Shown here: piece after piece, positions 1 to 49,973 of the stretch | How positions within the stretch are numbered: position 1 is the stretch's first letter | Layout of the letters: each line of letters opens with the position of its first letter | Source: Nitrospirota bacterium | GTDB lineage: Bacteria > Nitrospirota > Thermodesulfovibrionia > SZUA-242 | Direction: 5' to 3' | Assembly: GCA_027021335.1 (NCBI GenBank) | Contig: JALUUO010000042.1 | Span: forward strand, 1 to 49,973 | Length of the DNA stretch: 49,973 nt | The notes under the pieces: model-generated | What the model saw: the letters and a program-made list of their open reading frames with translations, nothing else | Told to the model about the DNA's origin: nothing | Database searches by the model: none | Position numbers and translations under genes: made by a program

Positions 1-1138
1 CTACCTCTTTTTTATCAGATGAGGTTCGTATTTCTACACGGACAAAATCCGTTCGTCCAGGCGCTGAGTTTACATTTCTCATGATTTTGGCCTGAACCGT
101 AGGCCAGGCTCTAAAGCCTGGTTCCTTAATTCCGGCTATATGTTTCAGGGCTGGAAGGACAAATAGCTCGAACGCAACCGATGCCGAAACAGGATGCCCT
201 GGAAGGCCAAAGACAGGTTTGCCTTTGGCTACGGCGATAATCACAGGCTTGCCGGGCTTTATCGAAACACCGTGGACAATAACCCCTGGAGATCCCAGTG
301 TATCGATTACTCTTTCGCCAATGTCATGTGCTCCTACGGAGCTGCTGCCGGAAAAGAGCATTAAATCGTTTTCGTCAAGCGCTTTCCGCGCAACCTTTGA
401 CAGCATGGATTCATCATCCGGCACTATACCGTAATATGTCGGCAGAGCACCTGCTTGCCTGGTGAGCGCTGAGAGGTTTACGGAGTTTATATCCCGGATC
501 TTGCCCGGCTGCGGGATTTCGGAGAAAGGGACCAATTCATCTCCTGTTGAAATAATACCCACCCGTATTTTTTTTTCTACGGACAGGCGGACAATGCCTA
601 GACCTGCCAGCAAACCCAGGTCCTGCGGACGAAGCTTGTGTCCCTTTTCTATCAGAACCTGGCCTTTTTCAACATCTTCGCCGGCAATAATTACATTGCC
701 GCCTTGCGCTACGGGCTGTATGATTTCTACCATCTGTTCGTCTACACAGACAGTATGCTCAAGCATTACCACTGCATCGGCGCCAGGCGGTATTATGCCG
801 CCTGTCGCTATTTTAAAGCATGTTCCTGGCGCCGGACCATCAGCAGGAAGTTCACCCATTCGTACCTCACCGGTTATTTCCAGGTAGGCAGGCAGGCTTT
901 CTGATGCTCCAAATGTATCCCGGGCTCTTACGGCATAGCCGTCCATTGTTGAGCGTGAATACGCAGGAAGATCTTCCGGTGAGAGAATATCCTTTGAGGT
1001 GATGCGTCCGAGCGCCTCCTCAAGAGTGACTAACTTTTCCTCCCGACCAGCCGGTCGGAGGTGCAGCAACATCAGGCGCAGTGCTTCCGACAAGGACACA
1101 GTCGAGCTGCGGCCCAGCATATCAAGGGTATTGTTCAT
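1..1138 (-). CDS. moeA: Molybdopterin molybdenumtransferase MoeA (C-terminus cut by window edge)
   Basis: MoeA inserts molybdate into adenylylated molybdopterin, the last step of molybdenum cofactor synthesis, in the cytoplasm. The reading frame starts at ATG 1138 and stays open to base 1, giving about 379 codons against roughly 400 for the family, so only the end of the C-terminal domain is missing. Visible motifs are STMDGYAVRA near residue 63 (the substrate-binding signature), GDELV in the MogA-like domain, SGSSSVGAHD near residue 260 at the site of the usual SGG-S-VG-x-D loop, and GLPGHPVSA near residue 308. The SGG to SGS change is mild. There is no clear Shine-Dalgarno sequence; ATG 1120 is an alternative start. 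fdhD lies upstream on the same strand and fits molybdenum/tungsten formate dehydrogenase maturation. The family call is firm. Confidence 0.93.
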   Translation of the reverse strand, partial: MNNTLDMLGRSSTVSLSEALRLMLLHLRPAGREEKLVTLEEALGRITSKDILSPEDLPAYSRSTMDGYAVRARDTFGASESLPAYLEITGEVRMGELPADGPAPGTCFKIATGGIIPPGADAVVMLEHTVCVDEQMVEIIQPVAQGGNVIIAGEDVEKGQVLIEKGHKLRPQDLGLLAGLGIVRLSVEKKIRVGIISTGDELVPFSEIPQPGKIRDINSVNLSALTRQAGALPTYYGIVPDDESMLSKVARKALDENDLMLFSGSSSVGAHDIGERVIDTLGSPGVIVHGVSIKPGKPVIIAVAKGKPVFGLPGHPVSASVAFELFVLPALKHIAGIKEPGFRAWPTVQAKIMRNVNSAPGRTDFVRVEIRTSSDKKEV

Positions 1139-1223
1139 TATTTTTTGTTTTTTGTTATTTTAACCGGACTGACAAGATTAATCAGGTTGATCAGGCAGGT
1201 TAAAGTATAAAGCCAATTCAAGT

Positions 1224-2048
1224 TTATTCTTTTTTAAACTCTTTTTTTAATATTCGCCAGGGATGGGTGTATATGTTCATTCTGCTTCCGCGGGCGAAAC
1301 CTATTAGTGTAATACCATGGTCCTCGGCATATGAAACCGACATGCATGTTGGTGAGGCACGGCTTATAAGCACCGGTATTCGGCTTCGTATCACCTTTGT
1401 CATTATTTCTCCTGAAACTCTGCCGCTTGATATAAGAATTTTGTTGTTCATGGGTATGCCGGCAATAAATGCTTTGCCGATGAGTTTATCAACGGCATTG
1501 TGACGGCCTAGGTCTTCGGAAAACATTATTATACGACTGTCTTCTGCGAGCGCTGCACTATGAACTCCGCCTGTGGCGGCATAAAGATCGGAAAGATCTT
1601 TGAATTCATGCAGAAGCCTCCGGACTAACTCGGACGAAATATTTAGTGATGTCCGGTTCATAGGTATGCTGCTTAAATCTTGTACGCTGGTGAAAGTTAC
1701 GCCCTGTCCACAACCGGATGAAATTGTTTTTCTTCGGTATAGTTGCTCCTTTTTTAGAGCTGGGCCGCCTATGACAACCGAGACCGAGGCTGCATCCTCG
1801 TCAACATCCACGGATATAAGCGATTTTCTGTCATATGGCATTAATAGACCCTCGGAAAGAAGAAAGCCAACAGCCATAGAGTCCAGTTCCGTAGGTGTGC
1901 AGAGCAGTGATACCAGAACCTCGCCGTTTACGTAAATAGTGAAAGTTTTTTCCGTGGCGACTTGGTCCACCAGCTCTTCAATCCTGCCATTTTTAACCCT
2001 TAAAATTAATGTATCGCTTGCACTGCCCATATAAGAAATATACCACAT
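1224..2048 (-). CDS. fdhD: Formate dehydrogenase accessory sulfurtransferase FdhD
   Basis: FdhD passes sulfur from a cysteine desulfurase to the Mo/W-bis-MGD cofactor and is needed for active formate dehydrogenase. The 274-residue length is typical. Diagnostic segments are TPTELDSMAVGFLLSEG (51-67), SSGCGQG around Cys113, ATGGVHSAAL, EDLGRHNAVDKLIG, and SSGRVSGEIMTKV near the C-terminus. Only one cysteine is present where E. coli has a CxxC pair; Cys113 aligns with the first. This single-cysteine form is, as I recall, common outside enterobacteria. Neither Met1 nor Met7 (2030) has a good ribosome-binding site, so the start is uncertain. It sits 85 bp upstream of moeA on the same strand, and the two probably form a unit. 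No formate dehydrogenase subunit is in the window. Confidence 0.93.
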   Translation of the reverse strand: MWYISYMGSASDTLILRVKNGRIEELVDQVATEKTFTIYVNGEVLVSLLCTPTELDSMAVGFLLSEGLLMPYDRKSLISVDVDEDAASVSVVIGGPALKKEQLYRRKTISSGCGQGVTFTSVQDLSSIPMNRTSLNISSELVRRLLHEFKDLSDLYAATGGVHSAALAEDSRIIMFSEDLGRHNAVDKLIGKAFIAGIPMNNKILISSGRVSGEIMTKVIRSRIPVLISRASPTCMSVSYAEDHGITLIGFARGSRMNIYTHPWRILKKEFKKE

Positions 2049-2161
2049 GGACTGATGCTAATGACTGGAAACCGGTCTTTCTTAAGCTTGAAAACACCAA
2101 CAAATTTCTCTGAAAAGACTTTTTATTGCGGTGAAAAGGCCGGCTGTGCTATTTTTCAGTT

Positions 2162-2716
2162 ATGCCTGAAAAGACTTTAAACGTTCTGAACCTGCCTAAT
2201 ACTCTCACCATTGCCCGTATTCTTATGGTTCCGTTTTTCATTGCGGCTTTGTTGTACAGGTATAATCAGTATGCTCTTGCGCTGTTTATTGCGGCTTCGT
2301 TGACGGACATACTGGATGGTGTGGTTGCACGTATGAGCAACCAGAAGACCAGGTTTGGTGAGGTGCTTGATCCTATAGCGGATAAGTTACTTATGATGTC
2401 ATCATTCGTTATATTTGCCATACTTGGCTGGGTTCCTTTATGGCTGTCCATTACAGTGCTAAGCCGTGACATAATAGTAATGACCGGGACGGTCATATTA
2501 TATCTAAGCACGGGTATGCTTGTAGTGCAGGTTACACGAACAGGCAAGCTTACAATAGCGCTTCAAGTCGCTCTGCTTGCCTATATTCTTATACGTGTCA
2601 ACTACTTGGGCGATGCAGGTTCTCCTATGTTTTTTTATCTTCTGGTACTAATTTCAACAGCAGCATCCGGGGTGCAATACATAATGAAAGGCTTGAAGTT
2701 GGCAGGTGATAACTAA
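2162..2716 (+). CDS. pgsA: CDP-diacylglycerol--glycerol-3-phosphate 3-phosphatidyltransferase PgsA
   Basis: PgsA makes phosphatidylglycerol phosphate from CDP-diacylglycerol and glycerol-3-phosphate at the inner membrane, the committed step to phosphatidylglycerol and cardiolipin. The full CDP-alcohol phosphatidyltransferase motif D-G-x2-A-R-x8-G-x3-D-x3-D is present, with D52, G53, A56, R57, G66, D70 and D74. The rest is hydrophobic, with several membrane segments. At 184 residues it has normal length. The N-terminal LPNTLTIARI is typical of PgsA rather than of phosphatidylserine synthase. It is transcribed divergently from fdhD across a 113-bp gap, and its 3' end overlaps the next gene by 11 bp. 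Confidence 0.93.
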   Translation: MPEKTLNVLNLPNTLTIARILMVPFFIAALLYRYNQYALALFIAASLTDILDGVVARMSNQKTRFGEVLDPIADKLLMMSSFVIFAILGWVPLWLSITVLSRDIIVMTGTVILYLSTGMLVVQVTRTGKLTIALQVALLAYILIRVNYLGDAGSPMFFYLLVLISTAASGVQYIMKGLKLAGDN

Positions 2717-4058
2717 AAAAAATCAGAAAACAAGATGCGGACAGGGAGTTGCGGTTTCAGGTTTGCTACAGGGGTTTGCGGCCGAGCGGTTGGGTATAAG
2801 CGTGGGAGACCGCCTGGTCAGAGCCAACAACAGCCCGGTAAGGGATGTGATCGACTACATGTTTGAGATGGGTGAAGATGACGTCGAGCTGGAGTTCGAG
2901 CGTGTTTCAACCGGAGAAACCTTTAAGGTGATGGTTGGCTATGGCATGGACTTAGGTATGGAACTGGAACCGCCCAGGACCAAAATATGCAGAAATAAAT
3001 GCATATTCTGCTTTGTAACACAGTTGCCCAGAGGCATGAGGCGGACACTTTATGTTAAAGACGAAGATTACAGGCTTTCCTTTCTGTATGGCAACTATAT
3101 CACGTTTTCAAACCTTACAAAGGCTGACCGGACCAGGATTATCAAACAGCGCTTGAGTCCTCTTTACATCTCTGTACATTCGGTGGACCCTGAAAAACGC
3201 CGGGTTCTTCTAGGCAGGGAAAGTCTGCCACAAGACCAGACACTAGATATCCTGTCTGATATGAAAAAGTTGGTCAAAGCCGGTATCCGCATGCATACTC
3301 AGGCTGTTATATGTCCGGGTATAAATGATGGAAAAGACCTGGAGAAGACCGTAACCACACTGGCGGATCTTTACCCGGGTGTAGAATCTCTTGCCGTGGT
3401 TCCAGTTGGCCTTACACGCTTTGCCAGAAGCAACCTGAGGCCGGTGGACCGGAAACAGGCTGTAACGACAATCAAACAGCTTGAAAAGCTGAGAAAGAAA
3501 TTTATAAAACGTTTTGATGATCCTTTTGTCCACCCTTCTGATGAATATTACTTAAAGGCGAGTTTGCCGATTCCCGAAGCCCGGGACTACGGCGATTTTC
3601 CACAGATAGAAAACGGGGTGGGCATGGTACGCGATTTTCTCGACCGGTTTGATGCACTTGAGCCGCCAAAGAAACTTTGTAGCAGTTTGAACCTGTTGAC
3701 TTTTACCGGTAGGTCTTTCTTTCCGTTTCTTAATAAGGCTGCTAAGCAGCTTGAAGCAGATATCAAGCGGCTTGCGCTTCGAGTACTTGAGATAGAAAAT
3801 GATTTTTTCGGCAATAATATAACAGTGACCGGTCTTATTACCGGCAGTGACGTAATTGCCCAGGCATCGAAATATCTCTTGCTGAACAAGAGTGACGCAC
3901 TTCTTATTCCGTCCGTCGTTCTAAGAGATGGTGACGGTGTCTTTCTTGATGATGTGACAATTCAGGAGATTGAACAAAAGTTAGATGTTCCGGCTCTGGT
4001 TATTGAACCAACGCCGGAAGGGCTTCTTGAGGGAATTAAGGCGTTCGAAAAACTATGA
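2706..4058 (+). CDS. DUF512 family radical SAM protein with N-terminal PDZ-like domain
   Basis: The start is GTG 2706, inside the pgsA end. Residues 12-65 read as a PDZ-like module (GVAVSGLLQGFAAERLGI, then SVGDRLVRANN). Next comes a radical SAM cluster with Cys95, Cys99 and Cys102 (CxxxCxxC, in CRNKCIFCF), followed by the DUF512-typical LPRGMRRTLYVKDEDYRLSF. The C-terminal part is the DUF512 region. The family is widespread in Firmicutes and Deltaproteobacteria. In Firmicutes it often sits beside the GTPase Der, and its substrate is not known to me. Here it overlaps pgsA and runs into aroE with a 4-bp ATGA overlap, so the three are probably co-translated. Radical chemistry is predicted from the iron-sulfur motif only. 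Confidence 0.9.
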   Translation: MITKKNQKTRCGQGVAVSGLLQGFAAERLGISVGDRLVRANNSPVRDVIDYMFEMGEDDVELEFERVSTGETFKVMVGYGMDLGMELEPPRTKICRNKCIFCFVTQLPRGMRRTLYVKDEDYRLSFLYGNYITFSNLTKADRTRIIKQRLSPLYISVHSVDPEKRRVLLGRESLPQDQTLDILSDMKKLVKAGIRMHTQAVICPGINDGKDLEKTVTTLADLYPGVESLAVVPVGLTRFARSNLRPVDRKQAVTTIKQLEKLRKKFIKRFDDPFVHPSDEYYLKASLPIPEARDYGDFPQIENGVGMVRDFLDRFDALEPPKKLCSSLNLLTFTGRSFFPFLNKAAKQLEADIKRLALRVLEIENDFFGNNITVTGLITGSDVIAQASKYLLLNKSDALLIPSVVLRDGDGVFLDDVTIQEIEQKLDVPALVIEPTPEGLLEGIKAFEKL

Positions 4059-4879
4059 ATATAACAGGTAAAACACTTCTGGTCGGAATTTTTGGACATC
4101 CGATTGAGCATACATTTTCTCCTGCAATGCATAATGCTGCCTTTGACTGGCTGGGCCTTGATTGGTGTTATCTGCCGTTTCATGTGTTGCCGGAACGGTT
4201 GGGCGGGGCTGTTGAAGCTGTACGGGCTTTAGGCTTAAGAGGTGTTAATGTAACAGTTCCCCATAAAGAGGCTGTTATCAGATACCTGGATCGTGTGGAT
4301 GAGGAGGCAGCCAGGATAGGCGCGGTAAATACCGTGGTAAATGAAGACGGGGTGTTGACAGGGTATAACACCGATGGGAAAGGGTTTGTAATGTCCCTGA
4401 AAGAGGCCGGCATGGCTGTATGTAAAAAAAAAGTAATAGTTCTTGGCGCCGGAGGCGCGGCCAGGGCGGTCTGTTTCAGCCTGCTTTCAGCAGGCGTGTC
4501 TGATATTTTGGTAGTAAATCGTACTGTGGAAAGGGCAGGGCAACTGGCAGGTGACATTAACTCGGTGCGTAAAGCGGCTAGCGCAGCCGGGTCCATTAGT
4601 TCGACAGCCGGCTATGACATGCTTGTTAATACGACTTCGCTTGGTCTGCATGACGAAGACCCGATGCCTGTAGAAGAGTCCCTGCTTATAAGTGAACTTT
4701 TCGTCTGCGATCTCATATACAATCCGGCTCGTACACGTTTAATGGCCGTTGCGGAAAAAAGAGGGTGCAATACCATAAACGGCCTTGGCATGTTGCTTTG
4801 GCAGGGAGTTCTTGCTTTTGAACTCTGGACAGGCATGATGCCTCCTGTAAGTGTGATGCGTGATGTATTAGGGACTTAA
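4055..4879 (+). CDS. aroE: Shikimate dehydrogenase AroE
   Basis: AroE reduces 3-dehydroshikimate to shikimate with NADPH, in aromatic amino acid and folate precursor synthesis. At 274 residues it has normal length. The substrate domain has HTFSP (Ser22), NVTVPHKE with the catalytic Lys71, and YNTDGKG with Asp107. The Rossmann domain has VLGAGGAARAV near residue 129 followed by VVNRT, the NADP-type loop with an arginine. The C-terminus has NGLGMLLWQGVLAFELWTG, typical of the family. The start overlaps the stop of the DUF512 gene by 4 bp. A gap of 64 bp separates it from lptC. Confidence 0.95.
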   Translation: MNITGKTLLVGIFGHPIEHTFSPAMHNAAFDWLGLDWCYLPFHVLPERLGGAVEAVRALGLRGVNVTVPHKEAVIRYLDRVDEEAARIGAVNTVVNEDGVLTGYNTDGKGFVMSLKEAGMAVCKKKVIVLGAGGAARAVCFSLLSAGVSDILVVNRTVERAGQLAGDINSVRKAASAAGSISSTAGYDMLVNTTSLGLHDEDPMPVEESLLISELFVCDLIYNPARTRLMAVAEKRGCNTINGLGMLLWQGVLAFELWTGMMPPVSVMRDVLGT

Positions 4880-4943
4880 GTGTAGGCGCTCCACTCCCTG
4901 CCGGCCCAAACCAAACTTTACATAAGGCTGTTTATTTGCTAAT

Positions 4944-5459
4944 ATGACTTTAAGGGTTGGAATAATATTTGCATTAATAACTTTTCTGTTTTTGTACATG
5001 TTTGGACTCCGACATGATGCAACGGTTTCCAGTCCTCCTTTGAAGTCTGGGTCGTTACTTGAGTTGTTTCGGATTGTTCAGAAAGAAGGCGATAGTTCAA
5101 AGTGGGAGCTACTTGCAAAACAGGCGGATCTGGGCAAGAACATGAAAACAGCTGAACTTGAGTCACTGAGACTGAATATTTATAAGCCTTCCGGTCTTAT
5201 TGTAAGTGCGAAACAAGGGCTTTATGATTTTTCTACGCGGAACATGGAGTTTCTGGGTGATGTTGCAATTAAGGGCAAATCCTGGAGTTTAACCACGCAA
5301 AAGGCGGACTGGAACGATTCTGACGGTTTTATAACCTCGGCTGAGCCTATATCGATGGAGGGTAAAACCTTTAATTTAAGAGGTATTGGCCTGCATGTTG
5401 ATGTTAAAACGCAAATTGCAAGAACCTCGGAGGTTACCTGTACTTTTAATTCTAACTAG
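4944..5459 (+). CDS. lptC: LPS export ABC transporter periplasmic protein LptC
   Basis: LptC is a bitopic inner-membrane protein that passes lipopolysaccharide from LptBFG to LptA. The protein has a short N-terminal membrane anchor (IIFALITFLFLYMFGL, about residues 7-22) and then an OstA/LptC-like beta-jellyroll region with repeats such as KQADLGKNMKTAELESL and SAKQGLYDFSTRNMEFLGDV. At 171 residues it is slightly shorter than E. coli LptC (191). Sequence conservation in LptC is low, so the call rests on the anchor, the OstA-like repeats and its place just before lptA and lptB. Its end overlaps the lptA start. Confidence 0.85.
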   Translation: MTLRVGIIFALITFLFLYMFGLRHDATVSSPPLKSGSLLELFRIVQKEGDSSKWELLAKQADLGKNMKTAELESLRLNIYKPSGLIVSAKQGLYDFSTRNMEFLGDVAIKGKSWSLTTQKADWNDSDGFITSAEPISMEGKTFNLRGIGLHVDVKTQIARTSEVTCTFNSN

Positions 5460-5958
5460 GTTATGCCTTGCAGCTTTTATTTTTGTCGGTCTTCCGCTTT
5501 TTCCGCCGGCATTGCCGTTGGTATTTGCTGCTGATGATTATAAAAGGCCTGAGATAAGCCAACAGGAATCTGAGACCCAGTCGAAAAAGCCTGTTGTTAT
5601 AACGGCTAAAACCATGGATGCGGACAACTTGTCCCACAAAGCGCTGTTTGTTGGTGATGTGGTGGCAAAGTCGGACGGAGTTACGGTCTATGCTGACCGT
5701 ATGGAAGTTTTCTACAGCGAGGAGACCGGGCAGATTATCCGTATAGACTACGAGGGCGGGGTTAAGATGATTAAGAATAAGCGGGCTATAGTCTCTGATA
5801 GGGCAACCTACTATGGAGATGAGGAAAAGATAGATTTCAGGGGAGACCCCAGAATCCTTGAGGGTGATAACCTTGTTACCGGCTCGGTAATTTTCTATTA
5901 CCCATCTAAAGACCGTCTTGTTGTTAAGGATAGCCGCGTATATATGCATAGTAAATGA
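5401..5958 (+). CDS. lptA: LPS transport periplasmic protein LptA (OstA-like)
   Basis: LptA forms the periplasmic bridge that carries lipopolysaccharide to the outer-membrane LptDE. I place the start at ATG 5401, giving a basic N-terminus, a hydrophobic stretch and a signal peptidase site after VFA (before ADDYKRP). TTG 5386 and ATG 5395 are in-frame alternatives, and none has a strong ribosome-binding site. The mature part carries an OstA domain: ITAKTMDADNLSHKALFVGDV, VYADRMEVFYS, and DRATYYGDEEKIDFRGDP. The reading frame overlaps the end of lptC by 59 bp, which suggests translational coupling. lptB follows after 120 bp. Confidence 0.88.
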   Translation: MLKRKLQEPRRLPVLLILTRLCLAAFIFVGLPLFPPALPLVFAADDYKRPEISQQESETQSKKPVVITAKTMDADNLSHKALFVGDVVAKSDGVTVYADRMEVFYSEETGQIIRIDYEGGVKMIKNKRAIVSDRATYYGDEEKIDFRGDPRILEGDNLVTGSVIFYYPSKDRLVVKDSRVYMHSK

Positions 5959-6078
5959 GTCGGACATGTCATGTCACAAGGTACAGGTGATAGTTGTCAG
6001 GCAACAGGAAAAGCTTTAATGGCCCTCGATCTAAAACTTACCCGTGTTGTTGCCTTTGGTAAATGATATATTGTTTTT

Positions 6079-6801
6079 ATGCGAGCACTTAATGTAGAAA
6101 ATGTAAAAAAGGCTTACAAGGGCAAGGCTGTTGTCCAGGACATTTCTCTGGCTGTAGCTTCGGGCGAAGTCGTTGGCCTGCTGGGGCCAAACGGAGCAGG
6201 TAAAACAACCACGTTTTACATGGTCGTCGGGCTGGTAAAATCAGACTCTGGCGATATATTGTTGGATGGAACTCCTATAGGAAACCTGCCGATGTACAAA
6301 AGGGCCAGGATGGGGATAGGCTATCTTCCACAGGAGCCGTCAATCTTTCGCAAGCTTACGGTAATTGAAAACCTAATGGTTGTGATGGAGATTATGGGTT
6401 TTGATAAAAATGAAGGCATAAAAAGGTCGATGGATATATTGGAAGAGTTCAACCTTGCTCATATCGCAGGTAGTAAGGGCTTTCATCTTTCAGGCGGAGA
6501 GCGCAGAAGAGTGGAAATAGCCAGGGCCCTGGCCGTAAAACCTGGTTTTCTTCTTCTTGATGAGCCTTTTGCAGGAATAGATCCGATTACTATATTGGAC
6601 TTAAAAAAAGTAATAGAATATCTTAAACAGAAGGGACTAGGCGTAGTGATAACCGACCATAACGTAAGGGATACGTTATCCATAACCGATAAGGCTTATA
6701 TTGTGAGCGACGGCAGAATACTAAAAGCCGGCTCGCCCGGCGAGCTTGTGGAATGTCCGACTGTAAGAAAAACCTATCTGGGAGAAGATTTCAGTATTTA
6801 A
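6079..6801 (+). CDS. lptB: LPS export ABC transporter ATP-binding protein LptB
   Basis: LptB is the cytoplasmic ATPase that drives LPS extraction by LptFG. The 240 residues contain Walker A GPNGAGKT (36-43), the Q-loop region YLPQEPSIFRKL, the ABC signature LSGGERRRVEIARAL, Walker B FLLLDEPFAGIDP and the H-loop VVITDHNVRDTL. The ERRR signature and the conserved ITDHNVR are characteristic of LptB among ABC ATPases. It lies between lptA and rpoN, the usual order in proteobacteria. lptF and lptG are not in the window. Confidence 0.96.
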   Translation: MRALNVENVKKAYKGKAVVQDISLAVASGEVVGLLGPNGAGKTTTFYMVVGLVKSDSGDILLDGTPIGNLPMYKRARMGIGYLPQEPSIFRKLTVIENLMVVMEIMGFDKNEGIKRSMDILEEFNLAHIAGSKGFHLSGGERRRVEIARALAVKPGFLLLDEPFAGIDPITILDLKKVIEYLKQKGLGVVITDHNVRDTLSITDKAYIVSDGRILKAGSPGELVECPTVRKTYLGEDFSI

Positions 6802-6899
6802 GCCATGAATAGCAAGCAAAAGACAAAGGGCCGAGAGCGAAGGGCAGGAGACGGAAATCTAAAAACCTTCGTACTTTGCCTCTTTCAAGGAGCTAAGGT

Positions 6900-8366
6900 A
6901 TGGCATTAGAACTTAGCCTTCAACTTAAGCTTGCTCAGAAGCTTATACTTACTCCTCAACTGCAGCAGGCAATCAAGCTTCTACAACTGCCTCAACTCGA
7001 GTTATCCCAGCTTTTAAACCAGGAACTTGTAGAGAACCCTGTTTTGGAAGAATCGATAGATGAGCAGGCTACCACTCCGGAGGAAAGACAGAACGAGGAG
7101 GCCCGAACCGATACCTCGGACGATGCCGAGATGCCGCTTTTCAAAGAGGACAATATTGAGCAGGTTTTTAACTACACTTCAGATGATTATTTCAGCGACC
7201 GTGCTTCAGACGGCCGTGATCTGGGCTATTTTAACTCCGGTATAGACAACACACCTGCATTTGAACAGTTTATAAGCTCACGTAACGACCTGGTGGATCA
7301 TCTGCTTTGGCAGCTTAGGTTTATGGATATTGATGAGCGTCTCAGAAATGTATGCGTATTCATCATCGGTAATTTGAGCGATGACGGCTATCTTCAAGCG
7401 TCTATTGAAGAGATCGCATCGCTTTGTGAGGTTGATCGACCTGTGGTGGAGCAGGCTTTGGAGATTGTACAGAAATTCGATCCTTCCGGAATCGCTGCCA
7501 GAGATCTGCAGGAATGTCTACTTATACAGGTCCGGGAGCTTGGACTTGAAGGAACATTGCTTGATCTTATATTAAGAGAGGGTATGGGTGAGCTTCAACG
7601 GCGTCAATACCAGCAGCTTGCCGATAAATGTGGGGCGCCCCTTGATGATGTTCTTGCCGCTGTGCAGGTTGTCGGATCACTGGAGCCGCGGCCTGCACGT
7701 AATTTTGTTTCCACAGAAACCACTTATATTGTGCCTGACGTGTACCTCATAAGAGAAGATGATGGATTCCGTATTATGCTTAACGAGGAAGGTATGCCGC
7801 GGCTCAGAATGAGTAATTTTTATCGAAAGATATTTAACGAAAAGAAGCTGCTCACAAGCGATGAGAAATCCTTCTTGGAGGAAAAAATGCGCTCGGCTCT
7901 CTGGCTGCTTAAAAGTCTTGATCAGCGTAACAAAACTATCTACAGGGTGACGGAGAGCATACTGGAGTTTCAGAAGGAGTATTTCGAAAAAGGAGTTACG
8001 CATCTGCGTCCGCTTACACTTAAGGAAGTAGCTCAGAGTCTAGGTATGCACGAAAGCACGATCAGCCGGGTGACTTCCAGTAAGTACATTCAAACTCCGG
8101 ACGGTCTTTTATCGTTCAGGTATTTTTTCTCCAGCTCACTTCAGAGCTCACGTGGAGATTCAAACGTGGCTTCCACTTCTGTAAAGGAGATTATTAGGAA
8201 AATCATCGCGGAAGAAGATACCGCTAATCCCTACAGTGATAATAAGATAGTTGAACTGTTGAAATCCAAAGGTGTAACCATAGCAAGAAGAACAGTAGCC
8301 AAGTACAGGAATGAACTCAGGATTCCGCCTCAGAATCACCGCAGGAATCTCCGGTCATCCCCTTAG
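6900..8366 (+). CDS. rpoN: RNA polymerase sigma-54 factor RpoN
   Basis: RpoN directs RNA polymerase to -24/-12 promoters that need an AAA+ activator. Region I is Leu/Gln-rich (LSLQLKLAQKLILTPQLQQA and following, residues 3-45). An acidic region II follows at about 50-110, then the core-binding domain. The HTH region contains MHESTISRVTSSKYIQTPDG, and the RpoN box reads ARRTVAKYR at 462-470. At 488 residues it is complete. The order lptB-rpoN-hpf-rapZ is the classical arrangement. I saw no sigma-54 activator (GAFTGA motif) in this window, although several two-component proteins are encoded further along. Confidence 0.97.
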   Translation: MALELSLQLKLAQKLILTPQLQQAIKLLQLPQLELSQLLNQELVENPVLEESIDEQATTPEERQNEEARTDTSDDAEMPLFKEDNIEQVFNYTSDDYFSDRASDGRDLGYFNSGIDNTPAFEQFISSRNDLVDHLLWQLRFMDIDERLRNVCVFIIGNLSDDGYLQASIEEIASLCEVDRPVVEQALEIVQKFDPSGIAARDLQECLLIQVRELGLEGTLLDLILREGMGELQRRQYQQLADKCGAPLDDVLAAVQVVGSLEPRPARNFVSTETTYIVPDVYLIREDDGFRIMLNEEGMPRLRMSNFYRKIFNEKKLLTSDEKSFLEEKMRSALWLLKSLDQRNKTIYRVTESILEFQKEYFEKGVTHLRPLTLKEVAQSLGMHESTISRVTSSKYIQTPDGLLSFRYFFSSSLQSSRGDSNVASTSVKEIIRKIIAEEDTANPYSDNKIVELLKSKGVTIARRTVAKYRNELRIPPQNHRRNLRSSP

Positions 8367-8401
8367 CGCTACTAAATTAACCTGAAAAGGAGGACAACTC
8401 T

Positions 8402-8941
8402 ATGAATGTTATTGTAACCGGCAGGCATGTTGAGGTAACTGATGCTCTAAGAACGTACGCAGAAGATAAAATCAGGAAGTTTGATAAGTTTGACGCTAAT
8501 ATTACTGAAGCCAACTTCATATTCAGTCTGGAAAAGTATAGGCATAAGGTTGAAGCGTTGTTGAAAATTAACGGTCATGTAATTCCGGCCGAGAGTGTTA
8601 CAGAAGAAATGTATTCCTCGATAGACGAGGTGCTTGATAAATTGGGCCGCCGGGTCAAAAAATACAAGGAAAAAATGGATTCTCATCGTAAAGGCGATGA
8701 TAGGAGTATAAAAGCCGGAGCGGAGTATACCGAGGATCTGCCGGCTGAGGAACAAACAGGCCCTCTTATTATTAAAAGCAAGCGGTTTAATCCAAAGCCG
8801 ATGACTTCAGAGGAGGCTGCTATGCAGATGGATCTTCTGGAGAACGAATTCTTTGCCTTTGTTAATGCGGCAAATAACGATATAAACGTTGTATACAAGC
8901 GGAAAGACGGCAACGTAGGCCTGATAGAGCCCGATCGCTAG
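8402..8941 (+). CDS. hpf: Ribosome hibernation promoting factor, long form
   Basis: HPF binds the 30S subunit and inactivates ribosomes in slow growth; long forms dimerise 70S into 100S particles. The N-terminal S30AE domain (1-100) starts MNVIVTGRHVEVTDALRTYA and contains the typical KVEALLKINGHVIPA. After a linker, the C-terminal domain (about 121-179) reads PLIIKSKRFNPKPMTSEEAA and ends NVGLIEPDR, the dimerisation domain of long HPF. It has a strong GGAGG site 8 bp before the start and follows rpoN by 35 bp. A terminator follows directly. Confidence 0.93.
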   Translation: MNVIVTGRHVEVTDALRTYAEDKIRKFDKFDANITEANFIFSLEKYRHKVEALLKINGHVIPAESVTEEMYSSIDEVLDKLGRRVKKYKEKMDSHRKGDDRSIKAGAEYTEDLPAEEQTGPLIIKSKRFNPKPMTSEEAAMQMDLLENEFFAFVNAANNDINVVYKRKDGNVGLIEPDR

Positions 8942-8949
8942 TCTTTTTT

Positions 8950-8983
8950 AATAGGGGAGCTGCTGCTCCCCTATTCATTTTTT
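8950..8983 (+). terminator. Intrinsic terminator after hpf
   Basis: A perfect 11-bp inverted repeat, AATAGGGGAGC / GCTCCCCTATT, with a TGCT loop is followed by CATTTTTT. It should end the lptC-hpf transcript before rapZ, which starts 23 bp further on, so rapZ would need read-through or its own promoter. Confidence 0.85.
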
Positions 8984-9005
8984 ACTCCTCACACATTTTC
9001 CCGTC

Positions 9006-9875
9006 ATGAGTTTGAAAAACAGGCATATTACAATCATCACCGGCATGTCCGGTGCAGGCAAGAGTGTTGCCCTCAGAACACTGGAAGATGTGGGGTTTTA
9101 TTGCATAGATAACCTGCCGGCTGATGTATTGAATAGGGTCGCGTTGTTTCTAAGCGATAATGGTGTTTCGCGCATCGCTTTTGGTATGGATATACGCACA
9201 AAAAACTGTGTGGAGAGTTTCGAAGATGTCTGTCTGGGGCTTCGCCAGGCCGGTTTTAAACTGGAGGTGTTTTTTCTTGATGCGGATGTGGATGCGCTTA
9301 TTTTGCGTTTTAAGGAGTCAAGACGCCCACATCCGCTTCTTGGAGATACAGGCTCAATAAGGGACGCGATCGTCAGAGAAAGAAAGTCGATGCTGTCTGT
9401 TTCCAAGCAGTCGGATTGCGTGATAAATACCAGCGATTTTTCACCACACCAGACACGTGATTACATGTTAAAGAGATATGCGGAAAACTCTGATCAAACC
9501 AGGCTTAGAATAAGCCTTATCTCATTTGGGTTCAAATACGGTGTGCCCTCTGAGGCGGATATTGTAATGGATGTCAGGTTCCTGCCAAATCCTTACTTCA
9601 TAGCGGAGCTGAAACCCTTTAGTGGACTTGACCGGGTGGTATCTGATTTCATTTTTTCCAAAAATGAAACCACGGAGTTTCTTGTTCACTTCGAAAGCCT
9701 GCTTCGTTATATTGTGCCGCAATATTTAAAAGAGGGTAAGAGTATTCTTAATATAGCCCTGGGATGTACTGGTGGACAACACAGGTCGCCTGCGTTGGTC
9801 GAACATATTGGAGATAAGTTGCGAAGTCTGGAAAATGTGGATGTTTTCAAATTTCACAGAGAGCTTGATTCCTAA
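9006..9875 (+). CDS. rapZ: RNase adapter protein / nucleotide-binding protein RapZ
   Basis: RapZ (YvcJ family) binds nucleotides. In E. coli it presents the sRNA GlmZ to RNase E to control glucosamine-6-phosphate synthase. The 289 residues show Walker A GMSGAGKS (13-20), then ALRTLEDVGFYCIDNLP, the FLDADVDALILRFKESRRPHPL-type motif and the C-terminal GCTGGQHRSPALVEHI loop. All of these define the family. The N-terminal kinase-like and C-terminal phosphosugar-binding parts are both complete. The gene follows the hpf terminator. Whether it acts on a GlmZ-like RNA in this organism is unknown. Confidence 0.95.
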   Translation: MSLKNRHITIITGMSGAGKSVALRTLEDVGFYCIDNLPADVLNRVALFLSDNGVSRIAFGMDIRTKNCVESFEDVCLGLRQAGFKLEVFFLDADVDALILRFKESRRPHPLLGDTGSIRDAIVRERKSMLSVSKQSDCVINTSDFSPHQTRDYMLKRYAENSDQTRLRISLISFGFKYGVPSEADIVMDVRFLPNPYFIAELKPFSGLDRVVSDFIFSKNETTEFLVHFESLLRYIVPQYLKEGKSILNIALGCTGGQHRSPALVEHIGDKLRSLENVDVFKFHRELDS

Positions 9876-9964
9876 AAAGCTGATCTGTGACGCGTGGAAC
9901 TCTAAATACAAAGCTTTGAGCTATTAAAATTACTTAAAAATCTATAGCCAGGCAATTTTCAACC

Positions 9965-10693
9965 TTGAACTCTGAACAGGTCAAGACTACCAGTAAAAAC
10001 AGAGCTGTTTTGAAGTTTGTCATTTTCTTAATGATAATGGCCGCGGCAGCTCTGGCTCTCTATAGCTCCGGTATGTACCAGGTGTTTCTGGATAGAGACC
10101 GGTTAATTGAGTTTGTAAGGTCGTTCAGGCATGCTTCCGTGCTGGTTTTCATAGGAATCCAGGTGGCTCAGATACTGGTGGCGCCTATTCCAGGTGAGAT
10201 GACCGGCTTTGTCGGCGGCTATCTTTTTGGAGGTATGCCCGGTTTTTTGTACTCAACCATCGGCCTGACTGTAGGTTCGGCAATAGCATTTTTGCTTTCC
10301 AGGGTATTCGGCAGGCCGATGCTCGAGAAGATCGCAAGTAAGAAAACTCTTGAAAAATATGATTTTCTTATGGAACACCGTGGTCTCTGGATTTCCTTTT
10401 TTCTGTTTTTGATCCCCGGTTTTCCAAAGGATCTTTTCTGCTATATTCTTGGAACAAGCCATATGTCGTTTGGTGCTTTTTTGGCAATCTCCACTTTAGG
10501 AAGGTTGTTTGGTACCGTTCTGCTTTCGATAAGCGGAAGCCTGGCAAGAGGTGGCGACTACAAGCTTCTTGGCGGGGTGGTTGTTTTTGCAGTATGTGCG
10601 GCACTGGTGTCTTACCTTTACCGTCAGAGCTTTCTAGGGTGGCTCAAGACTCGAGCAGAGCGCCATAAGGCGAAAAAAGAAGTTTTAAAGTAA
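9965..10693 (+). CDS. TVP38/TMEM64 (VTT/DedA-like) membrane protein
   Basis: This is a 242-residue polytopic membrane protein. The VTT-domain core shows as VLVFIGIQVAQILVAPIPGEM, then GFVGGYLFGGMPGFLYSTIGL, then GSAIAFLLSRVFGRP, and a later segment FFLFLIPGFPKDLFCYILG. The conserved proline-containing re-entrant motif (APIPGEM) and the G-x-P-K motif are family features. VTT/DedA-like proteins take part in envelope homeostasis and lipid scrambling or flipping. The specific role here is unknown. The start is TTG 9965 with a poor ribosome-binding site, so the true N-terminus may be a few codons later. It ends in a basic tail (KTRAERHKAKKE). Confidence 0.87.
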   Translation: MNSEQVKTTSKNRAVLKFVIFLMIMAAAALALYSSGMYQVFLDRDRLIEFVRSFRHASVLVFIGIQVAQILVAPIPGEMTGFVGGYLFGGMPGFLYSTIGLTVGSAIAFLLSRVFGRPMLEKIASKKTLEKYDFLMEHRGLWISFFLFLIPGFPKDLFCYILGTSHMSFGAFLAISTLGRLFGTVLLSISGSLARGGDYKLLGGVVVFAVCAALVSYLYRQSFLGWLKTRAERHKAKKEVLK

Positions 10694-10760
10694 TTGGCTT
10701 TCCTGTTATTATTAAGTCTGTTTTTTCAATAAGAATTTCATTGCTTGGAGGTTGTGTTTT

Positions 10761-11093
10761 ATGGATATTGATGTAGTAGTGGCCGGAGAATCCTTACCTA
10801 TAAAAGTAGATGATCATTTTCGGATGGATGTTGATGCCGTTGTCGAGAAGATCGAAGCTTTTTTATCCAGGAAAAGCTTTCCCATGGAAGGTTTGCATCT
10901 TAAAGAACTTCTTCCCAGGATGGTCCAGGGGATCGCCGGCTGCGAAAAGGGCTGTCCGGCTGATGCACAGAGTCTGGTCAGGCGCGGCTTTAAGGCGTAC
11001 GATCTGACGTATGTTGAGGGCGGTATCCTGACGGCCCGTTATGAGATTAAACCCGGCAGCACCATCGAAATAAAAATGTTTCCTGAATTTTAG
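10761..11093 (+). CDS. Small protein of unknown function
   Basis: I do not recognise this 110-residue protein. ATG 10761 is preferred over TTG 10752 because TTGGAGG lies 9 bp upstream. It is soluble and acidic, with no signal peptide. The only conspicuous motif is GCEKGCPADA (two cysteines four apart, then Pro) in the middle, which could bind a metal or simply be structural. The C-terminus, YEIKPGSTIEIKMFPEF, is a beta-rich tail. It sits 24 bp before the ferritin gene, which has its own AGGAGG site, so the two are likely co-transcribed. A link to iron or redox handling is a guess from that position alone. Confidence 0.7.
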   Translation: MDIDVVVAGESLPIKVDDHFRMDVDAVVEKIEAFLSRKSFPMEGLHLKELLPRMVQGIAGCEKGCPADAQSLVRRGFKAYDLTYVEGGILTARYEIKPGSTIEIKMFPEF

Positions 11094-11116
11094 ATGTTTA
11101 AGGAGGAGAAACTGAA

Positions 11117-11626
11117 ATGTTAAGTAAAAAATTGAACAAAAATCTTAATGAGCATATGAACCTGGAGTTTTATTCCGCTTATTTTTATCTATCAATGTCT
11201 TCCTGGTTTTCGAAAGAGGAACTGGCCGGGTTTGCAACCTGGTTCAGGGTACAGGCACAGGAGGAACTTTTTCATGCTATGAAGACTTTTGATTATATCA
11301 ATGGCGCAGGAGGACATGCTTTGACAACCGCTATTAAAGCTCCTCAGACGGATTTTGATTCTATACAGCAGGTATTTGAATTGACATTGGAGCACGAGCG
11401 TTTCGTCACTTCAACTGTAAACAAGCTTCTTACTGAGGTGCGCAAAGAGAGCGACCATGCCACCGATATATTTCTGCAATGGTTTGTCAGCGAACAGGTT
11501 GAAGAAGAAGCTTCTGTAAGCGCTATTCTTAAAAAAGTCAGAATGGTTGGAGATGATGGTCGTGGCATTTTGATGCTGGACAACGAGCTTGGCTCCAGAA
11601 TATTCACTCCGCCTGCTACTGCCTGA
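11117..11626 (+). CDS. ftnA: Bacterial non-heme ferritin
   Basis: This 24-subunit cage protein stores iron after oxidising Fe(II). The ferroxidase ligands are visible as Glu17 (MNLEFYSAYFYL), Glu50 and His53 (QAQEELFHA), Glu94 (LEHERF) and the later SEQVEEE segment with Gln and Glu. There is no heme-binding methionine pattern of bacterioferritin, and FYSAYFYLSMSSWF is typical of FtnA. At 169 residues the length is normal. A strong AGGAGG site precedes the ATG. The next gene starts 2 bp after its stop. An iron-responsive block begins on the opposite strand about 0.7 kb further on. Confidence 0.95.
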   Translation: MLSKKLNKNLNEHMNLEFYSAYFYLSMSSWFSKEELAGFATWFRVQAQEELFHAMKTFDYINGAGGHALTTAIKAPQTDFDSIQQVFELTLEHERFVTSTVNKLLTEVRKESDHATDIFLQWFVSEQVEEEASVSAILKKVRMVGDDGRGILMLDNELGSRIFTPPATA

Positions 11627-11628
11627 GT

Positions 11629-12294
11629 GTGACAAACAAGCAGAACTTATATTCAAACAATACAAAGAAAAAACTTATCCTTATATACGAGCGTCTTTTT
11701 AGGCGCTTTGGCCCTCAACACTGGTGGCCGGGCAATACGCCTTTTGAAGTCGCCATTGGCGCAATACTTACCCAGAACACCAATTGGCAGAATGTTGAAC
11801 GGGCCATCAATAATCTGAAAAGCGCCCGGGCCCTCTCTGCCGCGGCTATTCGCAAAATTCCTGAAGAAGAACTTGCAGGGCTTATACGCCCCTCGGGCTA
11901 CTTCAGGCAGAAAGCCGGGCGGCTTAAAATTTTCGTAGATTTTTTATATAAGCACTATCGCGGCGGAATTGCGGCGATGAAAAAAGACGACCCCGCTTGG
12001 CTTAGGAAAAAACTTCTTTCGGTAAAAGGCATAGGGCCTGAGACAGCAGACTCTATTATTCTTTACGCTGTGGAAAAACCTGTATTCGTGGTGGATGCAT
12101 ATACAAAACGGGTTCTGCTGCGGCATGGTTTAATAGATCAGAAAGCCGGCTATAACGAAATTCAGGAATTATTTCATGGAAATCTTCAGGCTAACGAAGA
12201 AATGTACAACGAATATCACGCCCTTTTTGTACGTGTCTGCAAAGAATTCTGCCGAAAGAAGGCCCATTGTGAGGGCTGTCCACTTGAAGGATAA
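11629..12294 (+). CDS. HhH-GPD DNA glycosylase, endonuclease III-like (MagIII/MIG-type)
   Basis: This 221-residue base-excision repair glycosylase starts at GTG 11629, just after the ferritin stop. Landmarks are PFEVAIGAILTQNTNWQNVE (38-57), the helix-hairpin-helix SVKGIGPETADS (131-142) and the catalytic Asp156 in VVDAYTKRV. Where endonuclease III has its Schiff-base lysine (GVGRKTA), this protein has Glu138 (GIGPETA). It should therefore be a monofunctional glycosylase, like the 3-methyladenine glycosylase III group, not an AP lyase. The C-terminus has four cysteines spaced C-x3-C-x5-C-x2-C, unlike the usual C-x6-C-x2-C-x5-C cluster of Nth. The substrate is not predictable from sequence alone. 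Confidence 0.88.
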   Translation: MTNKQNLYSNNTKKKLILIYERLFRRFGPQHWWPGNTPFEVAIGAILTQNTNWQNVERAINNLKSARALSAAAIRKIPEEELAGLIRPSGYFRQKAGRLKIFVDFLYKHYRGGIAAMKKDDPAWLRKKLLSVKGIGPETADSIILYAVEKPVFVVDAYTKRVLLRHGLIDQKAGYNEIQELFHGNLQANEEMYNEYHALFVRVCKEFCRKKAHCEGCPLEG

Positions 12295-12314
12295 GGTTTG
12301 AAAAAGTCCGTTGC

Positions 12315-12839
12315 TCAACCGGATTGACGCGAAGCCAGGATCTGTTTAAGCGGCAGGCCTGCCAGGGTTACGCTTAAAAAAATAAACAGAAGATCAGTGG
12401 CAGGAACCAGGACCGCGAACTTGTAAGATACATACCTTATCAGCCAGGGAGATGCCAGGAAAACCAGAATGCAGCCGAAGGTCAGCGCTATAACCGTTAT
12501 TTTCCATTTTGTCTGAATTTCCGTCTGTGCGAAAAGATGACAGAGCAGGTAGTAGATAAGAGGTACCATAAACATATGTACATGTGTTGATTCTATTAGT
12601 TCCGGCAGTTCTCTTGGATAGCTTATTTCTTCAACTGTGAGTGAATCATCCGCATCTGAAAGTGGATTATCCATCTCGTTGCCCAGGTAGTAGACTGTCA
12701 CGTTTTTAGGGTTAAATCCCACCTTCATAATGCCATGGACCACGGAGAACAGGCACCCGGCAAGAAGAAACAGCAGAAGGCATGCAGTTGCAATTTTTAT
12801 GGCAGGATTGCTCTCTTTGTTACCGTTTATCGCTTTCAT
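12315..12839 (-). CDS. Multi-pass membrane protein, partner of FMN-binding protein
   Basis: I do not recognise a family for this 174-residue protein. Hydrophobic segments lie at about 14-36, 88-103, 112-132 and 142-166, giving four likely membrane helices with an acidic loop (residues 40-80) between the first two. The second segment contains THVHMF and LLCHLF, so several histidines lie near or in helices; they could bind heme or metal. It overlaps the end of the FMN-binding gene by 20 bp and is the last gene of a porin / FMN-binding / membrane protein operon. By position it may carry electrons from the membrane to the flavoprotein outside. That is inference only. Confidence 0.75.
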   Translation of the reverse strand: MKAINGNKESNPAIKIATACLLLFLLAGCLFSVVHGIMKVGFNPKNVTVYYLGNEMDNPLSDADDSLTVEEISYPRELPELIESTHVHMFMVPLIYYLLCHLFAQTEIQTKWKITVIALTFGCILVFLASPWLIRYVSYKFAVLVPATDLLFIFLSVTLAGLPLKQILASRQSG

Positions 12840-13410
12840 TTTCTATATTCTTTTTACTCCCGTAGATTTCTTCCCATAAAATCAACAGTGTTCTTGTACC
12901 GTCTGTTATTGCCCTGCACGATAGCGTGGCACCACTGATGTTTTTGATATCCCGTCTGTGCCGAATACGGTCCGAGACCCTTTTGCCTATAAACTGCTTC
13001 AGAAATGACGGATACCTGATTTCGCTGCCGTGGGACTCCCGGTAGGCCAGAACATCAACCTGTTTTATCTTGCCGTCTGGTTCTATCACAACCATGTAGG
13101 TGATCGGCCGGGATTTCCCCTTAACGTTATCTATTATGGCGTAACCCACAATATTATTTTTGATTTTTCCAATATATATTGTTTTTGAGGAGAAGGAGGT
13201 TGTTTTAACTCCCCCCTTCTCCCGGATGCGTTTGGCCAGATCTGGTGTTATCCTGAGATACTCTTTTGTGATGACTGTTCCGGCCTCAGGAAAGGCTCTT
13301 TTTAAAGCCTGTTTGTGATTTAAATAAACCTTGGCCTCACCTTCTGCCATGAAGACTGCTAAAGTTGCAACAATAACCAGCAAAACCAGGGTAAACCTGC
13401 GCTCGGTCAT
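12820..13410 (-). CDS. Extracytoplasmic FMN-binding domain protein (predicted covalently flavinylated)
   Basis: The start is set at ATG 13410, which has GGTGGAG upstream and begins MTERRFTLVLL; a longer frame reaching 13503 overlaps the porin gene and lacks a site. Residues 6-22 form a signal or anchor helix. The mature domain is of the RnfG/NqrC FMN_bind type, with YAIIDNVKGKSRPITYMVVI, then IKQVDVLAYRESHGSEI, and NISGATLS. In that family ApbE attaches FMN to the final Thr of the S-G-A-T motif, here Thr162. A single flavinylated domain outside the membrane would carry electrons to an acceptor. The operon appears Fur-controlled, so ferric iron is one candidate acceptor. No apbE gene is in the window. 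Confidence 0.87.
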   Translation of the reverse strand: MTERRFTLVLLVIVATLAVFMAEGEAKVYLNHKQALKRAFPEAGTVITKEYLRITPDLAKRIREKGGVKTTSFSSKTIYIGKIKNNIVGYAIIDNVKGKSRPITYMVVIEPDGKIKQVDVLAYRESHGSEIRYPSFLKQFIGKRVSDRIRHRRDIKNISGATLSCRAITDGTRTLLILWEEIYGSKKNIENESDKR

Positions 13411-13432
13411 CCTGCTTAGAACTCCACCAGTC

Positions 13433-14611
13433 TTAAAACATATAAGTTGCGCCAAGGTTAAAGACATTCCAGTCATCTCCTGTTCCGTCACTCCAAATAT
13501 CAAGATTGGCCTTTAGGGCTACATCCGGCACTGGATAGTAAGCCAGGCCAATGGTTTTAACATCTCTGTCATAGGCTGGGTTACCGGTAAGACCTGCTGC
13601 AAGAGATTTTTGCGTATCTATCTCTTCGTAGCGGGCGAAACCTACAACCTCATGTTCCGATTTTTTAAGGAAAAACGGAACGTGATAGGCAAATTCTACG
13701 TACCAGCCGGCCTGTTCTTTGCCTACGACCTCGTTGGTTTCGGCGTAGATTTTATCCGTATCGTCGATTGTGGTGCGGGTGTATAATCCGGTAAATTCCA
13801 GGTTGCCGAGCCTGTATCTGACATCCGCCTCGGCCATTGTTACTGTGGCGTCTCCAAAGCTGGAGTCCCCCTGGGCAGACCCGCCACGATAGAATGATGT
13901 ACCAAGCTGAAGACCGGGCAGACCCACATATTCTAATCTTCCAACAAAGGCAAGATCATCGGCCTTGGCCTCGCTTATCTGCTGCCTTCCCTTGCGGATA
14001 CCGTCTTTTCCCCTGAACCTTGATGCATCCAAACCGCCCACTATGTAAGCACGGTAGCGGAATCCTTGCGCCGGTTCGCCAAATACGCCAAGCCCTCCTT
14101 CTTTCCAGGTTGTTGGGATAAGATACTTTTCAACATAAGGACGCTCTACACTATAGAAAAGCGGCGGTTCATGGTATTCATTCAAGTATCCCACCGGCAT
14201 TAACATCGCACCGGCCCGCAGGTTGAAGGCATCGTTTATCAGGAAGTCGAGGTATGCAAATTCCAAGTCCATTTCCTGTGCTGCATGTTCGAAGTCTACT
14301 TCTACGTCAAGTATAATCCGGTCGGTAAAGTTATGAGTAATGCCGATTACCATACGGTGTAAGTCGATCTCGTTATCCTCACCCTTCTTTTGTGGAGCCG
14401 TGTAATGCAGCTCTCCATAGCCGTGGAGATGGGTTTTCGATTCTTCCTCTGTTGATTGTTTCATTTTCAGTTCTACCAGTTCATCTGTAATATTCGTGAT
14501 CTGTTTCTCCATGTCGGATAATTTATCTGCAACATTTTCTGCTTCTGCAAAAGCCGGGACAGTAAATCCCAGGATCAGCAGACAGGTAAAAACTATTTTA
14601 ATTCTTTTCAT
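13433..14611 (-). CDS. Outer-membrane porin-like beta-barrel with N-terminal coiled coil
   Basis: This 392-residue protein has a signal peptide cleaved after AFA (residue 22). A short coiled-coil follows (DKLSDMEKQITNITDELVEL), as in trimeric phosphoporin-like proteins. The remainder is a run of alternating beta strands starting LHGYGELHYTAP and ending with a C-terminal phenylalanine (ATYMF), the signal for barrel assembly. It resembles uncharacterised porins of Deltaproteobacteria. A Fur-box match lies about 155 bp upstream on its strand. It is the first gene of an operon with the FMN-binding protein and the membrane protein. A role in passage of iron or of an electron acceptor is plausible but not shown by the sequence. 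Confidence 0.85.
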   Translation of the reverse strand: MKRIKIVFTCLLILGFTVPAFAEAENVADKLSDMEKQITNITDELVELKMKQSTEEESKTHLHGYGELHYTAPQKKGEDNEIDLHRMVIGITHNFTDRIILDVEVDFEHAAQEMDLEFAYLDFLINDAFNLRAGAMLMPVGYLNEYHEPPLFYSVERPYVEKYLIPTTWKEGGLGVFGEPAQGFRYRAYIVGGLDASRFRGKDGIRKGRQQISEAKADDLAFVGRLEYVGLPGLQLGTSFYRGGSAQGDSSFGDATVTMAEADVRYRLGNLEFTGLYTRTTIDDTDKIYAETNEVVGKEQAGWYVEFAYHVPFFLKKSEHEVVGFARYEEIDTQKSLAAGLTGNPAYDRDVKTIGLAYYPVPDVALKANLDIWSDGTGDDWNVFNLGATYMF

Positions 14612-14766
14612 CTCATTTTTCTCCTTTAATTTTTTTGTTAATTTAAAACTTACGCAAAAGACACAATTAGTTCAAATTAGTTCAAAACATTAATTCCAGC
14701 ATCAAAAACCTCCTTTAATTCTTATTGATTTTAAGGACAGAGCCTTTTGAGAAAAGTTATGAACAT

Positions 14767-14785
14767 GAAAGTCATTATCATTAGC
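14767..14785 (-). promoter_or_regulatory. Putative Fur box upstream of porin operon
   Basis: On the minus strand the site reads GCTAATGATAATGACTTTC, 15 of 19 matches to the consensus GATAATGATAATCATTATC. It lies about 155 bp upstream of the porin start and just behind the end of the small DUF2325-like gene. With fur in the same block, iron-dependent repression of the porin / FMN-binding operon is likely. Confidence 0.7.
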
Positions 14786-14800
14786 AATAAAAAAAAGGCT

Positions 14801-15097
14801 TTAATCCAAGGAGCTACTTGTAAAAGTCGGCATGAGGTCATCAATACATTCTTGGGTAATGACCGGTATATCTCTTGCCTGTGCTTCCAAAATCACTTGC
14901 CTGTAAGACGAGGATGAGCAATGAGCATCTTTGCCCAGTATTACAAAATCCATAAACGGCATAAGTGCGATCATAGGTATACTTAGCTCTTTATTGCTTT
15001 TTGAATTATAGAAATGAATGTTCGATATTCCAATGTCCTCAAGTCTTTTCGACATTTTACTAAAAACTTCAACGCTGCTGATCACCATCGCTGACAT
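14801..15097 (-). CDS. Small DUF2325-like protein, predicted Fur-regulated
   Basis: The start is ATG 15097, which has a strong GGGGAGG site 7 bp upstream; an in-frame ATG at 15136 has none. The 98-residue product, beginning MSAMVISSVEVF, has the alternating beta-alpha pattern of DUF2325 proteins: a first strand, then IGISNIHFYNSK, then MDFVILGKDAHCSSSSYRQV, and AQARDIPVITQ at the end. This is a Rossmann-like fold of unknown function. The call is by eye and moderate. A 14/15 match to the Fur core palindrome lies 95 bp upstream, so the gene is probably induced in low iron. It lies between fur and the porin operon on the same strand. Confidence 0.65.
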   Translation of the reverse strand: MSAMVISSVEVFSKMSKRLEDIGISNIHFYNSKSNKELSIPMIALMPFMDFVILGKDAHCSSSSYRQVILEAQARDIPVITQECIDDLMPTFTSSSLD

Positions 15098-15191
15098 ATT
15101 TGCACCTCCCCTTTTTTTGAATGGATATATCTTCATGAATGGTGTTTTTTCTACTTACGGTTCAGAAAACGGAATGTACAAGCCGTGAAAT

Positions 15192-15206
15192 TGATAATCA
15201 TTTTCA
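15192..15206 (-). promoter_or_regulatory. Strong Fur box upstream of small DUF2325-like gene
   Basis: TGATAATCATTTTCA matches the 7-1-7 Fur core TGATAATNATTATCA at 14 of 15 positions. It is placed 95 bp upstream of ATG 15097, a usual distance for a repressor site over the promoter. Confidence 0.8.
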
Positions 15207-15292
15207 ATAATAGTGCATTAAAAATTAATCTGTCAAGTCTCCTATCGCTTTCTTACGAATCCATCCGGCAGCAACTCACTATAAACGCGCTG

Positions 15293-15733
15293 TCACTTGG
15301 AAGAACTCTGACACTCTTTGCAGGTTCCGTATAGCTCCAGTTTGTGATCTGTTATCCGAAATTCATGTTCAACTGCAACCGCCTGCTGGAGTGATTCGAT
15401 CCGATCGTTTTCAAATTCAACGATTTTACCGCATCCAGTACAAATCAGGTGATCGTGGTGTCCGGTTTCCGTTGCCGGCTCATAACGGGCAAAACACTCG
15501 CCGAAACTTCTCTGTGCGGCAAGACCGGCTTCGTAAAGCAGTTTGATCGTACGGTAAACCGTGGCATAACCGATACCAGCATCAATTTTTTGCGCCTGGT
15601 GATGGAGCTCTTCGGTGCTGATATGGCCTTTGTGCCGAAAAAACGTTTTGGCTATCAATTCCCTCTGCCTGGTCAGGCGAAGGCCCTGATCAACAAGGTG
15701 ACTTCGAAATATTTCCATCATATGCCGGGACAT
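15293..15733 (-). CDS. fur: Ferric uptake regulator Fur
   Basis: This iron-responsive repressor of the Fur family has 146 residues. The winged-helix N-terminal part has GLRLTRQRELIAK (17-29) and the recognition segment GIGYATVYRTIKLL (53-66). The dimerisation domain has the metal-binding HHDH (92-95), a first CxxC (Cys98, Cys101) and a second CxxC (Cys138, Cys141) for structural zinc. The start ATG 15733 has GGAGG 8 bp upstream. A 16/19 Fur box lies directly upstream (15772-15790), so autoregulation is expected. PerR or Zur cannot be excluded from sequence, but the surrounding sites match the iron Fur consensus. Confidence 0.92.
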   Translation of the reverse strand: MSRHMMEIFRSHLVDQGLRLTRQRELIAKTFFRHKGHISTEELHHQAQKIDAGIGYATVYRTIKLLYEAGLAAQRSFGECFARYEPATETGHHDHLICTGCGKIVEFENDRIESLQQAVAVEHEFRITDHKLELYGTCKECQSSSK

Positions 15734-15771
15734 GCGGTCATCCTCCGAGCGCCTTATTGAACCAATATACT

Positions 15772-15790
15772 GAAAATGATAATCAATGTC
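15772..15790 (-). promoter_or_regulatory. Putative Fur box upstream of fur
   Basis: GAAAATGATAATCAATGTC matches the 19-bp Fur consensus at 16 positions and lies about 40 bp upstream of the fur start. It overlaps the last two bases of vapC, which points the same way. It implies autoregulation. Confidence 0.78.
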
Positions 15791-16190
15791 AAGTTCTTAT
15801 TTTTCGGATGGTTTTTAGACAGCAATGTTCTTCTATGGGGTTGAAGTCTTTATCACTGTGAAGGAGTGGGACCTTGTGTTCGATTGCAACGGCTGCAATC
15901 ATGCAGTCTATTGGCTTACGGACAGTAATTCCTTTTTGACGAAGGCAGCGATATATTTCTGCGGCTCTGACAAAGGTGCTCTGTGTCATTGGCAGAAAAA
16001 GGAGGAAATCAAAATATTTCTGTGTTGTATTGTATTCTTTTTCGCTACGAATGCCTTGGAGAACTTCTGTCAGTATTACACCACAGATACAAATGTCTTG
16101 GTCAGATACATATTTTTCCAACACGTCTGTTTGCAGCGTTGAACGTCCGGCAAAAAAGTCGATCCATACGGTCGTATCGACCAGTGTCAT
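15789..16190 (-). CDS. vapC: PIN-domain ribonuclease toxin VapC
   Basis: This 133-residue toxin cleaves RNA with a metal-dependent PIN site. The acidic quartet is visible: Asp5 (TLVDTTVWIDF), Glu42 (ILTEVLQG), Asp95 (KPIDCMIAA), and Asp113/Asp115 (HSDKDF). The start ATG 16190 overlaps the stop of vapB (ATGA), the usual coupling in VapBC operons; a longer frame to 16232 runs inside vapB and is not used. The gene is intact, so the toxin is probably active and held by VapB. Confidence 0.93.
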   Translation of the reverse strand: MTLVDTTVWIDFFAGRSTLQTDVLEKYVSDQDICICGVILTEVLQGIRSEKEYNTTQKYFDFLLFLPMTQSTFVRAAEIYRCLRQKGITVRKPIDCMIAAVAIEHKVPLLHSDKDFNPIEEHCCLKTIRKIRT

Positions 16191-16390
16191 TTGGTTCGTC
16201 TGGCGCGCCAGGTGTCGAGATCGCCTTCCCACGATACAGCGCCCTTAAGCTCAAGAATCTGTTTTTGTCGTGAATGTCGTAACAGTTCGTGTAGAGCGTG
16301 ATCGATCAGCGCCCTTTTCGTCTTTATTCCTGTAACCTTCTGACAACGGTCTACCAGTTTGTCATCTAATACAACATTTGTTCGTCCCAT
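16187..16390 (-). CDS. vapB: VapB-type antitoxin
   Basis: This 67-residue antitoxin has an N-terminal ribbon-helix-helix motif (MGRTNVVLDDKLVDRCQKVT) and a C-terminal toxin-binding tail with GAVSWEGDLDTWR, typical of the VapB_antitoxin family. It precedes vapC with a 4-bp overlap. A GGAGG site lies 8 bp upstream. Its promoter at 16416-16443 overlaps an inverted repeat likely bound by the VapB/VapBC complex. Confidence 0.9.
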   Translation of the reverse strand: MGRTNVVLDDKLVDRCQKVTGIKTKRALIDHALHELLRHSRQKQILELKGAVSWEGDLDTWRARRTK

Positions 16391-16408
16391 AATAGATTAC
16401 CTCCTTTT

Positions 16409-16443
16409 TATACACATTATACTTCATAAAGAGTGTATATCAA
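16409..16443 (-). promoter_or_regulatory. vapBC promoter and inverted-repeat operator
   Basis: On the minus strand TTGATA (16443-16438) and TATAAT (16421-16416) are separated by 16 bp, a good sigma-70 promoter 26 bp ahead of the vapB start. Half-sites TATACAC (16409-16415) and GTGTATA (16433-16439) form an inverted repeat over the promoter, fitting autoregulation by VapBC. Confidence 0.72.
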
Positions 16444-16577
16444 ACCGATCGTAATTCCTCAGAAGACTAATGTGCATTAAAGTTTTTCCATTTTTTGCCG
16501 ATAGAAATAATAGTTAATACGAGGCAAGGGAATTATCAAAAATGTAAAACTGTTTTTGACAAAACCATCAGTTTATC

Positions 16578-16681
16578 TTCTGCTCAGAGCAAACCATGGG
16601 AAACCATGGGGCGCAGAGTAACGGGACTAAGGATTTTGGAGTATTAGATTCTCCATTTCTATGTCAGCCGAGCCGCCAGAA
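16578..16681 (+). promoter_or_regulatory. GEMM-I cyclic dinucleotide riboswitch, A20 (cGAMP-type) variant
   Basis: The region fits the GEMM-I aptamer. P1 is TTCTG (16578-16582) with CAGAA (16677-16681). The core CAGAGCAAACC follows. P2 is CCATGG / CCATGG closed by a GAAA tetraloop (16594-16609). Then come GGGGCGCAGAG and ACGGGACTAAGG, a P3 with TGGAG/CTCCA, and TATGTCAGCCGAGCCGCC. GACTAAG with TATGTC forms the 11-nt tetraloop receptor. Aligned to Vibrio Vc2, the base equal to G20, which reads one guanine of c-di-GMP, is A (16588). A20 is the known feature of GEMM-Ib switches selective for 3',3'-cGAMP. P1's 3' strand is shared with the following terminator, so ligand binding should turn the downstream operon on. 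Ligand identity is inferred. I see no convincing promoter directly upstream. Confidence 0.85.
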
Positions 16682-16711
16682 ATGCTAGTTTTAGACTTCC
16701 GGCGGTTTTTT
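16673..16711 (+). terminator. Riboswitch-controlled intrinsic terminator
   Basis: CCGCCAGAA (16673-16681) pairs with TTCCGGCGG (16697-16705) with one A-C mismatch, followed by six T residues. The 5' arm contains the CAGAA needed for riboswitch P1, so aptamer and terminator exclude each other. Confidence 0.85.
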
Positions 16712-16749
16712 ATTGGGCTGAACCCGGAAATCTGGAAGCGAAAAACAGA

Positions 16750-16808
16750 TATAGCATAGAGTATGCTATATGAACAGCATTGACATGATCTATCAAATTA
16801 CATAACAT
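16750..16808 (+). promoter_or_regulatory. Second promoter and perfect palindrome between riboswitch and operon
   Basis: TTGACA (16780-16785) and TAACAT (16803-16808) are spaced 17 bp, a good sigma-70 pattern 51 bp before the first operon gene. Just upstream, TATAGCATA-GAG-TATGCTATA (16750-16770) is a perfect 9-bp inverted repeat that could be an operator. The operon may thus have riboswitch-dependent and independent transcription. Predicted from sequence only. Confidence 0.55.
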
Positions 16809-16858
16809 ATTCTGTTAATTACGAATATGGAAACTGTTGCCAAATAAGGAGGTGTTTT

Positions 16859-17500
16859 ATGTTTTCGATTCTACAAAATGGTGGCATATTTATGTATGTC
16901 ATCCTGGGAGTTTCGATCGCTGCTCTGGCGTTGTTTTTGGAGAGGGGAGTATTTCTGTTTTTCCGCCTTAATTTAAACACAGACCAGGCTTTTCAAAGAA
17001 TTTTGTCGTCACTCGAAAAATCTAATTATCGAGATGCCTTGGAGGAGTGCGCTAAGATTGAAAAACATCCTCTAGGCAGAATTTTGAAAGCCGGTTTGTT
17101 GAAGTCAGGCAAAAGGGATAAAGAGATCGAACTAGCCATGGAGGAGAACATACTAAGGGAGATTCCATTAGTAAAGGCGAGGATTAATTACCTGACGATG
17201 TTTGCCAATATTTCGACCCTGCTTGGGCTGCTCGGTACTATTGTTGGTTTGATCACTGCATTTCAGGGTGTCAGCAACGCTAATGCTGCAATGAAACAGG
17301 AAATATTGGCCAGCGGTATATCAGTGGCAATGTTTACCACGGCTTTTGGCCTTATTGTTGCTATTCCGTGTCTTGTTGGATATTACATACTGAACAACAG
17401 GGGTGACTACTGGATAGAAAAATTCGAAGAAAAAGCACTTAGCTTACTGAATGTCCTGTCTTCTTTAAGAAAAGAAAGGGAATTGCAATGTCAAGAATAG
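16859..17500 (+). CDS. TolQ/ExbB/AglR-like proton channel subunit
   Basis: This 213-residue MotA/TolQ/ExbB family protein forms, with TolR-like partners, a proton-driven motor in the inner membrane. It has an N-terminal helix (GGIFMYVILGVSIAALALFLERG), a cytoplasmic domain, and two closely spaced helices with the family motifs NISTLLGLLGTIVGLITAF and SGISVAMFTTAFGLIVAIP. These carry the conserved Thr and Gly/Pro residues. A very strong AAGGAGGTG site precedes it. It is followed by two TolR-like genes, overlapping the first by 13 bp. One TolQ with two TolR-like proteins is the composition of the Myxococcus AglRQS gliding motor. It is the first gene behind the riboswitch. Confidence 0.92.
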   Translation: MFSILQNGGIFMYVILGVSIAALALFLERGVFLFFRLNLNTDQAFQRILSSLEKSNYRDALEECAKIEKHPLGRILKAGLLKSGKRDKEIELAMEENILREIPLVKARINYLTMFANISTLLGLLGTIVGLITAFQGVSNANAAMKQEILASGISVAMFTTAFGLIVAIPCLVGYYILNNRGDYWIEKFEEKALSLLNVLSSLRKERELQCQE

Positions 17501-18012
17501 GACGACGCAGGTTGAAAGCTTCGGACGATGTTGATGTAGATATGGTTCCCATAATGAATATGTTTTTGGTGCTTATCCCGTTTCTGCTTATGTCCGCCAG
17601 CTTTTTCCAAATGAAGGCCATAAATACGTCGGTTCCGGTGCAGGCTGAAAATACTTCTGCCGGGTCTTCTGCCGAGAAGGCTCCCAAGGATATAAAGGTA
17701 ACTGTTATTGTACAAATTGGCCGGGAAGGTTTTGATATATCTGCGATTTCGGATTACCTCGAGTATGAAGACTTAAGCAAACTGGAGGCCAAGATAGGTA
17801 AAGTTAATAAAGATGAATACCCGCTTGCCCAAATGGCTGCATACCTGCAAAAAATAAAAGAAATTTACCCGTCCAGTGATACGATCATTATTATTCCGGA
17901 TGGCAGTGTTGTTTACGAGACTATCATTGAGGCAATGGATATGGCCAGGTATTCAGGCAGAGGCGATACTCCACTGTTTCCTAACGTGGTCTTATCAGGT
18001 AAGGTCGGATAG
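17488..18012 (+). CDS. TolR/ExbD-like motor subunit lacking the membrane aspartate
   Basis: This 174-residue protein has one N-terminal membrane helix and a periplasmic domain. The N-terminus, RRRLKASDDVDVDMVP then IMNMFLVLIPFLLM, aligns with E. coli TolR (NIVPLLDVLLVLLLIF). The proton-binding Asp of TolR is Asn24 here, encoded AAT. The periplasmic part includes VTVIVQIGREGFDIS and SDTIIIIPDGSVVYETIIEA, the ExbD-type end. It is likely the non-protonated partner in a motor with the second TolR-like protein encoded 10 bp downstream, which keeps the Asp. A corresponding D-to-N change is used experimentally to disable such motors, so the natural Asn is notable. Confidence 0.88.
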   Translation: MSRIGRRRLKASDDVDVDMVPIMNMFLVLIPFLLMSASFFQMKAINTSVPVQAENTSAGSSAEKAPKDIKVTVIVQIGREGFDISAISDYLEYEDLSKLEAKIGKVNKDEYPLAQMAAYLQKIKEIYPSSDTIIIIPDGSVVYETIIEAMDMARYSGRGDTPLFPNVVLSGKVG

Positions 18013-18022
18013 GAGGTAAACA

Positions 18023-18529
18023 ATGGCCTTAGGAAGCATCGGAAGAAGAAACAGGCAGTTTGTAGCTCCCAGGCTGCATATTACGGCAATGATGGATATG
18101 TTTACAATCATACTGATATTTTTGCTTTTTTCTTTCTCCGACAACCCTGAAACATTTCAGCTGGATAAAGACATAAGCCTGCCGGAATCAACCGCAAAAA
18201 TGGACTATAAAGACAGTATTAAACTTGTGCTGTCTCAAACAAGTTTAAAGCTGAATGGTGAAGTTATTGCGGAGATACAAGACGGTAAGATTATTGGTTT
18301 AAATCCGGCTGAACTTAAAAAATCCAGTTTGTACGAGAGGTTGAAAGCTTACCGGGATCAGATGGCCGATTTTGAGGGTGATGAGCAATCAGAGTCTGAA
18401 AAGCATATATTGTTTCTATGTGATAAACGAATATCATTTAAAACTATAAATAATATTGTTAAGACGGCAGGAATGGCAGGATATCCTAACTTCCAGTTTG
18501 CAGTGCTGAAAAAGGTTACAGATTCATGA
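18023..18529 (+). CDS. TolR/ExbD-like motor subunit with conserved membrane aspartate
   Basis: This 168-residue ExbD/TolR family protein has a membrane helix reading HITAMMDMFTIILIFLLFSF, with Asp25 at the position of the essential proton-carrying Asp of TolR. The periplasmic domain begins DKDISLPES and contains LVLSQTSLKLNGEVI and HILFLCDKRISFKTINNIV, matching the ExbD fold. A GGAGG site lies 7 bp upstream. With the preceding two genes it makes an AglR/AglQ/AglS-like trio. Its stop overlaps the next start by 4 bp. Confidence 0.9.
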   Translation: MALGSIGRRNRQFVAPRLHITAMMDMFTIILIFLLFSFSDNPETFQLDKDISLPESTAKMDYKDSIKLVLSQTSLKLNGEVIAEIQDGKIIGLNPAELKKSSLYERLKAYRDQMADFEGDEQSESEKHILFLCDKRISFKTINNIVKTAGMAGYPNFQFAVLKKVTDS

Positions 18530-18825
18530 AGATTTTAATATGCATTTACTCAGTCTTGGCAATAATATCATTATCTGTTTTTCCTTTAAATTCTGCATCG
18601 GCTAGTGAGGTTGAGAAGAAAAAAAATATCAATGAAGAGTTGCTTAATAGAATTGATTTTGATAATGCCTACATAATGGGACAGACCATTAAATCCGGAG
18701 CGGTTTATCTGTTGCATCGCAAAAAAAACGAGATTAAAAGTATGCTTAAGTATAGAGAACATTACCGTAATGAAATACTGGAAGATTTCTCAATTATGGA
18801 TATGAAGGCCAAAACACGTAAGTAA
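18526..18825 (+). CDS. Small exported protein of unknown function in the motor operon
   Basis: I do not recognise this 99-residue protein. A signal peptide (ILICIYSVLAIISLSVFPLNSA) is cleaved near SASA/SE. The mature part is about 75 residues, charged and helical, with LNRIDFDNAYIMGQTIKSGAVYLLHRKKNEIKSML-type amphipathic segments. The phrase GQTIKSGAVYLLHRK suggests a short periplasmic adaptor. It overlaps the second TolR-like gene by 4 bp and precedes the FHA/AgmX-tail protein by 22 bp, so it is made with the motor and likely binds it. The function is unknown. Confidence 0.75.
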   Translation: MKILICIYSVLAIISLSVFPLNSASASEVEKKKNINEELLNRIDFDNAYIMGQTIKSGAVYLLHRKKNEIKSMLKYREHYRNEILEDFSIMDMKAKTRK

Positions 18826-18847
18826 CCTGGTTGAAAATAAATCTGTC

Positions 18848-21148
18848 ATGAAAAACAAGACAAACAGATTCAGCTATACATACAGAAAAGCAAAAGCAGG
18901 CACGCAAGACGGTTCCGTTATAAAGGTCTATGTGTTCAGGGGAGATGAGTACATAGGCTGGGACTGCTTTTCTAAAACACGTGTTTATATAGGTAAAAGT
19001 AAGGATGCGGACCTTGTTCTTGACGATCCCGGCATCTTGGATACCCAGGCTATTTTAAGCGTTAATGGCGACCTGATGACGATTTTTGGGCAGGATAAAG
19101 GTTGTGGGGTTTCTGTAAATGGTTCACAGGTAACAACATCTATGTTGGAACAATTTGATTTTATTACTATAGGCCCCTATACCCTAAAGGTGAAATTACA
19201 AAAGATCAAAGAGCCGCATAAGTTGGAGCAAGGTGGAGTTAATACACTTTCAGAGCCTGTCTCTCTAAATTCTGATGCCTCGTTTTTAAAAGGTGAGGAA
19301 ACCTATGAAGAAAAACCTGAAGAACCTGGCAATAGCAATAGAGGCAAAGACGCTGAAGTGATAGATGAGCTATTTTCATCAACATCTCAGTTACTGCTGG
19401 ATGGTCCGAGTATTTCAGAGATAAAGCAAAATTCTGAAAATATATCGGAAGTTGTTTCTGAAGATACTTTTGAAAATATTTCTGAAAATATTTCTGAAGA
19501 CATTTCTGAAGATTATAAAGGTATTGATGCTGTCGAAGATGAGAGTGATGCAGATAATCTGCAAGAAGAAATAATATTACCTGACTCTGAAGATGCCACA
19601 AAATATCCGGATAATTCTACTGTTATAGATTCAGAAAACAGTAATCATGAAGACTCTAATTTTAAGTCTTTTCCGGATGAAATGGAATATGAGTATGATG
19701 ACGATGAAGAGGATGATGATGAAGAAGACTTAGTAGGACTATTCAGTCTAAAGGACAAGTTACTTAATGATGAGGCTGTAAATTGTAACCAGGGTGAAAC
19801 GGTTCTTGAGGTTGTTAAGTTCAGGCAGGACACTATCTTTGATATTCAATTCCTTGATAAAAATGACAAGTACTATATTACAACGTCTAACCGTAAAGAG
19901 TTTTGCATCGCAGAGCACAGTAATTCTGATCAGTACTACTTTTATTTTAATAAAGAACAGTTCACCGGTAAGGTGATCGGCATAGAAAATATCGATATAG
20001 CAAATCTATCTAATCATGAGAATCTCTACAATAAAAGAAAAAGTATTTACAGATATCTAATCCCTTCGGAAACTGAAACTTCAGTAATTCTAAGTGATGG
20101 ATATTATGAATACTCCCTGCGAAGGATCAACAAGTATAAAGCCCCGAAAACAGCGGAGATTCCGAAAGAGAAAAACCCTTACTATAAGTACCTGACACGT
20201 TCCGGTGTATTTCATATAATTATTCTGTTTGTGGCAGGACTGTTTTTCTCTATATCACCACCTCCTGAGCCGGAAGAGCCTGAGTCACGTTTTGTTAAGG
20301 TTGATACTCGTCAATTGTCTGACTTCAAGAAAAGAGTTGTTCCTATAAAAAAGAAGCCAAAACCGCAGTTGGCAGATAAACCTGCGAAAAAAACCTTTAA
20401 AAAGCGGGCTTCGTCAAAAGTAAAAACCACCAGGAAAAAAACTGTTTCTCGCTCCCCTAAGGCTGGCGGGGGAAGTAAGAATGGAGGTAATATTGTAAAT
20501 CGCAATGTAAATGTAAAGCAGGCAGGAATTCTTAGCGCTCTTGGCATCTCGGATGGAATCGGTCTTGGGGCTAAAGATGCACTGGCAGCTGTCACAAATC
20601 TTGATGCTGTCCGTTCTTCTAATAGTAAAGGGGCTAAATTAAAAGTGGCTGGTCTTGTTGGCAAGTTAGGAGACTCTAAAGTCGAGGTGCCTTCAGTAGG
20701 CCTTGTCAATACTAAGGGATCAACAGCGGTGATAAGAAGCGCAGGTATCGAGGGTAACGGCAGAATAGCTGCTTTAGAAAAGGGAAAAACCGGGCAAAGC
20801 CAGGTTATGGCAATGGTGTCAGCCGATCTTAGTAAAACTGTGCGTATCCAGGGCGGAATGAGCCGTGAAGCTGTAAAGAAGGTGATTGACCAGCACATGG
20901 ATGAGATAAGTTACTGCTATGAAACAGCTTTGATTGCTGATCCCGCTCTAATGGGCAAAGCTATATTTGAATGGAAGATCCTTATGCCAGGCACAGTAGG
21001 GGAGGTGAGAATCAAATCATCTTCGATTAAATCAACTGATATTCATTCCTGTATTAAGTCGGCTATAAAGTCATGGCAATTTCCTGTGCCCAAGGGGGCT
21101 GAAGTTATGGTTTCATATCCGTTTATCTTTGATGTTGTGGGTTTTTGA
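18848..21148 (+). CDS. FHA-domain, single-membrane-span protein with AgmX/PglI C-terminal domain (GltG/GltJ-like)
   Basis: This 766-residue linker protein spans the envelope. An N-terminal FHA-like domain (about 23-120: RVYIGKSKDADLVLDDPGIL, then SVNGSQV) has lost the usual Ser and His of the phosphothreonine site (LDTQ in place of SxxH). Residues 130-300 are very acidic, with repeated ISE(N/D) units. A second globular region (about 315-430) precedes one membrane helix at about 450-471. Then come PPPEPEEPE, a Lys/Arg-rich TonB-like periplasmic linker, a Gly-rich part, and a C-terminal domain (671-766) with the two cysteines and W-x-FP-x-P of the AgmX/PglI tail. This matches the GltG/GltJ type that couples the AglRQS motor to the outer membrane in Myxococcus. 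Confidence 0.88.
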   Translation: MKNKTNRFSYTYRKAKAGTQDGSVIKVYVFRGDEYIGWDCFSKTRVYIGKSKDADLVLDDPGILDTQAILSVNGDLMTIFGQDKGCGVSVNGSQVTTSMLEQFDFITIGPYTLKVKLQKIKEPHKLEQGGVNTLSEPVSLNSDASFLKGEETYEEKPEEPGNSNRGKDAEVIDELFSSTSQLLLDGPSISEIKQNSENISEVVSEDTFENISENISEDISEDYKGIDAVEDESDADNLQEEIILPDSEDATKYPDNSTVIDSENSNHEDSNFKSFPDEMEYEYDDDEEDDDEEDLVGLFSLKDKLLNDEAVNCNQGETVLEVVKFRQDTIFDIQFLDKNDKYYITTSNRKEFCIAEHSNSDQYYFYFNKEQFTGKVIGIENIDIANLSNHENLYNKRKSIYRYLIPSETETSVILSDGYYEYSLRRINKYKAPKTAEIPKEKNPYYKYLTRSGVFHIIILFVAGLFFSISPPPEPEEPESRFVKVDTRQLSDFKKRVVPIKKKPKPQLADKPAKKTFKKRASSKVKTTRKKTVSRSPKAGGGSKNGGNIVNRNVNVKQAGILSALGISDGIGLGAKDALAAVTNLDAVRSSNSKGAKLKVAGLVGKLGDSKVEVPSVGLVNTKGSTAVIRSAGIEGNGRIAALEKGKTGQSQVMAMVSADLSKTVRIQGGMSREAVKKVIDQHMDEISYCYETALIADPALMGKAIFEWKILMPGTVGEVRIKSSSIKSTDIHSCIKSAIKSWQFPVPKGAEVMVSYPFIFDVVGF

Positions 21149-21220
21149 GCTGTTATAAATTCACCCACTATAGAGACGCAAAGAGTCAATTTTTAAAAAA
21201 TATCTAAAAAGGCATATAAA

Positions 21221-21964
21221 GTGAAATTTAAAGAAATTTTCAAAATTACAGGTATTGTTTGCTTTAGCATCGTGATCTTATTTGGCAGACCTGGTATTGC
21301 TTCTTCTGAGGAAAACGACGGCAATGAGCATGTCTATGCCATACAGTCAAGAATATTTGATCGCCATCATGAACTTGGTTTGATACTTGGATATATTCCG
21401 GATGATGATTTTTATAAGGCCTATCCGGTAGGGCTTAGCTATATTTTTCATTTTAATGAAAACTTTGCATGGGAGGTTATAAGGGGGCAGCTGGTGATAA
21501 ATAATGAGAGGGACCTTAAAACCAACCTTGAAAATAACTTCGGTGTTACACCTGAGAGTTTTGATAATATTAAATATCTTGCGCATACACATTTTATCTT
21601 TAAGCCCACTTACGGAAAAGATGCGGTATTGAACCGAAGAATTATTAATCACGAAGGTTACCTTTTTCTTGGTGGCGGCATTGTCGGATACGAGAGAAAA
21701 TTTAGCAACGGAAACCTTACTACGGAGTCGGCTCCATCTATCAGCTTGGGTGTCGGTAGAAAATACTTTTTAAGTAAAAGCCTGAGTATGAATCTTGAAC
21801 TACGGGATCTGTTCAACTTGAAAGAAGAAGGGAGTGAAAACAATATTTTACTTAGCCTGACAATTGCATTTCGTTTTGATCTGTCCCCAAGAAAAACAGC
21901 TATGGATTCAACGATAGAGAGGTTGAATTACTACCTGAAGAATGAAGATGATAATGAAAAATAA
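21221..21964 (+). CDS. Outer-membrane beta-barrel protein (OMP_myx_plus-like)
   Basis: This 247-residue protein starts at GTG 21221 (weak site). A signal peptide ends near GIASSE. The mature start, IFDRHHELGLILGYIPDDDF, then YKAYPVGLSYIFHFNENFAWEV, is the signature of the outer-membrane barrel family seen in myxobacteria and relatives. The rest alternates beta strands up to IAFRFDLSP, followed by a 25-residue charged tail. In Myxococcus such barrels (GltA/GltB/GltH type) are the outer-membrane part of the gliding complex. It overlaps the next gene by 23 bp. Confidence 0.85.
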   Translation: MKFKEIFKITGIVCFSIVILFGRPGIASSEENDGNEHVYAIQSRIFDRHHELGLILGYIPDDDFYKAYPVGLSYIFHFNENFAWEVIRGQLVINNERDLKTNLENNFGVTPESFDNIKYLAHTHFIFKPTYGKDAVLNRRIINHEGYLFLGGGIVGYERKFSNGNLTTESAPSISLGVGRKYFLSKSLSMNLELRDLFNLKEEGSENNILLSLTIAFRFDLSPRKTAMDSTIERLNYYLKNEDDNEK

Positions 21965-23477
21965 CCTCTGCTATATTTTTTTATTTTTTGTATTAATCTG
22001 TTTTACCGGATATGGTGAAGCAAATACAGATACAGATAAAGAAGACATGCAAGACAATGTACAGGTCAACGCGGAGAAAAACGTAGAAAAAAAGTTAACT
22101 GAATCCGAAATTCAGGAATATTTCAGTAAGGGATATGAGCTATTTGAAAAGGAAAACTACATAGATGCAGCTCCAAAATTCTATAAATACATGAGCCTGA
22201 CATCTCCCGACGAAACCAACTATGAATGGGCATCATTTTTTCTTGGCATTTCGTTTAAAAAAAGCGGCCTCTCCCATGCGGCAGTAGAGATTCTCTCCCA
22301 TCTCGTTATAAGAAAACCTAACCCCAAAATTGTGTCGTACTCGCTTGAATTACTGGAATTAGTTACTCGCACTTTGCCGTTTGACCATGACTTGATTATC
22401 AATCAGGCTGTCTGTGACAGACAGTATGGTTTTGTTGGTGAAAAATTAGAGAATTTTCTTAATTATTACCAAGGAGAATATGATTGGGAACATGGTTTTT
22501 TTGAGTGGGGGAATAACCATTTTGCTGGTATTGTTCCGGGGACATACTATTATTATAAATATTTATTTAAAAAAGCTCTGTACCAAGTCTATAGAGACCG
22601 CATAGACGATGCTATATCCATACTAAAAAAGATTCTTGAGAACCCTGATATTGATTATGGCTTGCGGGATAATGCGCATGCCATGCTGGCCAGGTTGCTG
22701 TACGAAAAAGGAGAGTTTAATAACGCTTACCTACAGTATGAGCAGATCAAGAAGCCTATTTTAGAACAAGCCGAATATATCTTGGAACGGGCATGGGCAG
22801 AATACAGGCAGGGACATACAGAAAAAGCTATGGGGTTGTTATACGCCTTTAGTGCTCCAAGCTTCGAGAATTATTTTACGCCGGAGTACTTCATTCTTAA
22901 GTCTATTATCTATAAAGACGTCTGCCACTATAAGCGTGCAATGAATGTAGTTAATGAGTTTAAAGACCATTACAGGGATGCGTTAGATGTTATCTATAGA
23001 CGCGGTGCCGCGCTTGAAAATCCTGCTATTTTAATGCTTGTTCTCGGTAAAAATAAAATTAACGAAACTTGGAGGTTTATTGAGCTTCTTGGTAAAGAAA
23101 AAACAAGAATATCTTTGTTCCAGGACAAGGAGCTTGTAGAGTACCTGGATAAAATTTATGCCATGCAGATGCAGGAAAGTGTTGAAGCGATTAGATTCTT
23201 AATTGAGAAAGAATACGAAAAATACGCTGATATGTTACTTACGTTTGAAGAAGAAGCAGACCTTATTGCGTATGAAATAGGTCTTGATATGTATGAGCGG
23301 ACATCTCAATATCATTACACCGAGAAGAATTCACTTGGTAAAAATTCCGAAAAGCTCCAAAAGCAAGTTGTTTATAACTTTCAGGGTGAATACTGGAATG
23401 ATGAATTGGCTCAGTACAGCGTATCATTACCTGAAAAATGCAGCTCTACCGAAGAGTGGGACATTTTTTTTAAATGA
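21942..23477 (+). CDS. TPR-rich periplasmic protein (Glt/Agl-type)
   Basis: This 511-residue exported protein has a signal peptide (CYIFLFFVLICFTGYGEA). Helical-repeat units follow, for example FSKGYELFEKENYIDAAPKFYKY-type, ALYQVYRDRIDDAISILKKIL and LLYEKGEFNNAYLQYEQI, consistent with tetratricopeptide repeats. The C-terminus ends FQGEYWNDELAQYSVSLPEKC, a compact conserved tail that I associate with TPR proteins of gliding-type operons. GltE/AglT-like is the nearest guess; exact orthology is not assigned. Cys19 lies inside the hydrophobic stretch (FVLICFTG) and is not a good lipobox. It overlaps both neighbours (23 bp and 4 bp), so it is tightly coupled. Confidence 0.8.
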   Translation: MKMIMKNNLCYIFLFFVLICFTGYGEANTDTDKEDMQDNVQVNAEKNVEKKLTESEIQEYFSKGYELFEKENYIDAAPKFYKYMSLTSPDETNYEWASFFLGISFKKSGLSHAAVEILSHLVIRKPNPKIVSYSLELLELVTRTLPFDHDLIINQAVCDRQYGFVGEKLENFLNYYQGEYDWEHGFFEWGNNHFAGIVPGTYYYYKYLFKKALYQVYRDRIDDAISILKKILENPDIDYGLRDNAHAMLARLLYEKGEFNNAYLQYEQIKKPILEQAEYILERAWAEYRQGHTEKAMGLLYAFSAPSFENYFTPEYFILKSIIYKDVCHYKRAMNVVNEFKDHYRDALDVIYRRGAALENPAILMLVLGKNKINETWRFIELLGKEKTRISLFQDKELVEYLDKIYAMQMQESVEAIRFLIEKEYEKYADMLLTFEEEADLIAYEIGLDMYERTSQYHYTEKNSLGKNSEKLQKQVVYNFQGEYWNDELAQYSVSLPEKCSSTEEWDIFFK

Positions 23478-26400
23478 AATCCATTTTATTTTTTATTATT
23501 ATTTTTCTCTCGGCATTGCCGGTTGTTAGCGCATCTGAGGACTCTTCCGGCAGGTACGAATATCAAAAAAAAGATAAGGCGGAAGAACAGAAAAAATATA
23601 TCGCCAGGCTTACCGAGGATAAAAGAAAGGTTAACCTGGCTATCCAGAACACAAAGGTCCTGATTGACAAGTCGAGAAACAAACGTTATCTACCGCAACT
23701 TTATCTTCGTCTTGCCGAACTGCATATTGAAAAATCCAGAATAGTCTATTTTCTTAGAAAAACCGAGGCTGGACGTTCTGTTAAATCATTGGACCAAATG
23801 GAATCCAATGCGCTGAAAAAACAGGCTATCGAAATATATCAGAGAATACTCGAAAACTATCCGGCTTTTGATGAACGTGACAAGGTGTTGTTCTTTCTGG
23901 CCCATGAATACAGAGAATTGGGGCAGATAGATGAGATGATCAAACAGTATAAGACTATTATTAAAAAGCATAAAGAAAGTTCTTATGTGCCGGAGTCATA
24001 CCTTCTTTTAGGCGATTACTTTTTCAATATGCAGGACCTTGATATGGCTCAAAGGCACTACGAGGAGGTCCTTAAATACCCGGAAAGCGCTGCTGTGTCT
24101 ATTGCGCGTTATAAACTGGCTTGGTGCCATATCAATAATGCGGATTTTGAAAAGGCTATTAAACTCTTTGAGGGTTCTGTTACCAGTGTGGTTCCGGGCA
24201 GAAAAACTGATATTGATACCTATAGAAAAGTTGATATACGCCTGGAATCCTTGGTGGATATGGCATATTGTTACGGCGAAGCCTATAAAGAAAGTACTCC
24301 ACAGGAGGCATTGGCGTATTTTCAAAAATATGCATGGTCGAGACCCGTATACACAATTGTCTTAGAAAAACTTGCGCACAGGTATTTAATCAAGAAAAAA
24401 TGGCATCACGCCGCCGTGATATACCGGGAGTTATCAGAACTGCAGCATGATGTCGAAAAACTACTTGAATATGCACGTAACATTTTTGAATGTGTGCGTG
24501 AAACCGAGAACTTCGAGGATGCCGGCAAGGATATATCTATTATTATAAAAGCTCTTAGAAAGCAAAAATACTCTATACATATTCCTGACGATGAGAAAGA
24601 GAAAAACCTTATCGACTATGAGCTATATGCCCGGGATATTATTACTCACCTGCATAACAAAGCCAGGGATCTAAAGTCAGTGGCAGGATTTAAGCGGGCT
24701 GCCGATGCTTATAAATTATACCTGGATTTTTTTAAGGCAAGCCCTGTGTATGCGGATATGGAACTAAACTATGCTGAAACCCTTTTTTCGGCTAAGAGGT
24801 ACCTGGAGGCAGGCAAGCAATATGAAAAGCTGGCAGCAAGAATGCCCGATCAGGACACTAAAGAGAATAAATCAAAGGAAAAAATTCTCTATAGTGCTGT
24901 TCTTTCTTACTACTATACCCTTAAAAATAAAGACAACCTGAATTATTACCAGATTGTCTACGCCAGAGGAGGCCTAAAGACAACCGGAAAGTCGTTTGTC
25001 GCCTCTTTTCCCTCTTCAGACAAGGTTCCGGATGTACGCTTTAATGTTGCATGGATTAATTATGACGAAGGCAACTATGATGAGGCTATTGCCGAGTTTT
25101 CCGGCTTTGTTGAGAACTATCCAAAGAGCAAGGAGGCCAAGGCTGCTGTCCACCTGGTTCTTGATGCTTTTTATCTTAAGGAAGATTTTGAAGGACTGAT
25201 AGCTTATGGGCAAAAGATTATTCAGAACAAAGAAATCAAAAAAACCTTAAGAAACGAGGTGCAGGAGATTGTTTCCGCCGCGGAGTCAAAAGTAATTTAT
25301 TCGCACACATTAACAGCACTGAATGACTGGGAAAAAGGGAAGAAAGAACTTATTGACCTGGCTGAGGAGAACAGTTCTTCGGCCCTTGGAGAGCAGGCCT
25401 TGAATGCATTACTTGTCTCGAGTAAAGAGATGGGAGATCTAGAGACGCTTTTATCAGCCGGTTCTAAACTGCTTGCTAAATACTCTAAATCATCAAGCCC
25501 TGAAGACACCCTTGCTGTAATGATAGATGTTTCTATAAAGGCTGCACAGTTCAGGATGCTTGTGGAGTACCTGGAGAAGTTTGCAGACATGCTTCCTGAT
25601 AATGCCAATTCTGTAGATTTCCTTTACCAGGCTGCTCATATTCGGGAAAGTTTTGGCCAGTATGCTTATGCAAACAGGGACTACAAACTACTTCTAGGTC
25701 GTTTGAAAAAAAATAGTGATATGCGCGGAAAGATAATATTTGCTATGTCGAAAAATGCTATTAGTCTTGGAAATGATGATGTCGCAATAGCAATACTTCT
25801 TGACAATAGAAAGTACCTTTCAAGTTTGGAAAAAATAAAGGCTGATGCAATAGTGGCGGATCTTTATTTGCAAAACGGACGTTTAAAGAAAGCGCTTAAA
25901 TATAGAAAACGAGCATACACGGCGTATAAACCGGGCTTTGCAGGTAAAGACAGTGCTATCAACCCCCTTATGGCCCGTATGGCATACAATGCTGTAAAGA
26001 GATTGAGTAAAAAATACATGGAAATTCAATTGCAAAACAAGATTGACAACAAAGTTGTAGCAAGAAAGGCTAAGCTGCTTGAAAAGCTCGAAAAAGGATA
26101 CCATGAGGTAATTCAGTACAAATCACCTAAGTGGGCATTGCCGGCATGCTATGGCACATATGAGATCAATAATGAATTCGCGCGTTTTCTAAAAAGCGCT
26201 CCTTTGCCGAAGGAGTTGACTCCGGAGCAGCAGGAACAATACATTCAAATTATAAACCGGAAAGCTCAAGGTTATGTGGCAAAAGCTGAGCAGTACCAGC
26301 AAACATGTTTTGAACAGGCGCATAAGTTGGAAATATGCGATCCTGAACTGGCAGTCCTTTTCAACAAGGCAGCCAATAATAGTTCGGCAGAACGATACAG

Positions 26401-26911
26401 TGCTTACGCCGGCCCGGTTGCTTCAGCAGAGGTTAGAACCAGCAGTTTTAAAGATGAGGACTTAAGAAATCTTCACTCGAAACTTATGAAAAATCCTGCT
26501 GATTTAGAATCCATGTACGCATTGACTATGCTTTATATGGAAAAAGGTGATTTCAGGCAATCCAGCCTTATGGCTCAAAAGACATTGGATGAGATCAAAG
26601 ATAAGTCTGACCCAATGGCAGCCTCTCTTCATAACATAATTGGAGTAGCTTATTTAAATGCTGGTGATGATACCTCAGCAAGAGACGAGTTTAAACAGGC
26701 TCTTGAAATTGATTCTGAAAATATTGGAGCCAAAATTAATCTTGCAGGTCTTTATGACTATTACGGTCATGCAGAAAAAGCAGAGAAGCTTTATAGTTCA
26801 CTTCCTGATGCTGCTGTAGTGGATGCCGCAAAAGAATTGATTCATAAACGTTCAGGAGAGTTTTATTATGCTCGTGTTAAAGAAAACGAGAAAGAAAATA
26901 AGGCTATTTAA
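23474..26911 (+). CDS. Large TPR protein, AgmU/GltD-like
   Basis: This 1145-residue exported protein has a signal peptide (ILFFIIIFLSALPVVSA) and at least a dozen helical repeats, such as YLRLAELHIEKSRIVY, FFLAHEYRELGQIDEMIKQY, YLLLGDYFFNMQDLDMAQRH, VAWINYDEGNYDEAIAEFS and IGVAYLNAGDDTSARDEFKQ. Size and organisation resemble the long periplasmic TPR scaffold AgmU/GltD of Myxococcus. Such scaffolds link inner-membrane motors to outer-membrane complexes. It starts 4 bp inside the previous gene, and its end overlaps the next lipoprotein start by 44 bp. TPR proteins diverge fast, so I give the class, not a strict orthologue. Confidence 0.83.
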   Translation: MKSILFFIIIFLSALPVVSASEDSSGRYEYQKKDKAEEQKKYIARLTEDKRKVNLAIQNTKVLIDKSRNKRYLPQLYLRLAELHIEKSRIVYFLRKTEAGRSVKSLDQMESNALKKQAIEIYQRILENYPAFDERDKVLFFLAHEYRELGQIDEMIKQYKTIIKKHKESSYVPESYLLLGDYFFNMQDLDMAQRHYEEVLKYPESAAVSIARYKLAWCHINNADFEKAIKLFEGSVTSVVPGRKTDIDTYRKVDIRLESLVDMAYCYGEAYKESTPQEALAYFQKYAWSRPVYTIVLEKLAHRYLIKKKWHHAAVIYRELSELQHDVEKLLEYARNIFECVRETENFEDAGKDISIIIKALRKQKYSIHIPDDEKEKNLIDYELYARDIITHLHNKARDLKSVAGFKRAADAYKLYLDFFKASPVYADMELNYAETLFSAKRYLEAGKQYEKLAARMPDQDTKENKSKEKILYSAVLSYYYTLKNKDNLNYYQIVYARGGLKTTGKSFVASFPSSDKVPDVRFNVAWINYDEGNYDEAIAEFSGFVENYPKSKEAKAAVHLVLDAFYLKEDFEGLIAYGQKIIQNKEIKKTLRNEVQEIVSAAESKVIYSHTLTALNDWEKGKKELIDLAEENSSSALGEQALNALLVSSKEMGDLETLLSAGSKLLAKYSKSSSPEDTLAVMIDVSIKAAQFRMLVEYLEKFADMLPDNANSVDFLYQAAHIRESFGQYAYANRDYKLLLGRLKKNSDMRGKIIFAMSKNAISLGNDDVAIAILLDNRKYLSSLEKIKADAIVADLYLQNGRLKKALKYRKRAYTAYKPGFAGKDSAINPLMARMAYNAVKRLSKKYMEIQLQNKIDNKVVARKAKLLEKLEKGYHEVIQYKSPKWALPACYGTYEINNEFARFLKSAPLPKELTPEQQEQYIQIINRKAQGYVAKAEQYQQTCFEQAHKLEICDPELAVLFNKAANNSSAERYSAYAGPVASAEVRTSSFKDEDLRNLHSKLMKNPADLESMYALTMLYMEKGDFRQSSLMAQKTLDEIKDKSDPMAASLHNIIGVAYLNAGDDTSARDEFKQALEIDSENIGAKINLAGLYDYYGHAEKAEKLYSSLPDAAVVDAAKELIHKRSGEFYYARVKENEKENKAI

Positions 26912-28196
26912 GCTTTTAAATATTTTCCTGCCACTGTTTGTGACTGCTGTCTTGTTTAATGCTTGTGGTGGTGGTTCCGGCGCTGGTAATGGCAACGAAG
27001 ATTCAGAAAAAGAGACTCAGGAAGATAAGTGGACACAGTCTGCGATAGGCAACAGTCTTGGCAGCGGAGGTCTGCTTAGCCCGCGTGTAAGCGCTGCAAT
27101 GGGCAGTGATGGAAACATACATATAGCTTATTTTGACGACAGCGACACAAATGCTACAGATTATGTGCTTAACTATATTGTTACAGATATAAGCACTCTT
27201 GGAGGTTCTGCCGAGACTGTTATATCAGTGGACAATACAAGTGCCCTTTCATTGTCCCTAGGGCCTGATAACAGCCCTGTTGTTGCATACCAGGGAGGAG
27301 AGGTTCGTGAGTGCAATAATGAAAAACGCTCTGATGCGATGTTCAGTGTCAGGCAGAGTGGGGGTTGGAACGAGTATACAGGGGCTATTGGTGTGGTTGC
27401 CAGGAATCCGACCTTGCCTGACGGACTTGCAGGTAAAGAGTTGTCTGTGGTTGTTGATTCTGCAGGGTTTATTCATATCGCTTATCAATTCTTTTACGAG
27501 GGTTGTGACGAGCAGAACTTTACATATCCGGACATTATGTATGTAAAAAAAGACCCTAACGCGCTCGCTACTCCAGTTGCTGAGGAGGTTGTTGAGGGAA
27601 ATACATATATAAATAACAGCTTAGGCATTCAAAACAGTGCAGGAACTTACGCCTCTATAACACTGGACAGCCAGGGAGATCCTGCGATTTTTTATTATGC
27701 CACCCTTTCAGACGGAACCACAGGGCTTCGTGTGGCGCGGAAAAAAAATAATGTTTGGACTCCGGAGTGGATAGAGACCGATTGCGAGATAGGTGATATC
27801 AGCGCTGCCAGGTCAGGCGAGGATTACCTGGCTGTGGCTTACTATGTAAAGAGTTGCAAGAACAAAGATGATGCTAATTTATTGCGTTACGCAAAAGAAC
27901 AGTCCTCGGCATGGGTTCTGCAGACGGTGGATGATTCAGTAAAGGCTGGAAACTATTGCAGCTTGGCATTTAGCTCTTCTGGAAAACCTGCTATTGCTTA
28001 CTATGCGCTTGAGAGCTATAGCGGACGCGATCTTAAAGATCTGTATATTGCACAACTTAACGAAAACTCATGGGACCTGGAGGTTGTAGCTTCGACAGGA
28101 GATATAGGACTTTACAATAACCTGTTGTTTGACGGTGAGAGTCCGATCATCATTTCTTACTCTGGCACTGACAGAACGATCTATGCTTTTTATTAA
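26868..28196 (+). CDS. Lipoprotein with beta-propeller-like repeats
   Basis: This 442-residue protein has a basic N-terminus, a hydrophobic stretch and a lipobox FNAC followed by GGGSGAG, so it is probably an outer-membrane lipoprotein. Six or seven repeats follow the pattern G-x-x-x-I-A-Y-(Y/F), about 20 residues, then W: GNIHIAYFDDS, GFIHIAYQFF, GDPAIFYYATLS, LAVAYYVKS, GKPAIAYYALES, PIIISYSGT. This is the layout of BNR/sialidase-like beta-propellers. Catalysis is not implied; it more likely binds protein or glycan. AGGAGAG lies upstream of the start, inside the preceding gene. Confidence 0.8.
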   Translation: MLVLKKTRKKIRLFKLLNIFLPLFVTAVLFNACGGGSGAGNGNEDSEKETQEDKWTQSAIGNSLGSGGLLSPRVSAAMGSDGNIHIAYFDDSDTNATDYVLNYIVTDISTLGGSAETVISVDNTSALSLSLGPDNSPVVAYQGGEVRECNNEKRSDAMFSVRQSGGWNEYTGAIGVVARNPTLPDGLAGKELSVVVDSAGFIHIAYQFFYEGCDEQNFTYPDIMYVKKDPNALATPVAEEVVEGNTYINNSLGIQNSAGTYASITLDSQGDPAIFYYATLSDGTTGLRVARKKNNVWTPEWIETDCEIGDISAARSGEDYLAVAYYVKSCKNKDDANLLRYAKEQSSAWVLQTVDDSVKAGNYCSLAFSSSGKPAIAYYALESYSGRDLKDLYIAQLNENSWDLEVVASTGDIGLYNNLLFDGESPIIISYSGTDRTIYAFY

Positions 28197-28209
28197 GAGG
28201 AGGTATGTT

Positions 28210-29034
28210 ATGAGAAAAAATATTCTTGTGTTGGTTGTTTCATTATTTGTATTTAACCTGTTTTTTGTTATCGAAGAGGTCGGCTCACAGGAGTTTGATC
28301 CAAACGACTGGTTTGACGAGTGTCCTGACCAGCTCTGTGGCGCTCCGCCTACCGGAGGTGTAGGCGGTGGCGGCGGTGGCGGCGGTCCTATTATTGTCAG
28401 TTATGATCTCGGTCCGCTGTTTTCCTTACAGGAAGATATTGACGTTGATGGTGTTGTGGATACAAGAGACAATTGTCCTTATACTCCAAATGATCAAAGT
28501 GAGAACTCGGACGGCGATGACTATGGTGATGACTGTGATAACTGCCCGACTGTGACCAATATCGACCAGCTTGATACAGACGGAGATGGTGAAGGGGATG
28601 AATGCGATAACGATCTTGACGGTGATGGTATCGATAACAGTTCAGACAACTGTATAGCAATTTTAAATACACTCCAGAGTGACTATGATAATGACGGAAT
28701 AGGTGACTCTTGCGATGATGATGATGATAATGATGGAGTGCCGGATAGTATCGATAATTGCAGCAGGGTTTATAATCCGAACCAGGAAAACAGTGACTAT
28801 TACCTGCTTGGCGATACGGCAGGGGACTTATGTGATGAAGACCTGGATAATGACGGCTTTCTGGAAGACGGCGGTCCGAATACCGACTTGTGTCCAAGGT
28901 TACGTACCGATAAAAACAGTGACCTTGACGGTGATGGTATTGGGGATGCATGTGACAATTGTCCCAACATTTCAAATGCCACACAGGCTGACCGGGATCA
29001 GGATGGAGTAGGGGACGAATGTGATGCGACCTAA
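28210..29034 (+). CDS. Exported thrombospondin type-3 repeat (calcium-binding) protein
   Basis: The start is ATG 28210, with AGGAGGT 5 bp upstream; a longer frame from 28129 is inside the previous gene. The signal peptide is NILVLVVSLFVFNLFFVIEE. After a poly-glycine linker come six to seven thrombospondin type-3 units of the form D-x-D-x-D-G-x-x-D-x-x-D-N-C, for example DLDGDGIGDACDNCP and DYDNDGIGDSCDDD. These bind calcium and are common in large surface proteins. There are many cysteines, in CDNCP pairs, so the protein should fold outside the cytoplasm. The end overlaps the VWA lipoprotein start. Confidence 0.88.
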   Translation: MRKNILVLVVSLFVFNLFFVIEEVGSQEFDPNDWFDECPDQLCGAPPTGGVGGGGGGGGPIIVSYDLGPLFSLQEDIDVDGVVDTRDNCPYTPNDQSENSDGDDYGDDCDNCPTVTNIDQLDTDGDGEGDECDNDLDGDGIDNSSDNCIAILNTLQSDYDNDGIGDSCDDDDDNDGVPDSIDNCSRVYNPNQENSDYYLLGDTAGDLCDEDLDNDGFLEDGGPNTDLCPRLRTDKNSDLDGDGIGDACDNCPNISNATQADRDQDGVGDECDAT

Positions 29035-30652
29035 AGGAAATAAAATTCCTCATTTGTTCATCATTATGCTGTTTCTGGTTTATGGCTGCGGAAAAGCTCC
29101 GGATCTTGAAAGAACCCAGGCCCAGACCAAGGTTACGTTAACCGGCTCGTTTATTACAGAGAGTCCTGACGAGATACAATTTCCTGTCAAGGTGCTATTT
29201 GCGATTGACTGCTCGCTCAGCATGGGTGATGAAATACTCGGACAACAGGTGGGATCGGATCCGAACTTTCTTAGAATAGAGGCTGTGCGTAACTTCATTG
29301 ATGAATACAACAGCAACGAAAACACCTCGTTCGAGATTATGCTTTGGAGTAATAACGTGTTTGAATACACAAGAACAATCGATGGTAGGGGCGGCTTTAC
29401 CAAAGATCCAGACGAGCTTAACAGGGTTCTGGACGCGGCACGAAATGATACTACAACTGACTACCTTGGAACATTGACGTCAATTTATAGTGATATTGAA
29501 AGAGATATCCGGAATACTGAGAATAGTGAAAGCCTGATCCGGACTAAGTATATTGTGGTTTTCTTAAGTGACGGAGTGCCCAATACAGGAGCCGGAACTC
29601 AGAGTAATTTTGATATATGGAATCTTGTCGGCGATATCTATGATATGGCGATAGAAAGCGGTGTTGGAAGTTTCAACTTTCACACATTTCTTCTGCTTGG
29701 AGGTTTCGCACCAACTCAATCCGGGCAGGATACCCAAAGGCGTGCTGAAGAGACACTTCAGGGTATGGCGGATCGTGGCGAAGGCCAGTTCCGGCTTTTT
29801 GATACGGCAGAAAGCATCGATTTTATAAATATTGTTGATATGAGGCTGACTGTTGAATATAAGATCAAATATCTGCTCGCCTATAATTATAATGTAAGGC
29901 CGGGAGTAGAGCTTGTTTATGTTGATAGTGACGGAGACGGCCTTATTGACGAGCAGGAAGTCGAGTATGGAACAGATATAAACCTAAGGGATACCGACGG
30001 GGATGGATTGAGCGACTTTTTCGAGGTGTCTGTAAGTTCGCCGGGCCGCGAACTGGATCCGCTCATGCAGGACAGCCCATGTGACTTGATGCCGGATGGT
30101 ATATGGCCTGACACGGACAGTGACGGACTGACCGATTGCGAGGAGTATGTTAAGGGCACTGACAGGCGTGTGCCGGACACAGACAAAGACGGTATTCCGG
30201 ATGGAATAGAGTTTACAATGGGCACCAACCCCCTCGAAATCCAGTATACCACCGACACTGATTTTGATGGATGGCAAGATTGGCTGGAGGTGCAGAGGCA
30301 TACAAACGTTCTTTCGAATGACCCTAAAATAAGAGAAAGATATGCTTATGAATACGATATTAAAGACGAAGGCCTGGTGCCCATAGATCAGGGAACCGAC
30401 ATGCCTTCATATGTGCGGCAATACTCTTTTACTGTATCCAATATTCATGTGATGGAAACAGTCGGAGATACAGAGATCGCTCAGCGGACTTTGAACAGCG
30501 GGGACAACCTTATCCGGTTCTATATTGCTCAGGTCCCGGAAGATAACCCAGACAGCCAGCCTATATTCCGGGTGGCGGAAGTTGTTGTCAATATCGCGGA
30601 CTTTAACAAAGACTTGGTACTTACGCCAACTGACTTCGAATTAATTCAATAG
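29024..30652 (+). CDS. VWA-domain lipoprotein with calcium-binding repeats (CglB-like)
   Basis: This 542-residue lipoprotein begins MRPKGNKIPHLFIIMLFLV and has the lipid-modified Cys22 (VYGC). A von Willebrand A domain follows at about 55-270, with MIDAS motif DCSLS near residue 62, the GTLTS region, and VVFLSDGVPNTGAG. After it come EF-hand-like thrombospondin-3 units (DSDGDGLIDEQEVEYGTD, DTDGDGLSDFFEV, DTDSDGLTDCEEYVKGTD, DTDKDGIPDGIEF). The last 150 residues are beta-rich. In Myxococcus the VWA lipoprotein CglB is the surface adhesin of the gliding machinery; by place and domain this may be its functional counterpart. GTG 29021 is an alternative start. It overlaps the preceding gene by 11 bp. 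Confidence 0.87.
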   Translation: MRPKGNKIPHLFIIMLFLVYGCGKAPDLERTQAQTKVTLTGSFITESPDEIQFPVKVLFAIDCSLSMGDEILGQQVGSDPNFLRIEAVRNFIDEYNSNENTSFEIMLWSNNVFEYTRTIDGRGGFTKDPDELNRVLDAARNDTTTDYLGTLTSIYSDIERDIRNTENSESLIRTKYIVVFLSDGVPNTGAGTQSNFDIWNLVGDIYDMAIESGVGSFNFHTFLLLGGFAPTQSGQDTQRRAEETLQGMADRGEGQFRLFDTAESIDFINIVDMRLTVEYKIKYLLAYNYNVRPGVELVYVDSDGDGLIDEQEVEYGTDINLRDTDGDGLSDFFEVSVSSPGRELDPLMQDSPCDLMPDGIWPDTDSDGLTDCEEYVKGTDRRVPDTDKDGIPDGIEFTMGTNPLEIQYTTDTDFDGWQDWLEVQRHTNVLSNDPKIRERYAYEYDIKDEGLVPIDQGTDMPSYVRQYSFTVSNIHVMETVGDTEIAQRTLNSGDNLIRFYIAQVPEDNPDSQPIFRVAEVVVNIADFNKDLVLTPTDFELIQ

Positions 30653-30665
30653 AGAGGTGAATAAT

Positions 30666-32975
30666 ATGAAGAAAATATATTTAAAAATATACTTGTTTAT
30701 TACAGCATTGTTTTTAGTTTTGCCGATAATATTTGCGGGTTGCGGTGGATCTAAGAAGTCAGGTTCAGGCAATGAAAACAGTGTTCAGGAATTAGCGCTG
30801 AATAAGACATTATCAGGCAGCATCTCTAATGTAGGCGAGGTTGACTGGTATCACTATCGTGCGGCTGAGGCTAATAGACTGCTTAATGTTAAAGCATCAA
30901 GTAACACTTACCGGCCTGACGTTGAACTGCTTGTAACAGTTTTTCAGTTGGATGCCTCGGGCAATAAGGTAAGGCTTTATGGTGATCATGCGCCTGAAGG
31001 CAGCCAGCTTCCGGCTGATATTACAATGAATATTTATATTGATACGCCTAAAGATATTTATATATCTGTGCGGGATTTAATGGATGACGAAGCTTCAGAT
31101 AATGAGTATTACTTGAGTATTGACTACTCGACCTCGTCTGATGATAACGATAGTTTTTCAGCGGCAACGACAATTGTTATTGGTGATTCTCAGACATGTC
31201 AAAACGACAGCATAGGTTATATCGGAGATGTCGATGCCTTTAAATTTAATGTATCACAGGCAGGTGTGTACGAAGTTGCAACTGACTTCACTACGTTTTC
31301 CGGCGGCACCGATGTTGATCTGTCCATTGCCGTATATAACAGTAATGGCGAATTGATGGAATCCATTACCCGCAGGAATGTTGAAAATTACGACTTGATA
31401 CTCTACCTGCCGGCTGACGAATACTATGTTTTAATTGATGATTACGGTAACGATGATTTTGATACAGCATCAACATTCGAGATCTGCGTAAATTCGGTTA
31501 ATGCCGGTGAGGCAAATGAAAATGATACTTCGGCTACCGCATCGCCTGTGGAAGTTGATTTTACAGCCAACGGCTCTTTGGATTATTCAGGAGATGAGGA
31601 TTGGTATAGTTTTTCTGTAAGTGCAAGCTCCGCAGGTTTTAATGTGTTGAATATAGCTTTTGATGATGTAGACGAAGATATTGATTTAACTTACCAGGTA
31701 AGCGTCGAAGATTCAGATGGAAATGTGCTTCTTTCGCATAGTTTTGTTGGAGGCTCAGATGAATATCAAACACAGGTAAAAGCCGACAGCGGTGACTATT
31801 ACCTGGTAGTTAAAGCTGCTCAGGGGCAGAAAATTTCCGGACAAGCTTCTTATTCAGCATCAATCGCGGTGGTGGATATTGATGATCCAGGAGAGGCAGC
31901 CCCAGGCAATGAGACAATAGGCACAGCTGAAACACTTGATCCAAGCGGCACGCCAAGCACCGGCAAGATCGCGTTCCGGGGAGATGATGACTGGTATGAA
32001 GTTGTAGTAGTGGGCAGTTCGGCACCTCAGATTCTAGAAGTCTTCTTGAGCGCTCCGGTCTCTAATGTGGAGTACTCCTTCAGCCTTATACGTGATGACA
32101 TAATAAAAAAAGAGTATGATATTAATGGTAGTGATGGAACAACAAGTCTGAAAACAAGCATACTTGTGCCTGCAACCGATCCGTCTAGTTCCCTTACCTA
32201 TTATATTAAGGTAAGCGATTATCAAGGTGATGAAGGTAATGGTGATGTTGAGTACCAAATAAGTGCAAATCTCAACGCGGTGCCGGATTCACTACCCCCG
32301 GATACAAACGATGTAGCCATCGTCGATCCGATTTACTATAGCGAAGCCGATGAAATTTCGGGTGCTAATCCAACCACGATTGAGCTGGAGCATGATTCTT
32401 TAACGCAGGTGGATCATGTTGTAAACACCACTTTTTTAAACTTCAATATTGAAACTCCTCCTACCGGCATTACAAGGGAAACCGATGTTGATGGCCTGAC
32501 GACTATTAATTTCCCATGGATCGGCGGATATATTGATTACCAGGGCGATCAGGACTGGTTCCGAGTTGATCTAAACCGCCTGTTCGGGGATTCCAGTGAT
32601 AACTGGTATTACGAAATCAAGATAGATTTTCATGTAGACGGTTCATCAGTGGAATACGTATGGAAATTCTATCGTGACAGAAATCAGAACGAAATTCTTG
32701 TTGATCGTCAAGGAGATTCCAACGGCTTTTTCGCCAGCGCAGGAGATCTCAGTTCTACAGATACAGGTCCTCTTGACATCACTACTCCAACAGGAAGCGA
32801 CAATGCCTTTTGGGTTGGCGATGCCTGGCAGGGTAATTTCTATCTCAGTATCAGCGATTTTAATTATGTAGCCTCAGAAGAACCCGACGATGACTGGGGA
32901 TATGACGCTCCATACTATTTCAAACTGACTCTTGTTTATCATCCAGGGGAGTCTTATCCATCTGTTGCGGAGTGA
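30666..32975 (+). CDS. Lipoprotein with five PPC-type beta-sandwich repeats
   Basis: This 769-residue protein starts at ATG 30666 (AGAGAGGTG upstream). The signal sequence ends in lipobox FAGC followed by GGSKKSG. It contains at least five pre-peptidase C-terminal-like domains, each marked by a G-D-x-D-W-Y/F turn: VGEVDWYHYRA, YIGDVDAFKFNV, YSGDEDWYSFSV, FRGDDDWYEVVV, YQGDQDWFRVDL. PPC domains are usually secretion or binding modules attached to proteases or adhesins; here no catalytic domain is present. It ends the large operon. A 12-bp hairpin follows. Confidence 0.85.
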   Translation: MKKIYLKIYLFITALFLVLPIIFAGCGGSKKSGSGNENSVQELALNKTLSGSISNVGEVDWYHYRAAEANRLLNVKASSNTYRPDVELLVTVFQLDASGNKVRLYGDHAPEGSQLPADITMNIYIDTPKDIYISVRDLMDDEASDNEYYLSIDYSTSSDDNDSFSAATTIVIGDSQTCQNDSIGYIGDVDAFKFNVSQAGVYEVATDFTTFSGGTDVDLSIAVYNSNGELMESITRRNVENYDLILYLPADEYYVLIDDYGNDDFDTASTFEICVNSVNAGEANENDTSATASPVEVDFTANGSLDYSGDEDWYSFSVSASSAGFNVLNIAFDDVDEDIDLTYQVSVEDSDGNVLLSHSFVGGSDEYQTQVKADSGDYYLVVKAAQGQKISGQASYSASIAVVDIDDPGEAAPGNETIGTAETLDPSGTPSTGKIAFRGDDDWYEVVVVGSSAPQILEVFLSAPVSNVEYSFSLIRDDIIKKEYDINGSDGTTSLKTSILVPATDPSSSLTYYIKVSDYQGDEGNGDVEYQISANLNAVPDSLPPDTNDVAIVDPIYYSEADEISGANPTTIELEHDSLTQVDHVVNTTFLNFNIETPPTGITRETDVDGLTTINFPWIGGYIDYQGDQDWFRVDLNRLFGDSSDNWYYEIKIDFHVDGSSVEYVWKFYRDRNQNEILVDRQGDSNGFFASAGDLSSTDTGPLDITTPTGSDNAFWVGDAWQGNFYLSISDFNYVASEEPDDDWGYDAPYYFKLTLVYHPGESYPSVAE

Positions 32976-32994
32976 CTGAGTTTATAGTGTTATT

Positions 32995-33034
32995 CGAGGC
33001 TCTACCGAGCTTGATTTGGTGTGGTAGAGCCTCG
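32995..33034. terminator. Hairpin between convergent operon end and proS
   Basis: CGAGGCTCTACC (32995-33006) and GGTAGAGCCTCG (33023-33034) form a perfect 12-bp stem with a 16-nt loop, 20 bp after the last operon stop. No strong T-run follows on either strand. It may act as a Rho-assisted or bidirectional terminator, or protect mRNA ends. Confidence 0.55.
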
Positions 33035-33085
33035 AAGAATTGAAACAACAACTTGCCGTTTTCTTATCACCTTTTATTACGGTAC

Positions 33086-34777
33086 TTATTTGCGGCTGCT
33101 TCTAATTGTTTCATCTATCGCTTGAGCTGCTGTATTTATGGATATTTTTTTAGTTTCACCAGTCCTTCGGTTTTTAATCTCCAGGTTTTTTTCTTTAAGT
33201 GTTCTGTCGCCTATGACTACCTGCCATGGTATGCCTATCAGATCTGCATCCTTAAGTTTTACGCCTGCTCTTTCATTGCGGTCGTCAAGAAGCACTTCGT
33301 AGCCTAGTTTAGGAAGTTCGAGGTGAAGGTTTTCCGCCAGTTCGACCGCCTCGGTGCTCTTCATGTTCAGGGGCAGTACTTCTATATCAAAGGGAGTAAT
33401 GGATTCCGGCCAGACGATGCCGTTTTTATCGCTTCCCTGCTCAACTGCAGACGCCATTATGCGTGCCGGCCCTATGCCGTAACTTCCCATGATTATAGGC
33501 TTGCTGCTGCCATCTTCATCCAGGTATACGGCATCTAGCGCTGATGAGTACTTAGTGCCGAGTTTAAAGATGTTTCCTATTTCTATTGCGCTTTCTATTT
33601 TCAAGCTTTCACCGCATGTTACGCATCTGTCTTCTGCACGGGCTATATGAATGTCTGCCCACTCGGGTTTGAAATCTTCACCGCTTCGAATTCCTTTGAT
33701 GTGATAACCTGGTTTGTTTGCTCCGGTAATATATGTTCCTTCTTTTAAACAGGAATCCGCAATGAGTTTTATATCATGTCCCATCGGGCCTATAAAGCCG
33801 GCCTCTACGCCCAGGATATTTTTAACCTCGTCTTTTGAGGCAGGTCTGAAGGCACCTATCAGCCTGGTGAGCTTATGTTCGTGCAACTCCTGATCGCCAC
33901 GGATAAGGGCGAGCACCGGTGTTTTATCCGCAATAACCAGGACGGATTTAATGAAATACTCCGGAGCTGTTTTCATAAAACTGGTTACTTCTTTAATAGT
34001 GCGCTTACCAGGTGTGCTGACCTCTTCTTTCTGCCAGGAGCGGTCTTCGGCATATGGTGGTCTGGAGAGGGCCAGCTCCAGATTTGCCTGGTAGCCGCAA
34101 CCGGCACAGATAGCTATCTTGTCTTCGCCTGCAGGAGAAGGAGCCATGAATTCATGTGCTGTTGCTCCCCCCATCATTCCGGGATCGGATTCCACCCGGT
34201 AGAAACGTATACCACACCTTGAGAAAATCCGGTGATAGGCATCGGAGTGCAGTTTATAATTTCGTTCCAGTCCTGCTTCGTCCCTGTCAAAGCTGTAAGA
34301 ATCTTTCATTATGAACTCGCGGGTTCTGAGTATTCCGCTTTTAGGCCTGGCCTCGTCCCGAAGTTTTGTTTGAATCTGGTACCAGACCTGAGGCAGGTCA
34401 CGGTATGACCGGATCTCATGTGCCGCAAGCCAGGTTATGATCTCTTCATGCGTCATGGCCAAGCACATATCCCTTTCTCCCCGGTCCTTGAGCCTGAACA
34501 TTTCATCTCCTATTTCCGACCACCGGCCTGTCTGCTGCCAGATTTCGGCTGGATGAAGAAGTGGCATAGACATTTCCTGTGCGCCTATCGCGTTCATCTC
34601 CTCTTTTAAAACAGTATTTATTTTTTCGATAACACGCAAGCCTAGGGGCAGGTAGATATACAGTCCGGCCGCAAGTTGCCGGACGTAGCCGGCCCGTATC
34701 AATAATTTATGGCTTATGGCTTCGGCCTCTGCCGGGTTTTCTCTTAGTGTTGGAATAAATATTTTGGAATAACGCAA
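33086..34777 (-). CDS. proS: Prolyl-tRNA synthetase ProS (bacterial type)
   Basis: ProS charges tRNA-Pro. At 563 residues it is the bacterial form with an editing (INS) domain. The N-terminus reads MRYSKIFIPTLRENPAEAEA, with MSMPLLHPAEIWQQTGRW (motif 1 region). Motif 2 includes LRDEARPKSGILRTREFIMKD-type residues around 160. An insertion domain lies at about 225-380 (EEVSTPGKRTIKEV and following). Motif 3 is PIIMGSYGIGPARIMAS near 440. The C-terminal anticodon-binding domain contains FDIEVLPLN and YEVLLDDRNERAGVKLKDAD. It is complete. It reads toward the end of the big plus-strand operon. Confidence 0.96.
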   Translation of the reverse strand: MRYSKIFIPTLRENPAEAEAISHKLLIRAGYVRQLAAGLYIYLPLGLRVIEKINTVLKEEMNAIGAQEMSMPLLHPAEIWQQTGRWSEIGDEMFRLKDRGERDMCLAMTHEEIITWLAAHEIRSYRDLPQVWYQIQTKLRDEARPKSGILRTREFIMKDSYSFDRDEAGLERNYKLHSDAYHRIFSRCGIRFYRVESDPGMMGGATAHEFMAPSPAGEDKIAICAGCGYQANLELALSRPPYAEDRSWQKEEVSTPGKRTIKEVTSFMKTAPEYFIKSVLVIADKTPVLALIRGDQELHEHKLTRLIGAFRPASKDEVKNILGVEAGFIGPMGHDIKLIADSCLKEGTYITGANKPGYHIKGIRSGEDFKPEWADIHIARAEDRCVTCGESLKIESAIEIGNIFKLGTKYSSALDAVYLDEDGSSKPIIMGSYGIGPARIMASAVEQGSDKNGIVWPESITPFDIEVLPLNMKSTEAVELAENLHLELPKLGYEVLLDDRNERAGVKLKDADLIGIPWQVVIGDRTLKEKNLEIKNRRTGETKKISINTAAQAIDETIRSSRK

Positions 34778-34918
34778 GGTATCTCCTTTACAAAAGGGTT
34801 GCCGAGAGCCTCTAGTTTGAACTAGGGTGCAGAAATATGGGGCTGTTATTTAAAAAATAGCGTTCAATCCTTTTCTTTTTCTAAGCTCTGACAACTGTTT
34901 CTGTGAATTGTTCTTATT

Positions 34919-36013
34919 TTATACATTAAAACGAAAATGCATTACGTCGCCGTCTGCAACCACATAGTCTTTTCCTTCCACGCGCATGCGGCCCAGTTCC
35001 CGGGCCCTTGCTTCACTTCCGGCGCTTATGTAGTCGTCAATGGATATGGTTTCGGCCCGGATAAAACCTTTTTCAAAATCCGTATGAATTGTTCCGGCCG
35101 CTCGTGGGGCTTTGTCACCTCGTTTAATGGTCCATGACTTGACTTCTTTGGGGCCTGCGGTAAAAAAAGTGATAAGACCGAGCATCTCATAACAGGATTT
35201 AATCATCCTGTCCAGGCCCGATTCTTTAAGCCCCATTTCTTCCAGAAAAGCCTGCCTTTCATCTCTTTCCAATTCGGCGATTTCCGCCTCGATCTGGCCT
35301 GAGATAATAACCAGGCCGGCGTCTTCCTTTGCCGCCATGTCTTTAAGGGCTTTTACATGTTTGTTGCCTCCGTGCAGGTCTTCTTCAGATACATTTGCTA
35401 CATATATCACCGGTTTGGCTGTCAGCAGGAAAAGTTCTTTTATCGTCTCCTGCTCCTCTTTTTTAAGAGATATGTTTCTTGCCTGCCCGCCACGGTTGAG
35501 TTCGTCTCTGATTTTTTGGTAGGTAGCCAGTGAATCTTTGATTTTCTTGTCACCTGTTTTGGCGAGTTTTTCGGCTTTAACGATTCGTTTCTCCACTGTC
35601 TCGATGTCTGCCAGTGCAAGTTCGGCCTGAATTATCTCCACATCACGTATGGGATCTGTTGATTTATATACATGTACTACGTTGTCATCGTTAAAACATC
35701 TGACCACGTGTATAATCGCATCCACCGAGCGAATATTGCCTAAAAATTTATTGCCGAGACCCTCTCCCTTGCTTGCGCCTTCCACAATGCCTGCGATATC
35801 GACTATCTCCACCACCGCCGGTACTACGCGTTCCGGGGTTACAAGCTCGGCAAGGCGGTTAAGGCGCGGATCAGGAACCTTAACCATGCCCACATTTGGA
35901 TCGATTGTGCAGAACGGATAGTTTGAAGATTCCGCACGCGCTGCGGTTAGAGCGTTAAAGATGGTGGATTTGCCCACATTTGGAAGTCCGACTATTCCAC
36001 AGTTAAGTCCCAT
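34919..36013 (-). CDS. ychF: Obg-like ATPase/GTPase YchF
   Basis: YchF is a universally conserved TRAFAC P-loop protein that hydrolyses ATP and binds ribosomes. The 364 residues show G1 GLPNVGKST (8-16), FCTIDPNVGMV switch I, the G3 region EIVDIAGIVEGASKGEGLGN, the coiled-coil insertion, VIYVANVSEEDL (G4 variant) and the C-terminal TGS-like domain ITFFTAGPKEVKSWTI. The non-canonical G4, with N-V-S-E rather than NKxD, is normal for YchF. It ends 142 bp upstream of proS on the same strand. Confidence 0.96.
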   Translation of the reverse strand: MGLNCGIVGLPNVGKSTIFNALTAARAESSNYPFCTIDPNVGMVKVPDPRLNRLAELVTPERVVPAVVEIVDIAGIVEGASKGEGLGNKFLGNIRSVDAIIHVVRCFNDDNVVHVYKSTDPIRDVEIIQAELALADIETVEKRIVKAEKLAKTGDKKIKDSLATYQKIRDELNRGGQARNISLKKEEQETIKELFLLTAKPVIYVANVSEEDLHGGNKHVKALKDMAAKEDAGLVIISGQIEAEIAELERDERQAFLEEMGLKESGLDRMIKSCYEMLGLITFFTAGPKEVKSWTIKRGDKAPRAAGTIHTDFEKGFIRAETISIDDYISAGSEARARELGRMRVEGKDYVVADGDVMHFRFNV

Positions 36014-36154
36014 GGTTTCGGGTTAAGACAGCGTCAGGAGAGGGCGGAGACGGCCAAGAGATAGAGTTTTGGTGACCTCAGACCCTACTGTTATCAAGGC
36101 TGAGAATCTGCCGGAAAGTAAGATGTGTATTTGGTTTTTATGTTTTATCATTTA

Positions 36155-37942
36155 TTAAGAGGCGTTTGAATAGTTTTGAATAATTTTAAATAATTCCAGA
36201 GAGGCAGTCCGAGGCCCGATCTGTTCAAAGCCTTCTATGCCCAGCCTGGTCCTTATCTGTCCGAGCTTTACTCCTGTTTTGAACATCTTTTGGAAATATA
36301 AAGAAGCGGTTTCCTCATGTTTTTCCATGCGTTGAGGTGCGCCGAAGGGGTTGGCAAAATAGGTATGAACAAGTCCTTTTTCATCTGTTGTTCCTTTTGC
36401 AAGTCTGGCTCCGCTTCTGAAGACAGAAAGGGCCTCTTTCGATGTCGAAAAGAAGTCGATTGCAGGATGGCTGTCATCGATCTGCTCATAATTATTGGCA
36501 TACAAAAGCAGGTCTATAGGGTAGCCCCTCACAAGGTGATGATACCGTGTGATGGGAATTATCAGTCTTGCATTTGTTTTGTCCGGGTTCATAAAAATAC
36601 TCCGATCAATTTCCTCATACGCATACCCGGGTTGTAAATCATCGATTCGTACAAATGCTCCGATTTCTGTTCCATAGCAGGTTACCGATCCGTTTTGATC
36701 AATCCCTAAGGAGCCCATATCATCAAAAATAATTCTCATTTCACAGATGTGGTCTTCGGCAAGAATGCGGAGTGCTTCAAGCGTCTCTGATTTTCCTGCT
36801 CCGCTATCGCCGATTATCGCAACATTTGCTTCGCTTCCGTCTTTAAGCTTGATATAGACCATTGCGCCATGGACGGGAAGCCGTCCTTTTTTCAGCATTG
36901 CGATGTTGTGAAGCGTAAGCGTCATTTTCTTAAAGTAACCGAAGTAGTCTACATCTTCCGAGTGTTTGATCAGGCCCACAAGTGTGTCTTCGGTCTCATC
37001 TTCGTAAAAGACCGTATCTCCAGGCAGGTCATTTTTTAGTCCGAAAAGAAGAATTAGATCCGGTTTTTTGTTACTTATCTCTTCATAATCAGCGATTTCG
37101 AAAAGGTTGCCTAACGAAAGGCCGAGTGATACAAAATCACGGTGAAAATATATAAAGCCTATTAAACTGCCGACTTTTGCAGGGAAACAGAACCATTCAC
37201 CAGGGTCAAGTGACAGCATTTTTTCGTCTAGTTGCCGTATTTCCTCAAACCGGCCTTTTCTCTTATTCATTACGGGATAGAGAATCACGGGCGGCTCGAT
37301 CAGTGAAAGGCGAACAAAAGGAACTTCTAGTAACGGCTTATAGAGGTCAGGGGCATGCCAGTCTACTTTCTCAAGAAGCATTCCCATATTTGCGCCGGCT
37401 GGAAGCTGCCTGTATACCCGTGGGTTTTTGCCAAGAAGATTTTCTCTTGCTGTTCTATAAACAGATAAGACAATGTTTTTAAATTCCTCGTTTGCCTTTA
37501 TGAATTTGGCATGATGCAGGCTGCTTTTTGTGTACTGTGATCTTTTCGGCGCTTCGATATAAACAAACCGTTCGAACCTTCTCCAGTAGTTGTAGAGTTC
37601 CTCGATAAACTCGTACAGGTACTCTTTTTCTGCCAAAACAGCACTATACTCGTTTGTTATTCCGGTGATCTCTTCTGCCGTATGGCTTGAAAGAAGCCTG
37701 AAAAGTCCCACAAAGTATCCTGCCATCTTTTCATTCTGCATAGAAGGCAGGCATTTTCTTAAATGAACAAAGGTGGAGCTTCCTTTTGATGAGATCTTTT
37801 TTATGAAGCGCCCTACGATTTCCTCGAACAGCTCGCTTTTTAGGAGTTTTTCGGATGTGTCGCAGTGCAGTCTGCCATAGTCAAAAATGACCTTTCGCCG
37901 TGTAATAATGTATGGTTTTTTTGTTGTGTTCATAGCTGCCAT
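36155..37942 (-). CDS. PEP carboxykinase/HPr kinase-like P-loop protein
   Basis: This is a 595-residue cytoplasmic protein. The C-terminal half carries a phosphoenolpyruvate-carboxykinase-type nucleotide site: LPVHGAMVYIKLKDGSEANV, then AIIGDSGAGKSETLEAL (P-loop near residue 375) and IIFDDMGSLGI (metal-binding Asp pair). A later region RLIIPITRYHHL resembles PEPCK-related proteins. The N-terminal 330 residues are helical and unlike true PEPCK, and a classical PEPCK substrate signature is not obvious. It may be a kinase or phosphorylase of the HprK/PEPCK fold rather than a gluconeogenic enzyme. Start ATG 37942 or 37933; no clear ribosome-binding site. Known genomes carry such proteins under the PEPCK label. 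Confidence 0.72.
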   Translation of the reverse strand: MAAMNTTKKPYIITRRKVIFDYGRLHCDTSEKLLKSELFEEIVGRFIKKISSKGSSTFVHLRKCLPSMQNEKMAGYFVGLFRLLSSHTAEEITGITNEYSAVLAEKEYLYEFIEELYNYWRRFERFVYIEAPKRSQYTKSSLHHAKFIKANEEFKNIVLSVYRTARENLLGKNPRVYRQLPAGANMGMLLEKVDWHAPDLYKPLLEVPFVRLSLIEPPVILYPVMNKRKGRFEEIRQLDEKMLSLDPGEWFCFPAKVGSLIGFIYFHRDFVSLGLSLGNLFEIADYEEISNKKPDLILLFGLKNDLPGDTVFYEDETEDTLVGLIKHSEDVDYFGYFKKMTLTLHNIAMLKKGRLPVHGAMVYIKLKDGSEANVAIIGDSGAGKSETLEALRILAEDHICEMRIIFDDMGSLGIDQNGSVTCYGTEIGAFVRIDDLQPGYAYEEIDRSIFMNPDKTNARLIIPITRYHHLVRGYPIDLLLYANNYEQIDDSHPAIDFFSTSKEALSVFRSGARLAKGTTDEKGLVHTYFANPFGAPQRMEKHEETASLYFQKMFKTGVKLGQIRTRLGIEGFEQIGPRTASLELFKIIQNYSNAS

Positions 37943-38126
37943 TTTAACAGATTTGGTATAAAAGTAAACAGGGATTTATTGCATGGATTGTCTATTGTGT
38001 TAAATATTGCTGGTAAAGAGATCTGTTCCAGCCGGTTTTCAGGGATAAAAGTTATAAGGCTGTAAATTAACATATAAGTCAAAAATGGTTGTTTTCTGCT
38101 TTATAGTTGATATATGGATCAATTTT

Positions 38127-38159
38127 ATAATTGACAATTATGTTAATTAGTTTTAAAAT
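38127..38159 (+). promoter_or_regulatory. hipBA promoter with palindromic operator
   Basis: TTGACA (38131-38136) and TAAAAT (38154-38159) are 17 bp apart. The -35 box is embedded in a perfect 7-1-7 palindrome, ATAATTG-A-CAATTAT (38127-38141). This is the expected place for autorepression by the HipB-like protein encoded next, at ATG 38191. Confidence 0.75.
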
Positions 38160-38190
38160 ATTTAAGATAATTGATACGGGAGTCAAGCTT

Positions 38191-38442
38191 ATGCAGAATG
38201 TAATCTCCGAGCTGCTTGGTCGGATTATTCTTGAGGGTAAAAAGCAGGGTTTTCAACAGAAAGATATAGCAGAGAAGGCCGGTATAACACAGGAAACATT
38301 ATCTCGTTCAAAAAAGGCGTCCGATATACAGCTTTCAACCCTGGTTCGCCTGGCCGGAGCTGTTGGGCTTAGAGTAACACTTAGTCCGAAACATCCTGTC
38401 CTCGAAAAAATTCTAGCAGGAGACGTGTTTGGTGAAAACTGA
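38191..38442 (+). CDS. hipB: HipB-like HTH antitoxin
   Basis: This 83-residue XRE-type DNA-binding protein starts at ATG 38191, with GGGAG 8 bp upstream; an in-frame TTG at 38131 lies in the promoter. The helix-turn-helix reads FQQKDIAEKAGITQETLSRS (21-40), then LSTLVRLAGAVGLRVTLSPK, the usual end of HipB-like antitoxins. The downstream HipA-like gene overlaps by 14 bp. It is expected to bind the palindrome over its own promoter and to neutralise HipA. Confidence 0.87.
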   Translation: MQNVISELLGRIILEGKKQGFQQKDIAEKAGITQETLSRSKKASDIQLSTLVRLAGAVGLRVTLSPKHPVLEKILAGDVFGEN

Positions 38443-39784
38443 TCGTGAAGCGGTTGTCTGGACGCGTATAGGAGTGCGCCCTGTAAAGATGGGGCGTATC
38501 TATGTAACCGGTTCCGAATGCCGGTTTACCTATAGCGATGATTTCCTGCATACCGGTCTGCCGGGGGTCGGGCTTCTATATCCTCCGGATATTATTCAGC
38601 AAACGACTCTAGTTCGCCCCCGTTCCGAGTTTTTTGATCTGTTACCTCCTATTCAATCCCTGATACCGCCCAGGGGCGAAAAGAATTTTCAACGGCAGCT
38701 TATTCTTAGTTATCTTGCAAAGAAAGGCATTGTTCCCTCCAGGGGGTTTGATGCGGATTGGGAAATTCTGATGATAGCGGGTCACGGAGGGATCGGCCAC
38801 CTGGATGTGTTTAAAGACGATGAGAAAGCCCTTGAGTGGTACTCCTCTTCTGGTAAGCACAGCCTTTTTGATATTTCTGATAAGTTTGGTTTTTCTCTGA
38901 AAGAGTTTCTAACCTGGTTTGACGCTGACTCTGAAGGGTTTCTTCAGATGATTGGCGCTACGCCTACTGTTGGCGGCACGATTCCAAAACTGCTAATGAC
39001 GATTCCTGATACCGGGTGGACCGGCCGGACCGGGCTTCCAAGCAAGATAGGAACCCAAGGTATTACTGATGTAATTTTAAAATTTGAGCAGACAAAAAGC
39101 TATCCAGGTATTATTGAATTGGAAGCCCTGGCTTTGGACCTGCACGAAGAGGCCGGCTTTGAGGTTCCCCGCAGGTGGAAAACAGTTATTAATGATATTC
39201 CAACATTTGTGGTTGAACGATTTGATCGTGATAAAAATTGCAATCCCCTGTTTACTGAAACTTTATACTCAATATTTGCTTCGGGTGATCAGAGCATAAC
39301 AAACTCTTACAGCACAAGTTATGACGCGATTGGGCGGGTTATAGACAGTTCGCCCATTGACCTGGTTACAGATATAAAAGCCGCAAAACAGTACCTTCTG
39401 AAACGGCTCTTACTCGCATTGGCAACAGGAAACGGTGATATGCATATGGAGAATCTCTCCATCATAAACAGGGACGGCAGACTTTTATTTTCACCTGTTT
39501 ACGATCCAACACCTATGCGGGCTTACAGCATTCATAACCTGTTAACTCCGATGCCGTTTGGAGGGTATGGAGAGGTATATTTGGACGAAGCTCTAATACG
39601 CTTTACAAAAAACCTTGGCTTTAGGAAGAAGACACTGCTGGAGATGATAGAGGAGGTTCTTGCAGTAACAAGACACTATGAGGAGCGTATTAAGGCATTA
39701 AAAACTCTTCCGGATAAAAACAAGGAGAATCTTATTTCTATAGTTGAATCTATTAAGTCTGAACTTGCTGTCTGCTTAAAATAG
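38429..39784 (+). CDS. hipA: HipA-like serine/threonine kinase toxin
   Basis: HipA kinases phosphorylate a translation factor (glutamyl-tRNA synthetase in E. coli) and induce dormancy. The 451 residues show the phosphate-loop region PTVGGTIPKLLM, with Thr180 where E. coli HipA has its autophosphorylated Ser150. ATP-binding ILKFE has Lys218, followed by VVERFDR and the catalytic loop GNGDMHMENLS, with Asp337, His339 and Asn342. The metal-binding YDPTPM has Asp359. The lysine next to Asn in the catalytic loop of E. coli HipA is Glu341 here. The N-terminal part (1-170) has no exact match that I know. GTG start; the frame overlaps hipB. Target unknown. Confidence 0.88.
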   Translation: MVKTDREAVVWTRIGVRPVKMGRIYVTGSECRFTYSDDFLHTGLPGVGLLYPPDIIQQTTLVRPRSEFFDLLPPIQSLIPPRGEKNFQRQLILSYLAKKGIVPSRGFDADWEILMIAGHGGIGHLDVFKDDEKALEWYSSSGKHSLFDISDKFGFSLKEFLTWFDADSEGFLQMIGATPTVGGTIPKLLMTIPDTGWTGRTGLPSKIGTQGITDVILKFEQTKSYPGIIELEALALDLHEEAGFEVPRRWKTVINDIPTFVVERFDRDKNCNPLFTETLYSIFASGDQSITNSYSTSYDAIGRVIDSSPIDLVTDIKAAKQYLLKRLLLALATGNGDMHMENLSIINRDGRLLFSPVYDPTPMRAYSIHNLLTPMPFGGYGEVYLDEALIRFTKNLGFRKKTLLEMIEEVLAVTRHYEERIKALKTLPDKNKENLISIVESIKSELAVCLK

Positions 39785-39842
39785 CTTTGTATTTTACTAT
39801 TTACTTTTTAGACTTTAATGCCTTTAATCAATATTAATAGGT

Positions 39843-39971
39843 TTGACACAAAGTTTAATAAGAAGTTCAATGAAAGGTTTGCTTGACATCCCTGCGGGAT
39901 AGTGTTACATCTATAAATTATAAAAAATGATGATTTAAGAAGCGGCTATCAGATGTATGCCGCCTTTTTTT
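39843..39971 (+). promoter_or_regulatory. Tandem TTGACA promoters with leader terminator before kinase cluster
   Basis: Two TTGACA boxes (39843-39848, 39883-39888) have -10-like TTCAAT and TACATC at 17-bp spacing. A short hairpin, GCGGC (39942-39946) / GCCGC (39959-39963), is followed by C and seven T residues (to 39971), 27 bp before the first kinase. It may be an attenuator or the end of a short leader RNA. I could not match it to a known riboswitch. Confidence 0.5.
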
Positions 39972-39997
39972 ATTTAGATTCCGGCAGAGGAAGAATA

Positions 39998-41986
39998 ATG
40001 AAAATTCTTATAGTTGATGATAATGAAGATTCAAGAGTCATACTCAAGAAAACCCTTGAGTATGACAGCCATACGGTTGAGATCGCATGCAACGGAGAAG
40101 AGGCCTTGAATAAGATTAACGTTTTTTTGCCTGATATGATCATATCAGACATTCTTATGCCGGGTATGGATGGATTTAGACTATGTCATGAGCTTAAACA
40201 GCATGAAAAGCTCAATAAGATACCTCTTGTTTTATATACTGCAACTTATGTGGATCCCAAGGATAAAAAGCTGGCCATGAGCCTTGGGGCATCGCGTTTT
40301 ATACTGAAACCGATCGAAACAGACGAATTTCTTGCGATAATTCATGATGTCTTTAAAGAAAATAACGAAAAGATTTTACCGATACCTGAAAAGTCAAGTG
40401 AAGAAAAACATGAACTTTTCAGGATGTATGAAGATAGTGTTGTAAGAAAACTTGACGAAAAGATACAGGAGTTAAAACTCTACAGGCAAATTTTTGAATC
40501 ATCAAAAGACGCGATTGCAATCATAAGCCCTGAAGGTTTTTATGTTGAACAGAATCCGGCTCATGAGGAACTCATCGGTTACTCGATAGAAGAGCTGAAA
40601 GGCAAGACGCCTGTAATTCACTTTGGGGAAAAAGTATTTTCTGAAATTTTGAAAGGTTTATCTGCAGAGGGAGTTTATCGTGGGGAACTGGTTACTCGTA
40701 CAAAGTCTGGAGAGAAAATTGATATTGAACTATCAGCATTTCCTATATTTAATTCAAGGAACGAGGTAGCGGGTTATGTTGGTATGCAGAGGAATATAAC
40801 AGAGCGCAAGCATGCAGAGGCGGAAAAGCAAAAGCTACATAACCAACTTATTCAGGCACAAAAACTTGAATCTATCGGAAGATTGGCAGGAGGAATCGCA
40901 CATGACTTCAATAACATGCTGACATCCATCTTAGGCTATAGTGAATTATCCATGATGGCACTTCCGGAGGATTACCATGTAAGAGAGTATATTGACATAA
41001 TACACAATGCAGGACTGAAAGCGGAAATACTTATAAGGCAACTTTTAGCCTTCAGCCGCAAACAAGTGTTGGAGATAAAAGTGGTCAATCTCAATACCAT
41101 AGTTGATAGCTTGGGTAAAATGCTTAGAAGGATGATTGGTGAGGATGTATTACTTGAATTAAACACAGGGTCTTCTGTAAATAATGTTATGGCTGATCCG
41201 GTGCAGATAGAACAAATTTTGATGAACCTGGCGGTAAATGCCAAAGATGCCATGCCTTGTGGCGGTAAACTGAGCATAGAAACAGCAGATGTGGTATTGG
41301 ATGAGGAATATGCAGCGTCTCATGAAGGGATGAAAGCCGGCTCTTACGTTATGCTTTCAGTTGTTGATACCGGTATGGGAATAACCAAGGAAGTTTTACA
41401 GAAAATATTTGAACCTTTCTTCACCACAAAAGAGGCCGGTAAGGGGACCGGCCTTGGGTTGTCCACGGTTTACGGTATTGTAAAGCAGCACAAAGGATAT
41501 ATCTCTGTTTCCAGTGAAGAAGGTAAGGGAACAACATTCAATGTTTATCTGCCTATAACAGGTAAAAAAGATAAAGATGCTGTTTCAGAGGGTAAGATAG
41601 TTATGTCTTATGGAATGGAAACAGTTTTGGCTGTAGATGATGAGCCCTCTATTAGAAGGTTGATATCGGATTCACTTCAGCCTTTAGGATATAAAGTAAT
41701 TGAAGCGGCTTGCGGCGAAGAGGCTTTGCAGATATGTAAACAAGAAAAAAATATTGATTTATTGTTGGCAGACGTCATTATGCCTGGCATAAGCGGCAAG
41801 GAATTAGTAGACAGGTTTCGGGCTATCCGACCGGGAATAAAGATTGTTTTTATGTCAGGCTATAGTAGTGAAGAGGTTAATAGTCAGAACATTGGTGGTG
41901 AAGATATAGTTTTTATTCAAAAACCACTTATGCCGACCACCCTTGCAAAGAGACTGAGAGATATATTAGGAAATCCTAAAAAATAA
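39998..41986 (+). CDS. Hybrid histidine kinase (REC-PAS-HisKA-HATPase-REC)
   Basis: The start is ATG 39998 (AGAGGAAG upstream); a longer frame from 39953 runs through the leader terminator. The 662 residues hold a receiver domain (1-125, MKILIVDDNEDSR; phospho-acceptor Asp51 in ISDILMPGMDG), a PAS domain (about 165-280, ending MQRNITERKHAE), and HisKA with His302 in GGIAHDFNN. An HATPase follows with N box LMNLAVNAKDAM and FEPFFTTKEAGKGTGLGL. A C-terminal receiver ends it (Asp592, LLLADVIMPGISG). There are no membrane helices, so it is a cytoplasmic sensor. It is first in a five-gene signalling series and 27 bp ahead of the next kinase. Confidence 0.93.
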   Translation: MKILIVDDNEDSRVILKKTLEYDSHTVEIACNGEEALNKINVFLPDMIISDILMPGMDGFRLCHELKQHEKLNKIPLVLYTATYVDPKDKKLAMSLGASRFILKPIETDEFLAIIHDVFKENNEKILPIPEKSSEEKHELFRMYEDSVVRKLDEKIQELKLYRQIFESSKDAIAIISPEGFYVEQNPAHEELIGYSIEELKGKTPVIHFGEKVFSEILKGLSAEGVYRGELVTRTKSGEKIDIELSAFPIFNSRNEVAGYVGMQRNITERKHAEAEKQKLHNQLIQAQKLESIGRLAGGIAHDFNNMLTSILGYSELSMMALPEDYHVREYIDIIHNAGLKAEILIRQLLAFSRKQVLEIKVVNLNTIVDSLGKMLRRMIGEDVLLELNTGSSVNNVMADPVQIEQILMNLAVNAKDAMPCGGKLSIETADVVLDEEYAASHEGMKAGSYVMLSVVDTGMGITKEVLQKIFEPFFTTKEAGKGTGLGLSTVYGIVKQHKGYISVSSEEGKGTTFNVYLPITGKKDKDAVSEGKIVMSYGMETVLAVDDEPSIRRLISDSLQPLGYKVIEAACGEEALQICKQEKNIDLLLADVIMPGISGKELVDRFRAIRPGIKIVFMSGYSSEEVNSQNIGGEDIVFIQKPLMPTTLAKRLRDILGNPKK

Positions 41987-42013
41987 CTTGGTATTGAAAA
42001 ACTATATGGAGAT

Positions 42014-43663
42014 ATGGTTGTGACCAAACCTCTTGATAAACAAGAACACACCACTACTGTTGAGAGCATTAAAGAATCCAAACGTGCAGAAGAGGTTCTG
42101 CTGGACTCGCAAAATATGCTGCAATTGGTTCTGGATTCTATTCCGGTACGCGTTTTCTGGAAAGACCTTAACTCTGTTTACTTAGGGTGTAATAAGCGAT
42201 TTGCTGAAGATGCAGGTCTGGAATCTCCCGAACAAATTATAGGTAAGAGTGATTTCGAGCTTAGCTGGAGCCAACAGGCCGAACTCTATCGCGCTGATGA
42301 CCGGGAAGTTATGCAAAGCGGCCTGTCCAAGCTGGCTTACGAGGAACCCCAGACCTGGCCGGATGGAACCCAGCTCTGGCTTCAAACCAGCAAGATTCCT
42401 TTAAAGGGTTTGGACGGCAAGATATTTGGAGTCATGGGTGTTTATGAGGATATTACTGAACGTAAATTTGCTGAGGAGGCGATAAGAGAAAGTAACCAGC
42501 GTCTTGCCGAGGCTCAGCGTATAGCCCATATTGGTAACTGGGAACTGGACCTGGTGAATAATGTTTTGTGGTGGTCTGATGAGCTATACCGAATTTTCAA
42601 AGTCGATCCGCAGAGTTTTAGCGTATCCTACGAAGCCTTTTTGAATCTGGTGCATCCGGATGACAGAAAACAGGTGGATACGGTTTATAGAGAATCAATT
42701 AAGAACAAAAAAACATATAGCACTGAATACCGCTTATGTACTGCAGACGGCACGATTAAACATATCAAGAAGTATTGCGAAAATTTTTATAATGCTGAAG
42801 GTGAGCCGATACGCTCAGCAGGCACTATGCAGGACATCACTGAATATGTGCAGACTAAGGATGAACTTAGAAGGCACCGCGATCACCTTGAAGAGCTGGT
42901 TGATGAGCGTACCGCTGAACTGCATTCGGCGCAGGAGGAATTGTTGCGCAAACAGCGTTTTGCCGCTATCGGCCGGCTTACGGCCACTGTCAGTCACGAA
43001 CTTCGTAACCCTTTGGGGAGTATTCGCAATTCCCTTGCCGTTATTCAACGCCTGGCAGACAGGGATAATCCTATGATGAAGAATGCCCTGGAAATAGCTG
43101 ACAGGGGAATAAGCCGCTGCGACAACATAATCAGCGAATTGCTGGATTTTACACGGATTAGAAAACTCAAACTGGAAAACACGAATATTGATGCGTGGCT
43201 GGGTGAGGTTTTGGATGAATATTTGCATCTTCCGGAAATTGAAATAGTTCACAAACCGGGCGATGCAGCAGAGACTCTCTGCGATCGGGAGCACTTGATA
43301 CGCGTAGTGCTTAATGTATTGAATAACGCCTGTGACGCAGTGATGACGGAGGAAGGGTTGCAAGGCTCGGCCCGGACGCCGAGGGTAACTGTTACCACAC
43401 GCAGTTTGGATGATAGTGTGGAGATAGCGATCGCCGATAACGGACCCGGAATGTCAGCACAACAACAGGAAAAGATCTTCGAACCTTTATTTAGCACCAA
43501 GAGCTTTGGCGTGGGATTGGGACTGTCGGTGGTAAAACAGATCATGGAGCAGCATGGCGGCAGTGTGAAAGTCGAGAGTCAGGTCGGACATGGTACCCGG
43601 GTACGTCTTTTATTGCCGTTACGTTACAGCGGAGAGAATGACTTGTTTGAGTTAATAAATTAA
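42014..43663 (+). CDS. PAS-PAS histidine kinase
   Basis: This 549-residue protein starts at ATG 42014, with GGAG 3 bp upstream. Two PAS domains are visible, at about 30-155 (LDSIPVRVFWKDLNSVYLGC to GVYEDITERKFAE) and 160-285 (GNWELDLVNNVLWWSDELYR to MQDITEYVQTKDEL). A coiled-coil with LVDERTAELHSAQEELLRKQ is next. HisKA has His328 (VSHELRNPLGSI), and the HATPase has LNVLNNACDAV, DNGPGMSAQQ and FSTKSFGVGLGLSVV. It has no receiver and no membrane segment. It probably passes phosphate to receivers of its neighbours. Confidence 0.93.
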   Translation: MVVTKPLDKQEHTTTVESIKESKRAEEVLLDSQNMLQLVLDSIPVRVFWKDLNSVYLGCNKRFAEDAGLESPEQIIGKSDFELSWSQQAELYRADDREVMQSGLSKLAYEEPQTWPDGTQLWLQTSKIPLKGLDGKIFGVMGVYEDITERKFAEEAIRESNQRLAEAQRIAHIGNWELDLVNNVLWWSDELYRIFKVDPQSFSVSYEAFLNLVHPDDRKQVDTVYRESIKNKKTYSTEYRLCTADGTIKHIKKYCENFYNAEGEPIRSAGTMQDITEYVQTKDELRRHRDHLEELVDERTAELHSAQEELLRKQRFAAIGRLTATVSHELRNPLGSIRNSLAVIQRLADRDNPMMKNALEIADRGISRCDNIISELLDFTRIRKLKLENTNIDAWLGEVLDEYLHLPEIEIVHKPGDAAETLCDREHLIRVVLNVLNNACDAVMTEEGLQGSARTPRVTVTTRSLDDSVEIAIADNGPGMSAQQQEKIFEPLFSTKSFGVGLGLSVVKQIMEQHGGSVKVESQVGHGTRVRLLLPLRYSGENDLFELIN

Positions 43664-43752
43664 TGTGTTCGGCTACTTTCGAATACTTGTTTTCCAAGTT
43701 TTCTAAATTCTGCATACTGATATTGGCTGTCTATTTATAAGGAGATGGCAAA

Positions 43753-45747
43753 ATGGAAACACTGCGTGTTCTTATTGTGGATGACGATCATGATTTTGGC
43801 ACCGGTCTTGCCAACCTGTTGACGTTGGAGGGCTACTCTGTTGAACTCGCTGATACTGCTGATACTGCACTGGAAGTGCTTAACAGATTCCATGCAGGAG
43901 TAGCCCTGGTAGATATACGACTGAACAATGTCAATGGTATTGATCTTCTTTCAAGCTTACATAAACTGTATCCGGATCTGTTGTGTGTGGTCATGACAGC
44001 GTATGCCGATCTTGATACGGCTGTAGAAGCTTTGCGGCAAGGTGCTTACGACTATCTGCATAAACCGTTTCACTCCGGAGATCTTCTGTCTACCCTGAAG
44101 CGATGTTTTGAACGAATCGATATTACTCTTAAAGAAGCCCGGGCTGAAGAAGCGCTACGGCGTTCGCAGAAAATGGAAGCCATAGGCCGCTTGTCAGGCG
44201 GTATCGCCCATGATTTTAATAATCAGCTTGGCATTATTATCGGCTATTTGGATTTAATTAAAAATCACCTTGCCAATAATGAGAAATTAAGCCAATGGTT
44301 GAACACGGCTATCGTGGCTACTCTGCGTTGCACAGATCTTACCCGCCAGTTACTCGCCTTATCCACCCGTAAAACAAAAAAAGAGACGGCCCTGGATATA
44401 AACAGCATCTTAAAAGATATGGAGACGATGATCAAACGTTCAGTAACTCCAGAGGTGGAGGTGCAGTATTTTTTGGCAGATGACCTCTGGTTGACCGCAA
44501 TCGAAAGCGGTGAATTCCAGGATGCCGTATTCAACATGGTGATCAACGCTCGTGATGCTATGCCCAGTGGCGGTAGATTACTGGTCGAAACCAGCAACAA
44601 ACACATGGATGCAAGCGGTCCGGTTTTCAGTTCCAGCCTAAATGCCGGCGTTGCTCCAGGTGATTATGTGCAGTTGATATTGAGCGATACAGGTACAGGC
44701 ATGGATAAGGAGACGCTGAGACAGGTCTTCGATCCTTTTTTTACCACCAAACCCGAGGGCAAGGGTACCGGCCTTGGTATGGCAATGGTGTATGGTTTTG
44801 TTAAACGTTATGGCGGCTATATCAAGGTATATTCGGAACACGGCGTGGGAACAACTATCCGTATCTATTTCCCTCGCTCCACTGAAGGAAAGGCGGAGAT
44901 TAATGTTGGTAGCGGTCAAGTAGCAGAGTTGCCAACCGGGAATGAATCCATACTGATTGTTGATGATGAAATAGGTTTGCTAACGCTGGCGGAAGAGTAC
45001 CTGAAAGACCTGGGTTATCGCACCCATACGGCTGAAAATGCTGTGCAAGCACTCGAAATTCTGGAAAAAGAAGATGATATTGATCTCTTGTTTAGTGATG
45101 TGGTAATGCCAGGCCGCATAAGCGGCTATAAACTGGCAGAGCGTGCGATATCTCTTAAGCCAGGTCTAAAGGTGTTGTTGACCTCTGGATTTATGTTGAA
45201 AACGATTGAACAGAACAAACTGCACCGGTTTTTCACGCACTTTCTTAACAAGCCATACCGCAAAGCCGATCTGGCGCAACAAATAAGGTTTGTGCTTGAT
45301 AGTGAACCCGAAGAAGGTTCGGTAAATCAACAGGAGACCTTTGATCTAAAAGGAAACCGTGCAGGCGTCACTATTTTGGTGGTCGATGATAACGCTGATC
45401 TGAGGGAATTGTTCAAACTCAACCTGAAGCGCTTGGGTTATAAAGCTGTTCTGGCTGGTAATGGCGATGCTGCTATAGATTTATACCGGAATTCGCTGGA
45501 AAGTGTTCAGCCCATAGATGCCGTTATACTGGATCTTAATTTTAATAGTGGAATGGACGGGATGGAAATTGCGGATAAATTACTAGCCATTAATCCGCAA
45601 GCTAAAATAATAGTTTCCAGCGGTCACACGGATAGTCTGAAAATGACCAATTACCGAGACTATGGATTTAGCGGTGCGCTGGAGAAAGACTTCAACCGTA
45701 GGAGCATCAAACAGGCAATAGAGCGTGCTTTGTCAAACAATTTTTGA
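43753..45747 (+). CDS. Hybrid histidine kinase (REC-HisKA-HATPase-REC-REC)
   Basis: The 664-residue cytoplasmic protein has an N-terminal receiver (1-120) of NtrC type with Asp54 (ALVDIRLNNVNG) and YDYLHKPF. HisKA has His153 (GGIAHDFNNQLG), and the HATPase has FNMVINARDAMPSGG and DPFFTTKPEGKGTGLG. Two receivers complete it, with Asp449 (LLFSDVVMPGR) and Asp594 (AVILDLNFNSGMDG). All three receivers keep the acidic pair and the Asp. It has no DNA-binding output. GGAG 6 bp upstream. A 9-bp gap follows to the double-receiver gene. Confidence 0.93.
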   Translation: METLRVLIVDDDHDFGTGLANLLTLEGYSVELADTADTALEVLNRFHAGVALVDIRLNNVNGIDLLSSLHKLYPDLLCVVMTAYADLDTAVEALRQGAYDYLHKPFHSGDLLSTLKRCFERIDITLKEARAEEALRRSQKMEAIGRLSGGIAHDFNNQLGIIIGYLDLIKNHLANNEKLSQWLNTAIVATLRCTDLTRQLLALSTRKTKKETALDINSILKDMETMIKRSVTPEVEVQYFLADDLWLTAIESGEFQDAVFNMVINARDAMPSGGRLLVETSNKHMDASGPVFSSSLNAGVAPGDYVQLILSDTGTGMDKETLRQVFDPFFTTKPEGKGTGLGMAMVYGFVKRYGGYIKVYSEHGVGTTIRIYFPRSTEGKAEINVGSGQVAELPTGNESILIVDDEIGLLTLAEEYLKDLGYRTHTAENAVQALEILEKEDDIDLLFSDVVMPGRISGYKLAERAISLKPGLKVLLTSGFMLKTIEQNKLHRFFTHFLNKPYRKADLAQQIRFVLDSEPEEGSVNQQETFDLKGNRAGVTILVVDDNADLRELFKLNLKRLGYKAVLAGNGDAAIDLYRNSLESVQPIDAVILDLNFNSGMDGMEIADKLLAINPQAKIIVSSGHTDSLKMTNYRDYGFSGALEKDFNRRSIKQAIERALSNNF

Positions 45748-45756
45748 GGAGACTAC

Positions 45757-46503
45757 ATGAAAAAACTTCGTGTTTTCATTGTGGAAGACGACCGGGATTT
45801 TGCCGAAGGATTGGCCTTGCTGTTACAGGTTGAAGGATATGAGGTGACGATTGCATTCAGCGGTGAAGAGGCTCTTCAGGTGTTCAAACAACAAGATTTT
45901 GATATAACCTTTATGGATGTAAGGCTGCCCGGAATGAACGGGATAGAGAGTTTTTTCGAGCTGCGCAGACTCAAACCTGGAGCCAGGGTAATAATGATGA
46001 CGGCTTACAGTGTTGAACAGTTATTGAATGAAACCATAAATGGTGGAGCTCTTGGTGTTCTCAGTAAACCCCTGAAGCCGGAAAAAGTGTTGGAGATGTT
46101 AAAAACCGTAAAGCCTGCCGGGATTATTCTGCTGGCTGACGACGATCCGGATTTTGTAAGGGCTCTGGAGATGTTTCTGAGCAAGGCCAATTATAAGGTA
46201 TTGCTGGCGCGCACCGGCCGGGAGGCTGTGGACAAGGTTCTAAATAATAATGTTGATGTCCTGATTCTCGACCTGCGTCTGCCTGTGTTAAGCGGTCTGG
46301 ATGTCTACCTGGATCTTAAGCGGCAGAGCCGTACTCTGCCGACTCTTATAGTTACCGGTTATGAAACCGAAGAAGTTGAGACTATAGACAAACTCAAAGA
46401 GATGTCTGTGGCAGGCTGCCTGATAAAACCCTTTGCCCCGGAGACGCTGTTGTCTGCGGTAAAAATGTTGATGGAAAATCCGGATGGGAAAATCAGCAAA
46501 TAA
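45757..46503 (+). CDS. Double-receiver response regulator without output domain
   Basis: This 248-residue protein consists of two complete receiver domains. The first (1-120) begins LRVFIVEDDRDFAEG and has Asp54 (ITFMDVRLPGMNG) and VLSKPLKPE. The second (about 124-245) begins GIILLADDDPDFVRA and has Asp172 (VLILDLRLPVLSG) and CLIKPFAPE. No HTH, GGDEF, EAL or CheB-type output follows. Such proteins usually act as phosphate shuttles or protein-binding switches. It overlaps the next kinase by 20 bp. Confidence 0.92.
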   Translation: MKKLRVFIVEDDRDFAEGLALLLQVEGYEVTIAFSGEEALQVFKQQDFDITFMDVRLPGMNGIESFFELRRLKPGARVIMMTAYSVEQLLNETINGGALGVLSKPLKPEKVLEMLKTVKPAGIILLADDDPDFVRALEMFLSKANYKVLLARTGREAVDKVLNNNVDVLILDLRLPVLSGLDVYLDLKRQSRTLPTLIVTGYETEEVETIDKLKEMSVAGCLIKPFAPETLLSAVKMLMENPDGKISK

Positions 46504-47872
46504 TTCTGATATGGAGAAAATTGGCAGCGACTGCCATCAACCTGCTTTTATAGTTGACGGCGATCGGGATTTTGCATCTGTTCTGGCCGGGATAAACGAG
46601 CGCAACAAAGAGCTGAAGAATCTTAACCTGCGTCAGCGCCTCGTAATAGACAGCATGCGAAGCCTGAAGGCTTGCGCCACGCTGCACGAACTTGCCCCTA
46701 TGGTGCTCGAAAATGTGGCTAAACTTATGGTTGCCGACGGCGGTTCCATTTACTTGCGCAGAGAGAATCAACTGGTTTTAGCTCACAGCCTTGATCCGGG
46801 TCACTCACCGGTTAACATTACCATGCCTCTGAAACCAAACACTGTATTTGATAAAGTTATGACAACAGGAGAACCTCTGCTTGTGGAGGATCTGGAAAGT
46901 TCCATAAATACTATCTCTAGCGGCTGGTCTGGATATCTTAACCGGTCACTGCTGGCTTTTCCAATAAAAGGAGAAAACCTGGATATTACAGGCGTGCTAT
47001 CACTGCATAGCAAGGAAAACCCGCCTTTTACCAGCCAAGACCTGGAGAGCGGTCTTATTTTGATCTCATTCAGCAGCGAAACACTTCGCGTTCTAAATAC
47101 GCTGGAAGGGTTGGAGCATAAGGTCCTGCAACGTACCCGTGAGCTGAATATTGCCAGGGAAAAACTTGAAGAACTGGACCAGCTCAAGTCTATGTTCATC
47201 GCTTCTATGTCCCATGAACTACGCACTCCTCTTAATTCCATTATAGGCTTTACAGGTATGGTGCTTCAGGGTATGGCAGGACCGGTCAATAACGAGCAAC
47301 GTGATTATCTGCACCGGGCTTACTCGGCAGGCAAGCATCTGCTGGCATTGATTTCGGATGTTATCGACATCTCTAAAGTCGAGGCGGGCAAGATTACTGC
47401 TGATCCGGAATCGTTCATGTTGAACGAGGCAATAACTGAGGCGGTGGGGTCTATAGAAAAACAGCTTAGTGAGAAGGGGCTTCGTTTAACTGTAAATGTG
47501 CCGGAATGGATAGAGTTGCATACTGATCGAAAACGTCTTTTACAGTGTTTGTTTAATTACCTTAGCAATGCGATCAAATTCACCAGTGCCGGAGTTATCC
47601 ATGTTAAGGCGCACAGCATTGGCAAACAGGTTGAAGTCGCTGTAGTCGACACGGGTATAGGCATAAGCGAGGAAGGTTTATCCAGGCTGTTTCAGCCATT
47701 TGTCTGTCTTGATTCGTCTATACAACGTTCTGTGCCAGGCACCGGCCTTGGCCTGTACTTAACCAAAAAGCTGGCAACAAATATTCTAAAAGGTACAGTG
47801 GCGGCAGAAAGCCTTCCGGGCAAAGGAAGCACATTTTTGTTGCGAGTGCCAAAGTCAATAAAAAGAGTATGA
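46484..47872 (+). CDS. GAF-domain histidine kinase
   Basis: The 462-residue protein has a GAF domain at about 55-205 (CATLHELAPMVLENVAKLMV, DGGSIYLRREN, LAFPIKGENLDITGVLSLHS). A coiled-coil follows (LEGLEHKVLQRTRELNIARE), then HisKA with His244 (MSHELRTPLNSIIGF). The HATPase has LFNYLSNAIKFTS, VVDTGIGISEEGLSRLFQPF and VPGTGLGLYLTKKLA. There is no membrane segment and no receiver. ATG 46484 lies inside the previous gene; ATG 46511 is an alternative. It is the last gene of the signalling series. Confidence 0.93.
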   Translation: MGKSANNSDMEKIGSDCHQPAFIVDGDRDFASVLAGINERNKELKNLNLRQRLVIDSMRSLKACATLHELAPMVLENVAKLMVADGGSIYLRRENQLVLAHSLDPGHSPVNITMPLKPNTVFDKVMTTGEPLLVEDLESSINTISSGWSGYLNRSLLAFPIKGENLDITGVLSLHSKENPPFTSQDLESGLILISFSSETLRVLNTLEGLEHKVLQRTRELNIAREKLEELDQLKSMFIASMSHELRTPLNSIIGFTGMVLQGMAGPVNNEQRDYLHRAYSAGKHLLALISDVIDISKVEAGKITADPESFMLNEAITEAVGSIEKQLSEKGLRLTVNVPEWIELHTDRKRLLQCLFNYLSNAIKFTSAGVIHVKAHSIGKQVEVAVVDTGIGISEEGLSRLFQPFVCLDSSIQRSVPGTGLGLYLTKKLATNILKGTVAAESLPGKGSTFLLRVPKSIKRV

Positions 47873-47967
47873 TAAAAAAAGAGAGACTTTCGGGGTATGG
47901 TGTAGGTCTGCCTGTTTTTTTATTTTTTCGTATCAAGACCTGAGCACGTCTTGTTAAGACAAGTATA

Positions 47968-49428
47968 TCAATTTAGTATTATGTTACCCAGAATATACCA
48001 ACCGGATTCTGTTTTTTTGTTCTTAATTGCAAGATTTATTGCTGGAGAGTTATTTTTAGTCAAGTCTATAATCGCACAGCCTAAAAAATAACTTCCTGGA
48101 GGTACTAAGTCAAGAGATGTATTAAGTATATAAAAATACGGTTCTCCTTCTATCCAGCCTGAAGGTTCCGCCTCTTCGTCAACGACTGTAAAAACAGTTT
48201 CTTCTGTTACAGGGTCGATCAAGGCAAAAGCGACTTTGTACTTGTAGTTCCATTGCGGTGTATTACTTGGAAGAACTCCGACGCCTATATTTTTCCAGCT
48301 ATGAAATATGTTTATTCTTTCTGCCTGGTCCACTATTTCGGGGTAGGTGACTTTTGCAGGGAGCAAACGGTATCCTCCCCTTGCTATAAACTCATTCACC
48401 AGGTCGGGAGCTTCTAAAAACCAGGCTTCTGTATCCTCGGGAATGCGAAGATCTAAAGTGTTTGCATGTAAGTATAAAGCGTCACTTATAACTGCTTCAA
48501 GAGCTTCAAGGAGTGTATCATAATCATTTTCCCATCTTCGCCTGGACTGAAGGTATTGATAAACGTTTTCTCCATAAAAGGGAACCTCCGGAAAGTGGCT
48601 GCGGATTCTTTCCTTATCCTTATCTGTAAACCAGTATGGAAGTCCAAGAGTATCTTTACGGATTACATATCCATACTCATCTAAGGCAACGGCATCTATG
48701 TTATCCAGCCCAAAGCCGGTTGAACTTTTATTGTACTGCACACCCAACAAAACACGATTGAAGTTTGTTGCATATGTTTCAGCGATCCAGCGTAGAACTC
48801 CATATTTATCCGTCCCTTCCAACTTTAACCGGTTGCCTTCACCCCAACGTCCCAGGCCATTGGCATCAATATAGTCGACTATGTCAGGATTATTGTACTC
48901 TATGCCGAATGCGCTAATAAATGCTGTAAACTTCTCCTGAAAAATACTGTTGTCCACATAGGGGTCCCAACGGTTGTTTTTTGAGTTAACCATTCCATTT
49001 GCACCAGCCTCTCTGACATAATCAGGAGTTGCCTGCTGATAAGAACCCTCACTGTCAATATAAACCCGAAAGGCGAGGTGCAGTCCCCTGTCCAGCGCAC
49101 CTTGTATAAGCTTTTTATAGTTATGGTCATTTTCCCACGCGTATATGCCTTCTTCGGGTTCAAGTTGAGACCATGGAAGCCTTAAATAAAAAATATTTGC
49201 ACTTTCAGCATAAACGTCCTGGTTTTCCCAGTACTCATAAGCATCTGGAAAGTTGGCAAATGCATCAGCATACAAAACCCATCCCATCGCCGGGTTTCTA
49301 ATTACGCTCGTTCTGTCTTCTTCAGGTTGAATATCTATGTCGGTGTCACTGCATCCGGATAGGGACGATGTAACTGACAATAGCAAAAAAAAGAGTAATA
49401 TTTTTTTAAAGTAGCATATTCTGTTCAT
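47968..49428 (-). CDS. Lipoprotein with glycoside-hydrolase-like barrel and DUF4832-type C-terminus
   Basis: This 486-residue lipoprotein has lipobox LSGC at Cys26. The N-terminal 330 residues resemble TIM-barrel glycoside hydrolases: IRNPAMGWVLYADA, then FYLRLPWSQLEPEEGIYAWE, GLHLAFRVYIDSEG and DANGLGRWGEGN. The C-terminal 140 residues form a beta-sandwich with INIFHSWKNIGVGVLPSN, LVPPGSYFLGCAIIDL and SGWYILGNI, the pattern of DUF4832. Catalytic acids cannot be assigned with certainty; Glu96 in EPEEG and the WGEGN glutamate are candidates. It may act on a polysaccharide at the outer membrane. It is convergent with the kinase series. Confidence 0.72.
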   Translation of the reverse strand: MNRICYFKKILLFFLLLSVTSSLSGCSDTDIDIQPEEDRTSVIRNPAMGWVLYADAFANFPDAYEYWENQDVYAESANIFYLRLPWSQLEPEEGIYAWENDHNYKKLIQGALDRGLHLAFRVYIDSEGSYQQATPDYVREAGANGMVNSKNNRWDPYVDNSIFQEKFTAFISAFGIEYNNPDIVDYIDANGLGRWGEGNRLKLEGTDKYGVLRWIAETYATNFNRVLLGVQYNKSSTGFGLDNIDAVALDEYGYVIRKDTLGLPYWFTDKDKERIRSHFPEVPFYGENVYQYLQSRRRWENDYDTLLEALEAVISDALYLHANTLDLRIPEDTEAWFLEAPDLVNEFIARGGYRLLPAKVTYPEIVDQAERINIFHSWKNIGVGVLPSNTPQWNYKYKVAFALIDPVTEETVFTVVDEEAEPSGWIEGEPYFYILNTSLDLVPPGSYFLGCAIIDLTKNNSPAINLAIKNKKTESGWYILGNIILN

Positions 49429-49797
49429 ACTTACTTATCCTTGAAAATAGGTTCCGGTTAGGTCCAGCTTGGAAATGAGCCCGGCGCCCCATCTTTTTTG
49501 ATGGGCGGATGCGTTTTCAGTGCCAAGTTGTTGAAAGTATATCATATTTGGGAAGCATATCACTTTTTGTCGATGGTTTGTCAAGCCAAAATAGAATCAC
49601 AGTCATCCCATGGTAATGTTCATTAAAATCTTGTAAATGTGCCTGCGGTTGCGGTCTAAAATGGTTAACCAAACGAGAAAGAGGGGAAAAATGCCTAATC
49701 GTAATCGCACTATATCTTCTTGATTTTTTAAAAAGAAGTTTAGTAACTTTTGTCCTTATCTGCAAAGTTGAATGCCCAGAACAAGTAAACCCGGCAA
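49429..49797. other. Intergenic region with one hairpin, no gene seen
   Basis: This 369-bp stretch has only weak, shadow reading frames. CGCCCCATC (49485-49493) and GATGGGCG (49500-49507) make a stable hairpin about 60 bp upstream of the lipoprotein start; on the minus strand it would lie in the mRNA leader. TTGACA (49584-49579, minus) with TATGCT (49559-49554) is 19 bp apart, a weak promoter match. Nothing else is recognisable. Confidence 0.5.
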
Positions 49798-49973
49798 TTA
49801 TTTAGCAGATAAACTACCGTCTTTAAGAACCAGTAAATGGTCAGCGATTCTACTTGCAAATGCTTTATCATGTGTCGCCATAACAATAATGGAATGATTT
49901 TCCTTCTTAAGTGTAAACAGGGTTTCCTCAATAATATCCTTGCTTTTATGGTCTACATATGCTGTTGATTCAT
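49798..49973 (-). CDS. ABC transporter ATP-binding protein, C-terminal fragment (window edge)
   Basis: Only the last 58 codons are in the window. They read ESTAYVDHKSKDIIEETLF and end SIIVMATHDKAFASRI, ADHLLVLKDGSLSAK. These are the region just after Walker B (D-E-P-T-x-x-L-D, here EST-AYVD), the H-loop His in ATHD, and the final strand of an ABC ATPase of the LolD/MacB-like type. The stop is TAA 49798-49800. The upstream part, with Walker A and the signature motif, lies outside. The EST-AYVD variant is a little unusual. The transported substrate cannot be told. Confidence 0.85.
   Translation of the reverse strand, partial: ESTAYVDHKSKDIIEETLFTLKKENHSIIVMATHDKAFASRIADHLLVLKDGSLSAK

Follow-up and report, generated by a model that had tools for sequence, protein, structure and literature searches.

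The window, by which we mean the whole 49,973-nucleotide stretch of DNA that was analysed, probably carries a GEMM-Ib-type riboswitch with an adenine at position 20 (A20) that most likely senses 3′,3′-cGAMP and turns on transcription of an Agl/Glt-like operon of 12 genes. In the proposed mechanism, the 3′ strand of P1 (CAGAA) would, without ligand, pair downstream within CCGCCAGAA/TTCCGGCGG to form an intrinsic terminator; ligand binding would stabilise P1 (TTCTG/CAGAA) and so break the terminator arm, and with the terminator lost transcription would run into genes for a TolQ-type motor. The ligand would be made by a Hypr GGDEF enzyme encoded elsewhere in the host genome (G000:C108:83862-85298), the gene of which is coupled to that of an MglA-type GTPase. 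This reading is built on features found by sequence analysis and comparison: the aptamer, its A20, an overlapping terminator, the operon content, the Hypr signature and the MglA neighbour.

The aptamer (16578-16681, + strand) matches the full length of the Rfam GEMM-I model (RF01051, model positions 1-87) at 16578-16680 with 52.4 bits (E 1.7e-7), well past the gathering score of 35 bits, in the covariance-model search that an earlier note had proposed as a check on its assignment of this element to GEMM-I, and it scores 101.3 bits with a subfamily model, R1, described below. The core elements listed in that note are in place: P1 pairs TTCTG (16578-16582) with CAGAA (16677-16681), its outer pair changing on both sides across the subfamily; P2 has six pairs (CCATGG/CCATGG) and a GAAA loop; and there is a CTAAG/TATG tetraloop receptor, as well as the GCC of the 3′ side. 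Of 200 dinucleotide shuffles of this stretch, 197 fold less well (z -2.42), and across nine subfamily members 89.7% of pairs are kept and 10 pairs show changes in both partners, values that shuffled and slid controls come nowhere near. The GEMM-I feature is genuine, by a wide margin over chance. It is the one Rfam match found anywhere in the 50-kb window, with no second match besides RF01051. RF03167 (c-di-GMP-I-GGC), considered as a better class, gave 45.9 bits, under its cut-off of 59, and was rejected.

At model position 11 of the Rfam alignment, the consensus G of GGCAAAC, the window RNA has A (16588, + strand), as the earlier note had read it; we take this position to be G20 of Vc2, from which the numbering derives. 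The window RNA belongs to a distinct A20 subfamily. All four GEMM-I RNAs of the host genome (G000, a 2.70-Mb draft of 121 contigs, 96% complete, from an uncultured bacterium) carry A20; the three outside the window precede a 1017-aa Ig/fn3 surface protein (L081:3789-7048), a 179-aa tri-haem cytochrome (L082:1841-2599) and, on contig C18, no clear gene (L083:2528-2634). R1, a covariance model trained on nine A20 members from G000 and from G001, a relative in the same family, picks up more members, at over 70 bits, in G076, G127, G093 and G153, again all with A20. Within the class, A20 is kept in 13/13 high-scoring subfamily members, nine of which trained R1, versus 8/79 of the other GEMM-I sampled in the 92-hit alignment, where 71/79 have G20. 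The sister genome G001 carries the A20 subfamily and G20 types together, so that drift within a single lineage does not explain the difference.

A20 is accompanied by G as the second base of J2/3 (CGCAGAG), a base never seen with G20 in the sampled sequences (34:14 versus 0:36, Fisher 2e-12, with counts that include a few false pattern matches and a sample drawn in part with R1). In the window RNA, the region at 16612-16620 has CGCAGAG instead of CGCAAAG, possibly a second specificity mark beside A20. The combined signature is common in Desulfuromonadia, where R1 matches reach 93 bits and where one genome (G272, locus L226) has an aptamer and terminator nearly identical to those of the window, before a gene whose 348-aa product contains 12 CxxCH motifs (12-heme cytochrome). 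Desulfuromonadia is a class known for cGAMP riboswitches. A tandem arrangement occurs in G001 (contig C147, L072:2968-3388), where an A20 GEMM-I that has a terminator to itself comes before a G20 GEMM-I, possibly as a two-signal leader for cGAMP and c-di-GMP.

The 5′ arm of the window terminator, CCGCCAGAA (16673-16681, + strand), includes the CAGAA at 16677-16681 that doubles as the P1 3′ strand, and its 3′ arm, TTCCGGCGG (16697-16705), is followed by a T6 tract (16706-16711), the two together spanning 16697-16711. Both arms and the T tract are thus as the earlier note described them, but the pairing is imperfect, with one A-C mismatch (16678/16700) that it did not mention. The shared strand makes the terminator mutually exclusive with P1, the layout that the note had proposed, and the same arrangement is found in 12/12 subfamily members: in their MFE folds the aptamer 3′ end, including the P1 3′ strand, pairs with the downstream hairpin arm, and forcing P1 without ligand costs 6-27 kcal/mol. 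The unliganded fold of the window RNA is the terminator fold (-44.2 kcal/mol). Among members the outermost P1 pair varies (U-A, C-G or U-G), with the hairpin arm usually varying along, and a T-rich tail follows the hairpin in most, being poor in G001_169. Because the P1 3′ strand is also the 5′ arm of the downstream hairpin in all 12, ligand should block termination, and from this layout we infer that the RNA should work as a transcriptional ON switch in the cell.

A promoter-like match (16780-16808, 10/12, at chance frequency) that lies past the terminator and ahead of the first gene could bypass the terminator; on the upstream side of the aptamer, a scan for sigma-70 promoters gave nothing above chance. 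The leader from terminator to first gene also contains a perfect 10-bp inverted repeat (16749-16771), ATATAGCATA-GAG-TATGCTATAT, which might be an operator or a hairpin. On the minus strand (15789-16400), a gene for a PIN-domain protein (15789-16232) lies divergent from the operon and is adjoined by a possible antitoxin reading frame.

The operon (16859-32975, + strand) comprises twelve closely spaced genes, the first three of which encode an AglR/TolQ/ExbB-like proton-channel protein (16859-17500; PF01618, 5.3e-29) and two AglQ/S (ExbD/TolR)-like proteins (17488-18012; PF02472, 2.9e-14, and 18023-18529; PF02472, 4.6e-10). They are followed by a CglF (GltF)-like small protein (18526-18825; NF033764, 1.8e-6), a GltG-like protein with an FHA domain, a linker and an AgmX/PglI C-terminal domain (18848-21148; NF033760, 1.8e-34; NF033768, 101 bits against a cut-off of 40; PF16697/PF00498), an outer-membrane beta-barrel of the OMP_myx_plus family (21221-21964; TIGR04565, 83.5 bits, above its cut-off of 60), a GltC-like TPR protein (21942-23477; NF033756, 1.1e-25) and a large TPR protein (23474-26911; TPR families, with ybgF- and Tgl-type TPR), which may have a GltD/GltE-like role. 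The distal genes encode a 442-aa protein with a weak, below cut-off BNR-type match (26868-28196; PF15892, 5e-4), an MtsC-like thrombospondin type 3 (TSP3) repeat protein related to cell cohesion (28129-29034; PF02412; NF047638, 1.2e-63, below the equivalog cut-off), an MtsD/CglD-like TSP3 protein (29021-30652; PF18884; NF047639, 8.3e-38) and a 772-aa protein without a family match (30657-32975). The family matches bear out the Agl/Glt-like operon of the earlier note, with an AglRQS-like proton channel (PF01618 and two PF02472) alongside GltG (NF033768 above its cut-off), as well as GltF/CglF-, GltC- and MtsC/D-like proteins. The NCBIfam equivalog scores for GltG (119.3 bits, cut-off 650), GltC (90.5, cut-off 450) and CglF (27.9, cut-off 90) fall short, as do those of the Mts group, and we therefore name the proteins Agl/Glt-like, not orthologous.

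Full-length GltG homologues within the class are found only in G000 and in G210/G211 (40-41% identity), the remaining relatives being from Desulfobacterota; this patchy distribution suggests horizontal transfer. A conserved riboswitch-operon pairing was considered and rejected, since no GEMM-I was detected by Rfam or R1, at E up to 1, near any of the GltG homologues fetched from Nitrospirota and Desulfobacterota; the pairing is found in G000 only.

The operon resembles the Agl/Glt core complex of Luciano et al. (2011), who describe it, as a unit without a known function, in bacteria that do not glide, Geobacter among them, and who consider it unlikely to power motility alone (PMC3169522). Gliding is thus a candidate function of the operon, and there is about an even chance that the riboswitch is real and that the operon it controls is the Agl/Glt core complex in its ancestral form, with a role in envelope-spanning transport or surface adhesion and not in motility. 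Such a role would accord with the occurrence of the complex in non-gliders, with the presence in G000 of a single AgmX/PglI-tail protein, such that no GltJ is seen, with the TSP3/MtsC-like adhesion proteins at the operon end, and with the surface protein and cytochrome that follow other A20 RNAs of the genome. Set against it are the GltF/CglF-like and OMP proteins, which go beyond the core, and the MglA-type GTPase encoded beside the putative cGAMP enzyme. The operon may serve in gliding or surface adhesion. The earlier note had seen in the operon an echo of Bdellovibrio Bd0367; this enzyme is a fair precedent for a link between cGAMP and gliding, in that cGAMP affects gliding exit, but the paper shows no riboswitch (PMC9140294), and according to a 2026 review the gliding machinery of Bdellovibrio is unidentified (PMC13104615).

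The genome search for a Hypr-type GGDEF cyclase that the earlier note had suggested returned 12 GGDEF matches in G000, one of which (G000:C108:83862-85298; GHLIGS...RYGGDEF) combines Ser at the PleD D344 position with the GGDEF motif, the pair necessary for Hypr activity (PMC6456294). The enzyme has a receiver/GAF/GGDEF layout, in which the receiver match is weak, and the PDB entry that it matches best is 6d9m, a Geobacter GacA fusion (GmGacA; 1.2e-46, the next being 2.2e-34). The cross-dimer position is occupied by Leu and not by Arg, the residue linked to c-di-GMP output; this is compatible with a bias towards cGAMP, but Leu is not one of the residues tested in PMC6456294. Orthologues occur in 130/231 genomes of the class; among the 30 best, 29 keep the Ser and 24 lie within 1.5 kb of a gene for an MglA-type GTPase. 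The two genes overlap in G000 (TAATG; L084:5863-8300, equal to G000:C108:83862-86300), such that the Hypr-type GGDEF gene is, by its sequence, translationally coupled to that of the GTPase, which matches Myxococcus MglA at 1.2e-68. A 1.5-kb search around the 30 best Desulfuromonadia matches turned up no such pair, which makes the pairing a Thermodesulfovibrionia feature in the sample examined. In a tree, the Ser-type enzymes of Thermodesulfovibrionia and Desulfuromonadia form one clade (96/93), apart from the other readable GGDEF domains of G000. The C108 enzyme is probably the source of the cGAMP that would act on the riboswitch. G000 also encodes a second unusual GGDEF domain (G000:C30:41291-41767, L009), with Asn at the Hypr position (GHFTGN) and a GGEEF motif.

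In a Vc2 background, A20 still permits c-di-GMP binding, and A20 alone can leave a GEMM-I RNA binding both ligands. The window RNA might accordingly be a c-di-GMP or dual-ligand ON switch, in which A20 relaxes selectivity and c-di-GMP from other GGDEF enzymes is the real effector, an explanation that we consider unlikely. The means for it are present: seven of the eleven other GGDEF matches in G000 are readable and carry the canonical Asp, and the Vc2-like pairs G21-C46 and C22-G45 are kept in the window RNA. In Geobacter, the OmcST GEMM-Ib riboswitch responds to both cGAMP and c-di-GMP; there, A20G turns cGAMP selectivity into c-di-GMP selectivity, loss of gacA lowers the expression of GEMM-Ib-controlled genes, and cGAMP riboswitches control multihaem cytochromes (PMC6456294). 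Against this explanation, A20 is invariant in the subfamily while sister RNAs of the class keep G20, and it is shared, together with CGCAGAG, with Desulfuromonadia, where cGAMP signalling is established; a Hypr enzyme is also encoded in the genome. The A20 subfamily and the Hypr enzyme favour cGAMP as the ligand, and the window RNA probably prefers 3′,3′-cGAMP. Across genomes, Hypr presence was not significantly associated with the A20 subfamily (7/7 versus 92/122 GEMM-I genomes, p = 0.13).

That the RNA is a decaying or non-switching A20 GEMM-I copy, located before the operon by chance, is very improbable: the operon pairing is seen only once and the terminator, with its mismatch, is the weakest of the subfamily set (-16.4 kcal/mol), but the match to the subfamily model is strong (101.3 bits), all core bases are kept, P1 is fully paired, and a six-T tract and a strong Shine-Dalgarno sequence lie downstream.

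More tentatively, these elements may form a complete cGAMP circuit that governs surface motility or adhesion in Nitrospirota, in which the MglA-paired, class-conserved Hypr cyclase sets cGAMP and the riboswitch turns on the Agl/Glt machine in G000. If true, cGAMP would for the first time be tied directly, at the gene level, to a gliding-type apparatus, and the Hypr-MglA pairing would suggest a link of cGAMP with cell polarity. The RNA class is already known, the cGAMP riboswitches described in Geobacter acting on electron-transfer genes; the host phylum, the target and the Hypr-MglA gene pair are new. No report of Hypr-cGAMP-riboswitch signalling in Nitrospirota was found in the literature searched, and the cGAMP-sensing ON switch proposed here would extend such signalling to this phylum. 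With the riboswitch, the Agl/Glt-like operon and the Hypr-MglA pair in one genome, the path from messenger to motor is short and directly testable, and following it could show what task the widespread Agl/Glt core complex performs in organisms other than myxobacteria.

The operon is similar to the Myxococcus Agl/Glt machinery in that it brings together an AglR/Q/S-like motor set with GltG, GltC, CglF-like, MtsC/D-like and OMP_myx_plus proteins; in contrast, its equivalog matches are below the cut-offs and GltJ was not found. The C108 enzyme is like the Hypr enzymes GacA/GSU1658, Gmet_1914 and Bd0367 in its Ser at the PleD D344 position, GGDEF motif and receiver-GAF-GGDEF layout, with GmGacA (6d9m) as the closest structure, but its cross-dimer residue is Leu where theirs is Tyr, and its gene is coupled to one for an MglA-type GTPase. 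With Vc2-type c-di-GMP GEMM-I RNAs (RF01051), the window RNA shares the covariance match, the P2 tetraloop and its receptor, P3 and the C92-side GCC, and differs in having A, not G, at position 20 and G, not A, at the second base of J2/3. Compared with the 3′,3′-cGAMP-binding GEMM-Ib RNAs of Geobacter, the host is a member of Thermodesulfovibrionia (Nitrospirota), the ligand is predicted, and the RNA precedes an Agl/Glt-like operon where theirs act on cytochrome or pilus genes. The two are alike in their GEMM-I fold, in A20 and CGCAGAG, with near-identical copies in Desulfuromonadia, and in a terminator-type ON switch placed before surface-related genes.
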